64,000 bases of DNA from Megamonas hypermegale (GTDB lineage: Bacteria; Bacillota; Negativicutes; Selenomonadales; Selenomonadaceae), in the NCBI RefSeq assembly GCF_900187035.1, contig NZ_LT906446.1:434001-498000 (forward strand). Reading direction: 5' to 3'. Within the stretch, counting starts at the first letter, position 1, and each line of letters opens with the position of its first letter. Both the position numbers and the translations under genes were made by a program. Of the stretch, positions 1-64,000 are shown one piece after another. The notes beneath the pieces are model-generated. The model was not told the origin of the DNA. It saw only the letters and a list, made by a program, of their open reading frames with translations, and ran no database searches.

Positions 1-268
1 TAAGTATTTCTAACTGTTCATATAATGGAACGGCTAAGCACATTGTAGCCGGTGTCAATAAATAACCTAAATATTTTGCGCCATTATTGTATTCTTCATA
101 ATCGATATCAAAGACAAGTAACACGGCAATGATTAAAACTATGGAAATGAGCAATGGATTAAATATTGCTAATTTTAATTTTGCCTTTATGCGTAAACCA
201 ATTTCATAAGCAACTAAACTTAAAATTAATCCAAACAGTGCAGAATTGAATATTAAATCCTGTAACAT
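1..268 (-). CDS. lrgB: LrgB-family membrane protein (N-terminal part, runs off the window)
   Basis: The reverse strand reads an open frame from an ATG at 268 to the window edge, 89 residues without a stop. It begins MLQDLIFNSALFGLILSL and contains YNNGAKYLGYLLTPAT followed by CLAVPLYEQ, the conserved LrgB/CidB/YohK signature. Several hydrophobic segments fit an inner-membrane protein. LrgB works with LrgA; the pair is described as a holin/antiholin-like control of murein hydrolases, and in Bacillus as a pyruvate facilitator. Its ATG shares one base with the lrgA stop (TAATG), so the two are translationally coupled. Only the N-terminal third or so is present. Confidence 0.88.
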   Translation of the reverse strand, partial: MLQDLIFNSALFGLILSLVAYEIGLRIKAKLKLAIFNPLLISIVLIIAVLLVFDIDYEEYNNGAKYLGYLLTPATMCLAVPLYEQLEIL

Positions 269-630
269 TATTGAACCTCTTTTCTTCTACTGAAATTGAT
301 AACGAATTGAGTGATATGTCCTGAAATAACCATAACGATAACGGTAGACAAGCTGACAACGAGTGTGAGCGGAATAAGCAATGAACGAATTACATCCCAT
401 GTATTTAAAAGCCCAACAGCGGCTGGAATAAACATGATAGGCATTGTTTCTAATAAAAATTTGCTAGCGTGTTTTACAGAAATGATAGGAATTATTTTTA
501 ATTTTAATAAAGTGAGCATCAATATAAGTCCATAAATACTAGCAGGGATAGGTAACGGAATAAGCTCCTTAACTGTTTCTACGATAAAAGTCAATGTCAA
601 AATAATACCAAATTGTTCAAGCAATCTCAT
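268..630 (-). CDS. lrgA: LrgA/CidA-family holin-like membrane protein
   Basis: A protein of 120 residues, the usual size for LrgA/CidA, with about four hydrophobic segments, the motif PLPIPASIYGLILML and, later, LLETMPIMFIPAAVGLL, both typical of the family. It is an inner-membrane partner of LrgB. Proposed family roles are control of autolysis or transport of pyruvate or related small acids; the sequence does not decide between them. The start codon directly abuts the stop of the upstream GntR regulator and its stop overlaps the lrgB start, giving a three-gene operon gntR-lrgA-lrgB read leftward. Confidence 0.9.
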   Translation of the reverse strand: MRLLEQFGIILTLTFIVETVKELIPLPIPASIYGLILMLTLLKLKIIPIISVKHASKFLLETMPIMFIPAAVGLLNTWDVIRSLLIPLTLVVSLSTVIVMVISGHITQFVINFSRRKEVQ

Positions 631-1308
631 TTAAAGAACCTCTTTCCATCTACAAATTTCTTTGTCAACTAAATCATAGTGTTCATTTACAGCGGTATAG
701 CCTGCAAGTTCATCACGATTAACAATACTTTCAATGATTTGTTTATGTGAATTGACAATTCTTTTCAGTGTTTCTTGATTAGAAAGTTTAAATAAATTAT
801 CAATTAAATCTTCGCAAATCACAGAAAGTGCATTCATTATACTAATCATAAGTTTATTGTTAGAAATTCTAAGAATGATATTATGAAATAATTTATCGTA
901 ATGACCTTGACGGTGTTTTTGATGCATTTTTTCAACAACTTTTTTTAACAGACGAATATCACGCGGTGTGCATTTATGAAAGATATTGCGAAAGCATTCT
1001 AGAGCAATGGCTCGTCTAATTTGATTTATTTCTAGGTAATTAGACTGTTCCAGCAGTAACATAAAATCAACCGTTGCTGAGATATTGCGACTGATTTTAT
1101 TAGATAGATAATTGCCAGAACCTTGACGGCTCTCAACAAGTCCCATACTGCTCATGATACGAATGGCATCACGAACTGTATTGCGACTCAGTGATAATGT
1201 TTCAGATAAATGACGTTCTGTAGGCAATTTATCACCAATATTTAATTCACCTTGAATAATGAGTGCTTTTATGTATTGCAGAACTGCAAAGTATTCTCTG
1301 TTTTCCAC
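631..1308 (-). CDS. GntR-family (FadR/FCD type) transcriptional regulator
   Basis: 225 residues. The N-terminal winged helix-turn-helix (about residues 8-70) carries GDKLPTERHLSETLSLSRNT and GLVESRQGSGNYL, typical of GntR proteins. The C-terminal part is helical and fits an FCD ligand domain. It is the first gene of the lrgAB operon and abuts lrgA. A FadR-type operator (TGGT-AGT-ACCA) lies just downstream of a good promoter ahead of the gene, so I infer it represses its own operon. The effector is unknown; FCD regulators next to lrgAB or pyruvate genes often sense short organic acids. Confidence 0.88.
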   Translation of the reverse strand: MENREYFAVLQYIKALIIQGELNIGDKLPTERHLSETLSLSRNTVRDAIRIMSSMGLVESRQGSGNYLSNKISRNISATVDFMLLLEQSNYLEINQIRRAIALECFRNIFHKCTPRDIRLLKKVVEKMHQKHRQGHYDKLFHNIILRISNNKLMISIMNALSVICEDLIDNLFKLSNQETLKRIVNSHKQIIESIVNRDELAGYTAVNEHYDLVDKEICRWKEVL

Positions 1309-1330
1309 TTAGACACCTTCTGATTTATAT

Positions 1331-1347
1331 AATTGGTAGTACCAATT
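1331..1347 (-). promoter_or_regulatory. Probable GntR operator of the gntR-lrgAB operon
   Basis: The sequence is AATTGGT-AGT-ACCAATT, two perfect 7-bp arms with a 3-bp centre. Its core TGGTnnnACCA fits the known FadR-subfamily operator TnGTnnnACnA. It lies immediately downstream of the -10 box, covering the expected transcription start, where bound protein would block initiation. Confidence 0.75.
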
Positions 1348-1375
1348 ATTATACATTTATTTATAACAAAGTCAA
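1348..1375 (-). promoter_or_regulatory. Sigma-A type promoter of gntR-lrgAB
   Basis: Read on the minus strand: TTGACT (complement of 1370-1375), 16-bp spacer, TATAAT (complement of 1348-1353). The operator at 1331-1347 follows directly. Confidence 0.72.
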
Positions 1376-1380
1376 GCAAT

Positions 1381-1416
1381 AAAACAAAAAAAGCAATAAG
1401 AAAATATCTTATTGCT
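1381..1416 (-). terminator. Rho-independent terminator of the Crp/Fnr gene
   Basis: A perfect 9-bp stem (1392-1400 with 1408-1416, 7-nt loop) lies just after the stop codon of the Crp-like gene. On the minus strand it is followed by a run of T. Confidence 0.85.
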
Positions 1417-1423
1417 CTATAAG

Positions 1424-2098
1424 CTAAAAATCAGCTTCTTTATTTAAGGTAAATTTATTTTTATTATAATCGATTAGTCCATCTTTATGCATGCGTGAAA
1501 GTTCTGCTGACATGGCACTTCTATCTACAGATAAAAAATCAGCTAGTTCTTGGCGGTTAAAAGGGATAGTGAAATTATGACTATTTTGTTTAATGGCTTC
1601 AGTGGATAAATAAGATAAAATTTTATCACGTGTAGTTTTTTGTGTTAAATGCTCAATTTTAGTCGTCAGCATGATATTTTTTTGTGCCATTAACTTCAAC
1701 ATATTTTTAATTATCTTTGTATGAAAATTGCAAGCAAATTGGCATGGTGAAGTTATTTTTTCGTAATTGATGAACATGATTTTTGATTTTTCAGCAGCTA
1801 CTACGCTAAAAATATTGTACTGTGTTTTAGCACAAGCAAATGCTTCGCCGAATAGTTCACCTGTTTTTAATGTAGTTAAGATACTGCGATTACCCCAATA
1901 GTCTTCTTTGATAATATTAATTCTGCCCTCTAAAACGATGCCTACATCTAATAGCGTGTGTGAAGCTTTAACGATGTATTCATTTTTATTGTAAGTTTTG
2001 ATATTAGCAAGTAAACAGCCTAACATCTTTTCAATATCTCTTTTATCTACATCTGCAAATAACGCTGATTTTTGTAATATATCCAAATAATTTTGCAT
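1424..2098 (-). CDS. Crp/Fnr-family transcriptional regulator
   Basis: 224 residues. The first 120 or so form a cyclic-nucleotide-binding-like beta-roll (GIVLEGRINIIKEDYWGNRS, LKTGELFGEAFACA). A long helix follows, then a Crp-type helix-turn-helix near residues 172-205 (FNRQELADFLSVDRSAMSAE). There is no N-terminal cysteine cluster of the Fnr iron-sulfur kind, so the signal is unlikely to be sensed through a 4Fe-4S cluster. A GAGGGA ribosome site precedes the ATG. The gene is a single transcription unit, divergent from the 83-residue gene at 2275 and closed by its own terminator. Targets are unknown. Confidence 0.87.
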   Translation of the reverse strand: MQNYLDILQKSALFADVDKRDIEKMLGCLLANIKTYNKNEYIVKASHTLLDVGIVLEGRINIIKEDYWGNRSILTTLKTGELFGEAFACAKTQYNIFSVVAAEKSKIMFINYEKITSPCQFACNFHTKIIKNMLKLMAQKNIMLTTKIEHLTQKTTRDKILSYLSTEAIKQNSHNFTIPFNRQELADFLSVDRSAMSAELSRMHKDGLIDYNKNKFTLNKEADF

Positions 2099-2274
2099 AA
2101 AAATCCCTCATCAATATAATTTTATTGTAAAGATAATATAATTATATTATAAACTATTTATTTGATAAAAAACCATTTAAGTATATTTTCTAAATCATTC
2201 TGTATGTTCAGTTGATAATACGTAGTTTATGCGTTAAAATAAATAATAAAGTAAATGGTAAAGGAGCGACTTAA

Positions 2275-2526
2275 ATGTTTGAAGGCGATTTTCATCAATT
2301 TAAAAATTTAATTGTAAAAGTAACTTGTTTTGATGGCAGAGAATATACAGGAGTAGCAACATCTTTTAGAGACCACGATGATACTTCTTTGCCGGGTTCT
2401 GATTGTATTTGTTTTTATGAAAGCAATACAAATCGTCGTGCTGATTTCTTCCGTGCAGAAATAAAAGACATCACAATTGTTTGTCCTACTAAACAGTTTG
2501 TGGAAAAAGTTGACGGCGCAGCTTAA
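2275..2526 (+). CDS. Small conserved hypothetical protein, Sm-like in appearance
   Basis: 83 residues preceded by a strong AAGGAG. The chain starts with a short helix (FEGDFHQFKNL) and then beta-rich stretches (LIVKVTCFDGREYTGVATSF, SDCICFYES, EIKDITIVCPT). That layout resembles a small Sm/LSm barrel, but I do not recognise the family firmly and give no function. It is cytoplasmic, with no signal peptide. It stands alone between the divergent Crp-like gene and a terminator at 2541. Confidence 0.75.
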   Translation: MFEGDFHQFKNLIVKVTCFDGREYTGVATSFRDHDDTSLPGSDCICFYESNTNRRADFFRAEIKDITIVCPTKQFVEKVDGAA

Positions 2527-2540
2527 TTTTTATAAATACT

Positions 2541-2578
2541 AAAACCTCCAATTAATTTTGTTAATTTGGAGGTTTTTT
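2541..2578 (+). terminator. Rho-independent terminator
   Basis: An 11-bp GC-containing stem (AAAACCTCCAA with TTGGAGGTTTT), extended by four more pairs past a bulge, is followed by a T run. It closes the 83-residue gene. Confidence 0.88.
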
Positions 2579-2599
2579 CATCTAACGAGGTAATTTATT

Positions 2600-3436
2600 A
2601 TGCAAAATTTAGGTTATTATAATGGTAAATATGATTTAATTGAAAATATGATGATACCAATGACTGACCGCGTGCATTGGTTTGGTGATGGCGTTTATGA
2701 TGCTACTTGTGCGAGAAATTATCAAATAATGGAACTTAAAGCACATATCGACAGATTTTTTAACAGTGCTAAAGCTTTAAATATAAATCTCGGTTTTGAT
2801 AAAGAGTATTTAGCTGATTTATTGCAAGAATTAGTGCATAAATTAGATGAAGGCGATTTATTCGTATATTGGCAAGTTACACGCGGTGGAAATGGATTTA
2901 GAAGCCATAGCTATGATAGCGAGGTAAAAGCAAATCTTTGGATTACGATAACACCAGAAAAAGTGACTAAAATAGATAAAAAATTTAAACTTACAATGAT
3001 GGAGGATAAACGCTATCAGTATTGCAATATAAAGACATTGAATTTAATTCCAAGTGTATTAGCTGCTCAATTTGCTAAAGAAAAAAATTGTGATGAAACT
3101 GTATTTCATCGTGGAAATATCGTAACGGAATGTGCTCATAGCAATATCCATATCTTAAAAGATGGAAAGTTAATCACTCATCCTGCTGATGAATATATTT
3201 TACCAGGGATTGCTCGTGCTAATTTAATAAAAGTATGCCATGCTTTAAATATTGAAGTGGAAGAAAGACCTTTCACGCTGGAAGAACTATTTGCAGCTGA
3301 TGAAATCATCGTCAGCAGTTCAGGTGATTTATGTAACAGTGCATATGAATTAGATGGTAAAGCTATCGGTGGCAAAGATGAAAAAACTCTTAGTAAAATT
3401 CAAAAATATATCGCTGATAAATGGCTTAAAGACTAA
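2600..3436 (+). CDS. Class IV PLP aminotransferase, D-amino-acid transaminase-like
   Basis: 278 residues, typical for fold-type IV transaminases. Signatures in order are RVHWFGDGVYDATCARN near the N-terminus, LFVYWQVTRGGNGFRSHS, the probable PLP lysine in CNIKTLNLIPSVLA, and VTECAHSNIHILKDGKL with ILPGIARANLI. These match D-alanine aminotransferase (Dat) more closely than BCAT or 4-amino-4-deoxychorismate lyase. Dat interconverts D-alanine and 2-oxoglutarate with pyruvate and D-glutamate and can feed peptidoglycan. Substrate choice is not certain from sequence. A GAGG ribosome site lies before the ATG; no operon partner follows. Confidence 0.82.
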   Translation: MQNLGYYNGKYDLIENMMIPMTDRVHWFGDGVYDATCARNYQIMELKAHIDRFFNSAKALNINLGFDKEYLADLLQELVHKLDEGDLFVYWQVTRGGNGFRSHSYDSEVKANLWITITPEKVTKIDKKFKLTMMEDKRYQYCNIKTLNLIPSVLAAQFAKEKNCDETVFHRGNIVTECAHSNIHILKDGKLITHPADEYILPGIARANLIKVCHALNIEVEERPFTLEELFAADEIIVSSSGDLCNSAYELDGKAIGGKDEKTLSKIQKYIADKWLKD

Positions 3437-3487
3437 AAATAATAATTAATTTAAAAATTCAGAGCAAAAATTTTAATATTCGATATA

Positions 3488-3516
3488 TTGACATTGAGAA
3501 TTATTATCAGTATAAT
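3488..3516 (+). promoter_or_regulatory. Strong promoter with a Fur box in its spacer
   Basis: TTGACA at 3488-3493 and TATAAT at 3511-3516, both perfect consensus, are separated by exactly 17 bp. The spacer holds TGAGAAT-T-ATTATCA (3495-3509), one mismatch from the 7-1-7 Fur box TGATAATnATTATCA. I infer Fur repression of a transcript starting near 3523. Confidence 0.82.
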
Positions 3517-3522
3517 AGACTC

Positions 3523-3634
3523 GTTAATTTCATTAGAGAGTCTTGGAACTCCATAGAATATGTTATTTAATAAATTATATCTATTATAAATATATTTAGG
3601 TATAGATTTTAATAGCATTTCTATGGAGTTTTTT
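3523..3634 (+). ncRNA. Candidate Fur-controlled small RNA or attenuated leader of exbB
   Basis: From the expected start of the Fur-box promoter there is no convincing reading frame. A short GACTC/GAGTC stem overlaps the predicted 5' end. A perfect 12-bp stem (3547-3558 with 3619-3630) then encloses a 60-nt AU-rich loop and runs straight into six T residues, the form of an intrinsic terminator. The product would be about 110 nt. It could be a free iron-responsive small RNA, or a leader whose read-through feeds exbB 50 nt further on. No known riboswitch class is recognisable. Boundaries are predicted, not measured. Confidence 0.45.
3547..3634 (+). terminator. Intrinsic terminator or attenuator ahead of exbB
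   Basis: AACTCCATAGAA pairs perfectly with TTCTATGGAGTT, which is followed by TTTT to complete a six-T tract. The large AT-rich loop is unusual but contains shorter inner pairings such as ATCTAT with ATAGAT. Confidence 0.6.
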
Positions 3635-3647
3635 GTTCTAAGATTAA

Positions 3648-3662
3648 TGATAATAATTATTA
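3648..3662 (+). promoter_or_regulatory. Second Fur box, directly upstream of exbB
   Basis: TGATAAT-A-ATTATTA matches the 7-1-7 Fur box at 13 of 14 defined positions. It ends 10 bp before the exbB ribosome site, so bound Fur would cover the exbB promoter or start region. No clear -35/-10 pair is visible here; a TATTAT at 3658-3663 overlaps the box. Confidence 0.72.
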
Positions 3663-3686
3663 TTTTATATAAAAGGAGTGTCTATA

Positions 3687-4307
3687 TTGGATTTTGTACT
3701 TAGTGCATTAGAAATATTTCATCATGGCGGTTGGGTAATGTATCCGTTACTAGCTTGTTCTATCATAGTCGTGGCTATTGGCGTAGAGCGTTTTATGTAT
3801 TATCGCCGCACTTGCACTGCAAATATGACAGTATCGCAAAAAGTCTTAGCACTAGCTAAAGAAAAAAAATGGCAAGATATAGAGAATTTCTGCTCAACTC
3901 GCCGTTGTTTTATCAGTGATGTGTTGATGAATGGCTTAAGATATCGCAGCTGTCCAATATCCATGAAGGAAAGTTTTGAAGAGATTATCTCTGTGCGAGC
4001 TAATGGATTAAAGCGCAATTTAAATTATTTGGATACGATTGTTACCATGGCACCGTTACTCGGTCTTTTAGGCACAGTTATCGGCATGATTGGTTCATTT
4101 AAAGTATTAGATGTTTCAGGCGATAATCCAGCACTTATAACTGGAGGTGTAGGTGAAGCACTAATTGCTACGGCAACAGGCTTATGTGTAGCAGTATTAG
4201 CTTTAGTTGTGCACAGCTATTTTAGTAACCGTTTAGATGGGATTTTAACTGATGTGGAAAATGTTTGTACGCTTTTAATCAATAAATCAAGAGGTAAAGA
4301 TGAATGA
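3687..4307 (+). CDS. exbB: ExbB/TolQ-type proton channel protein
   Basis: About 206 residues from a TTG start at 3687, chosen because AAAAGGAG (3671-3678) lies 8 nt before it; an in-frame GTG at 3678 overlaps the ribosome site and is unlikely. Three membrane segments: WVMYPLLACSIIVVAIGVERF near the N-terminus, then TIVTMAPLLGLLGTVIGMIGSF and ALIATATGLCVAVLALVVHSYF, with the family motif LGLLGTVIGM. ExbB with ExbD uses the proton gradient to energise TonB and so drive outer-membrane import. It overlaps exbD by 4 bases (ATGA). AT-rich like the core genome. Confidence 0.93.
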   Translation: MDFVLSALEIFHHGGWVMYPLLACSIIVVAIGVERFMYYRRTCTANMTVSQKVLALAKEKKWQDIENFCSTRRCFISDVLMNGLRYRSCPISMKESFEEIISVRANGLKRNLNYLDTIVTMAPLLGLLGTVIGMIGSFKVLDVSGDNPALITGGVGEALIATATGLCVAVLALVVHSYFSNRLDGILTDVENVCTLLINKSRGKDE

Positions 4308-4708
4308 ATATAAGAAGTAATCGCGTGGCTCGCCAACCGCGTTTAATGATAATTCCCATGATAGATATCATTTTCTTCTTAATGGTATTTTTCTTATTCA
4401 GTACATTGCAAATGGTATATCAAAAATCCATGCCTGTAAATTTACCCGTAGCATCACAAAATCAACAAGAAGTGCCTAAACCTATAGCGATAACTATAAC
4501 AACAGATGGAACGATTAGCATTGGCGATACAGTAGTGGAAATCGAAGAAGTGCAATCTCGCGTAGAACAATTAGCCGATAAATCAGAAACGCCAGTCATT
4601 TTACGAGCTGATGAAAATGTAGAGCATGGCAAAGTCATTGCGGTTATGGATGAAGTAAAAAAAGCTGGTGTCACTAAATTGGCAATTGCTACAGAAGAAA
4701 AGAAATAA
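4304..4708 (+). CDS. exbD: ExbD/TolR biopolymer transport protein
   Basis: 134 residues: a short cytoplasmic start (RVARQPRLMIIPMIDIIFFL), one membrane helix with the conserved proton-carrying aspartate in PMIDIIFFL, and a periplasmic domain ending VKKAGVTKLAIATEEKK. Length and layout are standard. It forms the stator complex with ExbB and TonB. The start overlaps exbB and tonB follows after 12 bases, so exbB-exbD-tonB is one operon under the Fur boxes at 3.5-3.66 kb. Confidence 0.93.
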   Translation: MNIRSNRVARQPRLMIIPMIDIIFFLMVFFLFSTLQMVYQKSMPVNLPVASQNQQEVPKPIAITITTDGTISIGDTVVEIEEVQSRVEQLADKSETPVILRADENVEHGKVIAVMDEVKKAGVTKLAIATEEKK

Positions 4709-4720
4709 GGATTTTTAGTG

Positions 4721-5530
4721 ATGAAGAGAAAGCATATTTGGAAAAAAGCATTTTCACTATCGTTTGCTTTTCATATCGTCGTTATAGTAACCGTAGGGAG
4801 CATGGTGGCGGGATTTCATCAGGAAATTCAGCGGCCGGAGGAACAACTCATTACCGTAAACCTTGCCGATACGCCGGAAGAAATCGCCAAAGCGCAGGAA
4901 AGTGCTTCGCCGCTCAGTTCGTTAAAGGAAATGCTTCAGCCTCAGTCTGGTTCGGAAAACAATACGGTAAAAGAAAATACGGCAAAGCCGCAAAAAGATA
5001 TTTCGCCGGAAAGTGCGGACGATAAAGCACCTTCAAATCAAAACAGTGAACCGATAAACAGTTCCGGTCAATTATCATCACCGGACGGCATTTTGCCAAA
5101 CAGCGGCGGCAGCGGTACGGGAGATGTTTTATCGGAAAACGGCGGAGACGGCGAAGCAGGTGAAAATGCGGGAGAAGGTACGGGCGGCAGTGAAGGTTAT
5201 AGTGAAGGCGGCAGCACGGACGGCGGCGAAGGCACGGGCAGCGGCAGTGCGACAGAGGACAGATATTCCGTTGCCAGCAGGTTTGCTCAGGCGGTGGAGT
5301 CCAATAAATCGTATCCGTATGCGGCGGTGCGTCTCGGTCAGCAGGGCGTGGTTACAGTTAATGTAACACTTGATGCGGACGGAAATCTCGTGAGCGCCAG
5401 CGTCGTATCGAGTGCCGGCGGCAATCTCGATAAAGCCGCACTCAATGCTGTATATGCTTCCTGTCCGTTTCCGCACGGTTTGAACGACAGCATTAATATG
5501 GATGTACCTGTACATTTTTATTTAAATTGA
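4721..5530 (+). CDS. tonB: TonB energy transducer
   Basis: 269 residues from ATG 4721 (a GTG directly before it is possible but closer to the AAGG site). Order: N-terminal membrane helix (SLSFAFHIVVIVTVGSMVAG), a long low-complexity periplasmic linker rich in Ser, Pro, Asn, Glu and then Gly repeats (about residues 90-185), and a TonB C-terminal domain with GVVTVNVTLDADGNLVSASV and a final MDVPVHFYLN. It links ExbBD to the receptor. The first 70 bases are AT-rich like exbBD, while the rest is markedly GC-rich (38 of 60 bases G or C at 5101-5160), pointing to a recombination joint near the start of the gene. Confidence 0.92.
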   Translation: MKRKHIWKKAFSLSFAFHIVVIVTVGSMVAGFHQEIQRPEEQLITVNLADTPEEIAKAQESASPLSSLKEMLQPQSGSENNTVKENTAKPQKDISPESADDKAPSNQNSEPINSSGQLSSPDGILPNSGGSGTGDVLSENGGDGEAGENAGEGTGGSEGYSEGGSTDGGEGTGSGSATEDRYSVASRFAQAVESNKSYPYAAVRLGQQGVVTVNVTLDADGNLVSASVVSSAGGNLDKAALNAVYASCPFPHGLNDSINMDVPVHFYLN

Positions 5531-5599
5531 TGTTTATAAGATGTTTATAAACAGGAAATTCAACGTAATGGAAAATATAGAAGAAAAGAGATGTTGATA

Positions 5600-5839
5600 A
5601 TGCAGAATATTGTTTTTAAAACGGAAATGAACGGCACGGATTTTGCTGATGAGGATACGGAGCTTACCCGAAAAGAAATAAAAAAACTGCCGGAAGTCAG
5701 ATGTAAAGTGTGCAACCGGCTGCTTTTTCTGGGAAAGGTTCAGTATGTGGAAATTAAATGCCCAAAATGCAATAAAATCCAGAAAGTGGGCAGACGGATT
5801 AATGATATCTGCATAAAAGATGATTTTAGAGGTGAATAA
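5600..5839 (+). CDS. Com-like zinc-ribbon protein
   Basis: 79 residues from ATG 5600; an ATG at 5591 sits with no gap behind the AAAGAG ribosome site and is less likely. The C-terminal half has VRCKVCNRLLFLGKVQYVEI followed by KCPKCNKIQ, two CxxC knuckles spaced as in the phage Mu Com protein, a zinc-binding translational activator of mom mRNA. Free-standing Com-like proteins occur in many bacteria with unknown roles. It lies between tonB and the heme-binding protein gene, which begins on the very next base, so it is co-translated with an iron/heme import operon. GC-rich like its neighbours. Regulation of this operon's mRNA is only a guess. Confidence 0.72.
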   Translation: MQNIVFKTEMNGTDFADEDTELTRKEIKKLPEVRCKVCNRLLFLGKVQYVEIKCPKCNKIQKVGRRINDICIKDDFRGE

Positions 5840-6814
5840 ATGAACAGCACGCTGAGAAAATTGATTTTTATAGTAATATGCCTGCTTGCCGTCGGCGGAG
5901 CGGTGCTGGCATTCCGTCAGGACGAGGGCGCAAAAATGCAGGAAAACGAGATGAGAACGGTAACGGACAGTACCGACAGAAAAGTGGAAATTCCGGCTCA
6001 TCCGAAAAGAGTGGTACTGCTCAATGCTTCACATCTTGATTTATATTATTATGCCGGCGGGAAGGATACCATAGTCGGCAAGCCGACTTCCGAGGCTTTG
6101 GCGGATGAAGTGAAAAAAGGCACGGAAAATGTGTCGGAAGTGGGAGTAATTCATAATCCGAGCGTGGAAACGATATTGAATTTGCAGCCGGATTTGGTAA
6201 TCGGTATCAATGTGCCGTTTCATCAGCAGTTGATACCGACTTTGGAGAAGGCGAATATTCCCGTGCTGATAAAATCGCTCGATACGTATGAAGACGTTCT
6301 CGATACGCTGAAATTTTACGGTGAACTTACGGGAAAAGAAGAGACGGCACAGGCGAAGATAGACGAAGTGAAAGCGGGATACGAGCAGGCGATTGCTAAA
6401 ACCGAAGGGAAAAATCCGCCGAAATCGCTGATGATTTGGGGCACGCTGGACAGTTTCAGCATGGCGACGAGCAAATCATTTGCCGGTAATCTGATTTACA
6501 GACTGGGCGGCAATAACATTGCGGATAATATAAACTCGGCGGCAAAGGACAACAGCGGTTTCGTTCCGCTCAGCATGGAGTATATCGCTACGCAAAATCC
6601 GGAAGTTATCTTTATCGTAACGCACGGCGACCCTGGTGCGGTTAAAACGGAGCTGGATAATACGCTGGGCGAAAATCCGTTATGGCAGGATGTGGCGGCA
6701 GTGAAAAACGGCAGGGTTTATGTGCTCCCGTATCAGCTTTTTGCCGTAAATCCGGGAACGAGAATTGCCGAGGCTTTGAATATTCTGGCAGACGATATGT
6801 ATGAAAAAGAATAA
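5840..6814 (+). CDS. FecB-type iron/heme ABC transporter substrate-binding protein
   Basis: 324 residues. An N-terminal hydrophobic segment (LIFIVICLLAVGGAVLAF) precedes a class III binding-protein fold: VTDSTDRKVEIPAHPKRVVL, NPSVETILNLQPDLVIG, YGELTGKEETAQAKIDEV, NPEVIFIVTHGDPG and WQDVAAVKNGRVYVLPYQLF, the order seen in FecB/BtuF/HmuT proteins. There is no lipobox cysteine, so it may stay as a membrane-anchored periplasmic protein or be cleaved after VLA. It hands ligand to the permease encoded at 6844. Context (HutW, ChaN) suggests heme, but a siderophore is possible. Confidence 0.86.
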   Translation: MNSTLRKLIFIVICLLAVGGAVLAFRQDEGAKMQENEMRTVTDSTDRKVEIPAHPKRVVLLNASHLDLYYYAGGKDTIVGKPTSEALADEVKKGTENVSEVGVIHNPSVETILNLQPDLVIGINVPFHQQLIPTLEKANIPVLIKSLDTYEDVLDTLKFYGELTGKEETAQAKIDEVKAGYEQAIAKTEGKNPPKSLMIWGTLDSFSMATSKSFAGNLIYRLGGNNIADNINSAAKDNSGFVPLSMEYIATQNPEVIFIVTHGDPGAVKTELDNTLGENPLWQDVAAVKNGRVYVLPYQLFAVNPGTRIAEALNILADDMYEKE

Positions 6815-6843
6815 TTAATAATTTAATAATAAGGAGGCTTAAA

Positions 6844-7839
6844 ATGGGAGACCCTCGCTCCCGAAAACGCAGTATAGTAATGTTTTCGGGAATTGCAGTG
6901 CTTATTGTGAGTTTGTTTACAGCGATGGTGTGCGGAACGGCAAATACCGGTTTTGCCGATTTGTATAATGTTTTCGTAAATCCGCAGAATACGGAAAGTT
7001 ACCGCATTCTGTATCATATCCGCATACCGCGTGTTTTGACGTGCATGTTTGCCGGTATCAATCTGGCGATTGCAGGATGTATTTTGCAGGGCGTGCTGAA
7101 AAATCCGCTGGCGGACCCGGGCATAATCGGCGTATCGGCAGGGGCGGGACTTGCCGCAATGATTGTCATGATTATTTTTCCGCAGTATACGGCGATTGTG
7201 CCGATTGTAGCATTTATCGGGGCGATGGCGGCGACAATGATTTTATTCGTGCTGGCATGGGAAAACGGTATTCAGCCGCTCAAGCTTATTCTGGCAGGCG
7301 TTGCCGTATCGGCATTTTTTGCCGGAGGCATGACATGTCTTATGGTGTTTTTCTCCGATAAAATTCAGGGCACGGTGAACTGGATGGCGGGCGGATTTTC
7401 AGGTGCTTCGTGGAAGCACGTTACCATGATTTTACCGTATACGGTCATTGGGCTTTTGGGGACAACGGTCGGCTGCCGCTATCTGAACGCTCTGCAACTG
7501 GGAGATGATGTGGCAAAATCTCTGGGAACGCGCGTGGAAACGGCACGTTTTCTGCTGGTAACGCTGGCGGCTCTTTTGGCCGCTTCGGCGGTCAGTGTGG
7601 CGGGCATGCTCACATTCGTAGGGCTTATCGTGCCGCATATGATGCGTCTTGTAGTCGGTTCGGATTTTAATTATCTATTGCCGAGTTCGGCGGTTTTCGG
7701 CGGTATTCTGCTCATAATTGCCGATACGGTGGCGAGAACGGCATTTGAACCGATTGAAGTACCCGTCGGTGTATTCATGTCCTTTATCGGTGCGCCGTTT
7801 TTCCTTTATTTACTGAAAAGGGGAATGCAGAAAAGATGA
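6844..7839 (+). CDS. FecCD-family iron/heme ABC transporter permease
   Basis: 331 residues, strongly hydrophobic with about nine to ten membrane helices. Family motifs: RIPRVLTCMFAGINLAIAGC, LKNPLADPGIIGVSAGAGLA, LTFVGLIVPHMMRLVVGSDF and, near the end, FEPIEVPVGVFMSFIGAPFF. These are the hallmarks of FecCD/BtuC/HmuU permeases, which work as homodimers. A perfect AAGGAGG ribosome site precedes it. The stop overlaps the start of the ATPase gene (ATGA), so the two are coupled. GC-rich throughout. Confidence 0.92.
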   Translation: MGDPRSRKRSIVMFSGIAVLIVSLFTAMVCGTANTGFADLYNVFVNPQNTESYRILYHIRIPRVLTCMFAGINLAIAGCILQGVLKNPLADPGIIGVSAGAGLAAMIVMIIFPQYTAIVPIVAFIGAMAATMILFVLAWENGIQPLKLILAGVAVSAFFAGGMTCLMVFFSDKIQGTVNWMAGGFSGASWKHVTMILPYTVIGLLGTTVGCRYLNALQLGDDVAKSLGTRVETARFLLVTLAALLAASAVSVAGMLTFVGLIVPHMMRLVVGSDFNYLLPSSAVFGGILLIIADTVARTAFEPIEVPVGVFMSFIGAPFFLYLLKRGMQKR

Positions 7840-8636
7840 TATTACAGGCAGATAAATTAACACTTCAGTACGGTTCGCGCATTATAGCGGATGAGCTTGA
7901 TTTCAATGTGGATAAATCGGAAATCATTTCCATAATAGGTCCGAACGGTTCGGGTAAATCGACTTTTTTGAAATCATTAGGCAGATTACTAAAGCCAACG
8001 CGCGGTACTGTTTTATTAGAAGGCAAAGATATCCAAACGATGAATTCAAATGAGATAGCTCGCAAGATGTCTATATTGCCACAATCTTCCATAGCACCGC
8101 CAGACATGACTGTATACGATTTAGTCTGTTATGGCAGAATGCCCCATCAGGGAATATTTGCTACACCGAGCGATGAAGATAAAACGAAGATAGAAGAAGC
8201 GCTATCTGAAACTAATACTTCTGATATGCGCTACCGTAGACTCGATACATTATCTGGCGGAGAACGCCAACGCGCTTGGCTAGCTATGGCGATTGCGCAA
8301 AATCCAGAAATTTTATTATTAGATGAACCTACAACTTATTTAGATATAAAACATCAACTTGATTTGATGAATTTAGTTTATAAATTGCACCGAACGAAAA
8401 AAATCACTGTGATTATGGTCTTGCACGATTTAAACCATGCTGCGCGTTTCAGTAATCGTCTTGTAGCGGTGAAAAAAGGCAGGATTTTTGCTGATGGCAA
8501 TGTAGCAGAGGTATTTACGGAAAAAATTCTGTGCGATTTATACGATGTAAAGACGAGCGTGATGACTTTAAGACAAGGCGGCAAAGACTATCCGGTCTGC
8601 TTCCCGTATGACATAAGACAGGGAGAGAAGCAATAA
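7836..8636 (+). CDS. FecE-type iron/heme ABC transporter ATPase
   Basis: 266 residues with Walker A GPNGSGKST near residue 36, signature LSGGERQRAWLAMA, Walker B EILLLDEPTTYLD and H-loop VMVLHDLNHAARFS, typical of FecE/BtuD. It energises the FecCD permease encoded just before it. The gene is visibly mosaic: about the first 140 bases are GC-rich like the permease, the middle is AT-rich (15 of 60 bases G or C at 8341-8400), and the last 80 or so bases are GC-rich again. The reading frame is intact across both joints. Confidence 0.92.
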   Translation: MILQADKLTLQYGSRIIADELDFNVDKSEIISIIGPNGSGKSTFLKSLGRLLKPTRGTVLLEGKDIQTMNSNEIARKMSILPQSSIAPPDMTVYDLVCYGRMPHQGIFATPSDEDKTKIEEALSETNTSDMRYRRLDTLSGGERQRAWLAMAIAQNPEILLLDEPTTYLDIKHQLDLMNLVYKLHRTKKITVIMVLHDLNHAARFSNRLVAVKKGRIFADGNVAEVFTEKILCDLYDVKTSVMTLRQGGKDYPVCFPYDIRQGEKQ

Positions 8637-9376
8637 TGCAGATTTTGAGCCTGAATGAAGTCAGTAAAAAAATTCAGCAGAAGGATATTTTGAAGAATAT
8701 CTCTTTTGCTGTGAACGAAGGTGAGATTTTAGGTCTTTTAGGGCCGAACGGCGCCGGAAAAACAACGCTCATGCAGATAATTTCCGGTCTTATGCTGCCA
8801 TCTTCCGGCAAAGTTCGGATTTTGGGCACGGATGCGGTGCAGTATCGGCAGAAAGTAAAAAACTTAATCGGTTTTGTCATGCAGGACAATAATATGGAAC
8901 GGGAATTCACCGTGAAAGAGGCGTTATTATCATATGCCAAGCTGTATAAAGTAAAAGAGGCAAAATTCGCTGTGGAAAAAATGATTGAGCGATTTGGTAT
9001 GCGAAAGTGGCAAAATCGCCGCATTGACAGATTATCCGGCGGTATGGCGCGTAAAGCAATGATTGCACGCGCGCTGCTTGCTGAACCGAAACTGCTTTTA
9101 CTGGATGAACCGAGTGTAGGGCTTGACCCGGATGTGCGTCTGGATATCTGGCGGGAAATAGAAAAATTGCGCTGTCAGGGAATAGGTATAATAATCACGA
9201 CACATTACATGGAAGAAGCAGAAAGACTTTGCGACCGGATAGCCATATTAAAAGAGGGAAAACTCATGGCGGTGGATACTGCCGTGAATTTAAAGCATAT
9301 TATGGCAAAAGACAATAGTGAGGATTTAACTTTGGAAAAAGTTTTTCTGCGCTTTATCGGCAGGGAGGCATTTTGA
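8636..9376 (+). CDS. ABC-2 type exporter ATPase
   Basis: 246 residues: Walker A GPNGAGKTT near residue 35, signature RLSGGMARKAMIARALLAEP (GGM rather than GGQ), Walker B LLLLDEPSVGLD and H-loop ITTHYMEEAERLCDR. The layout matches CcmA/DrrA-like ATPases that pair with ABC-2 membrane proteins. It shares one base with the stop of the Fec-type ATPase gene before it and overlaps the permease gene after it, so it belongs to the same operon. The substrate is not apparent; context allows export of a heme breakdown product or protection from heme, which is a hypothesis only. GC-rich. Confidence 0.87.
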   Translation: MQILSLNEVSKKIQQKDILKNISFAVNEGEILGLLGPNGAGKTTLMQIISGLMLPSSGKVRILGTDAVQYRQKVKNLIGFVMQDNNMEREFTVKEALLSYAKLYKVKEAKFAVEKMIERFGMRKWQNRRIDRLSGGMARKAMIARALLAEPKLLLLDEPSVGLDPDVRLDIWREIEKLRCQGIGIIITTHYMEEAERLCDRIAILKEGKLMAVDTAVNLKHIMAKDNSEDLTLEKVFLRFIGREAF

Positions 9377-10110
9377 TGGACTGGCTGGCTGTATACAGCA
9401 GGGAACTTCTGCTGTTGCAAAAGAAAATGGGAAAGCTCGGCTATATTTTTTCAACAGTCATGTTTCCGCTCATATATTTATTTGCCTTCGGGCTGGGTAT
9501 CGGCTCGGTAATGCAGATTGACGGCGGTTATCTGCCTTTTCTGGCGAAAGGAATGCTTTCGATTACGGTAATGATGAATGCTTTTCAGCAAACGGCTCTG
9601 TCCGTCAGTGTCGGCAGATTTTATTTTAAAACGTTTCAAACTTTGCTGTTGAGCCCTGTTTCGGCAGTACAGATAATAATTGGCATTGTGCTTGCCGGAG
9701 TAACGCGCGGTTTTATTGCCGGAGGCATAATTTATATGATTGCCATGCTGTTTTTTGACGTACCAATGCTGAGCTTGGCGGGAATAATCGGCATACTGCT
9801 TTCTGCCGTTTGCTTCGGCCTGCTCGGTATAGCTATCGGTTTATGGATAAAAAATCCCGATGCACTGTCTTCCGTAATGAATTTCATCATAATGCCAATG
9901 ACTTTTTTCTGCGGAACATTTTTTCCGCTTAATAACTTGCCGCCGTTGTTACAAACGATAGTAAGTGTACTGCCGCTTACATTGGCGAATAATCTGCTTA
10001 GAAGCGAAAGTTTCAGCACAGATATTTTAATTGATATAGTGATATTGACCATTATCACGGCAACTTTATTTATTTGGGGAACATATAAGTTAAAAAATTA
10101 CCATGAGTAA
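9376..10110 (+). CDS. ABC-2 type transporter permease
   Basis: 244 residues from ATG 9376, which overlaps the ATPase stop by one base and sits 8 nt after AGGGAGG; an in-frame TTG at 9373 is less well placed. About six membrane helices with ABC-2 features: LGYIFSTVMFPLIYLFAFGL at the N-terminus, then FKTFQTLLLSPVSAVQIIIG, and MNFIIMPMTFFCGTFFPLNN toward the end. It is the membrane half of the exporter with the preceding ATPase, and the last gene before a 570-bp non-coding stretch. GC-rich. Confidence 0.87.
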   Translation: MDWLAVYSRELLLLQKKMGKLGYIFSTVMFPLIYLFAFGLGIGSVMQIDGGYLPFLAKGMLSITVMMNAFQQTALSVSVGRFYFKTFQTLLLSPVSAVQIIIGIVLAGVTRGFIAGGIIYMIAMLFFDVPMLSLAGIIGILLSAVCFGLLGIAIGLWIKNPDALSSVMNFIIMPMTFFCGTFFPLNNLPPLLQTIVSVLPLTLANNLLRSESFSTDILIDIVILTIITATLFIWGTYKLKNYHE

Positions 10111-10681
10111 GATATATGTTCATTTTTCTTTTGAAAGGTCAAAAGAAAAATGAACCAAAAATCACCTAAAGGTATAACATGCTCTAATTACTAAAGTAAT
10201 AAGAGCATGTAAAAAAAAACCTTTTTAACGTTTTGCTATCGCTGCACTGGGCAAGCCTTCGCGGTCTTTCTCTAAAAATAGGCGGAACAACAGTTCGAAA
10301 CGTTTGGAATTTGGCTCGTGTCTTCTAATTCCAGATGAAAACCAATTTGAGCTGTTGATACTTTAATTCGCTAATCATGCTGAATTTTTGTCTGCGTTGG
10401 AGATTTTCACGGTAGCTTTAGCTATTAAGAAAATAGTTTTTTAGTTCTGTTTTTAGTTCAAATGTTTGAGCGTAAGCGAGTTTTTGAACGTTAGAAATAA
10501 AAAACTATTTTCTTAAAGTGAAAATCTCTTAGCAGTGCACGAATTAAGGCATTTCTTTTTGGGTACTTTTTCTTTGGGCAACAAAGAAAAAGTACCTGGT
10601 GCAATTATATTGCACCAAACCAATAATGAAATATTGCGTTATAATATAAATAAGAAATATATCTTAAAAAGGAGATAACAT
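10111..10681. other. Gene-free stretch with a heavily folded, hairpin-bounded element
   Basis: No plausible gene. It opens with a perfect 17-bp stem (10118-10134 with 10139-10155) and a 15-of-16-bp stem (10177-10192 with 10195-10210). It ends with a perfect 15-bp stem (10562-10576 with 10582-10596) and an 8-bp stem (10597-10604 with 10610-10617). The first and last long stems share the core TTTTTCTTT/AAAGAAAAA. Between them are long-range pairings: 10361-10370 with 10540-10549 (one G-U), 10400-10410 with 10518-10528 (perfect), and AAGAAAATAG with CTATTTTCTT inside that. A nested fold of this kind suggests a structured RNA or a non-autonomous repeat. The last 50 bases probably hold the promoter of the flavodoxin gene (TTATAATATAA near 10640). 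Confidence 0.6.
10118..10596. repeat. Possible mobile or repeated element bounded by similar hairpins
   Basis: Limits are set by the two related terminal hairpins. No target-site duplication is evident and no transposase is present. Copy number in the genome cannot be judged from one window, so calling it a repeat is inference. Confidence 0.35.
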
Positions 10682-11230
10682 ATGAAATCTTTAGTTGTTT
10701 ATTCCAGCTTGACCGGCAATACGAAAATGGTGGGAGAGGCTATTGCGGAGGTTTTAGCGCCGGAGTGTGATATTTTCCCCGTGGAGGATAATCCCGATTA
10801 TAGCGATTATGATTTAGTTGTTGTCGGTTACTGGGTGGATAAAGGTACGGCTGACAAAAAAGCCTCTGCATATTTGAAGTCGATTAAAAACAGCAAGGTT
10901 GCCGTTTTTGCCACGCTAGGTGCGGAACCGGAAACGGAACATGCGCAAAAAAGTCTGCAAAACGGTATAGATATGCTGGATAGTTCCAATGAGCTTATGG
11001 GCAAATTCATCTGTCAAGGCAAAATTGACCCGAAGCTGTTGGAAGTCATGCGCAAAATGTTCGGCACGAAGGTATCAAAAGAAAATTTTCATGCCGTAGA
11101 TGAAAAACGTCTGGAACGCCACCGCAGAGCCAGCACTCATCCCGATGCACAGGATTTAGCCAATGCGAAAGCCGTATTTGCACAGATTAAGGCTGCAATG
11201 GAATTAAATAAAAATGGGAGAAATGAATGA
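10682..11230 (+). CDS. Flavodoxin-family protein next to the heme-opening enzyme gene
   Basis: 182 residues. The N-terminus KSLVVYSSLTGNTKMVGEAI has the flavodoxin phosphate loop (SSLTGNTK, residues 8-15), and YDLVVVGYWVDKGTADKK fits the first FMN-contacting loop. The C-terminal part (LERHRRASTHPDAQDLANAK) resembles the flavodoxin-like proteins found beside anaerobic heme or bilin metabolism genes. It would carry electrons as FMN, in the cytoplasm. The stop overlaps the start of the radical SAM gene by 4 bases, so it is the natural electron donor for that enzyme. RBS AAGGAG. GC-rich. Confidence 0.83.
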   Translation: MKSLVVYSSLTGNTKMVGEAIAEVLAPECDIFPVEDNPDYSDYDLVVVGYWVDKGTADKKASAYLKSIKNSKVAVFATLGAEPETEHAQKSLQNGIDMLDSSNELMGKFICQGKIDPKLLEVMRKMFGTKVSKENFHAVDEKRLERHRRASTHPDAQDLANAKAVFAQIKAAMELNKNGRNE

Positions 11231-12660
11231 GCAAAACAGTACAGGATATTTTAAATGAACTGCCGCCGGATAAATACAGGGAGCTTTTGGGCGTAAAATC
11301 CGCTAATCCCTTGAATGAAGCTTTTGAAAAAAGACGTCCCGACCACCCGAGTGCCGGCGGCAGTATGATACTTCCGCCGCTGCATCAGAAGACATGGCAA
11401 AACCAGATGAATGCACAAGGCTCGGTGCAGCATAAAAAGGCGGCGTATATTCATATTCCGTTTTGTGAAAAACTTTGCATATACTGCGGATTTTTTCAGA
11501 ACTTTTCCAATGAAGATAGAGAAACGATGTATGTAGACAGACTCATAAAACAGCTGGAAATGGCAAAAGAATACCGTTATGTACAGGAAAGTTTAATCCA
11601 CAGCGTATTTTTCGGCGGCGGAACGCCGAGCACTTTGTCGCCGTATAACGCGGATAGACTTTTAAAAGCCGTGAATGAATGCCTGCCGCTTGCCAATGAC
11701 TGTGAAATTACGATGGAAGCGCGCGTGCATGATTTAGTCGATGAAAAACTGCAAACATGGTTTGCCCGCGGTGTAAACCGTATTTCCGTCGGCGTGCAGT
11801 CGTTTGATACGCAAATCCGCCAATGCTTAGGCAGAGTCGACCCGAAAGAAGTCGTTATTGAGAATTTGCAAAGGGCGGCAAGCTATAATCAGGCCGTTAT
11901 TATCGTCGATTTAATCTATGGGCTGCCGTATCAGACGGTGGAAAAATTCGTGGATGATTTGAAAATTATTGATGATTTGCCGATTGACGGCATGGATTTA
12001 TACCAGCTCAATGTGTTTGAAAAGAGCCTGCTGAAAAAATCGCTTGATACGGGCAAACTGCCGCCGGTGGCAACGAGCGCAGAGCAGGCAGAATATTTAA
12101 AAACGGCTGCGGAATTTCTGGAAGAAGCGAATTACAAGCGGCTCAGCGTCTGCCACTGGGCAAAGTCCAACCGCGAGCGCAGTCTGTACAACACGCTTGC
12201 CAAAACGGATGCCGACGTAATCCCGTTCGGTTCCGGCGCAGGCGGTTTTGTCGGTGATATTTCCGTATACATGCAGCGCGATTTGAAAAAGTACATGGAC
12301 AGCATTGATAAAGGCAAAGTGCCGATAATGTTCATGCTCAGGGCGCCGGAGCTTGCCAGTCTGTACAAGGATATTCAGGACCAGACGGAAAGCTGCGGCG
12401 TAAATCTCACCAAATTGGCGAAAAAATACAATAAAGAGCTAATGCAGCTGGAAACGGTGCTCGATATCTGGACGGAGCACGGTTTATTCACGAAAAAAGG
12501 CCATATGTACAGGATGACCATTGCCGGGCAGTACTGGCAAAAGAACATTACGCAGAGTTTAATTGAAATAACAAAGAAATTTTTAAATGCGAAGACATCG
12601 ATTAATGAATGGCTGACCGAAAAAACCATGAATACATTTAAAAAGAAAATCGAAAATTAA
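11227..12660 (+). CDS. hutW: HutW/ChuW-type radical SAM enzyme for anaerobic heme degradation
   Basis: 477 residues. A HemN-like radical SAM core has CEKLCIYCGFF (Cys80, Cys84, Cys87: CX3CX2C, binding 4Fe-4S and SAM), FFGGGTPSTLSPYNADRLL and RGVNRISVGVQSFD. The N-terminal extension (FEKRRPDHPSAGGSMILPP) and C-terminal part separate it from HemN/HemW coproporphyrinogen oxidases and fit ChuW/HutW, which open heme without oxygen to release iron and form a linear tetrapyrrole. The overlapping flavodoxin gene and surrounding heme import genes support this. GC-rich (34 of 60 bases at 12181-12240). HemW-like function is the main alternative. Confidence 0.85.
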   Translation: MSKTVQDILNELPPDKYRELLGVKSANPLNEAFEKRRPDHPSAGGSMILPPLHQKTWQNQMNAQGSVQHKKAAYIHIPFCEKLCIYCGFFQNFSNEDRETMYVDRLIKQLEMAKEYRYVQESLIHSVFFGGGTPSTLSPYNADRLLKAVNECLPLANDCEITMEARVHDLVDEKLQTWFARGVNRISVGVQSFDTQIRQCLGRVDPKEVVIENLQRAASYNQAVIIVDLIYGLPYQTVEKFVDDLKIIDDLPIDGMDLYQLNVFEKSLLKKSLDTGKLPPVATSAEQAEYLKTAAEFLEEANYKRLSVCHWAKSNRERSLYNTLAKTDADVIPFGSGAGGFVGDISVYMQRDLKKYMDSIDKGKVPIMFMLRAPELASLYKDIQDQTESCGVNLTKLAKKYNKELMQLETVLDIWTEHGLFTKKGHMYRMTIAGQYWQKNITQSLIEITKKFLNAKTSINEWLTEKTMNTFKKKIEN

Positions 12661-12678
12661 TCATGCTTGAAATAAATT

Positions 12679-12732
12679 CCGATTAGGAGATTTTGGCGGC
12701 AGTTTTATTTTTTTAGTCAAAATCTCCATCGG
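12679..12732. repeat. Interrupted inverted repeat after hutW
   Basis: CCGAT and GGAGATTTTG (12679-12683, 12686-12695) pair with CAAAATCTCC and ATCGG (12718-12727, 12728-12732): 15 pairs with a 2-nt bulge and a 22-nt loop. It is not followed by a T run; the only T run is in the loop. It may act as a weak terminator, mRNA end or repeat remnant. Confidence 0.5.
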
Positions 12733-12791
12733 TTTATAAATTAAAATTGCTATTATTATTGGATTGTAAGGAAAGCTTTACTCGTTTTTAA

Positions 12792-12806
12792 TGAGAATGA
12801 CTATTA
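12792..12806 (+). promoter_or_regulatory. Weak Fur-box match ahead of the TonB-dependent receptor
   Basis: TGAGAAT-G-ACTATTA agrees with the 7-1-7 Fur box at 11 of 14 positions and lies 36 bp before the receptor start, with a possible TATTAT -10 inside it. Position and operon type support the call more than the match itself. Confidence 0.5.
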
Positions 12807-12827
12807 TTAAATATAAGGAGATTTATG

Positions 12828-14873
12828 ATGAGTATTGCAAAGAAAAAATCTGCACTGTTAACTTTATCTATTTTATTGAGCTTATCTGCACCTACATATG
12901 CCGCTGAAAGCAGCACTAATGCAGATACGGTAAAAACACCGGATGTAGTCGTAACGGCTACGCGCACGCAGGAAGAAGTAAAGGCTGTGCCGCAAACGGT
13001 GGAGGTAATTACGCAAGAAGATATTGAAAAACTCGGAGCAACGGATGTTTATTCCGCTTTGCGTCTTGCTTCAAATGTAGATTTATCTAAAGCTGGTATG
13101 ACCGGACACAGTACAATGATACGCGGTATGAGCACCAACCATACATTAATATTAATTGATGGAAAACGTCAGGCAGGTGAAGATACAAGTGTAACTACGA
13201 ATGTATATGCTTTAGATCGTTTGAATTTAGCTAATATTGAACGTATTGAAATTGTACGCGGTCCTGCTTCTGTTATGTACGGTTCGGATGCTATGGGCGG
13301 TGTAATCAATATTATTACGAAAAAATCGGAAAAGCCTTCATTTACAGTAGGAGCTTCGACGGGAACGGATTCTATAAATAATTATTACCATTTTGATTTT
13401 GGTAAACAAGGAAAGTTCAGTTCAACCTTTGATGCACGCTTTACTGATATACGTAAAAATGTAGCTGACGGAGCAGAAAATAGTAACTACTATGGTCCAG
13501 TACAGAATTTTAATTTCAGCGGAACGTATGATTTAGGCGATAGCAAACAACTTGATTTAACCCTCGGCTATTATAATGAACATACTAAAGCTGATTATGG
13601 CGATTCCATTTTATCTGGTACAATGTATTCCAATAAAGATAAAAAAGAATGGTATGATTTTACCCGTTATGATTACAGCTTAGGATACAGCGGCAAAACA
13701 GATAGCGGCGACTACATGATTAGAACGTTCTATAGCAGATTGGATAAAGAAAATAATTTATATAATAATCGTGCAAGTTTTCCCGGAATGATGGAAAATA
13801 TTTTAGGAAAAATTTATCCAAAATATGATTGGGATAAATCAACCTATACTATGTGGGGTATTGAAGGTAAAAATACACAGCAGATAAGTGATAAGCATAT
13901 GCTTACCTACGGTGGCGAATACATCACAAACAGTGTAGAAGGCACTCGCATGGGAGATGGCGGAGATAATATACACAGTGTAACGCAAACAGGTAATGGA
14001 ATAAATGTTAATAAAAATTATTCAGAAAAAGATATTGATACGTATGCAGGATATATTCAGGATGAATGGATGCCGAATGAAAAATGGCTGATTATACCGG
14101 CAGTACGTTATGACCATCATAGTTCTTTCGGTGGTGAAGTAACTCCGAAAATTGGTATTACCTATTTTGTTGATGATAACAGTCGTATTAAAGCTAACTG
14201 GGGTAAAGGTTTTAAAGCTCCTACAATCAGTGAATTATATATGAATATGCACCGTGCTATGGGTGTAGCTACGGTTGATGTGTACGGAAATCCAGATTTA
14301 CAGCCAGAAGAATCCAATTCATGGGATATCGGTTATGAATTTGAATTTGGTAAAAATAATAATAGTTGGGGTAAAGTAACATATTTTAATAATGATGTAA
14401 CCAATTTGATAACAGCCGTTGAATATCAAACACCGGAAGAAGAAGCAGCTGGTATCTACAAATCACAGTATGAAAATATCGATAAAGCGAAAATCGATGG
14501 CGTTGAATTGGAATTAGGTCATAAATTCAATGATAATTGGAGCATAAAAGCAACAAGCAACTGGCTGGATGCTAAAAATGAAAAAACAGGTGCACGATTG
14601 ACACAGCGTGCTAAAAATATCACTACATTACAATTGAATTATGATGATAATGACCCGTATGGATATAGTGCCGTTCTTTGGAATCAGTGGGTAAACGATT
14701 ATCTATATAGTGATGAAAATTACACATATAACACATTAAATCTTGCTGTTAATAAAAAATTTGGTGAAGGCTGCAGAGTTTATGCCGGCGTAGATAACAT
14801 TTTTGACAAAAAAGTTAATGCAATTACTGTAGACGGCATGGTATGGCGTCTTGGTGCGGAATGGACATTCTGA
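12828..14873 (+). CDS. TonB-dependent outer-membrane receptor (probably heme or iron complex)
   Basis: 681 residues from the second of two ATGs, better spaced from AAGGAG. Signal peptide about residues 1-26 (LSAPTYA then AESS). TonB box PDVVVTATRTQ, plug domain with MIRGMSTNHTLILIDGKRQ and IERIEIVRGPASVMYGSDAM, then a 22-strand-type barrel with WGKGFKAPTISELYMN and NPDLQPEESNSWDIGYEFEF, ending in the outer-membrane signal WRLGAEWTF. It proves an outer membrane. Heme is inferred from context; no clear heme-ligating FRAP/NPNL motif was found. The plug-coding part is somewhat GC-richer than the AT-rich barrel part. Confidence 0.93.
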   Translation: MSIAKKKSALLTLSILLSLSAPTYAAESSTNADTVKTPDVVVTATRTQEEVKAVPQTVEVITQEDIEKLGATDVYSALRLASNVDLSKAGMTGHSTMIRGMSTNHTLILIDGKRQAGEDTSVTTNVYALDRLNLANIERIEIVRGPASVMYGSDAMGGVINIITKKSEKPSFTVGASTGTDSINNYYHFDFGKQGKFSSTFDARFTDIRKNVADGAENSNYYGPVQNFNFSGTYDLGDSKQLDLTLGYYNEHTKADYGDSILSGTMYSNKDKKEWYDFTRYDYSLGYSGKTDSGDYMIRTFYSRLDKENNLYNNRASFPGMMENILGKIYPKYDWDKSTYTMWGIEGKNTQQISDKHMLTYGGEYITNSVEGTRMGDGGDNIHSVTQTGNGINVNKNYSEKDIDTYAGYIQDEWMPNEKWLIIPAVRYDHHSSFGGEVTPKIGITYFVDDNSRIKANWGKGFKAPTISELYMNMHRAMGVATVDVYGNPDLQPEESNSWDIGYEFEFGKNNNSWGKVTYFNNDVTNLITAVEYQTPEEEAAGIYKSQYENIDKAKIDGVELELGHKFNDNWSIKATSNWLDAKNEKTGARLTQRAKNITTLQLNYDDNDPYGYSAVLWNQWVNDYLYSDENYTYNTLNLAVNKKFGEGCRVYAGVDNIFDKKVNAITVDGMVWRLGAEWTF

Positions 14874-14885
14874 TTTAAAATAAAA

Positions 14886-14921
14886 AATAAAGCGGCAGGC
14901 AAAACGGCTTGTCGCTTTATT
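14886..14921 (+). terminator. Stem-loop between receptor and ChaN-like gene
   Basis: A 15-pair stem (14886-14900 with 14907-14921, two G-U pairs) lies 12 bp after the receptor stop. The tail is TTATTAATAA rather than a T run, so termination may be partial, letting some transcription continue into the next gene. Confidence 0.55.
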
Positions 14922-14938
14922 AATAAGGAGAGAATTAT

Positions 14939-15823
14939 TTGAAGAAATTTATGCGAATGCTCGTCTGCGGCAGTCTACTGCTGACCGGTTGTCTAGGCGC
15001 TGTAAGCTTTGCGCAGGAAAAACCGGCTGAAGTAAAATATTATTATGATGATAATGAAATTTCTTCGGCGCAGGCTGTAAAGATAGCCGGTGATTATGAT
15101 GTGGTATTTTTCGATGAATATCATGACCAAAGTTCAATTCATCAGGCGGAATTAGAATTTTTTACAGAGTTTTATAGACAAAATCCTAAAATGATATTAT
15201 CCATGGAAATGTTTGAACGCGATGTTCAGCCTACTGTTAACGATTATTTAAACGGTGCATTTTCACTAGAAGAATTTTTAAATTCTAGTAGGCCGTGGGA
15301 TAATTATTTGACAGATTATAAGCCACTCGTTGAATTTGCTAAAGAAAATGGTATTTCTGTATTAGCTTCAAACATTCCACGCCGAATGGCAGCACAATAT
15401 GCCAAAACAGGAGATTTTTCTTTGATAAATGATGAAGATAAGAAGTATTTACCGCAAAAACATCTCGTTGAATACGAGGCATATTACAACAAATTTAAAC
15501 AGTATATGTTGCAAGAACAAGCTGGTAAACCGATGAAGATGACACCTGAGCGAATTGAATTATTTTATAAAGCACAATGCTTAAAAGATGATACCATGGC
15601 GGAAAGTATAGTCGAATTTTCAAAAGCACATGAGAATACAAAAGTTCTTCATGTGCAAGGTGCTTTCCATGGTGATGAACATTTAGGTGTTGTAGAAAAA
15701 GCAAATAAATTACATCCAGCATTGAAAACCATAGTCATAACACCTGTAGAAGCTAAAGATTATGAACAAGTTAAAAATAACTATGGAAAAGATACAATAC
15801 TGTTGACTTTTGTTCGCAAATAA
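14939..15823 (+). CDS. ChaN-family heme-binding lipoprotein
   Basis: 294 residues from TTG 14939, fixed by AAGGAG 8 nt upstream. The signal peptide has a lipobox (LLLTGC), so this is a lipoprotein with mature Cys near residue 18. The rest matches the iron-regulated ChaN/PF04187 family: DYDVVFFDEYHDQSSIHQAE, MILSMEMFERDVQPTVNDYL, VLASNIPRRMAAQYA and VLHVQGAFHGDEHLG. Campylobacter ChaN binds heme pairs at the outer membrane. It follows the receptor gene and probably receives or buffers heme. Roughly the first 190 bases are GC-rich and the remainder AT-rich: another composition joint inside a gene. Confidence 0.85.
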   Translation: MKKFMRMLVCGSLLLTGCLGAVSFAQEKPAEVKYYYDDNEISSAQAVKIAGDYDVVFFDEYHDQSSIHQAELEFFTEFYRQNPKMILSMEMFERDVQPTVNDYLNGAFSLEEFLNSSRPWDNYLTDYKPLVEFAKENGISVLASNIPRRMAAQYAKTGDFSLINDEDKKYLPQKHLVEYEAYYNKFKQYMLQEQAGKPMKMTPERIELFYKAQCLKDDTMAESIVEFSKAHENTKVLHVQGAFHGDEHLGVVEKANKLHPALKTIVITPVEAKDYEQVKNNYGKDTILLTFVRK

Positions 15824-15863
15824 AATATTAAACTCATCTACAATTAAAAATTTCTTATAAACA

Positions 15864-15901
15864 AAAAGGTATCTATCCATTAATTCAGATAGATACCTTT
15901 T
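15864..15901. terminator. Bidirectional terminator between chaN-like gene and sufU
   Basis: A perfect 14-bp stem (15864-15877 with 15888-15901, 10-nt loop), with A/T runs on both sides, serves two converging transcripts. Confidence 0.88.
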
Positions 15902-15902
15902 G

Positions 15903-16340
15903 TTATTTAACTTGAGAAGTAGCTGTATTCAATAGTGTTTCCATTGTATGCCAGCTTAAAGTAGCACATTTGACACGAGCTGGCATCTTAGAGATATTTT
16001 TAAAAGTCAATGCTTCATCTAGTGGAGCGAGTTCATTTTCATCTGTAATCGTACCTTGAATCATGCCGATAAATAATCGACAAAGTTCTTTTGCTTCATC
16101 TATCGTACTGCCTATCATTAAATCAATCATGATATCAGTGGAAGCCTGAGAAACGGCACAACCAATTCCTTCAAAGGAAGCATTTTCAATGATATCGCCG
16201 TCTAATTTCAGCGAAAGTGTGATTTCATCACCGCAAGTTGGATTTATTCCGTGCTGGTGAAAATCAGCATCTTTCAACTCGTACTTATTAGAAGGATGCA
16301 TATTGTGCTGTGTCAAAATTTCATTGTATAAATTAATCAT
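15903..16340 (-). CDS. sufU: SufU iron-sulfur scaffold / sulfur-transfer protein
   Basis: 145 residues. The three conserved cysteines are in NPTCGDEITL, GIGCAVSQASTDIM and RVKCATLSWHTME, with the insertion typical of SufU rather than IscU. SufU accepts persulfide from SufS through a zinc site and passes it to SufBCD. Last gene of the leftward sufCBDSU operon; its start overlaps sufS by 8 bases. The converging ChaN-like gene is separated by a terminator. Confidence 0.93.
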   Translation of the reverse strand: MINLYNEILTQHNMHPSNKYELKDADFHQHGINPTCGDEITLSLKLDGDIIENASFEGIGCAVSQASTDIMIDLMIGSTIDEAKELCRLFIGMIQGTITDENELAPLDEALTFKNISKMPARVKCATLSWHTMETLLNTATSQVK

Positions 16341-17547
16341 TATAACCCATCCATTTCCTTACTTGTTTAATCTGTTCGATAAATTTATACACATCTTCTT
16401 TTGTATTATAAAAATAAAAACTGATGCGATTAGTTGAAGGAGTTTTCAAGAATTTTAAGAGCGGTTGCGCGCAATGATGACCAGCTCGAAGGGCTATATT
16501 GCCGTGATAATCGACGAGTGAGGAAACATCATGTGGGTGAACGCCTTCAATATTAAAGCTCAAAACACCATAGCGCAAAGCTGGGTTTTTAGGGCCGTAA
16601 ATAGTAACATATGGTATTTTGGCAAGTTCTGTATAAGCTAAATCAATCAATTCTTTTTCTTGTGCTTCAATTTTATCAAAACCTACATTGTTTAAATAAT
16701 CGATAGCCGCTTTTAAACCGATAGCACCTGATACGTTCGGCGTGCCTGCTTCAAATTTTTCTGGCAATGGTGCAAATGTAGCATCTTGTTCAGTTACCAT
16801 ATCAATCATTTCTCCACCGCGCAAAAATGGTGGCATTTCTTCAAGTAAGCTTTTTTTGCCGTATAAAACACCGATACCCATAGGAGCGAGCATTTTATGA
16901 CCAGAAAAAGCGTAAAAATCACAATCAAGTTTTTGTACATCAGTAGCTAAATGCGGTGCGCCTTGTGCTCCATCGACAACTACAATAGCGCCGACAGCAT
17001 GAGCGCGTTTTATTATTTTTTCCAGTGGAGTTTTTACGCCTAATACATTGGAAACTTGCGTTATAGAAACTATTTTTGTCTTTTCAGTAATCTTAGAAAG
17101 AATTTCTTCATCAGAAATATTGCCTTCTACATCTGTGTACATGTATTTTAATGTAGCTTTTTTAGCTTTAGCCACCATTTGCCATGGCAAAATATTGCTG
17201 TGATGTTCTAAAATGGAAATCACAATTTCATCATTTTCTTGAATTTTATTCATACCATATGAATATGCTATGAGATTTAAAGACTCCGTAGTATTGCGTG
17301 TGAAAATGATTTCACAACTTTCTTTAGCATTGATGAATTTTGCTACACTTTGGCGAGCTTTCTCGTAGGCTTCAGTAGCTTTAACGCTCAAAGAATATAA
17401 ACCGCGTAAAGGATTGGCATTTTCAGCAATATAATAATCGCGCACTGCATTTATAACAGCTTGCGGTTTTTGTGTAGTCGCGCCATTATCAAGGTAAACA
17501 ACGGGATTATTTATATCGTTCAATATCGGAAAATCTTGACGAAACAT
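16333..17547 (-). CDS. sufS: SufS cysteine desulfurase
   Basis: 404 residues, class V PLP enzyme of group II. It shows YLDNGATTQKPQAVI at the N-terminus, VDGAQGAPHL, the PLP lysine in YAFSGHKMLAPMGIGVLYG, RGGEMI, and the catalytic cysteine loop LRAGHHCAQPLL. It takes sulfur from cysteine, leaving alanine, and loads SufU encoded by the next gene. Its start abuts sufD (shared boundary at 17547). Complete and standard in length. Confidence 0.95.
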   Translation of the reverse strand: MFRQDFPILNDINNPVVYLDNGATTQKPQAVINAVRDYYIAENANPLRGLYSLSVKATEAYEKARQSVAKFINAKESCEIIFTRNTTESLNLIAYSYGMNKIQENDEIVISILEHHSNILPWQMVAKAKKATLKYMYTDVEGNISDEEILSKITEKTKIVSITQVSNVLGVKTPLEKIIKRAHAVGAIVVVDGAQGAPHLATDVQKLDCDFYAFSGHKMLAPMGIGVLYGKKSLLEEMPPFLRGGEMIDMVTEQDATFAPLPEKFEAGTPNVSGAIGLKAAIDYLNNVGFDKIEAQEKELIDLAYTELAKIPYVTIYGPKNPALRYGVLSFNIEGVHPHDVSSLVDYHGNIALRAGHHCAQPLLKFLKTPSTNRISFYFYNTKEDVYKFIEQIKQVRKWMGYND

Positions 17548-18629
17548 TAAAATGCCTCCTTTTGGTAATTTAAAATATATTGATGTAATTTATCTGGTAA
17601 ATCATTACAAAGTAATTGAATTTTAGAATTGATTTGCATTTGACGAATTTGCTCTTCATTAAGACCGCGCGTATGCAAATAAAATAATTGTGCTTCATCC
17701 ATTTCGCCGATAGAAGCAGAGTGATTGCCCTCGATATCGTCTTCACTGCAGAGAATTAACGGAATGGATTTATTTTGAATATCTTCATCTAGCAATAATA
17801 CATTTTCACTTTCATTGCCGACTGAACCCTTGCAACCTTGTTTAAAATCAAGTGTGCCTCGCATTATTTTTTTCGCATTGTGCATTAAAATGCCATTAGC
17901 TGTTATTTCAATATCATTTTTCTTTCCATAAATATTAGCAACGTAATTTATATCAACGTTTTGATTTTGCTTTAAGATATAATCAAGGTTTAATTTTACT
18001 TTAGTATTATTCTGGATTAAATCGGCATTTACACCCAACCAATTTTTTTCACTGCCTAAAGCAATTTGTTTTATAGAAATTTTCGCTGTATCATCACTGC
18101 AAATACCTACATCATCAAAATTTGTAAAATCTTTGCCGAGTGTTTGCAACTGAATTACATTGATTTTAGTATTTTCTTCTGCAAAAATCTTTAAACTGCT
18201 AGCGTGAAAACCTTGCGATTTATACGGTGCATTATAGACGAAAATAAGTGTTGCCTCAGAATTTTTCTTCGCATGAATATAATCATCATGGATGAAAGTA
18301 TCACCGTCATTTAATGTATAAATAAAACTGATAGGTTCAGTAATTTTAGCATTTTCTTGTATTATAATAGTCTTCTGCGCTAAAGCATGGGCTTTCACAA
18401 AATCATTCGCATTTGCGCCCATACCCGTGTTTATTTGCGGAAAATTAAGTGGCAAATGATTATCAAGCTGTATTTCATCAGATAAATTTAATATCTGCGG
18501 TTTTATATCTACAAAATTACCTATATTCTCACAAGAAATAGTGCTGTCATTTAATTTGAGCCAACGCCAAGTAGGAACAGGTAATTTATTTACATTTTGT
18601 ATAGTTATCGTATTTTCCATATCAGCCAA
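17547..18629 (-). CDS. sufD: SufD, Fe-S cluster assembly scaffold subunit
   Basis: 360 residues of the SufBD beta-helix family. Recognisable parts are LPVPTWRWLKLND at the N-terminus, GKKNDIEITANGIL, MRGTLDFKQGCKGSVGNESE, and the C-terminal core CSEDDIEGNHSASIGEMDEAQ followed by LHTRGLNEEQ, which has the histidine at the SufB-SufD interface. It forms SufBC2D with SufB and SufC. Shorter than E. coli SufD (423 residues) but usual for this lineage. It overlaps sufB by 8 bases. Confidence 0.92.
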   Translation of the reverse strand: MADMENTITIQNVNKLPVPTWRWLKLNDSTISCENIGNFVDIKPQILNLSDEIQLDNHLPLNFPQINTGMGANANDFVKAHALAQKTIIIQENAKITEPISFIYTLNDGDTFIHDDYIHAKKNSEATLIFVYNAPYKSQGFHASSLKIFAEENTKINVIQLQTLGKDFTNFDDVGICSDDTAKISIKQIALGSEKNWLGVNADLIQNNTKVKLNLDYILKQNQNVDINYVANIYGKKNDIEITANGILMHNAKKIMRGTLDFKQGCKGSVGNESENVLLLDEDIQNKSIPLILCSEDDIEGNHSASIGEMDEAQLFYLHTRGLNEEQIRQMQINSKIQLLCNDLPDKLHQYILNYQKEAF

Positions 18630-20046
18630 TAGCTCCTTCCATTTCTAATTGAATTAAATGATTCATTTCTACAGCATATTCCACTGGTAATTCTTTGGAT
18701 ACAGGATTAGCAAAACCATTGACAATCATAGCGCGTGCCGCAGCTTCACTCATACCTCTGCTCATCAGATAAAATATCGCTTGGTCACTGATGCGCCCGA
18801 TTTTAGCTTCATGACCAACGCTGGCTTTGTTTGTGCGAATGTCCATGGCTGGTATCGTATCAGAGCGGGAAATATTATCCAGCATCAACGATTGACAAGA
18901 AACGAGTGCTTTACTGCCTGTAGCATTTTTAGAAACGACTACAGAACTGCGGAAAGTGCTTGCTCCGCCATCTTTAGAAATTGATTTCGTGTTAATCAAT
19001 GAAGATGTATTTTTAGCGTTGTGCACCATTTTTGCACCAGTATCAAGATTTTGACCTTTACCGGCAAATGTTATGCCTGTAAATTCAGCTTTAGCATTTT
19101 CGCCAGCTAAAATTGTCATTGGATACAGATAAGAAATATGAGAACCAAACGAGCCGGAAATCCATTCCATTGTGCCGTTTTTGCCGACTTTAGCGCGTTT
19201 TGTATTGAGGTTATACATATTTTTTGACCAATTTTCAATCGTAGAATATCTAAGTTTTGCATCATCTGCTACAAAAAGTTCTACACAGCCTGCATGCAGA
19301 TTTGCTACATTGTATTTAGGAGCAGAACAACCTTCGATAAAGTGCAAATCTGCACCTTTATCAACAATGATTAAAGTATGTTCAAATTGTCCAGCACCTG
19401 CCGCATTTAAACGAAAATATGACTGAAGCGGAATATCTACTTTTACGCCAGGCGGTACATACACAAATGAACCACCAGACCAAACAGCACCGTGCAAAGC
19501 TGCAAATTTATGGTCACGCGGTGTGACGAGCTTCATAAAATGCTCTTTAATCATCGGTTCATATGGCTCTTTTAATGCCGTTTCGATATCAGTGTAAACT
19601 ACGCCGAGTTTTGCCACTTCTTCTTTTAAATTGTGATAAACAACTTCTGAATCGTATTGTGCGCCAACACCTGCAAGAGATTTTTGTTCCGCTTGCGGAA
19701 TGCCCAATTTTTCAAATGTATCTTTTATATCTTCCGGAACATCATTCCATTTGCCTTGCATGGAAGTATTCGGTTTTACATACGTTACAATATTGTCGAT
19801 ATTTAGCCCATCAATAGATGGTCCCCACGGTGGAACATCTAAATCATGATAAGTTTCAAGACAACGCAGGCGGAAATCTCTCATCCATTGCGGTTCATCT
19901 TTTTTGGCAGAAATCTCTTCGATGATTTCAGGCGTTAAACCTTTATTTATGCGATAAGAATCTTTTTCTTCATTTCTGAAATCGTAGCGATTTTCTACTT
20001 GCATAGCAGCTTCATTAATATATTGATTTTGTTTATTCATATTCAA
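18622..20046 (-). CDS. sufB: SufB, Fe-S cluster assembly scaffold
   Basis: 474 residues, full length. Motifs include EPQWMRDFRLRCLETYHDLD, AALHGAVWSGGSFVYVPPGV, FIEGCSAPKYNVANLHAGCV, NWSKNMYNLNTKRAKVG and GHEAKIGRISDQAIFYLMSR. SufB carries the assembling cluster in SufBC2D. Its start overlaps the end of sufC by 4 bases and its end overlaps sufD, so translation of the operon is tightly coupled. Confidence 0.96.
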   Translation of the reverse strand: MNMNKQNQYINEAAMQVENRYDFRNEEKDSYRINKGLTPEIIEEISAKKDEPQWMRDFRLRCLETYHDLDVPPWGPSIDGLNIDNIVTYVKPNTSMQGKWNDVPEDIKDTFEKLGIPQAEQKSLAGVGAQYDSEVVYHNLKEEVAKLGVVYTDIETALKEPYEPMIKEHFMKLVTPRDHKFAALHGAVWSGGSFVYVPPGVKVDIPLQSYFRLNAAGAGQFEHTLIIVDKGADLHFIEGCSAPKYNVANLHAGCVELFVADDAKLRYSTIENWSKNMYNLNTKRAKVGKNGTMEWISGSFGSHISYLYPMTILAGENAKAEFTGITFAGKGQNLDTGAKMVHNAKNTSSLINTKSISKDGGASTFRSSVVVSKNATGSKALVSCQSLMLDNISRSDTIPAMDIRTNKASVGHEAKIGRISDQAIFYLMSRGMSEAAARAMIVNGFANPVSKELPVEYAVEMNHLIQLEMEGAIG

Positions 20047-20801
20047 TCTCCTTGTCTGCTATTTATAAATGGTTCATAGCCCTGTTCATTAATCAATTTA
20101 ATCAACGAAGCATCACCCGTTTTTATAATAGTTCCATTTACAATGATATGGACATAATCTATATCTAAATACTGTAAAATTTTGCTATTATGCGTGATTA
20201 TGAGCAATGAATGATTATCTTCTTTTTGAAATGCTTCGATACCTTGAGAAACGGTTTTTACAGCATCAACATCAAGTCCAGAGTCAGTTTCATCTAAGAT
20301 AGCGAATTTAGGCTGTAGCATTAATAATTGAAGCATTTCAATTTTTTTGCGTTCACCGCCAGAAAAACCTACATTTAACTCACGATTAATCCAATTAGGG
20401 TTGATATTTAAAGTCTTAATCGCTTCATTCATCTTAGCACGAAAATCTTTAAAGCGTATTTTCTGTGTGGAATTTGCTTCCATTGCAGTGCGAATGAATT
20501 GGGAAATAGATATACCCGGTATTTCAATTGGGCTTTGGAATGACATGAACATTCCTTTTTTAGCGCGTTCATCAGTGCGAAGCGCTGTAATATCTTCATC
20601 TTCCCAAACAATTGAACCCTTATTCACTGTGTATTGAGGATTGCCCAAAATCACATTGCCAAGAGTGGATTTTCCTGCTCCATTTGGTCCCATCAATACA
20701 TGAGTTTCACCGGAATTTATTTTTAAATTTAAATCGCGCAAGATTGTTTTATCATCTGCGCTAGTTGTTAAATTATTTATCGTTAAAAGTGTGTTGTTCA
20801 T
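20043..20801 (-). CDS. sufC: SufC, Fe-S assembly ATPase
   Basis: 252 residues. ABC ATPase with Walker A GPNGAGKST near residue 39, the SufC-specific signature FSGGERKKIEMLQLLMLQP and Walker B FAILDETDSGLDVDAVK, and an Ile-Thr-His H-loop. It drives conformational change in SufBD. First gene of sufCBDSU, behind the promoter at 20938-20966. No IscR- or SufR-type regulator gene is adjacent; control probably works through the repeats flanking that promoter. Confidence 0.96.
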   Translation of the reverse strand: MNNTLLTINNLTTSADDKTILRDLNLKINSGETHVLMGPNGAGKSTLGNVILGNPQYTVNKGSIVWEDEDITALRTDERAKKGMFMSFQSPIEIPGISISQFIRTAMEANSTQKIRFKDFRAKMNEAIKTLNINPNWINRELNVGFSGGERKKIEMLQLLMLQPKFAILDETDSGLDVDAVKTVSQGIEAFQKEDNHSLLIITHNSKILQYLDIDYVHIIVNGTIIKTGDASLIKLINEQGYEPFINSRQGD

Positions 20802-20926
20802 AATCTTTTCCTTTCATTAAACCTACCCAAATAATAGGTTTAAAATATATAAAAATATACGTTAATTCTAATAGGTAATAATAATTTATATGATAAAATA
20901 ACATGAAATATAATTTTGTCACGATT

Positions 20927-20985
20927 AATACACTATTATTTTAGTATGATTAATAGATGTTGTCAATAGAAAATAATAGTGTATT
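20927..20985. promoter_or_regulatory. Perfect 16-bp inverted repeat bracketing the suf promoter
   Basis: 20927-20942 (AATACACTATTATTTT) is the exact reverse complement of 20970-20985, arms 43 bp apart, about four helical turns. One arm overlaps the -10 and start region; the other lies just upstream of the -35. A direct partial copy (12 of 16) sits at 20996-21011. The layout suggests an operator for an unidentified regulator, perhaps binding cooperatively. Confidence 0.62.
20938..20966 (-). promoter_or_regulatory. Promoter of the sufCBDSU operon
   Basis: On the minus strand TTGACA (complement of 20961-20966), 17 bp, TAAAAT (complement of 20938-20943): near-consensus sigma-A promoter about 130 bp ahead of sufC. 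Confidence 0.75.
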
Positions 20986-21164
20986 TGTTATGATAAATAT
21001 TTAAGTGTATTATTTATATTTATTATAGTATTTTTTATAAGTGTTAAGATTTTATCATTAATATAGAGCACTTTGAAAATATAATTGTTTTAAAAATAAA
21101 GTAAATAATGATTGATTTTGTGTTTATTATATATTATTATGACCTTTATAAGGGAGGTCTTATA

Positions 21165-21950
21165 ATGCTCGCAGATTATCATGTACACAGTGAATTTAGT
21201 GATGACTCAGTTTGTCCAATGGAAACTGTTATAAAATATGCTATAGCTCAAAAACTAGATGAAATTTGTTTTACGGAACATATTGATTATGGTGTAAAAA
21301 CAGATTTAAATTGTGATTGTGAAAAGTCGTTAATGAATTTTAAGAAATATAGACAGATATATAAAGATAAGATTAATTTAAAATGGGGCATGGAATTTGG
21401 TATTCAAACAAAAACTATAGACCAGTATAAAGAACTTTTTAAAAAATATCCGTTTGATTTTATAATATGTTCATGTCATCAAGTTGATAATTTGGAATTT
21501 TGGAACTATGAATTTCAAAAAAATAAAACGCAAGCACAATATAATCTTAGATATTATGCAGAAATTTTAAATGTAATAAGACAGTATAAAGATTATAGTG
21601 TAATAGGTCATTTAGACATGATAAAACGATATGATGAATGTGGAGATTATCCATTTGAAAAAACGGCTCCAATTATTGAAGAGATATTAAAACAAGTTAT
21701 TGCTGATAAAAAAGGTATTGAAGTGAATACATCTTGTTATCGTTATGGAATAAAGGATTTGACACCGTCTATAAATATTTTAAAAATGTATAAACAATTA
21801 GGTGGTGAAATAATAACTATTGGTTCTGACGGACATAAAGAAGGTCAATATGGCTTTAAGATTGCAGAAACGCAGAAGATATTAAAAGATTTAGGTTTTA
21901 AATATTTTTATACTTATGATAAGATGCAACCAATGGCACATAAATTATAA
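21165..21950 (+). CDS. PHP-domain phosphatase, histidinol-phosphatase (HisK/HisJ) type
   Basis: 261 residues from ATG 21165, which follows AGGGAGG by 7 nt; an upstream in-frame ATG at 21108 lacks a ribosome site and adds an odd hydrophobic lead. Metal-binding PHP motifs are in order: LADYHVHSEFSDDS, FTEHIDYGV, FIICSCHQVD, IGHLDMIKRY and GSDGHKEGQYG. The family hydrolyses L-histidinol phosphate in histidine synthesis, but no other his genes are nearby, so a different phosphoester is possible. Single gene with its own terminator. Confidence 0.82.
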   Translation: MLADYHVHSEFSDDSVCPMETVIKYAIAQKLDEICFTEHIDYGVKTDLNCDCEKSLMNFKKYRQIYKDKINLKWGMEFGIQTKTIDQYKELFKKYPFDFIICSCHQVDNLEFWNYEFQKNKTQAQYNLRYYAEILNVIRQYKDYSVIGHLDMIKRYDECGDYPFEKTAPIIEEILKQVIADKKGIEVNTSCYRYGIKDLTPSINILKMYKQLGGEIITIGSDGHKEGQYGFKIAETQKILKDLGFKYFYTYDKMQPMAHKL

Positions 21951-21966
21951 AAAAGAAATTAATAAA

Positions 21967-22017
21967 AAATTGCACTAGTAAAGTTAAATAGATAATAACT
22001 TCTAGTGCAATTTTTTT
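21967..22017 (+). terminator. Rho-independent terminator
   Basis: A 12-bp perfect stem (21967-21978 with 22002-22013) with an inner AAGTTA/TAACTT stem and a T run. It ends the PHP gene and may also serve the converging LysO C-domain gene. Confidence 0.88.
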
Positions 22018-22018
22018 A

Positions 22019-22618
22019 TTATAGTATTGAGAAAAACAAGTTTATTAAAATCGGTACAGCGACGGAGCAAAGTACGCCATTTATTACGGATATGATAATA
22101 AATTCTTCTCCGCTGTATTTTATGAGCATGGGAAGTGTTGTATCTTCGCTAGTAGCACCAGCAGCAGCAATAGCACAATACGTATTGAGGTATTTTACGA
22201 GAAGTGGAATCATTAAAAAGGCGATGATTTCACGCAGTAAATTGCTCAGAAAAGCAATAGTCCCAACCTGTGCACTTGAAAGTGCTTCAAGCATTACACC
22301 AGATAGACTGTACCAACCCATGGCGGCACCAATTGACAAACTATCGACAAGGCGCATGTCGAATAAAAAGCCACAGACAAAACCGCCAAATACAGAACCT
22401 ACTGTAACACCGATAGGTATTAATAAAATGCTCAAATTATAATTTTTTATCTTTTGAATGATGGTTTCATTCATGCCAACGCTTATGCCGACAGAAAACA
22501 TCAATATATACAGTAGATAATCTGCTATTAAACCTAAATAATCATGATATTGAGCTGAAAAAAGAAATTGACCACAAATTATTCCTATGATAAGTGCTAT
22601 TAAAGCTATATATACCAC
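22019..22618 (-). CDS. LysO-family exporter, C-terminal domain protein
   Basis: 199 residues from a GTG start, with AAAGGGG upstream inside the preceding gene. Multi-pass membrane protein with the DUF340/LysO signature GWYSLSGVMLEALSSAQVGT, IAFLSNLLREIIAFLMIPLL and ATSEDTTLPMLIKYSGEEFI. E. coli LysO (YbjE) exports lysine and has both halves in one chain of about 300 residues. Here the N-terminal half is a separate gene ending 1 base upstream, and the two presumably assemble. Lysine or a toxic analogue is the family substrate. Confidence 0.85.
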   Translation of the reverse strand: MVYIALIALIIGIICGQFLFSAQYHDYLGLIADYLLYILMFSVGISVGMNETIIQKIKNYNLSILLIPIGVTVGSVFGGFVCGFLFDMRLVDSLSIGAAMGWYSLSGVMLEALSSAQVGTIAFLSNLLREIIAFLMIPLLVKYLNTYCAIAAAGATSEDTTLPMLIKYSGEEFIIISVINGVLCSVAVPILINLFFSIL

Positions 22619-22619
22619 T

Positions 22620-22910
22620 TTATTTATTCCCCTTTACGATAAATTTTCGGCTAAAAAAGTAAACGATAGCTACCGAAAAAGCAGTAGGTATAATGGCAAA
22701 AATTAAACTTTGAAAGCCCATTGTAATCATTTTTTGAGCAAAATCATCTATACTACCTAAGTTTATTCCCATGATGAAGATGATTAAAGCGACAATTATT
22801 ATTTGTATTTTTCCGTTTAATACAGTGATATTTTTCTGCGTCGAGCTTTTAAGACGTAACATAAAATAGCCAGCAATGGCACCAACTATCATTATTAAAG
22901 ATTCTATCAA
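22620..22910 (-). CDS. LysO-family exporter, N-terminal domain protein
   Basis: 96 residues with three hydrophobic helices (MIESLIMIVGAIAGYFML, IIIVALIIFIMGINLGSI, SLIFAIIPTAFSVAIVYFF). Position, size and the IFIMGINLG motif match the first part of LysO/YbjE. The stop is followed after one base by the GTG of the C-terminal half, so the pair form a split LysO, a common arrangement in Firmicutes. RBS AGGAGT. Confidence 0.8.
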   Translation of the reverse strand: MIESLIMIVGAIAGYFMLRLKSSTQKNITVLNGKIQIIIVALIIFIMGINLGSIDDFAQKMITMGFQSLIFAIIPTAFSVAIVYFFSRKFIVKGNK

Positions 22911-22937
22911 TTATTATTACTCCTTTAAAATAAAATT

Positions 22938-24611
22938 TTATGGCAATCTATATAGATTTAAATGTGATTGTAAATAGATTTCAAATGTGCGTGGCCATGG
23001 AAAAAATGTTTCAGCTTGTAAATATCTGATGGTCAATTTATAAATTCCATCTGGTGTTTGTACTGCGATAGGTTGCTGTGCTGATTTGCTATGCCATAAT
23101 GCCCAAGTTCGTTTATTCATATCTTGTTGTAGTAAGTCATTCATCCAAATATAATTGTGTTCCATATCCAAATCATTTACATTTTCATAGCCATTAGTGC
23201 GCAAGGTAATATTTAAAACGTCAATTATTTCCTTTAAATAATAATAATCCTCTAATATGCGATTGTATAGTAACGTCAAGCGATTGTATTCTAAAGCTAA
23301 AATATCATTTGTAGTATTAAACTCTGGTCTGCTTGCCTTATAGATAATGGCATTGGCAAGTGCTGTGCCAATGGAATTGCTCGCCGTATTCCAACCAGCA
23401 TAAGCTACTAAATTATTTATAGGTACATTTTCCTTTAATAGTTCAGGAAACACTGTTTCACTTGCTGAAAAATGTTTGCTTAAATCAACAAGAGCTATTT
23501 TTTTCCCTTGAGCAAGGTATTTTTTTATCTCTACAGCTGATTTATATTGAGTCGATAAATTATCATCATTTCCAATAAATACATATAAAATTAAGCCCGC
23601 TTTATCAGGTGAATTCACTTCTATAGCATTGGATAAATTTAATTTTTCTTTAACGGTTGAACCTACAGAACCAGCCATAAATGGCATGATAGTGCCTGCG
23701 GCTTTTTCATCGTTATAAGCGACGTATATTTTGGGTTGATAATTTGTCTTTTGCTGTACAAAATTAGCTAAAAGAGATAGAGCAACTTCATCAGCGCCTT
23801 TTGTAATCATGACTTTTTCTGACGGGATATTTACAGCGTGTAAATAATTTTGTAAACTGCGTTTTTCCATATTAGGCACGCCAAAATCTTCGCCATCATC
23901 TTGACCGATTATGAATTTTGTCAAAGTATTATCCTGTGTCAATTGGATTAAGTCCTTATTCATAGCGGTATTTTTCTTGAATAAATCAAGATACGTATTT
24001 AAATCTTCTTCTTTTATATCCTCTTTTAAATCTTCGACGAGTTTTATATCATCTACATTTTGAAAAATGCTTATTTCATCTAAAAGACGAGAAATCTTGA
24101 TGATTTTTTTGCTATCACTCTCTAATGTCGGTGTTGGTGTGATGCGTGGTAAAATATTAAATGCGTAAATTGGTTTATCAGCTGCTTTTTGGCGCAATTC
24201 ATGTAAAAATTTTATCAGCTCTACGCGCTCTGCATCAGTAGTCTGTGCTTCGCGCGAAGCAAGTAAACCACCATGGAGCAGTTGGTCAATAGAAATAATA
24301 GCACCATCTACTTGAGATATATTTTCTAGTAACCATTTTTGAATAGCTTTACTATCGCCTTTTTTAGTGTAATAATCCATGATTTCTGACGGTGGCGTTA
24401 TGACTTCAATCCCTGCCATTTTTCCTGCATCGACGACCATTTTTTGACAAGGCGGTCTTGTATCTAATGGGATTAAAATTATTTTACTGTGATAATTTTG
24501 AGTTAGTTCAATGGAAGTAGCTGGGGGTAATTGAATATTTGTAATGTAATATATAATCATCAATGTTACAGCCAATATCGGCAGTAACCATTTTCTTGCA
24601 AATTGCTTCAT
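22938..24611 (-). CDS. DUF4127 family protein, membrane-anchored
   Basis: 557 residues. An N-terminal signal anchor (WLLPILAVTLMIIYYIT) is followed by an extracytoplasmic domain with the DUF4127 features IILIPLDTRPPCQKMVVDAG, ISIDQLLHGGLLASRE, NILPRITPTPT, FIIGQDDGEDFGVPN and VAYAGWNTASNSIGTALANA. The conserved Asp, Arg and His residues look like those of an enzyme, but no activity is established to my knowledge. It stands just upstream of the split LysO pair in the same direction, 27 bp apart, possibly in one operon. Confidence 0.83.
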   Translation of the reverse strand: MKQFARKWLLPILAVTLMIIYYITNIQLPPATSIELTQNYHSKIILIPLDTRPPCQKMVVDAGKMAGIEVITPPSEIMDYYTKKGDSKAIQKWLLENISQVDGAIISIDQLLHGGLLASREAQTTDAERVELIKFLHELRQKAADKPIYAFNILPRITPTPTLESDSKKIIKISRLLDEISIFQNVDDIKLVEDLKEDIKEEDLNTYLDLFKKNTAMNKDLIQLTQDNTLTKFIIGQDDGEDFGVPNMEKRSLQNYLHAVNIPSEKVMITKGADEVALSLLANFVQQKTNYQPKIYVAYNDEKAAGTIMPFMAGSVGSTVKEKLNLSNAIEVNSPDKAGLILYVFIGNDDNLSTQYKSAVEIKKYLAQGKKIALVDLSKHFSASETVFPELLKENVPINNLVAYAGWNTASNSIGTALANAIIYKASRPEFNTTNDILALEYNRLTLLYNRILEDYYYLKEIIDVLNITLRTNGYENVNDLDMEHNYIWMNDLLQQDMNKRTWALWHSKSAQQPIAVQTPDGIYKLTIRYLQAETFFPWPRTFEIYLQSHLNLYRLP

Positions 24612-24866
24612 AATTTCTCCTTAAAACACAATATAATTTATTGTATGAAATCCACTTTAGCCTGTCAAAAAAATTTATTAATAATATAAACTTTTTGCTA
24701 TAGATAAATTTATATTATATAATAAACATGGGATATTGTTATTTTATAAATTCAATGTTTTTGTTTGATTTCATCTAATATAGCTCATTATTTTAGAAAG
24801 TCAACTAAAATAAATAATTGTATGTATCATATTTTAATAATGGTATGTATTTAATAAGGTGATTTT

Positions 24867-25142
24867 ATGAGTGATAAAGTGAATAATAAGGTAACTGTGG
24901 AAATTTTTGGTGTAAAATATCCACTTAAAGGTGTAAACGATGTTGAAAGTATTCAAATGGCAGCAAAAATGGTTGATGAAAAAATGCGTGCCTTGTTGCG
25001 TCAAAATCAATATCTTCCACCAGATAGAATTGCTATGCTTACAGCACTTGATTTAGCAGACCAGTTAATAAGCTTAAAAAAAGATTATGATGAATTTTGG
25101 AATATTTTAGAAGAAAATCGTTCTGATAAAAAAAATACATAA
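24867..25142 (+). CDS. zapA: ZapA cell division protein
   Basis: 91 residues with the ZapA layout: VTVEIFGVKYPLKGVNDVES globular head, IQMAAKMVDEKMRALLRQN helix, and a coiled-coil tail (LTALDLADQLISLKKDYDEF). It bundles FtsZ filaments at the division ring. A GGTG ribosome site is weak but placed correctly. It is commonly found just upstream of U32 peptidase and mutS2 in Firmicutes, as here. Confidence 0.9.
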   Translation: MSDKVNNKVTVEIFGVKYPLKGVNDVESIQMAAKMVDEKMRALLRQNQYLPPDRIAMLTALDLADQLISLKKDYDEFWNILEENRSDKKNT

Positions 25143-25178
25143 ATACTTTATAATTAATAATGTAAATGTAGTTGATAG

Positions 25179-25206
25179 TGGTAGGCAAATATTGTCCTAC
25201 CATTTA
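25179..25206 (+). terminator. Weak stem-loop after zapA
   Basis: GTGGTAGG and CCTACCAT pair around a 10-nt loop, followed by TTATTTTTAT. Short stem; possibly partial termination. Confidence 0.5.
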
Positions 25207-25261
25207 TTTTTATCAGTTGGTGTATTATAATAAATTGAGAAAATGACAGGAGGAAAAGTTT

Positions 25262-27742
25262 TTGATTGAATTATTAGCACCTGCGGGAAGTATAGAAGCT
25301 TTAAAAGCTGCTGTTGAAAGTGGCGCCGATGCTGTATATCTTTCTGGACAAATGTTTGGCGCGAGAGCATATGCCAATAATTTTGATGAACAGGGATTAA
25401 AAGAAGCAATTGAATTTGCACATTTACGCAATGTAAAAATTCATGTAACTGTAAATACATTAGTTGATAATGCTGAGATACCTGAACTTGTTGAATATCT
25501 GCGTTATTTATATGAAGTAGGCGCTGATGCTATACTAGTGCAGGATTTTGGCGTTGCTAAAATAGCTCATGAAATTGTGCCTGATTTGCCGATGCATGCA
25601 AGCACACAGATGACAGTCAATAATTTAGCTGGAGTTTTAGCTTTGCAAGAATTAGGTTTTTCACGTGTAGTATTATCGCGTGAAGTGACGCTTAAAGACA
25701 TTCGTCATATTTGTCGTAATTGCAATGTTGAAATCGAAGTATTCGCGCACGGCGCATTATGCGTATGTTATTCTGGTCAATGTTTGATGAGCAGTATGAT
25801 TGGTGGAAGAAGTGGTAATCGTGGTCGTTGTGCCCAGCCTTGCCGTCTGCCGTATTCTTTAGTTGATAAAAATGGTCAAAACGTATTAAAAGATGCTGGT
25901 CAATACTTATTAAGTCCACGCGATATGAATACGATTGAATTAATTCCAGATTTAATTGAAGCAGGTGTTGCTTCTTTAAAATTAGAAGGACGCATGAAAA
26001 AACCAGAATATGTAGCTGTCGTTGTAAATTCATATCGTCAAAAAATCGATGCATTTTATCAAAAAACAGATTTAGTGGAAGATGTACAAAAAAATCTATC
26101 ACAGATTTTCAATCGTGATTTTACTACAGCTTATTTAGAGAAAAAACAGGGTAAATTCATGATGAGTGATAAACGACCAAATAACCGCGGTCGTCTTATC
26201 GGTCGAGTTGTGCGCTATGATGATAAATTGCGCCGTGCCATCATTAAATTAACAGAAGATATAGCTATCGGCGATACGATTGATTTCTGGGTAAAAGTCG
26301 GCGGTCGTGTCAATACAAATATAAGCAATATTTTTGTCAAAAATAAAGAAGTAACCGAAGCTACTAGCGGTATGGAAGTTTCTATACCTGTACCAGGTAG
26401 AGTTCACCCACACGATAGAGTATTTAAAGTATTTGACGCGAAATTAATGCAAAAAGCTAGAGCTTTCTTCACTACTAATGCACCAGTACGTCGCGTTGCA
26501 CTCGATATTGAAGCTATAGCTAAACAAGGTCAACCGTTTAAGCTTAAAGCTGTAGATGAAAATGGCTACAGTGCAGAATCTACAAGCGATTTTATCGTTG
26601 AAACAGCTTTAAAGAGAGCTACTGATAAACAAGCTATTGAAAAACAAATGAATAGACTTGGCACGACTATTTATGAATTGCGTGATTTAACTTGTGATAT
26701 CGATGATAATATCATCGTGCCAATGAGCGTTATGAATGATACGCGTCGCGTATTAGTTGAAAAATTGATGAATTTACGTCTTAAAGCATATGAAAGACCA
26801 CAGTCAGTTGTCATGGACAATAAATTATGGCAACAGGATTTTAAACAGAATAATAATGAAATTGTACAACTAAAACTAGTCGTAGCTGTGGATACTTTGG
26901 CAAAAGTGCAGACTGCTGTAAAAAATGGCGCTGATATCGTATTATTCGGTGGCGATTCTTATCAACATGAATTTATTACACCAGATATGTATAGACAAGC
27001 AGAGCAAATTTGTCATGAAAATAACTGCAAAATAGCATTTGGAACGCCACGCATCATGCGAGATAATGAACAGACAGCATTTACTAAATGGCTGGAAAAT
27101 ATAAAAGATTTATCAGTCGATGCTATTTATGCTCATTCTTTAGCACAAATGTATTTAATTCGCAAAGTGAGCGATGTTCCAGTATATGCCGATTATTCCT
27201 TTAATACGTATAATGATGCTACTATTTCATTTTTAGCAAATTATGGTATCCAAGGTGCTACCGTTTCGCCTGAACTTAATTTTAAACAAATAAAAACATT
27301 ATCAAAAGCTTCCGTGCTTCCACTTGAATGTATCGTTCATGGAAATATGGAATTGATGGTTTCTGAATACTGCGTTTTAGGTAGTTTCTTGGGCAACTTA
27401 GATAAAGGAACTTGCACAAAACCATGTGAAAAAAATAGATATTGGCTCTGTGACCGCAAAAATGAAAAATTCCCGATTGTCACTGACCAATTCTGCCATA
27501 TGCACCTTTTAAACGCGAAAAAACTCAATATGCTGGCACATTTACCAGAATTTAAAGAAAGTGGCATAAATCGTGTGCGCATAGACGGTCGTTACATGGG
27601 TGATAAAGAATTAGCTACATTTACAAAATTGTATAAAGAAGTCTTAATCGAAGGCAAAAATCATATAGCACTCATGCCAGAAAATATCACAAAATATGAA
27701 GTAGATATCACTAGAGGTCATTATTTCCGCGGAGTAGAATAA
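25262..27742 (+). CDS. U32-family protein, RlhA/TrhP-like (collagenase-like annotation)
   Basis: 826 residues from TTG, fixed by AGGAGG 9 nt upstream. The N-terminal U32 module has LAPAGSIEALKAAVESGADA and the cysteine signature HGALCVCYSGQCLMSSMIGG followed by RSGNRGRCAQPCR. A middle DUF3656-like region follows, then a second U32-like barrel with LECIVHGNMELMVSEYCVLG and GTCTKPC. Members once called collagenases are now linked to hydroxylation of tRNA (TrhP) or 23S rRNA (RlhA) with prephenate and an Fe-S cluster. The second module makes it longer than E. coli RlhA (about 650 residues). Confidence 0.88.
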   Translation: MIELLAPAGSIEALKAAVESGADAVYLSGQMFGARAYANNFDEQGLKEAIEFAHLRNVKIHVTVNTLVDNAEIPELVEYLRYLYEVGADAILVQDFGVAKIAHEIVPDLPMHASTQMTVNNLAGVLALQELGFSRVVLSREVTLKDIRHICRNCNVEIEVFAHGALCVCYSGQCLMSSMIGGRSGNRGRCAQPCRLPYSLVDKNGQNVLKDAGQYLLSPRDMNTIELIPDLIEAGVASLKLEGRMKKPEYVAVVVNSYRQKIDAFYQKTDLVEDVQKNLSQIFNRDFTTAYLEKKQGKFMMSDKRPNNRGRLIGRVVRYDDKLRRAIIKLTEDIAIGDTIDFWVKVGGRVNTNISNIFVKNKEVTEATSGMEVSIPVPGRVHPHDRVFKVFDAKLMQKARAFFTTNAPVRRVALDIEAIAKQGQPFKLKAVDENGYSAESTSDFIVETALKRATDKQAIEKQMNRLGTTIYELRDLTCDIDDNIIVPMSVMNDTRRVLVEKLMNLRLKAYERPQSVVMDNKLWQQDFKQNNNEIVQLKLVVAVDTLAKVQTAVKNGADIVLFGGDSYQHEFITPDMYRQAEQICHENNCKIAFGTPRIMRDNEQTAFTKWLENIKDLSVDAIYAHSLAQMYLIRKVSDVPVYADYSFNTYNDATISFLANYGIQGATVSPELNFKQIKTLSKASVLPLECIVHGNMELMVSEYCVLGSFLGNLDKGTCTKPCEKNRYWLCDRKNEKFPIVTDQFCHMHLLNAKKLNMLAHLPEFKESGINRVRIDGRYMGDKELATFTKLYKEVLIEGKNHIALMPENITKYEVDITRGHYFRGVE

Positions 27743-27748
27743 TATTAT

Positions 27749-27794
27749 TCAGTGCAATATAAATTAGTGCATATCATTAATTTTGTTGCACTGA
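27749..27794 (+). terminator. Stem-loop between U32 gene and mutS2
   Basis: TCAGTGCAA pairs with TTGCACTGA (9 bp), with inner AAATTA/TAATTT pairing. It is followed by CTATTTTA, a poor T run. Confidence 0.5.
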
Positions 27795-27865
27795 CTATTT
27801 TAGGCATTTAAATATCGTTATAAAAAAATCTATTAACTATTGAAGCATTTTAGGAAAGGATTTAA

Positions 27866-30232
27866 ATGAATCAATCTGTATTAAAAACTTTGGAATATCC
27901 TAAAATCATTTCTATGCTTAGAGATATGGCAACTTCTGCTATGGGTAAAGAAATGGCAGAAAAACTCTTGCCTAGCAATGATTTTGATGAAGTCAGTGAA
28001 AGAATTAGTCAGACAGAAGAAGCATGTAATATCTTAGTAAATGCAGAACCACCGTTTGGCGGTATACATGACATTCGTTCACTGCTGAAAAAAACTAAAT
28101 TAGGCATAGTCATTGAAGTCGCATCTTTGCTCGATGTTTTAAATACAATGTACGCTATGCGTAATTTAAAGAAATTTTTCAAGGAATTAGAAATGGATAG
28201 CCCACAATTTAAGCAATGGGCGAAAAATATTGAGATTTTAGGTCAATTAGAACGAGAAATCGATAATATTGTTGATGAACATGGTTCAATGCGCGATAGT
28301 GCTAGTGTGGAACTCATGCGTATTAGACGAGAAATGAAATCTTCACAACGTCGCATCAAAACAAGCATTGATTCCATTTTAAAAAATCCTGATTACCAAA
28401 AGTATTTTCAAGATAATATTGTAACAATTCGAGATGACAGATATGTAATTCCAATAAAACAGGAATATCGCCAGCACTTCGCCGGCGTTGTTCATGACCA
28501 ATCTTCTAGCGGTTCAACTTTATTCATCGAACCTATGGCAATTGTCGATTTAAACAATGATATAAAACAATTAGCTATTGATGAAAAACGAGAAATTGAA
28601 CGTATTTTGGCAGTCATATCGGAAAAAATCGGCAAACAAGCAGAAATTTTGCTATCAAACTGCGAAATCATGGCACAGATTGATTTTGCTTTTGCTAAAG
28701 CTAAGTTAGCTCGCAAGATGCATGCGACTAAACCGGAATTAAATGATGAAGGCATTATAAAATTATTTAAAGCGCGTCATCCATTGCTTGATAGAAATAA
28801 AGTCGTGCCAATCGATATCAAAATCGGCGAAGGATATCGCACTTTACTCATAACTGGGCCTAATACTGGTGGTAAAACTGTCAGCATGAAAACTTTGGGA
28901 CTTCTCGTATTGATGACTCAAGCTGGTTGCTTTATTCCTGTGCAATCTGGCTCAGAAATTTCTATTTATCAAAATGTTTATGCTGATATCGGTGATGAAC
29001 AGAGCATTGAGCAGAGTTTGAGTACATTTTCTGCGCATATGACAAATATCGTTTATATTTTAAACAATATTGAACGTGAAGATTTATTATTAATCGATGA
29101 AGTAGGCTCTGGTACAGACCCAGAAGAAGGTGCAGCGCTTGCTATGGCTATCTTAGAACGCCTGATGCAAATCGGTGCAACTGTCATGGCTACGACACAT
29201 TATAATGAATTAAAAACATTTGCCTACTCTACAGAAGGCATTGAAAACGCCAGTGTGGAATTTGATATAAAAACATTGCGCCCTACGTATCGCTTATTAA
29301 TCGGCATCCCTGGCGCTAGTAATGCTTTTTCTATTAGCCGTCGTTTAGGTTTATCTGATTCTTTGATTATTCGCGCTCAGCAACTCATAAAAGCTGACCA
29401 CGCTCAATTTGAAAATGTATTAAACACATTAGAGAGCGAAAAACTTTTATACGAACAAAAAAATGCTGATATTGCAGAACGTCAACAGCGCATTGAAAAA
29501 TTAGAAAAACAATTAGCTGATATGAAGCAAGAAATGGCACGAAAAAAAGAACAGACTTTGCGCAAGACGAAAGAACAATGTGCTACACTGTTGCGTCGTA
29601 CTCGTCGCGAATCGGAAGAAATCATCAAAGAATTAAAAGCACAATTCAATGATTTCGGCAGTAAGAAACGTCAAGAAGTAATCGATGAAGCGCGCCATAA
29701 ACTCAGCCGTCGTTTAGATAAAGTAAATCAACCAGGCGATGACCCAAATAAACCAGGCGAAGCTGTCGATATTAAAACCATAGTTGTGGGCGACATTATT
29801 TACGTAAATAAATTGCGCCAAAAAGGTACAGTAATTGAGATAAATGGCAAAGACCTCACAGTGCAATTAGGCAGTTTAAAAATGAATGTAAAAGCAAAAG
29901 ATTGTTCTTTTGTTTCTCATGCTGTAAAAGTAAAGGAAAAACCAGGCAAAAAAGCTGGTGGATTTAGTATGATTGCTAAAGTCAGTCAAATCAGTCCGGA
30001 AGTTGATATCCGTGGTATGATGGTCGATGAAGCAATCGATGTAGTTAGCAAATATTTAGATGATGCTGTCATCGCTGGACTTTCTCGTGTACTTATCATT
30101 CATGGTAAAGGAACGGGTGCACTTAGAAAAGGTATTCAAGAATATTTAAAACATCATCGCAATGTATTAAGTTATACTTTAGGTGATATGGATGAAGGTG
30201 GCAGTGGTGTAACTGCTGTGAAATTAAAATAG
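27866..30232 (+). CDS. mutS2: MutS2 (RqcU) ATPase/endonuclease
   Basis: 788 residues. MutS-like core and clamp, Walker A GPNTGGKT near residue 331, DEVGSGTDPEEGAALAMAIL Walker B, the long coiled-coil clamp (residues about 515-590) and a C-terminal Smr domain (VDIRGMMVDEAIDVV, IIHGKGTGALRKGIQEYL) from about 710. There is no mismatch-recognition N-terminal domain, as expected of MutS2. In Bacillus it splits collided ribosomes; elsewhere it limits recombination. Complete, standard length, good AAAGGA ribosome site. Confidence 0.96.
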   Translation: MNQSVLKTLEYPKIISMLRDMATSAMGKEMAEKLLPSNDFDEVSERISQTEEACNILVNAEPPFGGIHDIRSLLKKTKLGIVIEVASLLDVLNTMYAMRNLKKFFKELEMDSPQFKQWAKNIEILGQLEREIDNIVDEHGSMRDSASVELMRIRREMKSSQRRIKTSIDSILKNPDYQKYFQDNIVTIRDDRYVIPIKQEYRQHFAGVVHDQSSSGSTLFIEPMAIVDLNNDIKQLAIDEKREIERILAVISEKIGKQAEILLSNCEIMAQIDFAFAKAKLARKMHATKPELNDEGIIKLFKARHPLLDRNKVVPIDIKIGEGYRTLLITGPNTGGKTVSMKTLGLLVLMTQAGCFIPVQSGSEISIYQNVYADIGDEQSIEQSLSTFSAHMTNIVYILNNIEREDLLLIDEVGSGTDPEEGAALAMAILERLMQIGATVMATTHYNELKTFAYSTEGIENASVEFDIKTLRPTYRLLIGIPGASNAFSISRRLGLSDSLIIRAQQLIKADHAQFENVLNTLESEKLLYEQKNADIAERQQRIEKLEKQLADMKQEMARKKEQTLRKTKEQCATLLRRTRRESEEIIKELKAQFNDFGSKKRQEVIDEARHKLSRRLDKVNQPGDDPNKPGEAVDIKTIVVGDIIYVNKLRQKGTVIEINGKDLTVQLGSLKMNVKAKDCSFVSHAVKVKEKPGKKAGGFSMIAKVSQISPEVDIRGMMVDEAIDVVSKYLDDAVIAGLSRVLIIHGKGTGALRKGIQEYLKHHRNVLSYTLGDMDEGGSGVTAVKLK

Positions 30233-30295
30233 CCATGCTAAATACCGCTATTTATGATAAAATAGTAGTATTATAACAATTTTGAGGTGGATTAT

Positions 30296-32470
30296 ATGGA
30301 CAAAGAGCCGCATAATGGTAAACGGCATACTAATCCCGCTAAACAACCGAAAAAAAATAGTTCTTTTAGCCTAAAAAAAATATTATTATTTATGATATCA
30401 TTAATAATTGTAGTTTTTTTAGGGGTAGGATGTGGATTAGTAGCCATTGGCATGAGTGGAGATAAAGATGTTTCAGATATACATCCTCCAGCCTCTTCAC
30501 AAATTTTTGATATGAATGGCAACCTTATTACGAATATTCATGCTACAGAAAATCGTACTTTGGTTTCATTGGATAAAATTCCTAAAAATCTACAAAATGC
30601 GTTTATTGCTGTTGAAGATAATCGTTTCTATGAACATAATGGCGTTGACCCACGAGGTATTTTACGTGCATTGTATTCAAATGTTGTCAGTGGTGAAGTT
30701 GCCCAAGGTGGTAGTACTATCACTCAACAATTAGCTAAAAATGCTTTCTTATCACAAGATAGAACGATAACGCGCAAGATACAAGAATTCTTTATTGCTC
30801 TTCGCTTAGAACAACAATATACAAAAGATGAAATTTTAGAGATGTATCTCAATCAAATTTATTTTGGTAGAGGTGCATATGGTGTTCAAGCAGCAGCACA
30901 GACTTATTTTGGCAAAGATGTAGACCAATTGAATTTATCAGAATGTGCTATGCTTGCGGGCATTCCACGTAGCCCAAATTATTATTCACCACTTAATAAT
31001 TTAAGTGCTGCTATGGAGCGTCGCAGTGAAGTACTTGACCAAATGGTTAAATACGATTATATAACGCCAGATATGGCTGTTAAAACTAAAAGAGAGCAGC
31101 TTCAATTAGTAAATCCAAAAGAAGAAGAACAGAATAATACTGCTTCATATTTTATCGATTATGTAACACAGGAAATGATTGATAAATTTGGAGCTGATGC
31201 CGTCTACAAAGAAGGCTTAAAAATTTATGTGTCAATTGATATGAATATGCAAAAAGCAGCTGAACAATCCATAAATACATTGCTTCCAACATATTATGAT
31301 GATGCTAATGGATTAAAACAGCCACAAGGTGCATTAATAGCAATTGACCCTACTACAGGCTATATTAAAGCTATGGTTGGTGGTCGTGGTACAGACCAAT
31401 TCAATCGCGCGACAATGGCAGTACGTCAGCCAGGTTCATCATTTAAACCATTCACTTTTGCAACTGCCTTAGAAGCTAATATGACACCAGATACGACTAT
31501 AGAAGATAAGCCGTTTAAATTAGGTGATTGGCAACCACAAAACTATAATCGTACTTTTAGCGGTACAGTTACAATGCGTCAAACGGCAATTAATTCGCTC
31601 AATGTACCAACTGTACGTTTAGCTGAAAAAGTTTCAATTGATAAAGTTTTGGCGACAGCACAAAATTTAGGTATTTCAACTTTAGTTATGAATTCTGCTC
31701 CAGGAGAGCCAAATGATAAGAATTTAGCTGCTTCTATTGGTGGTTTAACTCAAGGTGTAACAGTTCTTGATATGGCTGGCGCTTATAGTGCATTTGCCAA
31801 TCATGGTATTTATACTAAACCAGTTGCTGTTGTAAAAGTTATTGACCGCAAAGGTAAAGTCATTTATGAAAATAAACCAGAAACTAAGCAAGTTCTTTCT
31901 GAACGAACAGCGACACTTTTAACAAGTATGTTGCAAGATGTTATAGCAAGAGGCACTGGTACTGGTGCTAAGATAAATTGTCCAGCAGCTGGAAAAACAG
32001 GTACAACGGATGATTATCAAGATGCTTGGTTTGCAGGTTATACACCAAATCTCGTAACTGTTGTTTGGATGGGCTGTGATGATAATGCTCAAATGCCAGG
32101 TGTTACAGGCGGAACTATTCCAGCTAAAATTTGGCAAAATTTCATGAATGCAGCACTTCAAAATGTTCCAGCTAAGAATTTTGATGGCTCGGATACATCT
32201 ATTAGTAATCCAGTAACGAGTGTAGAGTCAGAAAAAGAAACAACTACTAGAGAACGCCGTTCATCAAGAGATAGAGACAATACTCCAAGACGAGATGAAC
32301 AGCATCAAGATGGCATCAATGAACAACATCGCCGTCCAGTAAATGAAGCTACTCCAGATGAGCAAGAACCTGCTCCAGAAGTAGGACTATCATATGAACA
32401 AGAGGCTATTGAGCCTGAAAGACAAAATATTCCTGCCCCTAGTATTCAACAGGGAAAAGGTTTAAATTGA
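30296..32470 (+). CDS. Class A penicillin-binding protein (PBP1A-like)
   Basis: 724 residues from ATG 30296; GAGGTGG precedes it, while an in-frame GTG at 30288 lies within that ribosome site. A basic N-terminal tail and one membrane helix (FMISLIIVVFLGVGCGLVAI) precede a GT51 transglycosylase (AVEDNRFYEHNGVDPRGILR, QGGSTITQQLAKN) and a transpeptidase with active serine in PGSSFKPFTFA and KTGTTDDYQDAWFAGY. A charged, low-complexity C-terminal tail (residues about 640-724) is typical of the group. It builds and cross-links peptidoglycan. tyrS follows after 30 bases. Confidence 0.94.
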   Translation: MDKEPHNGKRHTNPAKQPKKNSSFSLKKILLFMISLIIVVFLGVGCGLVAIGMSGDKDVSDIHPPASSQIFDMNGNLITNIHATENRTLVSLDKIPKNLQNAFIAVEDNRFYEHNGVDPRGILRALYSNVVSGEVAQGGSTITQQLAKNAFLSQDRTITRKIQEFFIALRLEQQYTKDEILEMYLNQIYFGRGAYGVQAAAQTYFGKDVDQLNLSECAMLAGIPRSPNYYSPLNNLSAAMERRSEVLDQMVKYDYITPDMAVKTKREQLQLVNPKEEEQNNTASYFIDYVTQEMIDKFGADAVYKEGLKIYVSIDMNMQKAAEQSINTLLPTYYDDANGLKQPQGALIAIDPTTGYIKAMVGGRGTDQFNRATMAVRQPGSSFKPFTFATALEANMTPDTTIEDKPFKLGDWQPQNYNRTFSGTVTMRQTAINSLNVPTVRLAEKVSIDKVLATAQNLGISTLVMNSAPGEPNDKNLAASIGGLTQGVTVLDMAGAYSAFANHGIYTKPVAVVKVIDRKGKVIYENKPETKQVLSERTATLLTSMLQDVIARGTGTGAKINCPAAGKTGTTDDYQDAWFAGYTPNLVTVVWMGCDDNAQMPGVTGGTIPAKIWQNFMNAALQNVPAKNFDGSDTSISNPVTSVESEKETTTRERRSSRDRDNTPRRDEQHQDGINEQHRRPVNEATPDEQEPAPEVGLSYEQEAIEPERQNIPAPSIQQGKGLN

Positions 32471-32500
32471 TAGACATAGATATTTAGGAGGATTTTTTTA

Positions 32501-33718
32501 GTGAGTGTATTTGATACCCTTAAAGAACGCGGTTACTTAGCACAAGTAACACATGAAGAAGAATTAAAAAAAGCTTTAGAAAACGAACACGTAACATTTT
32601 ATATGGGTTTTGACCCAACAGCGGACAGTTTACATGTAGGCCATTTTCTCGCTTTAATGGCAATGTCACATATGCAAAAAGCTGGACATCGTCCAATCTG
32701 CCTCGTTGGTGGCGGTACTGGTACAGTTGGTGACCCTTCTGGCCGTACAGATATGAGAAAAATGCTTACTGATGAAGATATTGAACATAATTGCAACTGT
32801 TTCAAAAAACAGATGGAACGTTTCATCGATTTTTCTGAAGGTAAAGCTTTAATAATCAATAATGGTGAATGGCTCCGCAAATTAAATTATATTGAACTTT
32901 TGCGTGATATCGGTCCTCATTTTTCTGTAAACCGCATGCTTGCTGCTGAATGCTACAAACAGCGCTTAGAAAGAGGTTTGACTTTCCTCGAATTCAATTA
33001 TATGATTATGCAGGCTTATGACTTTATGGAATTAAATCGCCGTTTTGGTTGCGTATTGGAACTCGGTGGAGATGACCAATGGTCAAATATCATCGCTGGT
33101 GTAGAACTCATTCGTCGTAAAGAAGCAAAACCTGCTTATGGTATGACATTTAATTTGCTGACTAATAGTGAAGGCAAAAAAATGGGTAAAACAGCTAAAG
33201 GTGCATTATGGCTTGACCCGAAAAAAACTTCTCCATATGATTTCTATCAATATTGGCGCAATGTATCTGATGGTGATGTTGAAAAATGCTTAGCACTTTT
33301 GACATTCTTACCAATGGATGAAGTTCATCGTTTAGGTTCACTTCGCGACCAGCAAATTAATGAAGCTAAAAAAGTTCTCGCTTTCGAAGTTACAAAACTC
33401 GTTCATGGTGAAGAAGAAGCTCTCAAAGCTCAAGCTGCAGCGCAAGCACTTTTCGGCGGACAAGGTAATTTAGAAAATGCGCCAACAGTCCTTATCAAAC
33501 CAGAAGATATTGGTAAAAAATTGCTTGATGTTCTTGTTGAAGCTAAAGTATTTGAATCAAAAGGTGCAGGTCGCCGTTTAATCGCTCAAAATGGTGTATC
33601 CATTGGCGATGATAAATGGACTGATGTTGAAAGAGTTATCACAGCCGAAGATATCGAAGGCGATGGTATGCTCGTTCGCAAAGGCAAGAAAAAATTCTAT
33701 CGTTTAATTAAAGCTTAA
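32501..33718 (+). CDS. tyrS: Tyrosyl-tRNA synthetase
   Basis: 405 residues from a GTG start, AGGAGG 9 nt before. Class I signature [17 protein letters not shown] (HVGH for HIGH), [36 protein letters not shown] and [14 protein letters not shown] (KMSKS-type loop), with a C-terminal S4 RNA-binding domain ([18 protein letters not shown]). The 30-base gap from the PBP1A gene is too short for a T-box leader, so it is probably co-transcribed with PBP1A. Confidence 0.96.
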
Positions 33719-33729
33719 TGATAAAAATG

Positions 33730-33769
33730 AAAAAGGCTTAGCTGTAATTTATAGCTAAGCCTTTTTTTC
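33730..33769 (+). terminator. Rho-independent terminator after tyrS
   Basis: A perfect 14-bp stem (33730-33743 with 33753-33766, 9-nt loop) ends in a T run. Confidence 0.92.
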
Positions 33770-34151
33770 TATCAAATCTTTATTTATATCAACAATCCTA
33801 AAAAACTAAAAATATAAATGTTATATATCAATTTTGAACTAATATTTTAAGTAAAATAAATAGATGTTTATGTATTATATAATGTTTATAAGTAAATTTA
33901 CTGTTTAATACTGCATTTTTATTTATATAATCTGCATTAGTAATAATGCTTTATATATTTTCATCAATTATACAAAGTATTTTTTGCAATGTTTTATGCA
34001 CTTTTATTGATTTTTTATTGTTTTAAAAAGTATATAATATCTTTTGTAACAAATACTACTAATTAAACAAACTGTCAGTTGTATAATTATGTGTAAAAAC
34101 ACAATCTAAAAATATGAATAAATTGTATATAAAATTTAAGGAGAACAAATT
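33770..34151. other. AT-rich gene-free stretch ahead of the dapF-like gene
   Basis: 382 bases, very poor in G and C, with no open frame of note and no hairpin that I trust. TATAAT words occur at 34033 and 34082 without well-spaced -35 partners; one probably belongs to the promoter of the dapF-like gene. Confidence 0.5.
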
Positions 34152-35012
34152 ATGAAATATGATTATTATAAATACCATGCATTAGGAAATGACTACATTA
34201 TAATAGATCCAAACAATGTAAATTTTAAATTAAATAAAGATTTGATAAAACTTATTTGTCATAGAAATTATGGTATAGGTTCTGATGGCATATTATTTGG
34301 ACCTATATTCAACGATAAAAATGAAATTTATTTTAAAATATTTAATCCAGACGGTAGTGAAGCTGAAAAAAGTGGAAACGGAATAAGAGAATTTGCTAAA
34401 TATTTATTTGATGAAAAATATATAAATGAAAAATCTTTTAAATTACATACTTTAGGAGGCCCTGTAAATATAGAATATTTAGATAATAATGCAAATCTTA
34501 TAAAAGTAGATATGGGAAAAGTTACTTTTGATAGTAAATTAATTCCTACTAAATTTTCTACAAAAGAAGCTATTAATTGTCCACTAGAAATCAATAATAA
34601 TATTTACAATGTATCTTGTGTTTCTATAGGAAATCCTCATTGTGTTATTTTAATGGATGAAATTTCTAGTCAAATAGCACAATCTTTAGGACCTATGATT
34701 GAGAATAATAAAATGTTTCCTAATAAAATTAATGTACAATTTCTGCAAATACTCGACAAAAATAATATTAAAATAGAAATTTGGGAACGTGGTGCAGGAT
34801 ATACTTTAGCCTCAGGAACAAGTAGTTGTGCTACTGCTTCTGTTGCTTATAAATTAGGATTAACAACTAATGATATAAATGTTCATATGCCTGGTGGTAA
34901 CATTAATATTCATATAAATAATGATTGGAGTGTAAATTTAATAGGCAATGTAACAAGTGTAGCATATGGTAATTTTTCTAAAGAATTTTTCTTACAAAAA
35001 ATTAATTTGTAA
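34152..35012 (+). CDS. DapF-family epimerase homologue lacking both catalytic cysteines
   Basis: 286 residues, normal DapF length and two-domain fold: YHALGNDYIIID at the N-terminus, NYGIGSDGILFGP, NPDGSEAEKSGNGIREFAKY, SIGNPHCVILMD, and WERGAGYTLASGTSSCATAS. In true diaminopimelate epimerases the two active-site residues are cysteines, in AExCGNGxR and TxACGTG. Here codons AGT and TCA place serine at both positions, while the surrounding glycines and ligand-binding Asn/Glu/Arg are kept. Normal thiol-based epimerisation therefore looks unlikely; a related racemase, isomerase or binding function is possible. The gene is extremely AT-rich (9 of 60 bases G/C at 34381-34440) and holds one of the rare GATC sites. 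Confidence 0.8.
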   Translation: MKYDYYKYHALGNDYIIIDPNNVNFKLNKDLIKLICHRNYGIGSDGILFGPIFNDKNEIYFKIFNPDGSEAEKSGNGIREFAKYLFDEKYINEKSFKLHTLGGPVNIEYLDNNANLIKVDMGKVTFDSKLIPTKFSTKEAINCPLEINNNIYNVSCVSIGNPHCVILMDEISSQIAQSLGPMIENNKMFPNKINVQFLQILDKNNIKIEIWERGAGYTLASGTSSCATASVAYKLGLTTNDINVHMPGGNINIHINNDWSVNLIGNVTSVAYGNFSKEFFLQKINL

Positions 35013-35056
35013 ATTTAAAATATCCAAGTTAAAATATCATAGATTTTAGATAAAAC

Positions 35057-35106
35057 AAAAACAGCAGTTTTAAAAGCCATTAATTACTTTTAAAACTGCT
35101 GTTTTT
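35057..35106. terminator. Bidirectional terminator between dapF-like gene and sigH
   Basis: A perfect 20-bp stem (35057-35076 with 35087-35106, 10-nt loop), with T runs on either strand, between converging genes. Confidence 0.92.
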
Positions 35107-35122
35107 TAGGGATAACCATTTA

Positions 35123-35842
35123 TTAATATAAATCTCTTAAATACTTTCCTACCGAGCCGAAATCACTCATACTTCCTTTGATATCTATATTGCCATGTCC
35201 ATCTACATATTTTTCTAATTTGCGTTTTACACGTTGCAGTGCATTATCTATGGATTTTACATGACGATGAAGTTCTACTGCAATTTCTTGATACGATTTA
35301 CCATCAAGATAAGCCATCAAAACTTTCCATTCCAAATCACTCAAAAGTTTTTCCATTTTATCTTCAATGTCTAAAAACTCTTCCCTATGTATCATCATTT
35401 CTTCTGGGTCAATCACTACAGAACCTGAGATTACATCTAATAGCGTTCTGTCTGATTCTTCATCATAAATTGGTTTATTTAATGATACATACGAATTGAG
35501 TGGTATGTGTTTTTGTCTTGTAGCCGTTTTCACTGCCGTAATAATTTGTCTCGTTATACACATTTCAGCAAAAGCTCTAAACGAAGACTGCTTATCATTA
35601 CGAAAATCGCGAACGCCTTTGTATAAACCAATCATCCCTTCTTGAATGATATCTTCTCGGTCCGCACCGATTAAGAAATAAGCACGTGCTTTAACTCGGA
35701 CTAAATTGCGATATTTTTTTATTAAAAAATCCAGTGCGACATCATCGTGCTTTTCTTTGATTTGTGCAACAATTTCTTCATCAGACATCTGTTCTAAATG
35801 ATTAATCTTAGCTTCTAAATCTTTACTATTTTCCATTACCAT
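35123..35842 (-). CDS. sigH: SigH-type RNA polymerase sigma factor
   Basis: 239 residues. Sigma-70 region 2 (LIKKYRNLVRVKARAYFLIG, ADREDIIQEGMIGLYKGVRD), the stretch TRQKHIPLNSYVSLNKPIYD and region 4 (LDGKSYQEIAVELHRHVKSI) match Firmicute SigH very closely. In Bacillus SigH directs early sporulation and competence genes; many non-sporulating Negativicutes keep it with less clear roles. Start at the first ATG behind AGGAG; an ATG two codons later is possible. Single gene, divergent from maf. Confidence 0.92.
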   Translation of the reverse strand: MVMENSKDLEAKINHLEQMSDEEIVAQIKEKHDDVALDFLIKKYRNLVRVKARAYFLIGADREDIIQEGMIGLYKGVRDFRNDKQSSFRAFAEMCITRQIITAVKTATRQKHIPLNSYVSLNKPIYDEESDRTLLDVISGSVVIDPEEMMIHREEFLDIEDKMEKLLSDLEWKVLMAYLDGKSYQEIAVELHRHVKSIDNALQRVKRKLEKYVDGHGNIDIKGSMSDFGSVGKYLRDLY

Positions 35843-36131
35843 CGCACTTTTCTCCTAAACAATAAAAACTTGCTACCTTAATTAAATTCATTTAAATTCC
35901 TTATATGACATAAAAAATTATGTATTTATATCCAAAATTATATCATTGATTTTATTATACAGTCAAGGAGACAAATGCCACCTTAATTGTATATATAATT
36001 TAGTTAATATTACTGCAAATTCATATCTTATTTGTTATAATTATTATTATCTTGAGCAATTATATAATACAACAAATTGCAAAAAACTGCAAAAAGTTCT
36101 TTAAAATATTTTTAGAAAGGATACATTATTT

Positions 36132-36698
36132 ATGTTAATTTTAGCTTCCGCTTCGCCACGTCGTAGTGAACTCTTGAAACAAATTGATTGTAAATTTGTT
36201 TGTCGTCCTACAGATTGTGCAGAAATTTCTCCATTACAAGAAAATAATCCTGAAGAACTTGTAAAACAGAATGCTATTTTAAAAGCAACAGCAGCTGTTA
36301 TTGCTGAAAATAAAGATGAAGTCATTTTAGGAGCTGATACTATAGTCGCTTATTACGGTCAAATTTATGGTAAGCCAAAAGATGATGATGAAGCTTATTT
36401 TATGTTAAAAAATTTATCTGGCCATACTCATCAAGTTTATACAGGTATAGCTCTTGTATGTGGTGAAAAAATCTATTATGATGTAGCTGTGACAGATGTT
36501 ACTATGAAAGAATTAACCGATGCGGAAATACATTCATATATAAAATCTGGCGAACCGCATGGCAAAGCTGGTGCATATGCTATTCAAGGTCTTGCTAGTG
36601 TATTTATAAAAAAAATAAATGGTTGTTATTTTAATGTAGTTGGCTTACCACTTAGTTGCTTATATGATTTAGCTAAGAAAGCTGATGTAAAACTATGA
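36132..36698 (+). CDS. maf: Maf nucleotide pyrophosphatase
   Basis: 188 residues, beginning LILASASPRRSELLKQIDCK, the Maf signature, with EVILGADTIVAYYGQIYGKP and GEPHGKAGAYAIQGLASVFI later. Maf/YhdE proteins hydrolyse dTTP, UTP and modified nucleotides and affect septum formation when overproduced. It heads the maf-radC-mreBCD cluster as in many Firmicutes; its stop overlaps the radC start. Confidence 0.93.
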   Translation: MLILASASPRRSELLKQIDCKFVCRPTDCAEISPLQENNPEELVKQNAILKATAAVIAENKDEVILGADTIVAYYGQIYGKPKDDDEAYFMLKNLSGHTHQVYTGIALVCGEKIYYDVAVTDVTMKELTDAEIHSYIKSGEPHGKAGAYAIQGLASVFIKKINGCYFNVVGLPLSCLYDLAKKADVKL

Positions 36699-37384
36699 CG
36701 ATAATGGTGAAAGACTTACCCGATGAAGAAAAACCGCGTGAAAAACTATTAACTTTCGGTGCAAAATGCTTGAGTAATATGGAATTATTGGCGATTTTGC
36801 TTCATTCAGGTACTAGAAAAAAATCTGTGCTAGAACTCGCACAAGAAATTTTATCTACCTATAAAAATGAAGGATTAGCTTCTATTGTAAATATTCCACC
36901 AAGTGAATTAAAGCAAATCAGTGGAATGGGAAGCGCAAAAACGGCTACACTTTTAGCAGCTATTGAGCTTGGTTTGCGTCTTGCTAAAAAACCTGCAAGT
37001 AATAAATATACTATAAAAACGCCTAGTGATGTAGCAAATTATGCTATGCCTCGATTGCGTTATGAAAAGCGTGAGCATTTTGCAATTTTGCTTTTAGATA
37101 CAAAAAATCAAGTCATTTCGTTTCCCGATATATCCATCGGTAGTTTGAATGCTTCTATTGTTCATCCGCGTGAAGTCTTTCGCTGTGCTATAGCAAATTG
37201 TGCTTCTAGTATCATCTTAGTTCACAATCATCCTAGCGGTGACCCAACACCTAGCAGAGAGGATATTAATGTAACTTTACGCCTTATAAAATCAGGGAAA
37301 ATCTTGGATATCGAAATTCTTGACCATATTATTATTGGAGATAATAAATATACTAGCTTAAAACAAGAAGGTATGATAAAATAG
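36695..37384 (+). CDS. radC: RadC-family JAB-domain protein
   Basis: 229 residues. An N-terminal helix-hairpin-helix region (FGAKCLSNMELLAILLHSGT, ISGMGSAKTATLLAA) precedes a JAB/MPN metal domain with VHNHPSGDPTPSREDINVTL, giving the His-x-His and Asp ligands for zinc. The old link to DNA repair is weak, and the real activity is unsettled. It overlaps maf by 4 bases and lies 49 bases before mreB, a conserved order. Confidence 0.93.
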   Translation: MTIMVKDLPDEEKPREKLLTFGAKCLSNMELLAILLHSGTRKKSVLELAQEILSTYKNEGLASIVNIPPSELKQISGMGSAKTATLLAAIELGLRLAKKPASNKYTIKTPSDVANYAMPRLRYEKREHFAILLLDTKNQVISFPDISIGSLNASIVHPREVFRCAIANCASSIILVHNHPSGDPTPSREDINVTLRLIKSGKILDIEILDHIIIGDNKYTSLKQEGMIK

Positions 37385-37433
37385 ATATTCAGATTGTAAT
37401 TATTGTAATCTATGAAGGGAGTAAATTTTTAAC

Positions 37434-38477
37434 ATGAAGTGGAATTTATTTGGTGGTTTTTCCCAAGACATCGGTATCGATTTAGGAACAGCCAATACTT
37501 TAGTACATTTAAAAGGAAAAGGTATTGTGCTTCGTGAACCATCTGTTGTTGCTATCCGAAAAGATACTGGCGCAGTTTTAGCTGTTGGTTCTGATGCCAA
37601 AGGCATGATTGGCCGTACTCCTGGCAACATTGTAGCTATTCGACCAATGAAAGACGGTGTCATTGCTGATTTTGAAGTAACTCAAGCAATGTTGAAATAT
37701 TTTATAAATAAAGCTAGAAATGGCTCTTCCTTTAGCAAACCACGCGTTGTTATTGGCGTTCCTTCTGGCGTTACTGAAGTTGAAAAAAGAGCTGTTGTAG
37801 ATGCAGCTATTCAAGCTGGCGCTAGAGAAGCTTTCTTAATTGAAGAACCAATGGCAGCAGCAATTGGTGCAGGTTTACCTGTAGAAGAAGCAACTGGCAG
37901 TATGGTTGTAGATATCGGTGGCGGTACTACAGAAATTGCTGTTATTTCACTTGGCGGTATCGTTACTAGCTGTTCTATTCGTGTAGCTGGTGATGCACTT
38001 GATAGCGCAATCATTCAGTATATCAAACGCAAATACAATTTAATGATTGGTGAACGTACTGCTGAAGAAATTAAAATGACTATTGGTAATGCCATGGTTA
38101 GCGATGACATGGAACAAGATTTTGAAATCAGAGGTCGTGACCTCGTTAGTGGTTTACCAAAAACACTCACTATTCATGCTGATGAAATTACAGAAGCATT
38201 AAAAGACCCAGTAAGAAAAATCGTTGATGTTGTAAAAATGACACTCGAAAGAACACCACCAGAACTTGCTGCTGATATTTTAGACCGTGGCATCATGCTC
38301 ACAGGTGGCGGAGCACTTTTACACAACCTCGATAAAGTTCTTTCTCAGGAAACTGGTATGCCAGTAATCATTGCCGAAGACCCATTGTCTTGCGTTGGTG
38401 AAGGTACTGGAAAATCTTTGGAAAATATTAATTTACTCAATAATGTAATTTTGAGTGATAAGAAGTTGAATAAATAA
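37434..38477 (+). CDS. mreB: MreB rod-shape actin homologue
   Basis: 347 residues with the actin-fold motifs [50 protein letters not shown] and [15 protein letters not shown]. MreB filaments guide lateral wall synthesis together with MreC, MreD, PBP2 and RodA, so the cell is expected to be a rod. First of the mre genes; its stop shares a base with the mreC start. Confidence 0.97.
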
Positions 38478-39424
38478 TGAAAATTCCTTCCAATAATAAT
38501 AATTTTTCTGCCAAACGGCTTTTGGTTGTCATCTTTGTTGTTATCAGTGTTTTATGTATTATATTTTTTGCGGCAATCAGTCGCTTTAATACACCACTTG
38601 CACACGCTATTGTTATAAATGTACTTGCTCCATTTCAATCAGTTACAAGTGCTGTTTCGGGTAAAATTTCCGCTTTTGGAGATTATGTTCATGACGTATT
38701 TTATGTATATGACCAAAATAGAGAATTAAAAGCAGAAAATGATGATTTAAAGTCGAAAGTAACTCGTGCAGCTGAACTTGAATCTGAAAATGCTCGTTTG
38801 AGTCAATTGCTTAACTATCGTACAAATACACCGCAGTTTGATTTATTACCTGCAACAGTAATCGGTAGAAATAGTTCTACATGGAGTAATCACATTATTA
38901 TTAATCGTGGTAGTAATGATGGCGTAGATAAAAATATGACGGTTGTAACACCAGATGGTTTAGTTGGCACTATTCATGAAGCATATCCAGCATATTCTGA
39001 AGTAGAATTAATCACTGACCCAAGAAGTGCAGTCGGCGCTATAGTGCAACGTGCTGATTCTCGCCTGGCAGGGGTTGTCAAAGGAACGGCAGATTCATCT
39101 TCTGCTATCAATATGACAAACATACCACAGAATGCAAATATTGTTGAAGGTGATATCATCGTAACATCTGGTTTTGGTGGTATGTATCCAAAAGGAATTG
39201 TAATTGGTACTGTAACTTCTTTGAAAAATGATATTGGTGGACTTTTACAATACGCAGTATTATATCCAGCTGTAGATTTCCAAAAATTAGAAGATGTTGC
39301 CGTTATTACTAACTATCGTGAACCAGTATCTGCGTTGCCGCCTCAACCTCAAGCTCCAACTCAACCAGCAGCAAATGCTCAACCGGCTCCAGCAACAAAT
39401 CAAAATCAAGGTGAAGCTAAATGA
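38477..39424 (+). CDS. mreC: MreC rod-shape protein
   Basis: 315 residues: a short cytoplasmic tail, one membrane helix (LLVVIFVVISVLCIIFFAAI), a coiled coil (about residues 75-110, NRELKAENDDLKSKVTRAAE) and a beta-barrel domain with TVIGRNSSTWSNHIIINRGS and VVTPDGLVGTIHEAYPAYSE. The Pro/Gln/Ala-rich end (PPQPQAPTQPAANAQPAPAT) is low complexity. It binds MreB, MreD and PBP2. Overlaps mreD by 4 bases. Confidence 0.95.
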   Translation: MKIPSNNNNFSAKRLLVVIFVVISVLCIIFFAAISRFNTPLAHAIVINVLAPFQSVTSAVSGKISAFGDYVHDVFYVYDQNRELKAENDDLKSKVTRAAELESENARLSQLLNYRTNTPQFDLLPATVIGRNSSTWSNHIIINRGSNDGVDKNMTVVTPDGLVGTIHEAYPAYSEVELITDPRSAVGAIVQRADSRLAGVVKGTADSSSAINMTNIPQNANIVEGDIIVTSGFGGMYPKGIVIGTVTSLKNDIGGLLQYAVLYPAVDFQKLEDVAVITNYREPVSALPPQPQAPTQPAANAQPAPATNQNQGEAK

Positions 39425-39924
39425 AAACATTAATTCCTTGGTTTTTAATGCTGTTTGTAGCGTACATACTTCAATCAGCATTTTTCAATATTTTTTCATA
39501 CAATGGTATTACAGTTGATTTAGTTTTGTTAATAACTATTTTCTTTGGTATTTTCTATGATAAATATGCTATTTTGTATGGCTTTTGTGCAGGATTATTT
39601 CTTGACTTAGCGTCCGGTTCATTTTTAGGCATACATATATTCACTTTTTTGATATTATGTATACTGATTAACCGTTTAACACAATTTATCTATAAAGAAA
39701 ATATCTTCTTACCACTGGTAGCTTCGCTACTGGCAACAATTTTAAATAATGTTTTGATTGCAATTCTCATCTTTTTATTAGGTTATGATTTTAATATATG
39801 GCAAGTTTTTAATAATATTATAGTTATGCTTATTTATAATTTAATAGTTGCATATCCTGTATATTTCTTGGTCGTATATATCAATAAAAAAATACAATAC
39901 TTAATAAAAAGTCAAGAATTTTAA
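39421..39924 (+). CDS. mreD: MreD rod-shape membrane protein
   Basis: 167 residues, about five membrane helices, with the MreD-like motif FCAGLFLDLASGSFLGIHIF. It completes the MreBCD set and is followed after 150 bases by the PBP2 gene. Sequence is poorly conserved in general; position supports the name. Confidence 0.92.
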   Translation: MKTLIPWFLMLFVAYILQSAFFNIFSYNGITVDLVLLITIFFGIFYDKYAILYGFCAGLFLDLASGSFLGIHIFTFLILCILINRLTQFIYKENIFLPLVASLLATILNNVLIAILIFLLGYDFNIWQVFNNIIVMLIYNLIVAYPVYFLVVYINKKIQYLIKSQEF

Positions 39925-40026
39925 ATCGATACAATGTATATTTGATTTTTATATGATATAATTATATTAACTTTTAGGTAAGCATATTTTTATATCTGTA
40001 TATTTTTAAAGAATATATCAAAATAT

Positions 40027-40056
40027 AATTAAGACACCTAAAAAGGTGTCTTAATT
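40027..40056 (+). terminator. Perfect hairpin between mreD and mrdA
   Basis: A 13-bp perfect stem (AATTAAGACACCT with AGGTGTCTTAATT) with an AAAA loop ends 10 bases before the PBP2 ribosome site. There is no following T run, so it may be an mRNA-stability or weak termination element rather than a strong terminator. Confidence 0.5.
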
Positions 40057-40075
40057 TATTATATAGGAGAAAACT

Positions 40076-41893
40076 GTGAAATTTTGTGATAAACGTCTTA
40101 AAATTTTAGCTATTATTTTAATACTGATTATAGTTGCTCTTATCAGTCGCCTTGTTTATTTACAAATTTATCAAGGTGAATATTTTGGCAAATTAGCGGA
40201 TGGAAACCGTATTCGTCTTGTTTCTACTTCGGCACCACGTGGCGTTATTTATGACCGAAATGATGTACCACTTGTAAATAATAGACCAGCTTTTACAGTA
40301 GAATTGTTACCATCACTGGAACCTGTTTCACCAGAAGTTGTTGACCGTTTAGCAAAATTATTAAATCTCAATGCTGAGGATATTAATAATAAAATAGCTA
40401 ATCATTCTGGTTTTGACCCAGTAACAATAAAAGTTGATGTCACTCCAGAAATTATTTCTGTAATCGAAGAGCAACAGGATTTGTATCCTGGCGTATTCAT
40501 CGATACGAAGCCTGTAAGAAATTATATTTATAAAACTGAAGGTGTACACGTTCTCGGTTATGTAAGTGAAATCAGTGATAGCGAGCTGGAAGACAAGAAA
40601 AAAAGTGGCGATGATTCTTATAAATTAGGCGATATCATCGGTAAATTTGGTTTGGAAAAATATTATGATACTTACTTACGTGGCACACCAGGTGGGGAAC
40701 AAGTTGAAGTCGATGTTACAGGTAGACCTGTACAACGTCTTGGAATGAAAGAACCTGTTGCTGGCAATAATCTTCGTCTTACGATTGATTACCATCTCCA
40801 AGATGCTGCTGAAAGAGCTATGGATGAAGTACTCGGTCAAATTGGCGCACAGGCTGCTGCTGCTGTCGTATTAAATCCACAGACAGGTGAAGTTTTAGCT
40901 ATGGTCAGTCGACCAAATTTTGACCCAAATTTATTTGCTCTCGGTATTTCTACAAAAGATTGGAATGTTATTAATAACAATCCACATTATCCACTTGATA
41001 ATAAAGCTGTTACAGGTGAATATCCTCCAGGTTCAACATTTAAAATCATAACTGGTACAGCAGCTTTGATGGAAAAAGTTGTTACACCAGATGAACTCAT
41101 TTTTGACTCTGGTCAGCACTGGATTATTCCAAAGACAAATGCAGATGGCGAAGCACTTGGTTATATCAACTTCGTACAAGCTTTAGCTCATTCAGATAAC
41201 GTTTATTTCTATGAAATGGGTAATCGACTTGGCATTGACCGTTTAGCAAAGTGGGCACGTCTTTTTGGTATTGGTGAAAAGACAGGCATTGACCTTTCTT
41301 ATGAGGCTTCTGGTAATGTTGCTTGTCCTGAATACAAACGTAAAGTATTTGATGAAGAATGGTATTTAGCCGAAACATTCGATGCTTCTATCGGTCAGGG
41401 CTTTACACTTGCTACACCACTTCAAATGGCAGTTGTTATGAGTGAAGCTGCAACTGGTGGTAAAAAATATAAACCGTATTTAGTACGAGATATTTTTGAT
41501 TCCAATGGCAATGTAATTAAACATTTTGACCCAGTACTCGTCAGAGATTTAAACATCGACCCAGCTATAGCACAACTCGTACAGCAAGGCTTACATGAAG
41601 TTAGTACAATTGGTACAGCGGCTTCTATGTTTAGAGATTTCCCTGTGCCGATTGCAGGTAAAACAGGTACAGCTGAAAACTCTCAAGGCCGTGAACACGG
41701 TTGGTTTGTAGCTTATGGTCCATTTGATAATCCTAATATAGCAGTAGCCGTAATCGTAGAAAATGCCGGTTATGGTGCAACTTCTGCTGTGCCTATTGGT
41801 CATAAGATTTTAACAGCTGCATTTGGACTTGATAAACCACAAGACCAACAACAGCAAGCTAATGCAAATGGTAACGCTCCAGCTCAACAATAA
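40076..41893 (+). CDS. mrdA: Penicillin-binding protein 2 (elongation-specific transpeptidase)
   Basis: 605 residues from GTG behind TAGGAG. One N-terminal membrane helix (ILAIILILIIVALISRLVYL), pedestal domain with STSAPRGVIYDRNDVPLVNN, and a class B transpeptidase with active serine in PPGSTFKIITGTAALM, the SxN motif in HSDNVYFYEMG, and KTGTAENSQGREHGWFVAYG. A Gln-rich tail ends the protein. It cross-links side wall under MreBCD control. No rodA gene follows; the Min genes do. Confidence 0.95.
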   Translation: MKFCDKRLKILAIILILIIVALISRLVYLQIYQGEYFGKLADGNRIRLVSTSAPRGVIYDRNDVPLVNNRPAFTVELLPSLEPVSPEVVDRLAKLLNLNAEDINNKIANHSGFDPVTIKVDVTPEIISVIEEQQDLYPGVFIDTKPVRNYIYKTEGVHVLGYVSEISDSELEDKKKSGDDSYKLGDIIGKFGLEKYYDTYLRGTPGGEQVEVDVTGRPVQRLGMKEPVAGNNLRLTIDYHLQDAAERAMDEVLGQIGAQAAAAVVLNPQTGEVLAMVSRPNFDPNLFALGISTKDWNVINNNPHYPLDNKAVTGEYPPGSTFKIITGTAALMEKVVTPDELIFDSGQHWIIPKTNADGEALGYINFVQALAHSDNVYFYEMGNRLGIDRLAKWARLFGIGEKTGIDLSYEASGNVACPEYKRKVFDEEWYLAETFDASIGQGFTLATPLQMAVVMSEAATGGKKYKPYLVRDIFDSNGNVIKHFDPVLVRDLNIDPAIAQLVQQGLHEVSTIGTAASMFRDFPVPIAGKTGTAENSQGREHGWFVAYGPFDNPNIAVAVIVENAGYGATSAVPIGHKILTAAFGLDKPQDQQQQANANGNAPAQQ

Positions 41894-41929
41894 AATAATA
41901 AATTAAAAATAATAATTTGAAGTGATTAG

Positions 41930-42523
41930 ATGCATGAATTAATAACATTTAAAGGTACTAATAAAGGCTTACAAGTGATATTTGATAAAAGCCTTAATTT
42001 TGCTCAATTACAAGAAGCCTTAAAAAATAAATTGGCTTCTTGTACGAATTTTTTTACACCTGATACGGTTATATCATTAGAAGATTTTTCTTTCTCTGCT
42101 GAGGAAAAATCTATATTAACTGATATTTTTCAAGATTATAAGTTAAAATTAAAATTTATTCCAAAACAAGATTTAAATAAGAAATTGACTCTTCCTGATA
42201 AAATTGTCAATCGAACTGTACGCGGTGGCGAAGAAGTTACGTATAAGGGTTCGATTATCATTAATGGTAATGTAAATCCAGGTGCTAAAATCATTGCTGG
42301 CGGAAATATCGATATTCATGGCAGTTGCCGTGGCGTGGTTCATGCCGGTGCTTTTGGTGATGTGAATACATTTATTATTGCTGATAATCTTTCTCCACTA
42401 CAAATTCGTATTGCTGGTTTCATAGCTCGTTGTCCAGATGATAATCCAGCAAAATCTCTGAAGGGTACAGAAAAAGCCATGATAAAAGATGGCAATATTA
42501 TTTTAGAACCGTTTACTCGCTGA
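41930..42523 (+). CDS. minC: MinC septum-site inhibitor
   Basis: 197 residues. A weakly conserved N-terminal FtsZ-inhibiting domain (to about 90) and a C-terminal beta-helix with the conserved NRTVRGGEEVTYKGSIIING and GNVNPGAKIIAGGNIDIHGS. Together with MinD it blocks Z-ring formation near the poles. First of minCDE. No ribosome site better than GAAGTGATTAG is seen before the ATG. An 8-bp hairpin (GACTTTTT-GCAC-AAAAAGTC) overlaps its stop. Confidence 0.93.
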   Translation: MHELITFKGTNKGLQVIFDKSLNFAQLQEALKNKLASCTNFFTPDTVISLEDFSFSAEEKSILTDIFQDYKLKLKFIPKQDLNKKLTLPDKIVNRTVRGGEEVTYKGSIIINGNVNPGAKIIAGGNIDIHGSCRGVVHAGAFGDVNTFIIADNLSPLQIRIAGFIARCPDDNPAKSLKGTEKAMIKDGNIILEPFTR

Positions 42524-42558
42524 CTTTTTGCACAAAAAGTCAATAAATATACTATAAT
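42522..42558 (+). promoter_or_regulatory. Hairpin and possible promoter between minC and minD
   Basis: A perfect 8-bp stem with GCAC loop (42522-42529 with 42534-42541) is followed by TATAAT at 42553-42558. TTGCAC at 42528-42533 lies 19 bp upstream as a weak -35. minD may have its own transcript. Confidence 0.35.
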
Positions 42559-42621
42559 TTTTATGAAATGAGGTGAGTTTCTGCCGCTTACTGTGCAATT
42601 AAAGTAGCAGAACTAATATAT

Positions 42622-43425
42622 ATGACTCAATCCCAAGACAATTGTAAAATTATCGTTGTTACATCTGGTAAAGGTGGTGTTGGTAAAACTACAACTACTG
42701 CTAATATCGGTGCCGGTTTAGCTATGGAAGGTTATAAAGTAGCTTTAATTGATACTGATACTGGGCTTAGAAATTTAGATTTATTGCTTGGTTTAGAAAA
42801 TCGTATTATGTATGATTTAGTAGATGTAACTTCTGGTCGTGTGCCATATAAAAAAGCACTCGTTCGCCATAAAAAATATGATAAATTATTCTTATTACCA
42901 ACTTCCCAGATTAAAGATAAATTAGCTGTAACACCAGAACAAGTAACAGAACTTTGCTATGAAATGAGCAAAGACTTTGATTATATTTTAATCGATTGCC
43001 CTGCTGGAATTGAGCAAGGTTTTAAAACAGCAGTAGCAGCTGCTGATATTGCTTTAATTGTTACTATGCCAGAAATTTCAGCTGTACGTGATGCGGATAA
43101 AATTATCGGTGAGCTTATGCGTGCTGGTAAAGAAAATATTTTATTAATCGTCAATAGAATTCGTCCAGCAATGGTTGAAAAAGGCGATATGCTCGATATT
43201 AATGATATAAATGATATTTTGGCTATAAAATGTATTGGTCAAATTCCTGATGATGAAGCAGTAGTTACTTCAACTAATCGTGGCGAACCTGTTATAGCTA
43301 ATGAACATTCTATGGCTGGCAAAGCATATCGCAATATCACAAAACGCATTTGTGGTGAAAATGTTCCATTTATGGATTTACGTGTTAAAGAATCATTTTT
43401 TACTAGATTAAGAAAGCTGTTTTAA
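42622..43425 (+). CDS. minD: MinD septum-site ATPase
   Basis: 267 residues: deviant Walker A with KIIVVTSGKGGVGKTTTTAN, LLLGLENRIMYDLVDV, LIDCPAGIEQGFKTAVAAAD, and a C-terminal amphipathic helix (LRVKESFFTRLRKLF) for membrane binding. It recruits MinC and is released by MinE. The ATG has no good ribosome site close by; a strong GAGGTGAG lies 45 bases upstream, where no in-frame start exists (see findings). minE follows after 15 bases with AAGGAGG. Confidence 0.96.
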   Translation: MTQSQDNCKIIVVTSGKGGVGKTTTTANIGAGLAMEGYKVALIDTDTGLRNLDLLLGLENRIMYDLVDVTSGRVPYKKALVRHKKYDKLFLLPTSQIKDKLAVTPEQVTELCYEMSKDFDYILIDCPAGIEQGFKTAVAAADIALIVTMPEISAVRDADKIIGELMRAGKENILLIVNRIRPAMVEKGDMLDINDINDILAIKCIGQIPDDEAVVTSTNRGEPVIANEHSMAGKAYRNITKRICGENVPFMDLRVKESFFTRLRKLF

Positions 43426-43440
43426 TTAAGGAGGATTTAC

Positions 43441-43713
43441 ATGTTTGATGCTGTCTTGAAATTACTAAATAGAAATCATAAAACATCTAAAGATATCGCT
43501 AAAGACAGATTGAAAGTTGTTTTAATTCATGACCGAGCAAATATTTCTCCTGAAATTATGCAGTCTATAAAAAATGATATTATTGAAGTGATTTCTCATT
43601 ATGTGGATATCGATAAAAGTGAAATGGAAATATCATTAGAAAATGATAGTGATTCCGTAGCTTTATTGGCAAATATACCGATAACACGCATAAAAAATAT
43701 TCGTAGAAAATAA
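43441..43713 (+). CDS. minE: MinE topological specificity factor
   Basis: 90 residues. The N-terminal MinD-binding part (KTSKDIAKDRLKVVLIHDRA) and the beta-stranded dimer region (EISLENDSDSVALLANIPI) are typical. It sets Min oscillation and restricts MinCD to the poles. MinE presence rather than DivIVA-dependent positioning is usual for Negativicutes. Followed by a terminator. Confidence 0.94.
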   Translation: MFDAVLKLLNRNHKTSKDIAKDRLKVVLIHDRANISPEIMQSIKNDIIEVISHYVDIDKSEMEISLENDSDSVALLANIPITRIKNIRRK

Positions 43714-43727
43714 ATTATGTAGATTGA

Positions 43728-43760
43728 AGACTATAATTAATAATTATAGTCTTTTTCTTT
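43728..43760 (+). terminator. Rho-independent terminator after minE
   Basis: A perfect 11-bp stem (43728-43738 with 43742-43752), 3-nt loop and a T-rich tail. Confidence 0.85.
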
Positions 43761-43843
43761 ATCAGTCAATTTACCCATATATGAAAAAATGGTACAATAT
43801 TAACGGTGTTAAATTTATTCCTTATTAATGAGGTATTATATTA

Positions 43844-44830
43844 ATGAACAGATTTTATAAAAGATTAATAATCTTAATCGTATTGGTATCTGCAATTTCT
43901 GGAGGAGTAATTTATTTTACTGTAGACATCAATACATTAAAGAGTCTGACGGAATTTAATTCTTTAGCAATAATTGCAGCATTTTGTTCAATTGGTTTTG
44001 GCTTGTTTTTAGATGGTGTACGTCTTGTTCAACTTGTAAATATTTCTAATGAAAGAATTTCATTTTCGCAGGCTTTGCATGTGGTATTTGGCAATTATTT
44101 TTTAGCTCTGTTAACGCCAGGATTTAGTGGTGGCGCAATTGCTCAAGTATTATTTTTGCGGCATGCGGGTATTCCTGTTGGCAAAGCTACAGTAATCGTT
44201 ATCGTTAGAACGGTTGTTTCAATTATGTTTTTAATAATGTGTATGCCATTTATTTTCATGCATGATGCGGGAGTTATTCCATGGATTTCCGATGATGTTT
44301 TAATGATAATTTCATCAGCAGCATTTTTAGGCATAATATTATTGGTTTGGTGTTTTAAACATAATTATCTTGATTATTTTGTAATTAAGATGGCGCGTCG
44401 ATTATCACCTAAAAAAGCAAGAGCACTTCTTGCTTTTTATCGCGATAATAAACTGGCTTTAAAATTGTTGATTTCTTCTCCATGGAATATGTTTAAAGTT
44501 TTCTTTACATCAGGATTAAGTTTGTTATTTATTTACGGTATTGTGCCAATTTTGATGTCTAGTTTGACAGATGATTTTAATTTGGCTTTAGTTATGGGAC
44601 GCATGATTATATTGAATATATTATTATATTTCTCACCAACTCCAGGTGGTTCTGGCATTGCTGAAGGTGGTTTTATTTTACTTTTTAGTTCAATGTTACC
44701 TGAAGGAACAGTTGGTATCGTTGCAGTAACATGGCGTTTATTTGCAGAATATATACCGTTTCTCATTGGTTTTTACTATACTATAAAAATTTTTGGACGC
44801 GATTTTTTAAACAAACCGCTTATAAAATAA
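43844..44830 (+). CDS. YbhN/UPF0104-family membrane protein (lysylphosphatidylglycerol synthase TM-like)
   Basis: 328 residues, about eight membrane helices. FGNYFLALLTPGFSGGAIAQ followed by VLFLRHAGIPVGKATVIVIV, and YFSPTPGGSGIAEGGFILLF, are signatures of the family that includes the flippase part of MprF. It lacks the cytosolic aminoacyl-transferase domain of MprF, so it is likely a lipid-handling or flippase-like protein, not a synthase. It stands 21 bases before ruvB in the same direction, probably co-transcribed. Confidence 0.85.
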   Translation: MNRFYKRLIILIVLVSAISGGVIYFTVDINTLKSLTEFNSLAIIAAFCSIGFGLFLDGVRLVQLVNISNERISFSQALHVVFGNYFLALLTPGFSGGAIAQVLFLRHAGIPVGKATVIVIVRTVVSIMFLIMCMPFIFMHDAGVIPWISDDVLMIISSAAFLGIILLVWCFKHNYLDYFVIKMARRLSPKKARALLAFYRDNKLALKLLISSPWNMFKVFFTSGLSLLFIYGIVPILMSSLTDDFNLALVMGRMIILNILLYFSPTPGGSGIAEGGFILLFSSMLPEGTVGIVAVTWRLFAEYIPFLIGFYYTIKIFGRDFLNKPLIK

Positions 44831-44851
44831 ATTACAGAAGGGATTTGTATT

Positions 44852-45862
44852 TTGGAAGATATTAATGAACGTATTGTATCGGGTGGAGAAATGGATATTG
44901 ATAATTGGCAGTATTCGCTTCGCCCTAAAAAGCTCAATGAATATATTGGACAAGATAAAGTAAAAGAAAATCTTTCTATTTTTATTAAAGCTGCTTTAAA
45001 TCGCAATGAAGCACTTGACCATGTTTTATTGTATGGCCCACCAGGTCTTGGCAAGACAACACTTGCTAATATCATAGCGAATGAATTAGGTGTTAATTTT
45101 CGCGTAACTTCTGGACCTGCTATTGAACGTTCTGGTGATTTAGCAGCTTTACTGACAAATCTTTCGGAAAAAGATGTCTTATTCATCGATGAAATACATC
45201 GCTTATCGCATAGCGTAGAAGAAGTTTTATATTCAGCTATGGAAGATTTTGCACTCGATATCATCATCGGCAAAGGCCCTAGTGCTCGTTCTATAAGATT
45301 GGATATCGCACCATTTACTTTAATCGGAGCAACGACAAAAGCTGGAGCACTAGCCTCACCACTGCGCGACCGCTTTGGCGTTATATCTCGCTTAGAATAT
45401 TATTCACCGGAAGCTCTTGTATTCATAATTAAACGCTCAGCTGAAATTTTGAATATACCTATTGAAGATAGAGGAGCAATGGAAATAGCACGTCGTTCCC
45501 GTGGAACGCCACGAGTTGCAAACCGCTTATTAAAACGCGTGCGCGATTATGCACAGATAAAAGGCAATGGCATCATTACTGATGAAATAGCTGATAAAGC
45601 TTTAGCCATGTTAGAAATAGATAAAATGGGACTTGACCATATTGACCGTAATATCTTGCTCACTATGATAAAAAAATTCAATGGCGGTCCTGTAGGTTTA
45701 GAAACTCTAGCCGCTTCTGTCAGTGAAGAAACGGATACAATCGGTGATGTATATGAACCGTATTTAATGCAACTCGGTTTTATCAATCGCACACCGCGTG
45801 GCCGTGTAGTTACACCACTCGGATATAAACATTTAGGCATAGAGCCTAATAATCATCAATAA
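44852..45862 (+). CDS. ruvB: RuvB Holliday junction branch-migration helicase
   Basis: 336 residues from a TTG start behind [27 protein letters not shown], Walker [10 protein letters not shown], Walker [21 protein letters not shown], sensor [20 protein letters not shown] with the arginine finger, and the C-terminal winged helix ([18 protein letters not shown]). RuvB hexamers drive branch migration with RuvA. ruvA and ruvC are not in this window next to it. queH follows 13 bases later. Confidence 0.96.
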
Positions 45863-45875
45863 AGAAGGTTTTTCT

Positions 45876-46502
45876 ATGAATTTATTAATGCATATGTGTT
45901 GTGGCCCTTGCGCTTGTTTTCCTGTAGAAAAACTTCGCGAAGAAGGGCATCAACTCACAGGATATTTTTTCAATCCTAATATTCATCCATATAAAGAATT
46001 TCGTCATCGTTTAACTACAGCAGAAGAATTTGCTCAAAAAGTTAATTTACCAATAGTTGTAGACAATAAATATCAACTGCGCGATTTTCTGCAAAAGGCA
46101 CTTACAATTGAAAAAAATACAGATGGATTGAATTTAGATAATAGACGTTGTCGCATGTGTTATGCTTGGCGTTTGCACCAAACAGCGCTTTATGCTAAAG
46201 AACATCATTTTGATGCGTTCACTTCAACATTATTTGTCAGTCCATACCAAAATCATGAAATGATGAAAGATGTAGCTGAAAAAATCGCTAAAGTGGTGGA
46301 TATCCCATTTTATTATGAAGATTTCCGCCCAGGATATGAAAGAGGCGTTGATATCAGCCTTGAATTAGAATTATATCGCCAGCCGTATTGCGGTTGTATC
46401 TTTAGCGAAGAAGAACGGTATTCAAATTCTTTTAAGAAAAAACGCCGTAAAAAATTAAAAGCAATGTACGCTCAAAAAAAGGAAGGATTAGCTGATGAGT
46501 AG
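45876..46502 (+). CDS. queH: QueH epoxyqueuosine reductase
   Basis: 208 residues with all DUF208/QueH landmarks: MHMCCGPCACFPVEKL (adjacent Cys pair), NPNIHPYKEFRHRL, NRRCRMCYAWRLHQTALYA, FVSPYQNHEMMKD, and the final QPYCGCIFSEEERY. QueH reduces epoxyqueuosine to queuosine in tRNA using an Fe-S cluster and is a non-homologous alternative to the cobalamin-dependent QueG. Placed after ruvB as in many Firmicutes; overlaps the next gene by 8 bases. Confidence 0.94.
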   Translation: MNLLMHMCCGPCACFPVEKLREEGHQLTGYFFNPNIHPYKEFRHRLTTAEEFAQKVNLPIVVDNKYQLRDFLQKALTIEKNTDGLNLDNRRCRMCYAWRLHQTALYAKEHHFDAFTSTLFVSPYQNHEMMKDVAEKIAKVVDIPFYYEDFRPGYERGVDISLELELYRQPYCGCIFSEEERYSNSFKKKRRKKLKAMYAQKKEGLADE

Positions 46503-46761
46503 ACGACCAAAAATCCGTTTGACTTTAATCGATAGAAAAGGCCCTTGCGGTTGCCATCGCGGCCATAAAGTTGGCGATAGTTTCGATTTCGATACAGAAC
46601 GTGGCAAACTCTGTCCTATGGCAATGCATGTAGCATTCCCATATATTGATATTTTGCGCTATGGTGGAAACATTCCCAATCAGCCAGAAGGCACAGCAGT
46701 ATTTTGCTGTCCTGATGTTGATACTATTAATGTTTTTAAAATAGAAAAAGTGGAAGATTAA
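46495..46761 (+). CDS. TIGR04076-family small cysteine protein
   Basis: 88 residues. The family pattern is visible: KIRLTLIDRKGPCGCHRGHK at the N-terminus, KLCPMAMHVAFPYIDILRYG in the middle and VFCCPDVDTINVFKIE at the end, with five cysteines that may bind metal. The function of TIGR04076 is unknown to me. It overlaps queH by 8 bases and is closed by a terminator, so it is co-expressed with queH; a role in redox or Fe-S support for QueH is speculation. Confidence 0.82.
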   Translation: MSRRPKIRLTLIDRKGPCGCHRGHKVGDSFDFDTERGKLCPMAMHVAFPYIDILRYGGNIPNQPEGTAVFCCPDVDTINVFKIEKVED

Positions 46762-46763
46762 TC

Positions 46764-46806
46764 ATAAAGTCAGGTATTTTCATTGTTAAAAATATCTGGC
46801 TTTATT
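46764..46806 (+). terminator. Rho-independent terminator
   Basis: A 17-pair stem with two G-U pairs (46764-46780 with 46789-46805), 8-nt loop, followed by TTATA. Confidence 0.75.
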
Positions 46807-46924
46807 TATAATTTTATTAAAATAAGTATGTAGATTTTTAAATAAATTGCTTTTATAATGAAGGTATGTATATATCGAAGTAAAATACAAAATTATCAAA
46901 TAATTAAAACGAGGAGGTTCTTTA

Positions 46925-49150
46925 ATGAGTATTATCTTTAACGAACAAACAAAAACTTTTCATCTTACAAATAATAAGATAAGTTATATCATGAGCATTT
47001 TACCAACTGGTAATTTAATTCAATTGTATTTTGGTAAAAAAGTCCATGATAGAGCTGATTTTTCTTATTTGATTGAAACATCAGCTCGCCCAACTACTAC
47101 GTATATCTCCGAAGAATACCACAATAAATACACATTTACTCATTTAAAACAGGAATACCCTGTTTACGGTACGACAGATTTTCGCCATCCTGCAATTGAA
47201 ATAAAACAGGCTAATGGTAGCACTATTTCTAATTTCTGTTATAAATCTCATAGCATCAGTGCAGGTAAACCAAAACTTGCCAATCTCCCAGCAACATATA
47301 CTGAAAATGATAACGAAGCTGAAACTTTAACAATCGTTTTAGAAGATGATGTTACACATGTTCAAGTAGAATTACTTTATACGCTTTTTGCTAAAGCTGG
47401 TATCATTGCGCGCAGTGCAAAAATCACTAATACAGGAATGCAAGCTGTACATTTGACAACAGCCATGAGCCTTTGCCTTGATTTGCCAGATTGTGATTAT
47501 GAATGGATGCAATTTTCTGGTTCTTGGGCAAGAGAACGCCATCTTAAAGTGCGCAAATTAGAGCAGGGCATCACTTCTGTAGAAAGCACGCGCGGTGCTT
47601 CTTCACATGAACACAATCCATTTGTCATATTAAAACGTCCTTCAACTGATGAAAACAAAGGCACAGCTATCGGTTTTAGTTTAGTGTACAGTGGCAATTT
47701 CTTAGCACAAGCAGAAGTTGATACGCATGATGTAACCCGCGTTTTAATCGGCATAAATCCATTTGCTTTTGATTGGAAATTAGACCAAGGTGAACAATTC
47801 CAAACACCTGAAGCCGTAATGGTTTATACTGATAAAGGTTTAAATGATTTAAGTCAAACGTATCAAAAATTATATCAAAAACGTTTGGCAAGAGGTTATT
47901 GGCGAGATAGACCACGTCCTATTTTAATCAATAACTGGGAAGCAACGTATTTTGATTTCAATGAAGATAAACTCGTAAAAATCGCACAAAAAGCTAAAGA
48001 ATGCGGTGTTGAATTATTCGTTCTCGATGATGGCTGGTTTGGCAAACGCACGAGCGATACGGCAGGGCTTGGCGATTGGACACCAAATCTCGATTTATTG
48101 CCGAATGGCATAAAGGGACTTTCTAAACGCATAGAAGAATTAGGTATGAAATTCGGTTTATGGATAGAACCCGAAATGACAAATATGAATTCTGATTTAT
48201 ATCGCGCGCATCCAGATTGGATTTTACATGTGCCAGAGCGTCATTCATCAGAATGTCGTCATCAATATGTGCTCGATTATTCTCGTCCAGAAGTCGTTGA
48301 TTATATCTACAATATGCTTGATAAAATTTTAAGTGAAAGTCATATTTCTTATATTAAATGGGATATGAACCGCTATATTACAGAATGTTACAGCGTAAAA
48401 CTTCCAGCTGATAGACAAGGTGAAGTTTTTCATAGATATATTCTCGGCGTGTATAGCCTTTATGAACGCTTAACAACGAAGTATCCTCATATTTTATTTG
48501 AATCTTGTGCTAGTGGTGGCGCTCGCTTCGACCCAGGCATTTTATATTATGCTCCGCAAGGTTGGACAAGTGATGACACTGATGCGATTGAACGATTGAA
48601 AATCCAATACGGCACTTCATATTGTTATCCGATAAGTTCTATGGGTAGCCATGTATCAGTAGTGCCGAACCATCAAATTTATCGTAATACGCCATTATAT
48701 ACAAGGGCAAATGTAGCGTATTTCGGCACATTCGGCTATGAACTTGATTTAAATAAATTGACTTTAGAAGAACAAGAAGACGTTAAACAGCAAATCAAAT
48801 TCATGAAAAAATATCGTGAAGTCATTCAATTCGGCACATTTTATCGTTTAATAAGTCCATTTGAAAATAATGTTACAGCTTGGATGAGTGTAAGTGAAGA
48901 TAAAAAGACTGTCATTGTTGGCTGGTACCGCGTATTAAACGGCATAAACCTTCCATACAGTCGCATTAAACTGCAAGGACTAAATGATGATTTTTGCTAT
49001 GAAATAGAAAACACAACAAGGCAATATTTTGGTGATGAGCTTATGAATATCGGTTTAATCATCAATGACCCAAGCGCAGGGCAAGTTCAAAATGGTGGTC
49101 CTACAAGTTGTGATTTTGATTCTAAAATCTATGTGTTAAAAGCTAAATAA
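46925..49150 (+). CDS. GH36 alpha-galactosidase
   Basis: 741 residues, full length, no signal peptide, so cytoplasmic. N-terminal beta-supersandwich, then the barrel with NNWEATYFDFNEDKLVKIA, VLDDGWFGKR, GLWIEPEMTN, the nucleophile aspartate in YIKWDMNRYI, CASGGARFDPGILYY and the acid/base aspartate in TSDDTDAIERLKIQYG. It releases galactose from melibiose, raffinose and similar sugars. It has a strong GAGGAGG ribosome site. No sugar transporter gene is adjacent on the same strand; a terminator follows. Confidence 0.95.
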   Translation: MSIIFNEQTKTFHLTNNKISYIMSILPTGNLIQLYFGKKVHDRADFSYLIETSARPTTTYISEEYHNKYTFTHLKQEYPVYGTTDFRHPAIEIKQANGSTISNFCYKSHSISAGKPKLANLPATYTENDNEAETLTIVLEDDVTHVQVELLYTLFAKAGIIARSAKITNTGMQAVHLTTAMSLCLDLPDCDYEWMQFSGSWARERHLKVRKLEQGITSVESTRGASSHEHNPFVILKRPSTDENKGTAIGFSLVYSGNFLAQAEVDTHDVTRVLIGINPFAFDWKLDQGEQFQTPEAVMVYTDKGLNDLSQTYQKLYQKRLARGYWRDRPRPILINNWEATYFDFNEDKLVKIAQKAKECGVELFVLDDGWFGKRTSDTAGLGDWTPNLDLLPNGIKGLSKRIEELGMKFGLWIEPEMTNMNSDLYRAHPDWILHVPERHSSECRHQYVLDYSRPEVVDYIYNMLDKILSESHISYIKWDMNRYITECYSVKLPADRQGEVFHRYILGVYSLYERLTTKYPHILFESCASGGARFDPGILYYAPQGWTSDDTDAIERLKIQYGTSYCYPISSMGSHVSVVPNHQIYRNTPLYTRANVAYFGTFGYELDLNKLTLEEQEDVKQQIKFMKKYREVIQFGTFYRLISPFENNVTAWMSVSEDKKTVIVGWYRVLNGINLPYSRIKLQGLNDDFCYEIENTTRQYFGDELMNIGLIINDPSAGQVQNGGPTSCDFDSKIYVLKAK

Positions 49151-49153
49151 ATA

Positions 49154-49197
49154 AAAAAAGTCCTGATTACCACATAATGTGGCAGTCAGGATTTTTT
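49154..49197. terminator. Bidirectional terminator between alpha-galactosidase and MFS genes
   Basis: AAAAAGTCCTGA pairs with TCAGGATTTTTT (one G-U), with an inner CCACA/TGTGG stem; A and T runs on both sides suit the converging genes. Confidence 0.85.
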
Positions 49198-49209
49198 GAT
49201 GTATTTTTA

Positions 49210-50439
49210 TTAGTCTTCAACAGGCATTCTGGAAACGGAGCTTTCTTCAGCAATGATGTATTTTTGTTTTCTTGTGCCATACATGAAGTGATACATAACA
49301 AAGCAAATTACTGCCATGATAGCAACGAGTTCATAAATACCGTTGAAGCCGATTACAGGACGAAGTTCGCCGAGGATATATGGGCTAACGCCAAGACCTA
49401 AGTCAAGAGCAACGAAATAAGTGGAGATACCAACACCAACACGATGAGCAGGTGTTAATTTTATGCAAACAGCTTGACCATTAGACATGAATGTACCATA
49501 ACCAAGACCGACGAATACACCAGATAAAAGTAATAACCATGCGGAATTTGTAATGGCAAGCATGAAAAGGCCAATTGCTAAGAAGATGAAGCATGGATAC
49601 ATAACGTAGTTTTCACCTTTGCGGTCAAAAATAACACCAGTCATTGGACGGGAAATTGTGATGACTACAGCATAAACTACGAAGAAGAATGTACCTGCAT
49701 CTACTAAATTGATTTCTTGAGAATATGCAGCTAAAAAGCTCAATACACTTGCATAGCAGAAAGCAACCCAGAAACCAATGAAGGAAATTACAGAAACACG
49801 TTTTTCTACAAAATTATTAAAGGAAAATTTGCTGAGATGTGCTTTTTCTGCATCTGTAAGTTTAATTTCTTCAATATGAAGCATGAGGCAAGCTACAACG
49901 CATAATACAATCAAACCTACACATAATTCAATGATGGCATTAAAGCTAGTGCGTGTCATCATGAACATACCGATAAATGGGCCAACTGCTGCAGCAACGC
50001 TAGTTGAAAGACCATAATAATTGATGCCTTCACCACGGCGAGCAGGTGGTATGCAGCTAGCAATGATAGTACTTGTTGCTGTAGAAACAACACCATAAGC
50101 AAAACCATTTGTCAAACGAATTAGATACATTATAGATAAGTTCGGAATATAAAAATAAAATAAAGTTGTTACGAGATAAAGTACAATACCGCAATAAAGC
50201 ATTTTTCTGCGACCAAATAATTCAATTTGTTGGCCGGCAAGTAATCTAGCGATTAATGTACCTACAATGAAAATACCAGAGGCAAGACCAGCTTCAGCAA
50301 GTGATGCATGTAAATCATTTTTGGCAACAACTGCAATTATTACCATTAGCAAATAATAAATCAAATACACGAGAAAATTTATTCCCGTATCCAAAATAAA
50401 ATCTTTTGTCCATAAACTTTCTTTTGAGTAAGAACTCAT
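49210..50439 (-). CDS. Major facilitator superfamily transporter
   Basis: 409 residues from the ATG preceded by TTGGAG at 9 nt; upstream in-frame TTG and ATG overlap that ribosome site. Twelve membrane helices are likely. MFS motif A-type loop LAGQQIELFGRRKMLYCGIV, then ASCIPPARRGEGINYYGLST, and the second-half loop SRPMTGVIFDRKGENYVMYP resemble YwoG/YhhS-like exporters. The substrate is unknown; sugar or drug efflux are both plausible. Codons are more regular and G/C-rich than in neighbours, which may indicate high expression. It lies downstream of and in the same direction as the sppA-LysR pair. Confidence 0.85.
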   Translation of the reverse strand: MSSYSKESLWTKDFILDTGINFLVYLIYYLLMVIIAVVAKNDLHASLAEAGLASGIFIVGTLIARLLAGQQIELFGRRKMLYCGIVLYLVTTLFYFYIPNLSIMYLIRLTNGFAYGVVSTATSTIIASCIPPARRGEGINYYGLSTSVAAAVGPFIGMFMMTRTSFNAIIELCVGLIVLCVVACLMLHIEEIKLTDAEKAHLSKFSFNNFVEKRVSVISFIGFWVAFCYASVLSFLAAYSQEINLVDAGTFFFVVYAVVITISRPMTGVIFDRKGENYVMYPCFIFLAIGLFMLAITNSAWLLLLSGVFVGLGYGTFMSNGQAVCIKLTPAHRVGVGISTYFVALDLGLGVSPYILGELRPVIGFNGIYELVAIMAVICFVMYHFMYGTRKQKYIIAEESSVSRMPVED

Positions 50440-50555
50440 AAAATTCATCTCCAATTACTTATTATCTTTATGGTGTTTTTTATTTTATACACTGTATACA
50501 ATTTTGTATAGCCAAAGATATTAATGGAGCTTATAAAATAATTTGATGAGTACTC

Positions 50556-51452
50556 TTATTCTTTTGCTGTATTATATAGATTTAAAATGTAATCGACAAA
50601 TATTTTTATACTACTTATTTTAGGATTTTCATGTTTATAAATTAAATACGCATTGAAACACAATGGTTTTTCAAGTGGATAATAGCCTGTTAATTGTCCC
50701 ATTTCAGATAAAATGCGCTTAGATAAAAATGCACCAGTTTTATTACTTTTGCAGTATTGCATGATAGCATACGGCGTCGAAAGGCGTGCTTCAATATTTG
50801 GATTAATATTTATTTGTTTAAAATAATCATCAATAGCTGTTGCCATAAAATAATCTGGTGAATAGCTTGCAAATGGTATCTGTTCAATGATATCTGATGA
50901 AAACTCTTCATCTGATAAATTCAAATTAGGAGCATAATAAACAAGTTCATCTTGATAAAAAAATTCTTTAACATATCCATCTAAAGACATTTGTGGCAGT
51001 AAAAAAGATGAAGCAATATCGATTTCTCCATTTTCTAATTTGCGAAGGAGTATTTTAGCTTCTAAATTATATACATTGATATCTATATTTTTATTATGGC
51101 GCTTAAAATAACTCACATGTCTATTCATCAAGACATCACCTAAAGACATCAATGCTCCAATATTTAAAGAAACAGTTTTTCCGCTGAATTTTTGTAATTC
51201 ATCAATCGCATTATTTAAATCATCTACAATTTTTATAGCTTTAGATAGAAAAAATTCGCCTTCACGCGTTAAATGGCTACCACGTGTAGAGCGAGTTATC
51301 AATTGCACACCGACAATTTCTTCTAGTTTTTTCATTTGGAAGCTAAAAGCTGATTGTGTGATATTAGCTAAACGCGCAGCCGTAGCGAAATTATGCACTT
51401 TCCCATATATAATAAAATTTTCTAATTGTTGAATACTCGGTTTTTCTCTCAT
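50556..51452 (-). CDS. LysR-family transcriptional regulator
   Basis: 298 residues from the ATG 6 nt after GAGG (an in-frame TTG four codons earlier overlaps that site). N-terminal winged helix EKPSIQQLENFIIYGKVHNF, then ATAARLANITQSAFSFQMKK and STRGSHLTREGEFFLSKA, typical of LysR, followed by a two-lobed ligand domain. It is 16 bases after sppA and 117 bases before the MFS gene, all leftward. It may control the MFS gene; its effector is unknown. Confidence 0.88.
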   Translation of the reverse strand: MREKPSIQQLENFIIYGKVHNFATAARLANITQSAFSFQMKKLEEIVGVQLITRSTRGSHLTREGEFFLSKAIKIVDDLNNAIDELQKFSGKTVSLNIGALMSLGDVLMNRHVSYFKRHNKNIDINVYNLEAKILLRKLENGEIDIASSFLLPQMSLDGYVKEFFYQDELVYYAPNLNLSDEEFSSDIIEQIPFASYSPDYFMATAIDDYFKQININPNIEARLSTPYAIMQYCKSNKTGAFLSKRILSEMGQLTGYYPLEKPLCFNAYLIYKHENPKISSIKIFVDYILNLYNTAKE

Positions 51453-51468
51453 ATTATTCCTCAATCTT

Positions 51469-52293
51469 CTATTTAAAATATTTTTGATTATGATTTTCTA
51501 GTAAATTTACAATCATATTTCCTGCAATACTTTCCATAGATAAATCTATAAACTTATTGATAAAACCAGCTTTTTTCTTATCATGAATGAGTTTTACTTT
51601 TTCTAATTTAGTATCTAATTTTTGGCAAAGTAATCGCAACGCATCAGTATATGTGCCAATGCCATCAATTAAGCCGTATTTTAAGGCAGTGGCTGGTGAT
51701 AAAATTCTTCCATCGAGTAGTTCATCTGCCCCTTCTTGCAACTTATTACCACGACTATTTTTTACTAAGTCAATAAAATCTTGATGACATTCATTTGATA
51801 AAGATTGAATAAAGGCGCGTTCTTCTTCACTCATATCGCGAAACATATTGCCCATATCCTTCATATTGCCTGATTTTATAGTAATCATATCAATGCCAAT
51901 TTTTTCTTTAACTTTGCTCACATTCGGTATTTGCATTATGACGCCAACCGAGCCAACAATAGCCATTTTACTTGCCATGATATAATCGGCGGCACAAGCA
52001 ATCATATATGCACCAGAACAACCTGTATTACCAATGGAAGCAACTACAGGTTTTTTAACGGCAATAGCTTTTATCGCTTGGTAAATTTCTTCTGAAGTTC
52101 CCGCTGCACCGCCAGGGCTATCTATGCGAAGCAATACACCGTGAATATTATCATCTATTTCGATAGTATAAAGTTTTTCTAATAAATCAAGTTGACTTTC
52201 AGATTGTTTATTAATCATAGAAGTATTCTTTGCTTTTATTTCGCCTTCTATGCTTATTACGCGAATATTCTTCTTTCTTTTTAACAAATTCAT
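51469..52293 (-). CDS. sppA: SppA-family signal peptide peptidase, without an N-terminal membrane anchor
   Basis: 274 residues of the S49 family: GVLLRIDSPGGAAGTSEEIY, the nucleophile serine in GNTGCSGAYMIACAADYIMA, GSVGVIMQIPNVSKVKEKIG and the general-base lysine region ITIKSGNMKDMGNMF. Family members cut signal peptide remnants in the membrane and form an octameric dome. Unlike Bacillus SppA, the chain begins MNLLKRKKNIRVISIEGEIK with no hydrophobic anchor, so it may be cytoplasmic or attach peripherally through its C-terminal amphipathic part. RBS AAGAGGT. A shared transcript with the LysR gene is likely. Confidence 0.88.
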   Translation of the reverse strand: MNLLKRKKNIRVISIEGEIKAKNTSMINKQSESQLDLLEKLYTIEIDDNIHGVLLRIDSPGGAAGTSEEIYQAIKAIAVKKPVVASIGNTGCSGAYMIACAADYIMASKMAIVGSVGVIMQIPNVSKVKEKIGIDMITIKSGNMKDMGNMFRDMSEEERAFIQSLSNECHQDFIDLVKNSRGNKLQEGADELLDGRILSPATALKYGLIDGIGTYTDALRLLCQKLDTKLEKVKLIHDKKKAGFINKFIDLSMESIAGNMIVNLLENHNQKYFK

Positions 52294-52499
52294 AACATAC
52301 CTCTTTTGTTAATAAAAAAATTATATTTAAAAATAAATATCTTCTATTGTACCATATTTAGGTAGAAAAATTTTATTTGTAAAGTAAAAATTAATTACAC
52401 ATATTAAATTAAAAAGAGGTAAATTAATTGATGATTTTATGCTATGACCTTAGTTAATTGAATATGTATTATACTAGAGGAAAAAAGCAGGTATTTATC

Positions 52500-53225
52500 A
52501 TGGATTTAAAAAATTTCAAATTAGAAACAACTTCTGTATGGTCTTTTCCCGATAGAGGAAATTGGTACACTCATTATGGTGATTATCCCGGCAATTGGTC
52601 GCCGTATGTGCCTAGGAATTTAATTTTAAAATATTCTTTGGAAAAAGAATGGATTTTAGATCAATTTATGGGTAGCGGAACTACTTTAATTGAAGCTAAA
52701 TTATTGAATAGAAATATAATCGGTACTGATATAAATCCTAAAGCATATGCCATTACAAAATCGAGATTAAATTTTGCTTATGATAGCACATCACATATTC
52801 ATATACGCATAAACGATGCACAAGATTTATCTTTTATCAAAGATAATAGTATTTCTTTGATTTGTACACATCCACCGTATGCTAATATCATAAAATACAG
52901 CGCAGATATAAAAAATGATCTCTCGTTAATGTCGTATAATTCATATTTTAAAGCAATGGCTAAAGTAGCTAAGGAAGCACATCGTGTATTAAAAAACGGA
53001 CGAATTTGTGCTATTATGGTAGCTGACATTCGCAAAAATTGGAAATTCATTCCTTTAGGTCATTATGTAATAAATGAATTTTTAAAAGTTGGTTTTATCT
53101 TAAAAGATATTATCATTAAAGAACAACATAATTGTAAATCTCTAATAAAATGGTCTCAAAGAGAACATGAATGTTATTTGATAAAACATGAGTATATATT
53201 TATATTTCAAAAAGAAAGTAGATGA
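52500..53225 (+). CDS. DNA methyltransferase with motif I before motif IV (permuted N4/N6 type)
   Basis: About 241 residues from ATG 52500; no strong ribosome site exists and an in-frame ATG at 52464 is possible. It starts with WSFPDRGNWYTHYGDYPGNW, then the SAM site LDQFMGSGTTLIEAKLLNRN with IIGTDINP, and only then the catalytic HPPYANIIKYS. In beta-class methylases the order is the reverse, so this is a permuted type. It overlaps the Dam-like gene region and belongs to the GATC system, but is not like DpnA. Two of the four GATC sites in the window lie in this gene (52659, 52917). Confidence 0.8.
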   Translation: MDLKNFKLETTSVWSFPDRGNWYTHYGDYPGNWSPYVPRNLILKYSLEKEWILDQFMGSGTTLIEAKLLNRNIIGTDINPKAYAITKSRLNFAYDSTSHIHIRINDAQDLSFIKDNSISLICTHPPYANIIKYSADIKNDLSLMSYNSYFKAMAKVAKEAHRVLKNGRICAIMVADIRKNWKFIPLGHYVINEFLKVGFILKDIIIKEQHNCKSLIKWSQREHECYLIKHEYIFIFQKESR

Positions 53226-53226
53226 T

Positions 53227-54063
53227 ATGATTTTGACTGATAAAAATGTAGCACCATTCATAAAATGGGCTGGTGGAAAGAGACAATTATTGCCATATAT
53301 TCAAGAATTAATGCCTAAAACGTATGATAATTATTATGAGCCATTTATTGGCGGTGGTGCAGTCTTATTTCATTTAATGCCCCAAAAAGAAGTTATCATC
53401 AATGATATCAATAAAGCACTTATTAATGTATATAGACAAATAAAATATCATCCCAATGAATTAATGCAGTATTTGACAAAAATAGATGCGGATATACCAC
53501 TTGAACATAAAGCATATTATTATGAACAAAGAGAACAATTCAATGACAAAATGATGAAAGATGAATACGATTTAGAACTTGCCGCGCTATTTATCTACTT
53601 AAATAAACATTGTTTTAACGGATTGTATCGCGTAAATAGCAAAGGTTTATTCAATGTACCATTTAATAATAGTAATGTTAAATCATTTAATGCTGAAAAT
53701 ATCTTAGCTGTATCACATTTTTTACAGAAAGTCACCATATTAGAAGGCGATTTTGAACATGCTTGTCAAAATGCTAAAAAAGGTGATTTTATTTTTCTTG
53801 ATAGTCCTTATGCTCCATTAAATGATACTTCTTTTGAAGCCTATACTAAAGAAGGATTTGATATACCTAGCCATAAACGATTGGCTAAACTATTTGGAGA
53901 ACTTAGTAGCCGCGGTTGTTATTGTATGTTGACTAATCATAATACTGAATTTATAAATGACCTTTATCAAGATTATCATAAAAAAGTAATAACAGTACGC
54001 CGTTATATAAATTCTGATGCTAAAAACCGTAAAGGTGAAGAAATTATCATCACTAATTATTAA
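53227..54063 (+). CDS. Dam/DpnM-type adenine-N6 methyltransferase (GATC)
   Basis: 278 residues from ATG 53227, one base after the preceding stop. D12-class features: APFIKWAGGKRQLLPYIQEL, YYEPFIGGGAVLFHLMPQ (SAM site), the catalytic tetrapeptide as DSPYAPLND instead of DPPY, and YCMLTNHNTEFINDLY. Similarity in order and length to DpnM and Dam predicts methylation of the adenine in GATC, protecting host DNA. The restriction enzyme gene begins 19 bases after it. The serine in DSPY is a tolerated variant in this class as far as I recall. AT-rich. Confidence 0.9.
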   Translation: MILTDKNVAPFIKWAGGKRQLLPYIQELMPKTYDNYYEPFIGGGAVLFHLMPQKEVIINDINKALINVYRQIKYHPNELMQYLTKIDADIPLEHKAYYYEQREQFNDKMMKDEYDLELAALFIYLNKHCFNGLYRVNSKGLFNVPFNNSNVKSFNAENILAVSHFLQKVTILEGDFEHACQNAKKGDFIFLDSPYAPLNDTSFEAYTKEGFDIPSHKRLAKLFGELSSRGCYCMLTNHNTEFINDLYQDYHKKVITVRRYINSDAKNRKGEEIIITNY

Positions 54064-54082
54064 AAGTAAAAGGACAAGATTT

Positions 54083-54982
54083 ATGCAAAAACGAGATTTT
54101 TTAAAATGGATAGACACAATGAAAGATTCCATAGCAACTTGGGATTATTATACTGATTTTGCAAAAGCTTATGATAAAGTAGACAAAATAAAAACGGAAT
54201 TATATATCTTAAACAGTTTAATAAAAAGTCAAAATATAGAAGCTGATTTTAAGAAATTATTAAAAGAATATTCTCAAATTTTAAAAGCCATTCCAATATT
54301 AATTGCTAAAAGAGAAACGAATATAATCATTAATGATGCTATACAAAAATACTACTATAATTTTAAGCGACAAAATTATTCTGATGATGATTATGTTTTG
54401 TTCATGCGAAAAACAGGCTTATTCGATTTGTTAACTAATCATTTGATATCCAATTTATACGATTACGTTTTAGGCGTAGAAGTTGGACTTGATACGAATG
54501 CTAGAAAAAATAGAACTGGCACAGCAATGGAAACTTTAGTTGAAAGCTATCTTATAAAAGCTGGTTTTGTGAAAGATAGAAATTACTTTAAGCAATTGAC
54601 TAAAAGCAAATTAGAAGAAAATTTCAAAGTGGATTTATCCAGTATAAAACTAAATGAAATATTCAAAACAAATGGAAGTTCTTCTGAAAAACGCTTTGAT
54701 TTTGTTGTCGTTTATGGTGAAAAATACTACATTATTGAAACTAATTTTTATTCTACAGGTGGTTCAAAATTAAATGAAGTAGCACGTAGTTATAAGGAAT
54801 TGACTTTAGAATTTAAAAACTTATCTAATATAGAATTTATTTGGATTACAGATGGTAAAGGCTGGCATAGTGCAAAGCGAAATTTAAACGAAACATTTGA
54901 TATCTTACCACATTTATACAATATAAACGACTTAGATAATAATGTATTAGAAAAAGTAATTCTAAAAAAAACATCAATATAA
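54083..54982 (+). CDS. DpnII-family type II restriction endonuclease (GATC)
   Basis: 299 residues from ATG 54083, after AAAAGGA. The family block GLFDLLTNHLISNLYDYVLG and GVEVGLDTNARKNRTGTAME, with the opening MKDSIATWDYYTDFAKAYDK, is characteristic of DpnII/MboI enzymes. The catalytic core appears in RFDFVVVYGEKYYIIETNFY (Asp and Glu-x-Asn). It would cut unmethylated GATC in foreign DNA. Last gene of the three-gene restriction-modification operon. The four GATC sites found in the window are an expected mark of such a system acting over long periods. Confidence 0.92.
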   Translation: MQKRDFLKWIDTMKDSIATWDYYTDFAKAYDKVDKIKTELYILNSLIKSQNIEADFKKLLKEYSQILKAIPILIAKRETNIIINDAIQKYYYNFKRQNYSDDDYVLFMRKTGLFDLLTNHLISNLYDYVLGVEVGLDTNARKNRTGTAMETLVESYLIKAGFVKDRNYFKQLTKSKLEENFKVDLSSIKLNEIFKTNGSSSEKRFDFVVVYGEKYYIIETNFYSTGGSKLNEVARSYKELTLEFKNLSNIEFIWITDGKGWHSAKRNLNETFDILPHLYNINDLDNNVLEKVILKKTSI

Positions 54983-55014
54983 TACCAAAAAGATAAATGA
55001 TACTATATTGATGT
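54971..55014. terminator. Stem-loop after the restriction endonuclease gene
   Basis: ACATCAATATA pairs with TATATTGATGT (11 bp) around a 22-nt loop; the stem overlaps the last codons of the gene and the tail is weakly T-rich. It lies between converging genes. Confidence 0.55.
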
Positions 55015-55017
55015 TTC

Positions 55018-56406
55018 TCATTTGAAAAAGCGATGTATTAATTTGTATTTTAAATCTGTATATGGCGGAAATAACAATTTTAAATTTATTTTAGTTGTTT
55101 TGTTTATAATGCTTCTTTTATGCGAAAATGTTTCAAAGCTGTATTTGCCATGATAATTTCCCATTCCCGAAGCACCTATACCGCCAAACGGCAAATTTAA
55201 ATTAGTTAAGTGATTTATCGTATCGTTGATGGATACCCCGCCAGAGGTTGTTTGATTTAAAATATAATTCATCTGTCTTTTATCTTGGCTGAAAATATAT
55301 AAAGCGAGTGGTTTATCGTGGGCATTGATATACTCTAAAGCTTCATCTATATTTTCATAAGTTAAAATAGGCAATATCGGACCAAATATCTCTTCTTGCA
55401 TGGAAGATGCCATCGCATTTTTAAGTGAAAGCAGTGTCGGTTCAATAAACAATTTTTCTGCATTTGTTTTTCCACCAAAAACGATATACGCTTCATCTTG
55501 CTTTAATATGCGATTTAATCTATTAAAATGATTTAAGTTGATAATTCTGCCATAATCAGGATTATTTTCGATATCATTGCCATAAAATTTTTGTATAGCT
55601 AAAGTTAATTCTGTTATTAAATCTTGTTGTATAGATTTATCGACGAATAAATAATCTGGAGCGACACAAGTTTGACCGGCATTCATCAGTTTGCCCCAGA
55701 TAATGCGCTGAGCACAGACTTCTAAATCAGCCGTTTTGTCGACTATTACAGGGCTTTTTCCGCCAAGTTCCAGCGTTATAGGTGTTAAATTTTCAGCAGC
55801 TTTCTGCATTACGATTTTGCCAACGTGTTTACTGCCCGTAAAGAATATATAATCAAAAGGCTGATTTAATAAAGCAATATTTTCTTCTAATTCTCCATCT
55901 GTGCAGTAAATATATGCAGGCGAAAAAGTTTCATTTATTAATTTTTTTAATACTTGCGTAGTATTAGCTGTTAAATTCGATGGGCTTAATATAGTGCAAT
56001 TTCCCGCTGAAATAGCACCGATTAATGGCTCGATTAATAATTGCACAGGGTAATTATACGGCCCCATAATAAGTACATTGCCATAAGGTACATGATTTAT
56101 ATAGCTTTTAGCAGGAAATAAATACCATGGTGTTTTTACTTTTTTGGGTTTTACCCATTTTTTTAAATTGTTTTGCGCATTGGATATGCTGTGCAGCACA
56201 AATCCGATTTCAGTCGTATAACTTTCTAATTTTGACTTACCTAAATCTTTTTGCAATGCCGAAGTAAGTGCCGTTTCATATTTTAAAACGGCATTTTTTA
56301 ATTTCGTCAACTGTTCATAGCGGTATTCATAACTTAAAGTTGTTTTTTTGTTAAAAAATTGTTTTTGTTCATTAAAAATTGCAGATATTTCTTGTGATTT
56401 TAGCAT
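55018..56406 (-). CDS. Class 3-like aldehyde dehydrogenase
   Basis: 462 residues from ATG 56406, two bases past the stop of the GH13 gene (TAAAATG); earlier in-frame ATGs lie inside that gene. Motifs: PYGNVLIMGPYNYPVQLLIE, FFTGSKHVGKIVMQKAAENL, catalytic Glu in ITLELGGKSPVIVD and catalytic Cys in NAGQTCVAPDYLFV, then EEIFGPILPIL. The enzyme oxidises aldehydes with NAD(P), class 3/coniferyl type; the substrate is unclear. Downstream of the glucosidase gene and translationally coupled to it, although no metabolic link is obvious. Confidence 0.9.
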   Translation of the reverse strand: MLKSQEISAIFNEQKQFFNKKTTLSYEYRYEQLTKLKNAVLKYETALTSALQKDLGKSKLESYTTEIGFVLHSISNAQNNLKKWVKPKKVKTPWYLFPAKSYINHVPYGNVLIMGPYNYPVQLLIEPLIGAISAGNCTILSPSNLTANTTQVLKKLINETFSPAYIYCTDGELEENIALLNQPFDYIFFTGSKHVGKIVMQKAAENLTPITLELGGKSPVIVDKTADLEVCAQRIIWGKLMNAGQTCVAPDYLFVDKSIQQDLITELTLAIQKFYGNDIENNPDYGRIINLNHFNRLNRILKQDEAYIVFGGKTNAEKLFIEPTLLSLKNAMASSMQEEIFGPILPILTYENIDEALEYINAHDKPLALYIFSQDKRQMNYILNQTTSGGVSINDTINHLTNLNLPFGGIGASGMGNYHGKYSFETFSHKRSIINKTTKINLKLLFPPYTDLKYKLIHRFFK

Positions 56407-56407
56407 T

Positions 56408-58033
56408 TTACTGTATCCATTCATAAATAATAGCTTCATATGGGCGAAGTTTGCCTTTTGTTAAATCAGTGCAGGAGTTTTCATAATTGCTTATTAAAAT
56501 TTTGCCTGTACCGTTTAAGGAAAATTCTACATTATGCTCATAAAAATTGCAGATTATTAGCCATGTTTTATTCTGATACGTTCTTTTATAAGCGTAGATA
56601 TTTTTATCCTTTGGCAATAATAATTCATAATCGCCGTATACCATTATAGGATTTTCTTTGCGCATTTGAATTAATTTTTGATAACAATAAAAGATAGAAT
56701 TTTCATCTGCTAAAGCTTGTTTTACATTGATTTGTGTGTAATTAGAGTTTACGCGATACCATGGTTTGCCTTTCGTAAAACCAGCATTTGCTTTATCGTT
56801 CCATTGCATTGGTGTACGAGCATTATCACGCGCTTTTGTTCGCAGAGATTTTAAAACATCTTTTTCATTATAGCCTAAAGATATTTGTTCTTTATAAGCA
56901 TTTATCGCTTCAATATCAGCAAAATCTTCAATATTATTAAAATCGATATTCGTCATGCCGATTTCTTCGCCTTGATAAATGTACGGTGTTCCTTTCATGC
57001 CATGCAATAAGATTGCCAGCATTTTAGCCGATTCAACACGGTACTTTTTATCATTGCCCCAACGTGATACAATGCGTGGCAAATCGTGATTATCCCAGAA
57101 TAAACTATTCCAGCCTTCATTTTTTAATTCAATTTGCCATTTCGTAAATACTCTCTTTAATTCCAGTAAATCAAGTGGTTTTAAATTCCATTTATCTCCA
57201 CCATTTTGGTCAAGCATGATATGTTCAAATTGAAATACCATGCTGAGTTCATGTCTATCTTCGGATGAGAATAATTTTGCAATATCTGGATTAGCCCCCC
57301 AACATTCGCCGACAGTCAATAAATCTTTATCTTTTAATGTGTTTTCGTACATTTCTTGAATATATTCGTGTAATTTAGGGCCGTTTTCTTTGATTTTTAA
57401 ATCCACTTCTTTGCCGATTAAATCGATAACATCCATGCGAAAACCGCCAATGCCCAAATCAATCCAATAATTCATTATATCCCAAATATCTTGGCGCATT
57501 TGTGGATTTTTCCAATTTAAATCCGGTTGTTTTTTGCTGAAAAAGTGCAAATAAAATTCATTAGTAGTAGCATCATATTCCCAAGCTGAACCGCCGAAAC
57601 AAGATTTTAAATCATTTGGTGGCGTATTTTTATCTCCACTGCGCCAAATATAATAATCGCGATACTTATTATCCTTAGAGCTTTTTGCTTCAATAAACCA
57701 TTTATGCTCATCAGAAGTATGGTTGACTACTAAATCCATGATTATTTTTATATTATGCGTTTTAGCTTCATTGATTAAAGCTTTCATATCGTTTAACGTG
57801 CCAAAATCTGGTGATATATCGTAATAATCAGATATATCATAACCGTTGTCATCATTAGGGGAACAGTATACTGGACTCAGCCAAATTACACTTATGCCCA
57901 ATTTTTCAAGATATGGCAACTTTTCTCTAATACCATTGATATCGCCAATACCATCATTATTACTATCGTAAAAACTGCGAGGATAAATCTGATAAACCAC
58001 TGCATTATGCCACCATTTTTGTTTTGTACTCAT
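56408..58033 (-). CDS. GH13 alpha-glucosidase / oligo-1,6-glucosidase
   Basis: 541 residues from ATG 58033, chosen because GAGGCG lies upstream and the protein then begins STKQKWWHNAVVYQIYPRSF; a 44-residue extension is open but has no family match. GH13 regions: DLVVNHTSDEHKWF, nucleophile Asp in GFRMDVIDLIG, acid/base Glu in LTVGECWGAN, and WDNHDLPRIVSRWG; TPMQWND follows. Subfamily resembles oligo-1,6-glucosidase/trehalose-6-P hydrolase-like enzymes that cut isomaltose or sucrose-type sugars in the cytoplasm. Followed directly by the aldehyde dehydrogenase gene. Confidence 0.92.
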   Translation of the reverse strand: MSTKQKWWHNAVVYQIYPRSFYDSNNDGIGDINGIREKLPYLEKLGISVIWLSPVYCSPNDDNGYDISDYYDISPDFGTLNDMKALINEAKTHNIKIIMDLVVNHTSDEHKWFIEAKSSKDNKYRDYYIWRSGDKNTPPNDLKSCFGGSAWEYDATTNEFYLHFFSKKQPDLNWKNPQMRQDIWDIMNYWIDLGIGGFRMDVIDLIGKEVDLKIKENGPKLHEYIQEMYENTLKDKDLLTVGECWGANPDIAKLFSSEDRHELSMVFQFEHIMLDQNGGDKWNLKPLDLLELKRVFTKWQIELKNEGWNSLFWDNHDLPRIVSRWGNDKKYRVESAKMLAILLHGMKGTPYIYQGEEIGMTNIDFNNIEDFADIEAINAYKEQISLGYNEKDVLKSLRTKARDNARTPMQWNDKANAGFTKGKPWYRVNSNYTQINVKQALADENSIFYCYQKLIQMRKENPIMVYGDYELLLPKDKNIYAYKRTYQNKTWLIICNFYEHNVEFSLNGTGKILISNYENSCTDLTKGKLRPYEAIIYEWIQ

Positions 58034-58197
58034 AAATATCGCCTCAATTCTCTTCATTTTACATATATTATACTTAAATATCGCAAATTCACAATTAACT
58101 ACTCTATAAATAAAATTTATCCAATATCTATATCTAATGGATATTATAGCAATAAAAATATACAAATCTACTTTTATATTTACAAAAATTTTGATTA

Positions 58198-58232
58198 AAC
58201 AACGGATTTTTTCTGTTGTTTTTTTTATTTTT
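58198..58232 (+). terminator. Orphan terminator-like hairpin
   Basis: CAACGGA and TCTGTTG (one G-U) with a T-rich loop are followed by eight T on the plus strand, yet no plus-strand gene ends nearby. It could end a short transcript or attenuate one. Confidence 0.4.
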
Positions 58233-58302
58233 ATATCCCCCAGTGGAGCTTGTAACAGTTATTATTCCTTATTATACTGAATATAAACTAGGACAGTTTC
58301 TA

Positions 58303-58331
58303 TTGACTTTGTGTCTACTTTAAGCTTTAAA
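58303..58331 (+). promoter_or_regulatory. Possible promoter of the methyltransferase-Nik operon
   Basis: TTGACT at 58303-58308, 17 bp, TTTAAA at 58326-58331. The -10 is weak. No NikR-type operator (GTATGA...TCATAC) is seen. Confidence 0.45.
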
Positions 58332-58369
58332 CTTAATTGTATTTTAATTTATTTTGAGGAGTTTATATA

Positions 58370-59089
58370 ATGGAAATAAAAAATCGTATTGTAAATTATT
58401 GGGATAAACGCAGCAGTGACTTTGCTCATCTTCGCTATGAAGAACTCAGCAGTTATATGGCTGACTTATGGCTTAAAGAAATTCAAAAATATTTGCCAAA
58501 TAGAGCTTGCAAAATCCTCGATGTAGGAACTGGTACAGGCTTTTTTGCTATTTTATTAGCAAAATACGGTCATACAGTTGAAGGTATTGATTTAACTGCT
58601 TCAATGATTGATGAAGCCAAAATATTAGCACAAAAAGCAAATGTAGATGCTACGTTTAAAGTCATGGATGCTGAAAATCTGCTTTACGATAATGAAAGTT
58701 TTGATGTTGTGCTTACGCGAAATTTAACTTGGACACTGCCACATCCACAACAAGCTTATAGCGAATGGCACCGCGTCTTAAAAAACGGCGGTCTTTTATT
58801 AAATTTTGATGCTGATTATGGCAAAGAACGTTTCATGCAAGATTTAGACTCATTGCCAAAAAATCACGCACATAACAATATAAATTATACACTACTGCAA
58901 GAATGTGATTATATCAAAGACAATCTCGATATATCTCATTTGACAAGACCACAGTGGGATAGCAATGTTTTGAAAAAAATAGGTTTTACACACGTTGATA
59001 CTGATGAAACTGTAGGAAAACGCATTTATAAAGAACATGACCAATTTTACAATCCAACACCGCTATTTTTAATCAAGGCGGTGAAATAA
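58370..59089 (+). CDS. Class I SAM-dependent methyltransferase at the head of a Nik/Opp operon
   Basis: 239 residues. SAM-binding core KILDVGTGTGFFAILLAKYG, TVEGIDLTASMIDEAK, FKVMDAENLLYDNESFDVVL, then WHRVLKNGGLLLNFDADYG, a UbiE-like Methyltransf_11 fold. The C-terminal third is specific and not recognised. Five base pairs separate it from the first permease gene of a nickel/peptide-type importer. Its substrate is unknown; modification of a metal chelator or metal-related metabolite would fit the neighbourhood. RBS TTGAGGAG. Confidence 0.82.
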   Translation: MEIKNRIVNYWDKRSSDFAHLRYEELSSYMADLWLKEIQKYLPNRACKILDVGTGTGFFAILLAKYGHTVEGIDLTASMIDEAKILAQKANVDATFKVMDAENLLYDNESFDVVLTRNLTWTLPHPQQAYSEWHRVLKNGGLLLNFDADYGKERFMQDLDSLPKNHAHNNINYTLLQECDYIKDNLDISHLTRPQWDSNVLKKIGFTHVDTDETVGKRIYKEHDQFYNPTPLFLIKAVK

Positions 59090-59094
59090 TTGCG

Positions 59095-60036
59095 ATGAAA
59101 AGATACGTTGCACAGCGTTTATTACAGTTAATTCCAATACTCTTAGGCGTAACGATTTTATCTTTTGGTTTAATTCATGTAGTAGCAGGTGATACAGTCG
59201 ATATAATGGAAACCAATCGTGGCACAGCATTATCTGCTGAAACGAAAGCAAAGTTGCGAGCTGAACTCAATTTAGATAAACCGTTCGTTGTGCAATACGG
59301 TATTTGGCTAAAAAATACATTATCTGGTGATATGGGTAAATCTTTTGTTTCGGGTAAACCAGTCTTTTCAATTTTTATAGAAAAACTGCCTGCTACAATA
59401 ATTTTAACGATAGCTTCAATAATTTGTACGATAATAATATCTTTTCCTCTTGGTTTTATATCTGCTGTCAATCACAATAAATGGAGCGATTATCTAATTC
59501 GCTTCTTTAGCTTTGTCGGCAATTCCCTGCCCGGTTTTTTAGTAGCATTATTATTGATATACGTTTTTTCACTGCAATTAAATTTACTGCCAATAATAAA
59601 TTCTTCTATCAACCTGCATAGCCTCATAATGCCAGTTATGACATTGACCATCGCTATGAGCGCAAAATACATCAGGCAAATTCGCTCTATTGTATTAGAA
59701 GAATTGCAAAAAGATTATGTTATAGCGGCAAAAGCTCGTGGTATCAGTGAAAAAACGATTTTGTTAACAGATGTTTTTAAAGTTACATTATTATCGTTTA
59801 TAACATTGATTTCATTATCTATCGGTTCACTGTTGGGCGGAACAGCCATAATTGAATCCATTTTCATGTGGGACGGTGTCGGCAAATTAGCAGTTGATGC
59901 AATCTTAATGCGCGATTATCCAGTTATTTTAGCTTATGTAGTATGGCTTGCCATCATTTATGTAATTTTTAATTTGATTGCAGATATTTTATATCACTAT
60001 TTAGACCCACGTATTCGATTGGGATTAAAGGAATAA
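59095..60036 (+). CDS. NikB/DppB-type ABC transporter permease
   Basis: 313 residues, six membrane helices. MKRYVAQRLLQLIPILLGVT N-terminus, GDMGKSFVSGKPVFSIFIEK, and the EAA loop region YVIAAKARGISEKTIL are the marks of DppB/OppB/NikB. It forms the channel with the next gene's product. It sits between the methyltransferase gene and nikC-like gene in an unbroken operon. Confidence 0.92.
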   Translation: MKRYVAQRLLQLIPILLGVTILSFGLIHVVAGDTVDIMETNRGTALSAETKAKLRAELNLDKPFVVQYGIWLKNTLSGDMGKSFVSGKPVFSIFIEKLPATIILTIASIICTIIISFPLGFISAVNHNKWSDYLIRFFSFVGNSLPGFLVALLLIYVFSLQLNLLPIINSSINLHSLIMPVMTLTIAMSAKYIRQIRSIVLEELQKDYVIAAKARGISEKTILLTDVFKVTLLSFITLISLSIGSLLGGTAIIESIFMWDGVGKLAVDAILMRDYPVILAYVVWLAIIYVIFNLIADILYHYLDPRIRLGLKE

Positions 60037-60040
60037 GCTC

Positions 60041-60832
60041 ATGAATGTAAAATTTATTATTTTATCTAGCTTGATAAGCATTTTATTAATAATCGTATTT
60101 TTTGCTCCATTTATCGTTCCATTTGACCCATATGCACAGAATTTAAATAACGCTTTAATTCCGCCAAACAATATACATTTATTTGGCACAGACCAATATG
60201 GCAGAGATTTATTATCGCGTGTCATAATAGGTGCACAAATCACGATATTATCTTCGTTGATGATTACCTTCATCACTACAGCGATTGGCACAACTATCGG
60301 TATTATCTGTGGTTATTTTGGCGGAAAAATAGATGCGATTTTAATGCGAATATCAGATGTATTTTTAGCTTTTCCTGGCATGGTACTGGCAATCGCAATA
60401 GCTGGTATGTTAGGCGGTAGCGTGTTAAATGCAGTTATCGCACTTACGTTTATTTCTTGGCCTAAATTTGCTAGATTAGCTAGAGCACAGGTATTGACTG
60501 TAAAAAGTTCGACTTTTATCGCTGCAGCTAGATTGAATAATTGCAGTAATATGAAAATCATGTTCAAGCATATTTTCCCGAATATAATTGGCATAATTTT
60601 AATCACTGCAATTTTAGAGATAGGCACAATAATAATGGAAATAGCAGGGCTTTCTTTTTTAGGATTAGGGGCAGTTCCTCCATCGGCTGAATGGGGTGCG
60701 ATGATAAGTGGCAGTAAAAGTATGCTACAGACAGCGCCTTGGCTGATTTTAGCTCCTGGTATGGCTATTTTCATATCAGTCAGTCTTTTTAATTTGTTCG
60801 GCGATGTTATACGAGACAAATACAATCTATAA
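60041..60832 (+). CDS. NikC/DppC-type ABC transporter permease
   Basis: 263 residues: an N-terminal helix, then NNIHLFGTDQYGRDLLSRVI (the DppC signature), FLAFPGMVLAIAIAGMLGGS, and the EAA region ARLNNCSNMKIMFKHIFPN, ending with AGLSFLGLGAVPPSAEWGAM. Second channel subunit. Only 4 bases from the preceding stop. Confidence 0.93.
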   Translation: MNVKFIILSSLISILLIIVFFAPFIVPFDPYAQNLNNALIPPNNIHLFGTDQYGRDLLSRVIIGAQITILSSLMITFITTAIGTTIGIICGYFGGKIDAILMRISDVFLAFPGMVLAIAIAGMLGGSVLNAVIALTFISWPKFARLARAQVLTVKSSTFIAAARLNNCSNMKIMFKHIFPNIIGIILITAILEIGTIIMEIAGLSFLGLGAVPPSAEWGAMISGSKSMLQTAPWLILAPGMAIFISVSLFNLFGDVIRDKYNL

Positions 60833-60851
60833 TTAAACAACGGAGCATTAA

Positions 60852-62393
60852 ATGAAAAAATATTTTTTAGCTTATTTTTTTATTTTATCACTATTAGTTT
60901 TTACAGGTTGCGGTAATAATACTGATAATAATATCAACGGTGAAAAGATTTTTCGTTATGGCACAACGGCTTATGGCATAGAAATGGGCAATACGGGACT
61001 TAATCCGCATAGTAATTATTCTGGCTGGTCTACTGTTCGCTATGGTGTGGGCGAAACTTTATTTAAATTCAACGATAAAATGGAGCTTGTGCCATGGTTA
61101 GCCTCTGGTTATGAACGAATTGATGATTATACAGTAAAGATATTTTTAAAAGACAGTATAAAATTTTCTAGCGGGCGAAAATTGGACGGGCAAGCTGTAA
61201 AAGAATGTTTAGAACATCTAATCCATGTACATGACCGCGCAGCAAATGATTTAAAAATAGACAGTATAATAGCTGATGGGCAAACTGTTACCATTAAATC
61301 TACAGAAAAAATCCCTGTATTATTAAATTATTTAAGCGACCCTTATGGTGCTATTATCGATATGCAATATGGCATAACAGAAGATGATAACGTGGCTGGA
61401 ACAGGGCCTTTTATTGCGACGAAAGTTTCAAATACAGAAATAGAGTTAAAGAAAAATCCTGATTATTGGAATGGAACGGTAGGCATGGATAAAGTATTTA
61501 TCAAAGAAATAGTCGATGGCGATACGCTCACAATGGCAATGCAATCAGGTGAACTTGATGCTGTACAAGGCTTGTCGTATATTAATTTAGCTTTATTTAA
61601 AAATAACGATAAATATAAAATTAGCAGTGCAGATACTTCGCGTTGTTTCTTCATGCAATTCAATTACGAAACGCCAGCTCTTCAAGATTACAATGTACGC
61701 AAGGCAATTGCACTCGGCATAGACAAAGCTAGTTTTAGCAATAATCTATTATACGGCAATGGCTCTGTGGCAACTGGGGCTTTTCCAGATAATTTTAGTT
61801 TTGGTAATCAAAATATAATAGCACCTCAATTTGATATAGAAAAAGCAAAAGAGCTTTTGGCTAAATCTGGCTGGACGGATACGAATAATGATGGTTATGT
61901 AGATAAAGATGGGCAAAAATTAGTAATTCGTTGGCTCACTTATCCCGGTAGACAAGAATTACCACTACTCGCTGAAGCGGCACAGGCAACGTTGAAGCAA
62001 ATCGGGATTGATGTCATCATAAATAATACGACTAATCAACAGGATTTTTTCAATCGAGGTGATTGGGATATCTATGCTAGTGCTTTTGTAACAGCACCGA
62101 CAGGCGACCCAGAATATTTCTTTACCACACATTGCTTAAAAAATTCAACGAAAAACAGAGGTCATTATTACAATATCGATTTAGAAGCGATAGCACGCCA
62201 ATTACACGATGAATTTAACCCGCAAAAACGAGCTGAATTAGCGATAAAAATGCAACAGATAATCGTAGATGACTGTGCATTTGTTTTCGTATCGCATTTA
62301 AAAATGTCTTTCGTCATGAAAAAAAATGTAGTGGGATTTGAAGCTGACCCTTCGGATTACTATGAGCTAACTGCTGATTTAAATTATAATTGA
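60852..62393 (+). CDS. NikA/CntA-type extracytoplasmic binding lipoprotein
   Basis: 513 residues. Signal peptide with lipobox (VFTGC), so a lipoprotein with mature Cys near residue 20. SBP family 5 motifs include RYGVGETLFKFNDKMELVPW, ASGYERIDDYTVKIFLKDS, GTGPFIATKVSNTEIELKKN, YNVRKAIALGIDKASFSNNL and TNQQDFFNRGDWDIYASAFV. The family binds peptides, nickel or metal-chelator complexes; short gaps and the RYGVGETLF segment favour the nickel/metallophore branch, but I cannot prove ligand identity. Its end overlaps the region of the first ATPase gene. Confidence 0.88.
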   Translation: MKKYFLAYFFILSLLVFTGCGNNTDNNINGEKIFRYGTTAYGIEMGNTGLNPHSNYSGWSTVRYGVGETLFKFNDKMELVPWLASGYERIDDYTVKIFLKDSIKFSSGRKLDGQAVKECLEHLIHVHDRAANDLKIDSIIADGQTVTIKSTEKIPVLLNYLSDPYGAIIDMQYGITEDDNVAGTGPFIATKVSNTEIELKKNPDYWNGTVGMDKVFIKEIVDGDTLTMAMQSGELDAVQGLSYINLALFKNNDKYKISSADTSRCFFMQFNYETPALQDYNVRKAIALGIDKASFSNNLLYGNGSVATGAFPDNFSFGNQNIIAPQFDIEKAKELLAKSGWTDTNNDGYVDKDGQKLVIRWLTYPGRQELPLLAEAAQATLKQIGIDVIINNTTNQQDFFNRGDWDIYASAFVTAPTGDPEYFFTTHCLKNSTKNRGHYYNIDLEAIARQLHDEFNPQKRAELAIKMQQIIVDDCAFVFVSHLKMSFVMKKNVVGFEADPSDYYELTADLNYN

Positions 62394-62404
62394 GAGGTAT
62401 GAAT

Positions 62405-63175
62405 ATGGCATTATTGGATATTTGCAATGTAAATATCACTTATGATAAAAAAAATATTGTTTCAGATGTAAGCCTTTCGATTGATGAAGGGCAAATTCTC
62501 GGCATAGTGGGCAAATCTGGTTGCGGAAAATCGACATTATTAAAGGCAATATTAAATATATTGCCTGATAATGCTTCTTTGACAAGTGGAGAGATTTTTT
62601 ACAAAGGGCAAAATCTAAATGATTTATCTAACAAAGCATGGCAGGAAATACGCGGTAGACAAATTAGTATGATATTTCAAAATGCCAAAACATCATTTTG
62701 TCCTGTTAGAACAATAGGGCAACAATTATATGAAACTATTGCAGAGCATAGTGCTTATACAAAAAAAGAAATATTTGCTCAAGCAATTGATTTATTCGAT
62801 AAAATTCGTTTGCAAAATGGCGAAAAGATTTTAAACAGTTATCCATTTGAATTATCTGGTGGCACAAATCAGCGCATAGCCATTGCGATAGCTATGCTAT
62901 TAAAACCAAAACTTTTATTGGCAGATGAACCAACTTCAGCTCTTGATGTCGTATCGCAGATGCAAGTCATAAAAGAAATGATGAAATTGCAACAGATTTT
63001 TCAGACGAGTATAATATTAGTTTCGCATAATATAAATCTTGTCAGCCGTGTAGCCAATAAAATTGCCATCATGCAAGAAGGAAAAATCGTTGAATATAAT
63101 TTCACCAAGCAAATTATGCACAATCCTCAACATCAATTTACAAAAGAATTATTACAATCTATATATCATTTATGA
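62405..63175 (+). CDS. NikD/DppD-type ABC transporter ATPase
   Basis: 256 residues from ATG 62405, 7 nt after GAGAGG (an in-frame ATG at 62399 is too close to it). Walker A GKSGCGKST near residue 36, ISMIFQNAKTSFCPVRTIGQ Q-loop, ELSGGTNQRIAIAIAMLLKP signature (GGTNQR for GGMRQR) and LLADEPTSALDVVSQMQV. One of two ATPases for the importer. Overlaps the next gene. Confidence 0.9.
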   Translation: MALLDICNVNITYDKKNIVSDVSLSIDEGQILGIVGKSGCGKSTLLKAILNILPDNASLTSGEIFYKGQNLNDLSNKAWQEIRGRQISMIFQNAKTSFCPVRTIGQQLYETIAEHSAYTKKEIFAQAIDLFDKIRLQNGEKILNSYPFELSGGTNQRIAIAIAMLLKPKLLLADEPTSALDVVSQMQVIKEMMKLQQIFQTSIILVSHNINLVSRVANKIAIMQEGKIVEYNFTKQIMHNPQHQFTKELLQSIYHL

Positions 63176-63186
63176 TGGAGCAAAAT

Positions 63187-63945
63187 ATGGAACCTATTTT
63201 AAGTGTAGAAGGACTAACAAAGAGATTTAATCAAGATAAATCAAGTGTTTTAGCTGTGGATAATATCAGTTTTCAATTATTTTCTGGCGATTGTTTGGGA
63301 ATTGTTGGTGAGTCTAGTTGCGGTAAATCCACTACAGTCAATTTAATAACGCGCTTAAAAGATGTAGATAGCGGAAAAATCATTTTAAATGGAATAGATA
63401 TCACTTCTGCTAAAGGAAAATCATTGCATAGTGTTTATCAAAAAATGCAGATGGTTTTTCAATTTCCGCAAGACTCGTTTAATCCTCATCAAAAATTAAA
63501 TGACGCTATAATTGAACCTTTAATCAATAATGGTATGAGCAAACGAGAGGCAAAAAAACAATTGCCATATTTGTTAGATTTAGTCGGGCTAGATTTATCG
63601 CTTATAAATAATAAATACTCATATGAATTGAGTGGCGGTCAATGCCAAAGGGTTGCTATTGCCCGTGCTATTGCGATAAAACCTAAAATTTTAATCTGTG
63701 ATGAAGCAACATCTGCTTTAGATGTCATCAGTCAAAAACAAATTGTAGATTTACTAAAAAAATTGCAAAAGCAGTTCAATCTTTCCATAATTTTAATAAC
63801 GCATGATTTATCCTTAGTGCGACAGATTTGCAATCGTGTTATCGTGATGTATCGCGGCAAAATTGTCGAAGAAAATTCAACAAATGAAATTTTACAAAAT
63901 CCACAGCAAGAATATACAAAACTTTTAATTCAATCTACTGTATAA
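63187..63945 (+). CDS. NikE/DppF-type ABC transporter ATPase
   Basis: 252 residues from ATG 63187, six bases after GGAG; an ATG at 63172 overlapping the previous stop is an alternative. Walker A GESSCGKST, QMVFQFPQDSFNPHQKLNDA, signature ELSGGQCQRVAIARAIAIKP and Walker B ILICDEATSALDVISQKQ. It pairs with the preceding ATPase. Last gene of the operon, closed by the terminator that starts at its stop. Confidence 0.92.
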   Translation: MEPILSVEGLTKRFNQDKSSVLAVDNISFQLFSGDCLGIVGESSCGKSTTVNLITRLKDVDSGKIILNGIDITSAKGKSLHSVYQKMQMVFQFPQDSFNPHQKLNDAIIEPLINNGMSKREAKKQLPYLLDLVGLDLSLINNKYSYELSGGQCQRVAIARAIAIKPKILICDEATSALDVISQKQIVDLLKKLQKQFNLSIILITHDLSLVRQICNRVIVMYRGKIVEENSTNEILQNPQQEYTKLLIQSTV

Positions 63946-63986
63946 AAAAAGGTAACAGAACGAATAATTCTGTTACCTTTTTATTT
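63946..63986 (+). terminator. Rho-independent terminator of the Nik/Opp operon
   Basis: A perfect 15-bp stem (63946-63960 with 63968-63982), 7-nt loop, continuing into TTATTTTT. Confidence 0.92.
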
Positions 63987-64000
63987 TTATCATTTAAATT

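Follow-up and report, generated by a model that had tools for sequence, protein, structure and literature searches.

Our analysis describes a candidate regulatory leader upstream of exbB in a 64-kb stretch of DNA (the window, which is the whole stretch analysed), in which a promoter with a Fur-like box is followed by an intrinsic terminator, and a motif resembling the RNA site of the phage protein Com overlaps the base of the terminator. We propose, with a probability of roughly two in three, that this is a two-stage heme and iron-uptake leader, in which Fur sets initiation and Com, a zinc-ribbon protein, sets read-through, probably by antitermination. As read from the sequence, plentiful iron would shut off initiation in the first stage through the Fur box in the promoter spacer. 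Without Com, the 3' half of the motif AGAGAGUCUUGGAACUCC would join the long terminator hairpin and polymerase would stop near position 3634 after making an RNA of about 110 nt. Binding of the Com zinc ribbon to a short hairpin, P1, would occupy the terminator base, shorten the stem and part it from the U-tract; polymerase would then read through into exbB-exbD-tonB-com and the heme genes, and Com would boost its own synthesis in a positive feedback. In relatives in which Com is fused to a substrate-binding protein (SBP) domain, heme or a different iron ligand may govern the binding.

The exbB leader and its gene cluster

The leader comprises the following features:

3488-3516, + strand: sigma-70 type promoter TTGACA-17-TATAAT, matching the consensus at 12 of 12 positions
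3495-3509, no strand: Fur-like box TGAGAATTATTATCA in the promoter spacer, one mismatch to TGATAATNATTATCA
3535-3552, + strand: Com-operator-like motif AGAGAGTCTTGGAACTCC, the sole match in 64 kb, with the layout of the SELEX consensus for Com sites
3538-3551, + strand: short hairpin P1, GAGU-CUUGGA-ACUC, proposed antiterminator and Com-binding hairpin, from pairing across elements
3547-3634, + strand: intrinsic terminator with 12-bp arms and a T-run, fold z -5.3, arms identical in the congener locus L003
3648-3662, no strand: second Fur-like box before exbB, one mismatch, role doubtful

A first-pass annotation of this DNA had pointed to the perfect promoter with a one-mismatch Fur box in its spacer, a perfect 12-bp stem running into six T, the absence of a gene from the interval and a second Fur box just before exbB, all of which are borne out. 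The promoter (TTGACA at 3488-3493, a spacer of 17 nt, TATAAT at 3511-3516) is the sole perfect TTGACA-17-TATAAT on either strand of positions 1-9000. Perfect promoters with a Fur-like box at the same place in the spacer recur in the one congener among the genomes analysed (genome G001, locus L003) and in a genome of another family (G052, locus L041). Boxes so rich in A and T arise by chance here, and at up to three mismatches the window holds 24 Fur-like sites vs 17 expected by chance; what speaks for the spacer box is its recurrence in relatives. The second box is weaker in the congener (13/19), and no + strand promoter was found after it. The window's genome, which is closed (2.23 Mb) and to judge by its genes probably belongs to Megamonas or a near neighbour within the Negativicutes, encodes two FUR-family proteins. 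A third one-mismatch box, overlooked in the first-pass annotation, lies at 53325-53339, and a weak box with three mismatches at 12792-12806, just 5' of the TonB receptor gene (12825), marks a possible second promoter of the heme cluster.

The terminator arms, AACTCCATAGAA (3547-3558) and TTCTATGGAGTT (3619-3630), and the six T at 3629-3634 give the leader the stable stem and U-tract of an intrinsic terminator; the loop of 60 nt is itself further folded, and a simple terminator scan misses the structure because its loop is long. The 115-nt leader transcript folds at -30.4 kcal/mol (z = -5.3), with 0 of 200 shuffles as low. There is no open reading frame (ORF) of at least 60 aa on either strand between 3437 and 3677, and an Rfam scan of the whole 64-kb window matched no family. 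Relatives of the leader were found by DNA search. The congener has the same layout 5' of exbB, with arms (AACUCCAUAGAA and UUCUAUGGAGUU) identical to those of the window, as compared by eye (MAFFT misplaced the 3' arm), and a loop of different sequence. In G052 a similar Fur-box promoter lies 5' of exbB, with a shorter terminator and AGAGGGCCUAUAGAGCUCC ahead of it.

The motif lies just 5' of the 5' terminator arm and overlaps it, while its own 5' half, AGAGAGUC, falls outside the terminator; the motif, the downstream com gene and the match to the Com consensus had all escaped the first-pass annotation. The pattern AGAGRGYC-n-GARCUCC has this one match in the window and none in 100 shuffles. 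P1 has a six-base loop, CUUGGA, and shares positions 3548-3551 with the 5' terminator arm; alone it reaches -1.5 to -2.5 kcal/mol, and the terminator about -25.

The leader precedes a cluster of heme and iron-uptake genes:

3687-4307, + strand: exbB (PF01618, 1.7e-28), TTG start after AAAAGGAG
4304-4708, + strand: exbD-like ORF adjoining exbB, assigned by position and sequence
4718-5530, + strand: tonB (PF03544, 6.6e-15; TIGR01352)
5591-5839, + strand: com-like gene for a four-Cys zinc ribbon (PF10122), the proposed RNA-binding leader regulator
5840-6814, + strand: SBP of heme/siderophore type (PF01497, 1e-38; best NCBIfam match IsdE, 1.9e-44, below cut-off)
6844-10110, + strand: ORFs for an ABC permease and ATPase, then a second ATPase and permease
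10682-12660, + strand: BilS-like flavodoxin and ChuW/HutW anaerobic heme-degradation radical SAM enzyme (TIGR04107, NF045594)
12825-14873, + strand: TonB-dependent receptor of heme type (best NCBIfam match TIGR01785, 2.9e-74, below cut-off)

The TTG-GATTT start of exbB is conserved in L003, and its ribosome site lies at 3671-3678. The second ATPase matches ABC families and the other three ABC genes are assigned by sequence only; in the 10682-12660 pair, TIGR04107 scores 480 bits over a cut-off of 400 and NF045594 scores 127 bits, below its cut-off of 155. The fourth gene of the cluster, com, encodes a stand-alone protein of 82 aa in which PF10122 is the sole Pfam domain (23.9 bits against a curated cut-off of 22.9), with the four-Cys ribbon RCxxCN(K/R)LL...EI(K/R)CPxC. 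The congener ORF falls just below the cut-off (21.3 bits). Over 31 aa, the window protein shares 42% identity with phage Mu Com, and a PDB sequence search for Com gave weak zinc-ribbon matches only. Across the cluster the GC content rises from about 31% to 45-49% near the tonB start (4718) and drops near 12.6 kb, and the tonB of the congener is AT-rich, unlike that of the window; the 4700-12600 stretch appears to be a recent replacement or acquisition within the heme cluster, and the leader and exbBD look native.

An element family in the Negativicutes

The search pattern was drawn from the leaders of the window, the congener, G052 and G249; in G249 the motif occurs twice, after a promoter and again before exbB, and a small zinc-ribbon gene separates the two copies. 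Among 380 genomes of the class, the pattern matched in 46, and the matches form two sets: in one, a terminator follows whose 5' arm starts inside the motif; the matches of the other are scattered and have no terminator. A strict-pattern scan of a sample of the rest of the phylum (338 genomes, nearly all outside the class) gave no match. A covariance model built on 45 terminator-coupled elements, with the congeners left out, gave 61 full-length matches at or above 30.6 bits in 21 of the 380 class genomes; matches below about 30 bits are mostly generic or partial, terminator-only. We therefore count about 60 copies of the motif-plus-terminator element in the Negativicutes, and the model also recovered, unaided, variants in G040, G222 and G231. 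A covariance search in relatives had been suggested in the first-pass annotation; with our model the window copy itself scored only 14.1 bits (E 0.005 in 108 kb), and its counterpart in the congener 17.8 bits. We read both low scores as the effect of the long loop and a U-A variant, and despite its score the window copy agrees with the element in its position and in its congener.

Pattern matches in Selenomonadaceae beyond the two congeners were set aside as chance-like, having no terminator where examined. The element is not a general feature of exbB, since most sampled exbB leaders of the class are without it. Leaders before exbB homologs in two other families (L044 and L048) resemble cobalamin riboswitches, a putative assignment. 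An ExbB search of genome contigs returned only one unrelated MAG.

The AGAGRGYC half of the motif is nearly invariant across families though it lies outside the terminator stem. P1 is formed by motif positions 4-16, 5-15, 6-14 and 7-13. In the 53 elements counted, all four are always standard pairs, a figure of 100% that is partly built in, since the count pattern allowed only purines or pyrimidines at the paired positions. Pair 7-13 is C-G in 50 elements and U-A in three (the window, the congener and G053 of another family); pair 4-16 is G-C in 51 and A-U in two (L138, a model match, and L108, a putative copy on the minus strand); pair 5-15 is A-U or G-U. The double-sided changes at two pairs (7-13 and 4-16) lend P1 modest covariation support from few events. 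The terminator stem covaries clearly, and none of 500 shuffles reached its score.

P1 and the terminator share the nucleotides C-U-C (columns 22-24 of alignment A2) and are therefore mutually exclusive. In most elements P1 is worth about -2 to -3 kcal/mol vs -8 to -25 kcal/mol for the terminator; the free energies strongly favour the terminator, so that termination should be the default and P1 would need a protein. Given this weakness of P1, Com would have to win kinetically.

A variant, GAGCTTCTTGAAAGCC, is followed by a hairpin resembling a terminator at L137:2644-2700 and L140:1472-1530, close to Com-like and GntR genes in two genomes without the standard element; it may be another Com site or chance.

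Com proteins and their proposed sites

The distribution of the element follows that of Com. PF10122 is found in 27 of the 380 class genomes; all 21 genomes with model matches encode Com, as do both congeners (the window's genome and G001), which carry the low-scoring long-loop versions, and the element is present in 23 of the 27 Com-bearing genomes vs none of the 353 others. A Fisher test on 21/27 vs 0/353 gives p of about 2e-29, ignoring phylogeny. Within each of six families (f1, f6, f7, f10, f23 and f26), some genomes have both Com and the element and others have neither. In the Com-only genomes (G043, G051, G228 and G284) Com stands in other settings, one of the four falling below the cut-off.

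Wherever it could be assigned among 46 unique elements, the next gene is com, com-SBP, tonB, SBP, TonB receptor or exbB. A Fur-like box (at least 13/19) lies within 200 nt of 30 of these 46, vs 8% of random stretches, and the elements without one are mostly internal to loci. The element loci carry ExbB/ExbD, TonB, SBP, ABC permease and ATPase, flavodoxin, the ChuW/HutW radical SAM enzyme and TonB receptor, the same gene set as the window cluster. In L111, L112, L118 and L125, com sits between two elements.

A Com ribbon followed by a substrate-binding domain is found in L108, L109, L111, L112, L114, L116-L120, L122, L138, L142 and L144, four of these fusions having been scanned with Pfam (PF10122 and PF01497) and the others identified by sequence. 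By alignment, Com occupies the place of the signal peptide of exported SBP relatives, and the fusion protein should therefore be cytoplasmic. Among NCBIfam families, the fused domain matches the heme protein IsdE best, below cut-off, and one histidine is invariant in the SBP-domain alignment. Such a fusion is likely to be a one-piece, ligand-sensing RNA regulator in those species, with heme or another iron compound as its possible ligand.

The bacterial consensus, AGAGRGCC-N2-4-GAGCUCC, was derived before the SELEX study of Com was read, and it agrees with the consensus selected there with a Mu-like phage Com, NGAGNNCC(N)2-3GAGNNCCNN; SELEX used that one phage protein and none from Negativicutes (PMC6483171). 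Phage Com binds CC(N)2-3GAG as a hairpin loop in which GA is critical and a C-G pair closes the loop (PMC6483171). The window motif, GAGAGUC-UUG-GAACUCC, keeps the layout and the hairpin, with two letters changed and pairing kept: UC and GAA replace CC and GAG, and the loop-closing pair is U-A, not C-G.

In viral contigs, 20 of the 80 occurrences of the exact 17-mer follow the start of a Com domain by 88-97 nt in the same orientation, and a 21st is at -232; the Com background in these contigs (43 of 1000) is biased, the loci having been chosen by motif. L201, L206, L226, L244 and other Mu-like contigs have the 17-mer inside the 3' end of the Com ORF, just before a Dam-like methylase (assigned by eye) whose ribosome site lies between complementary arms; these methylases are probably controlled by Com. 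At L223:3275-3330 and L277:2252-2305 a Com-like ORF is followed by the exact motif and then by an intrinsic terminator, a phage version of the terminator-coupled element.

From the matching sites and the shared distribution we infer that Com binds the leader RNA. The antiterminator-like geometry and the placing of com between two elements are the grounds on which we propose that Com gives read-through, not termination, and positive feedback, although anatomy alone does not fix the sign of the effect. A broader proposal, to which we give somewhat less than even odds, is that Com zinc ribbons are chromosomal antiterminators of heme uptake, and that in several lineages they are one-component sensors, a cytoplasmic IsdE-like domain, with Com in place of its signal peptide, sensing heme.

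Alternative explanations and known systems

The same co-occurrence and motif data would arise if Com bound the element and lowered expression, stabilizing termination or blocking the leader in a negative feedback, and autoregulated small RNA-binding proteins are often repressors. In the elements, however, the hairpin is formed with the base of the terminator stem, and bound Com should therefore make the terminator weaker, not stronger; moreover, Mu Com is an activator of translation that melts a structure (PMC6483171); we regard this reading as unlikely, although it is the alternative to which we give most weight. Slightly less probable still is that a simple Fur promoter is followed by a leaky terminator without regulation, which keeps expression low, the motif having some other role. 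Promoter, Fur-like box and terminator would suffice for such a fixed attenuation, but the near-invariance of AGAGRGYC outside the stem and the tracking of Com presence by motif presence argue against it.

The first-pass annotation had offered two readings, an iron-starvation small RNA like RyhB or a terminated leader with regulated read-through into exbBD-tonB. The terminated leader has held up: some 20 genomes show the same order of motif, terminator and transport gene, often directly downstream of a Fur-box promoter. A Fur-controlled, trans-acting RNA of about 110 nt appears very improbable. A terminated transcript of that size is predicted, and the succession of a Fur-like-box promoter and an intrinsic terminator is indeed shared with RyhB-type iron sRNAs, but the conserved part is a motif of 17-18 nt, resembling a protein site and fused to the terminator, and the would-be seed loop differs between congeners and between families. 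No conserved trans-acting seed was found, sequence outside motif and stem not being conserved between the congeners, and copies of the element stand in cis before uptake genes, repeated within loci before several of them. We consider least probable of all that Com opens a structure hiding the exbB start, as in phage Mu. This reading has the Mu precedent (PMC6483171) and the phage contigs with the 17-mer before a methylase start in its favour; in the bacterial elements, however, the 10 bases after the hairpin include 5-9 T, the downstream start codon stands at a very variable distance (25-160 nt in most), and the ribosome site lies outside the hairpin, as it does here.

Antitermination by Com would resemble established systems in its logic. 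In the bgl operon, bglG is placed between two antiterminator elements, and in several of the relatives studied here the regulator gene likewise lies between two elements. Protein-stabilized antiterminator hairpins shorten the terminator and part it from its U-tract, and in the RAT systems of BglG, LicT and SacY the protein-site hairpin overlaps the 5' arm of the terminator, as found here (PMC3369936). The present loci differ from these in having no PTS sugars, another RNA motif and an unrelated protein family; CAT and PRD domains were not found in the Com regulators, for which Pfam gives PF10122 in the window protein and PF10122 with PF01497 in the fusions. ANTAR proteins (AmiR, NasR, EutV) also stabilize a hairpin, which cuts the terminator short and separates it from the U-tract, with several such leaders per locus, and AmiR is governed by the amide-binding AmiC, which recalls the Com-SBP fusions (PMC3369936). 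ANTAR needs two hairpins with A1 and G4 in the loop, whereas the element here has one hairpin and a zinc-ribbon protein, and Pfam scans of the Com proteins found no ANTAR domain.

The closest likeness is to Com and the mom mRNA of phage Mu, with a four-Cys zinc ribbon of the same family (PF10122) encoded beside the regulated genes, and a bipartite GAGNNCC-N2-3-GAGNNCC site forming a hairpin with a loop of 5-6 nt (PMC6483171). Mu Com activates translation of a phage DNA-modification gene; here, in contrast, the site forms one unit with an intrinsic terminator and follows a Fur-type promoter at heme and iron-uptake loci of the chromosome, and the Com of relatives can carry a ligand-binding domain. 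The literature searched, with coverage that leaves out most subscription papers, holds no earlier account of chromosomal regulation by Com.

Our analysis suggests that bacteria have taken an RNA-binding protein from phages and use it as a second switch for heme uptake. To our knowledge, the Com family has until now been known from a single translation switch, that of phage Mu. If the proposed model is true, it would give the family a chromosomal role, and hairpin-type antitermination would gain a third protein family besides CAT and ANTAR. The fused forms of Com suggest an RNA switch that senses its ligand directly, and for some Negativicutes, gut anaerobes among them, the model would mean a two-level control of heme capture and of anaerobic heme breakdown.
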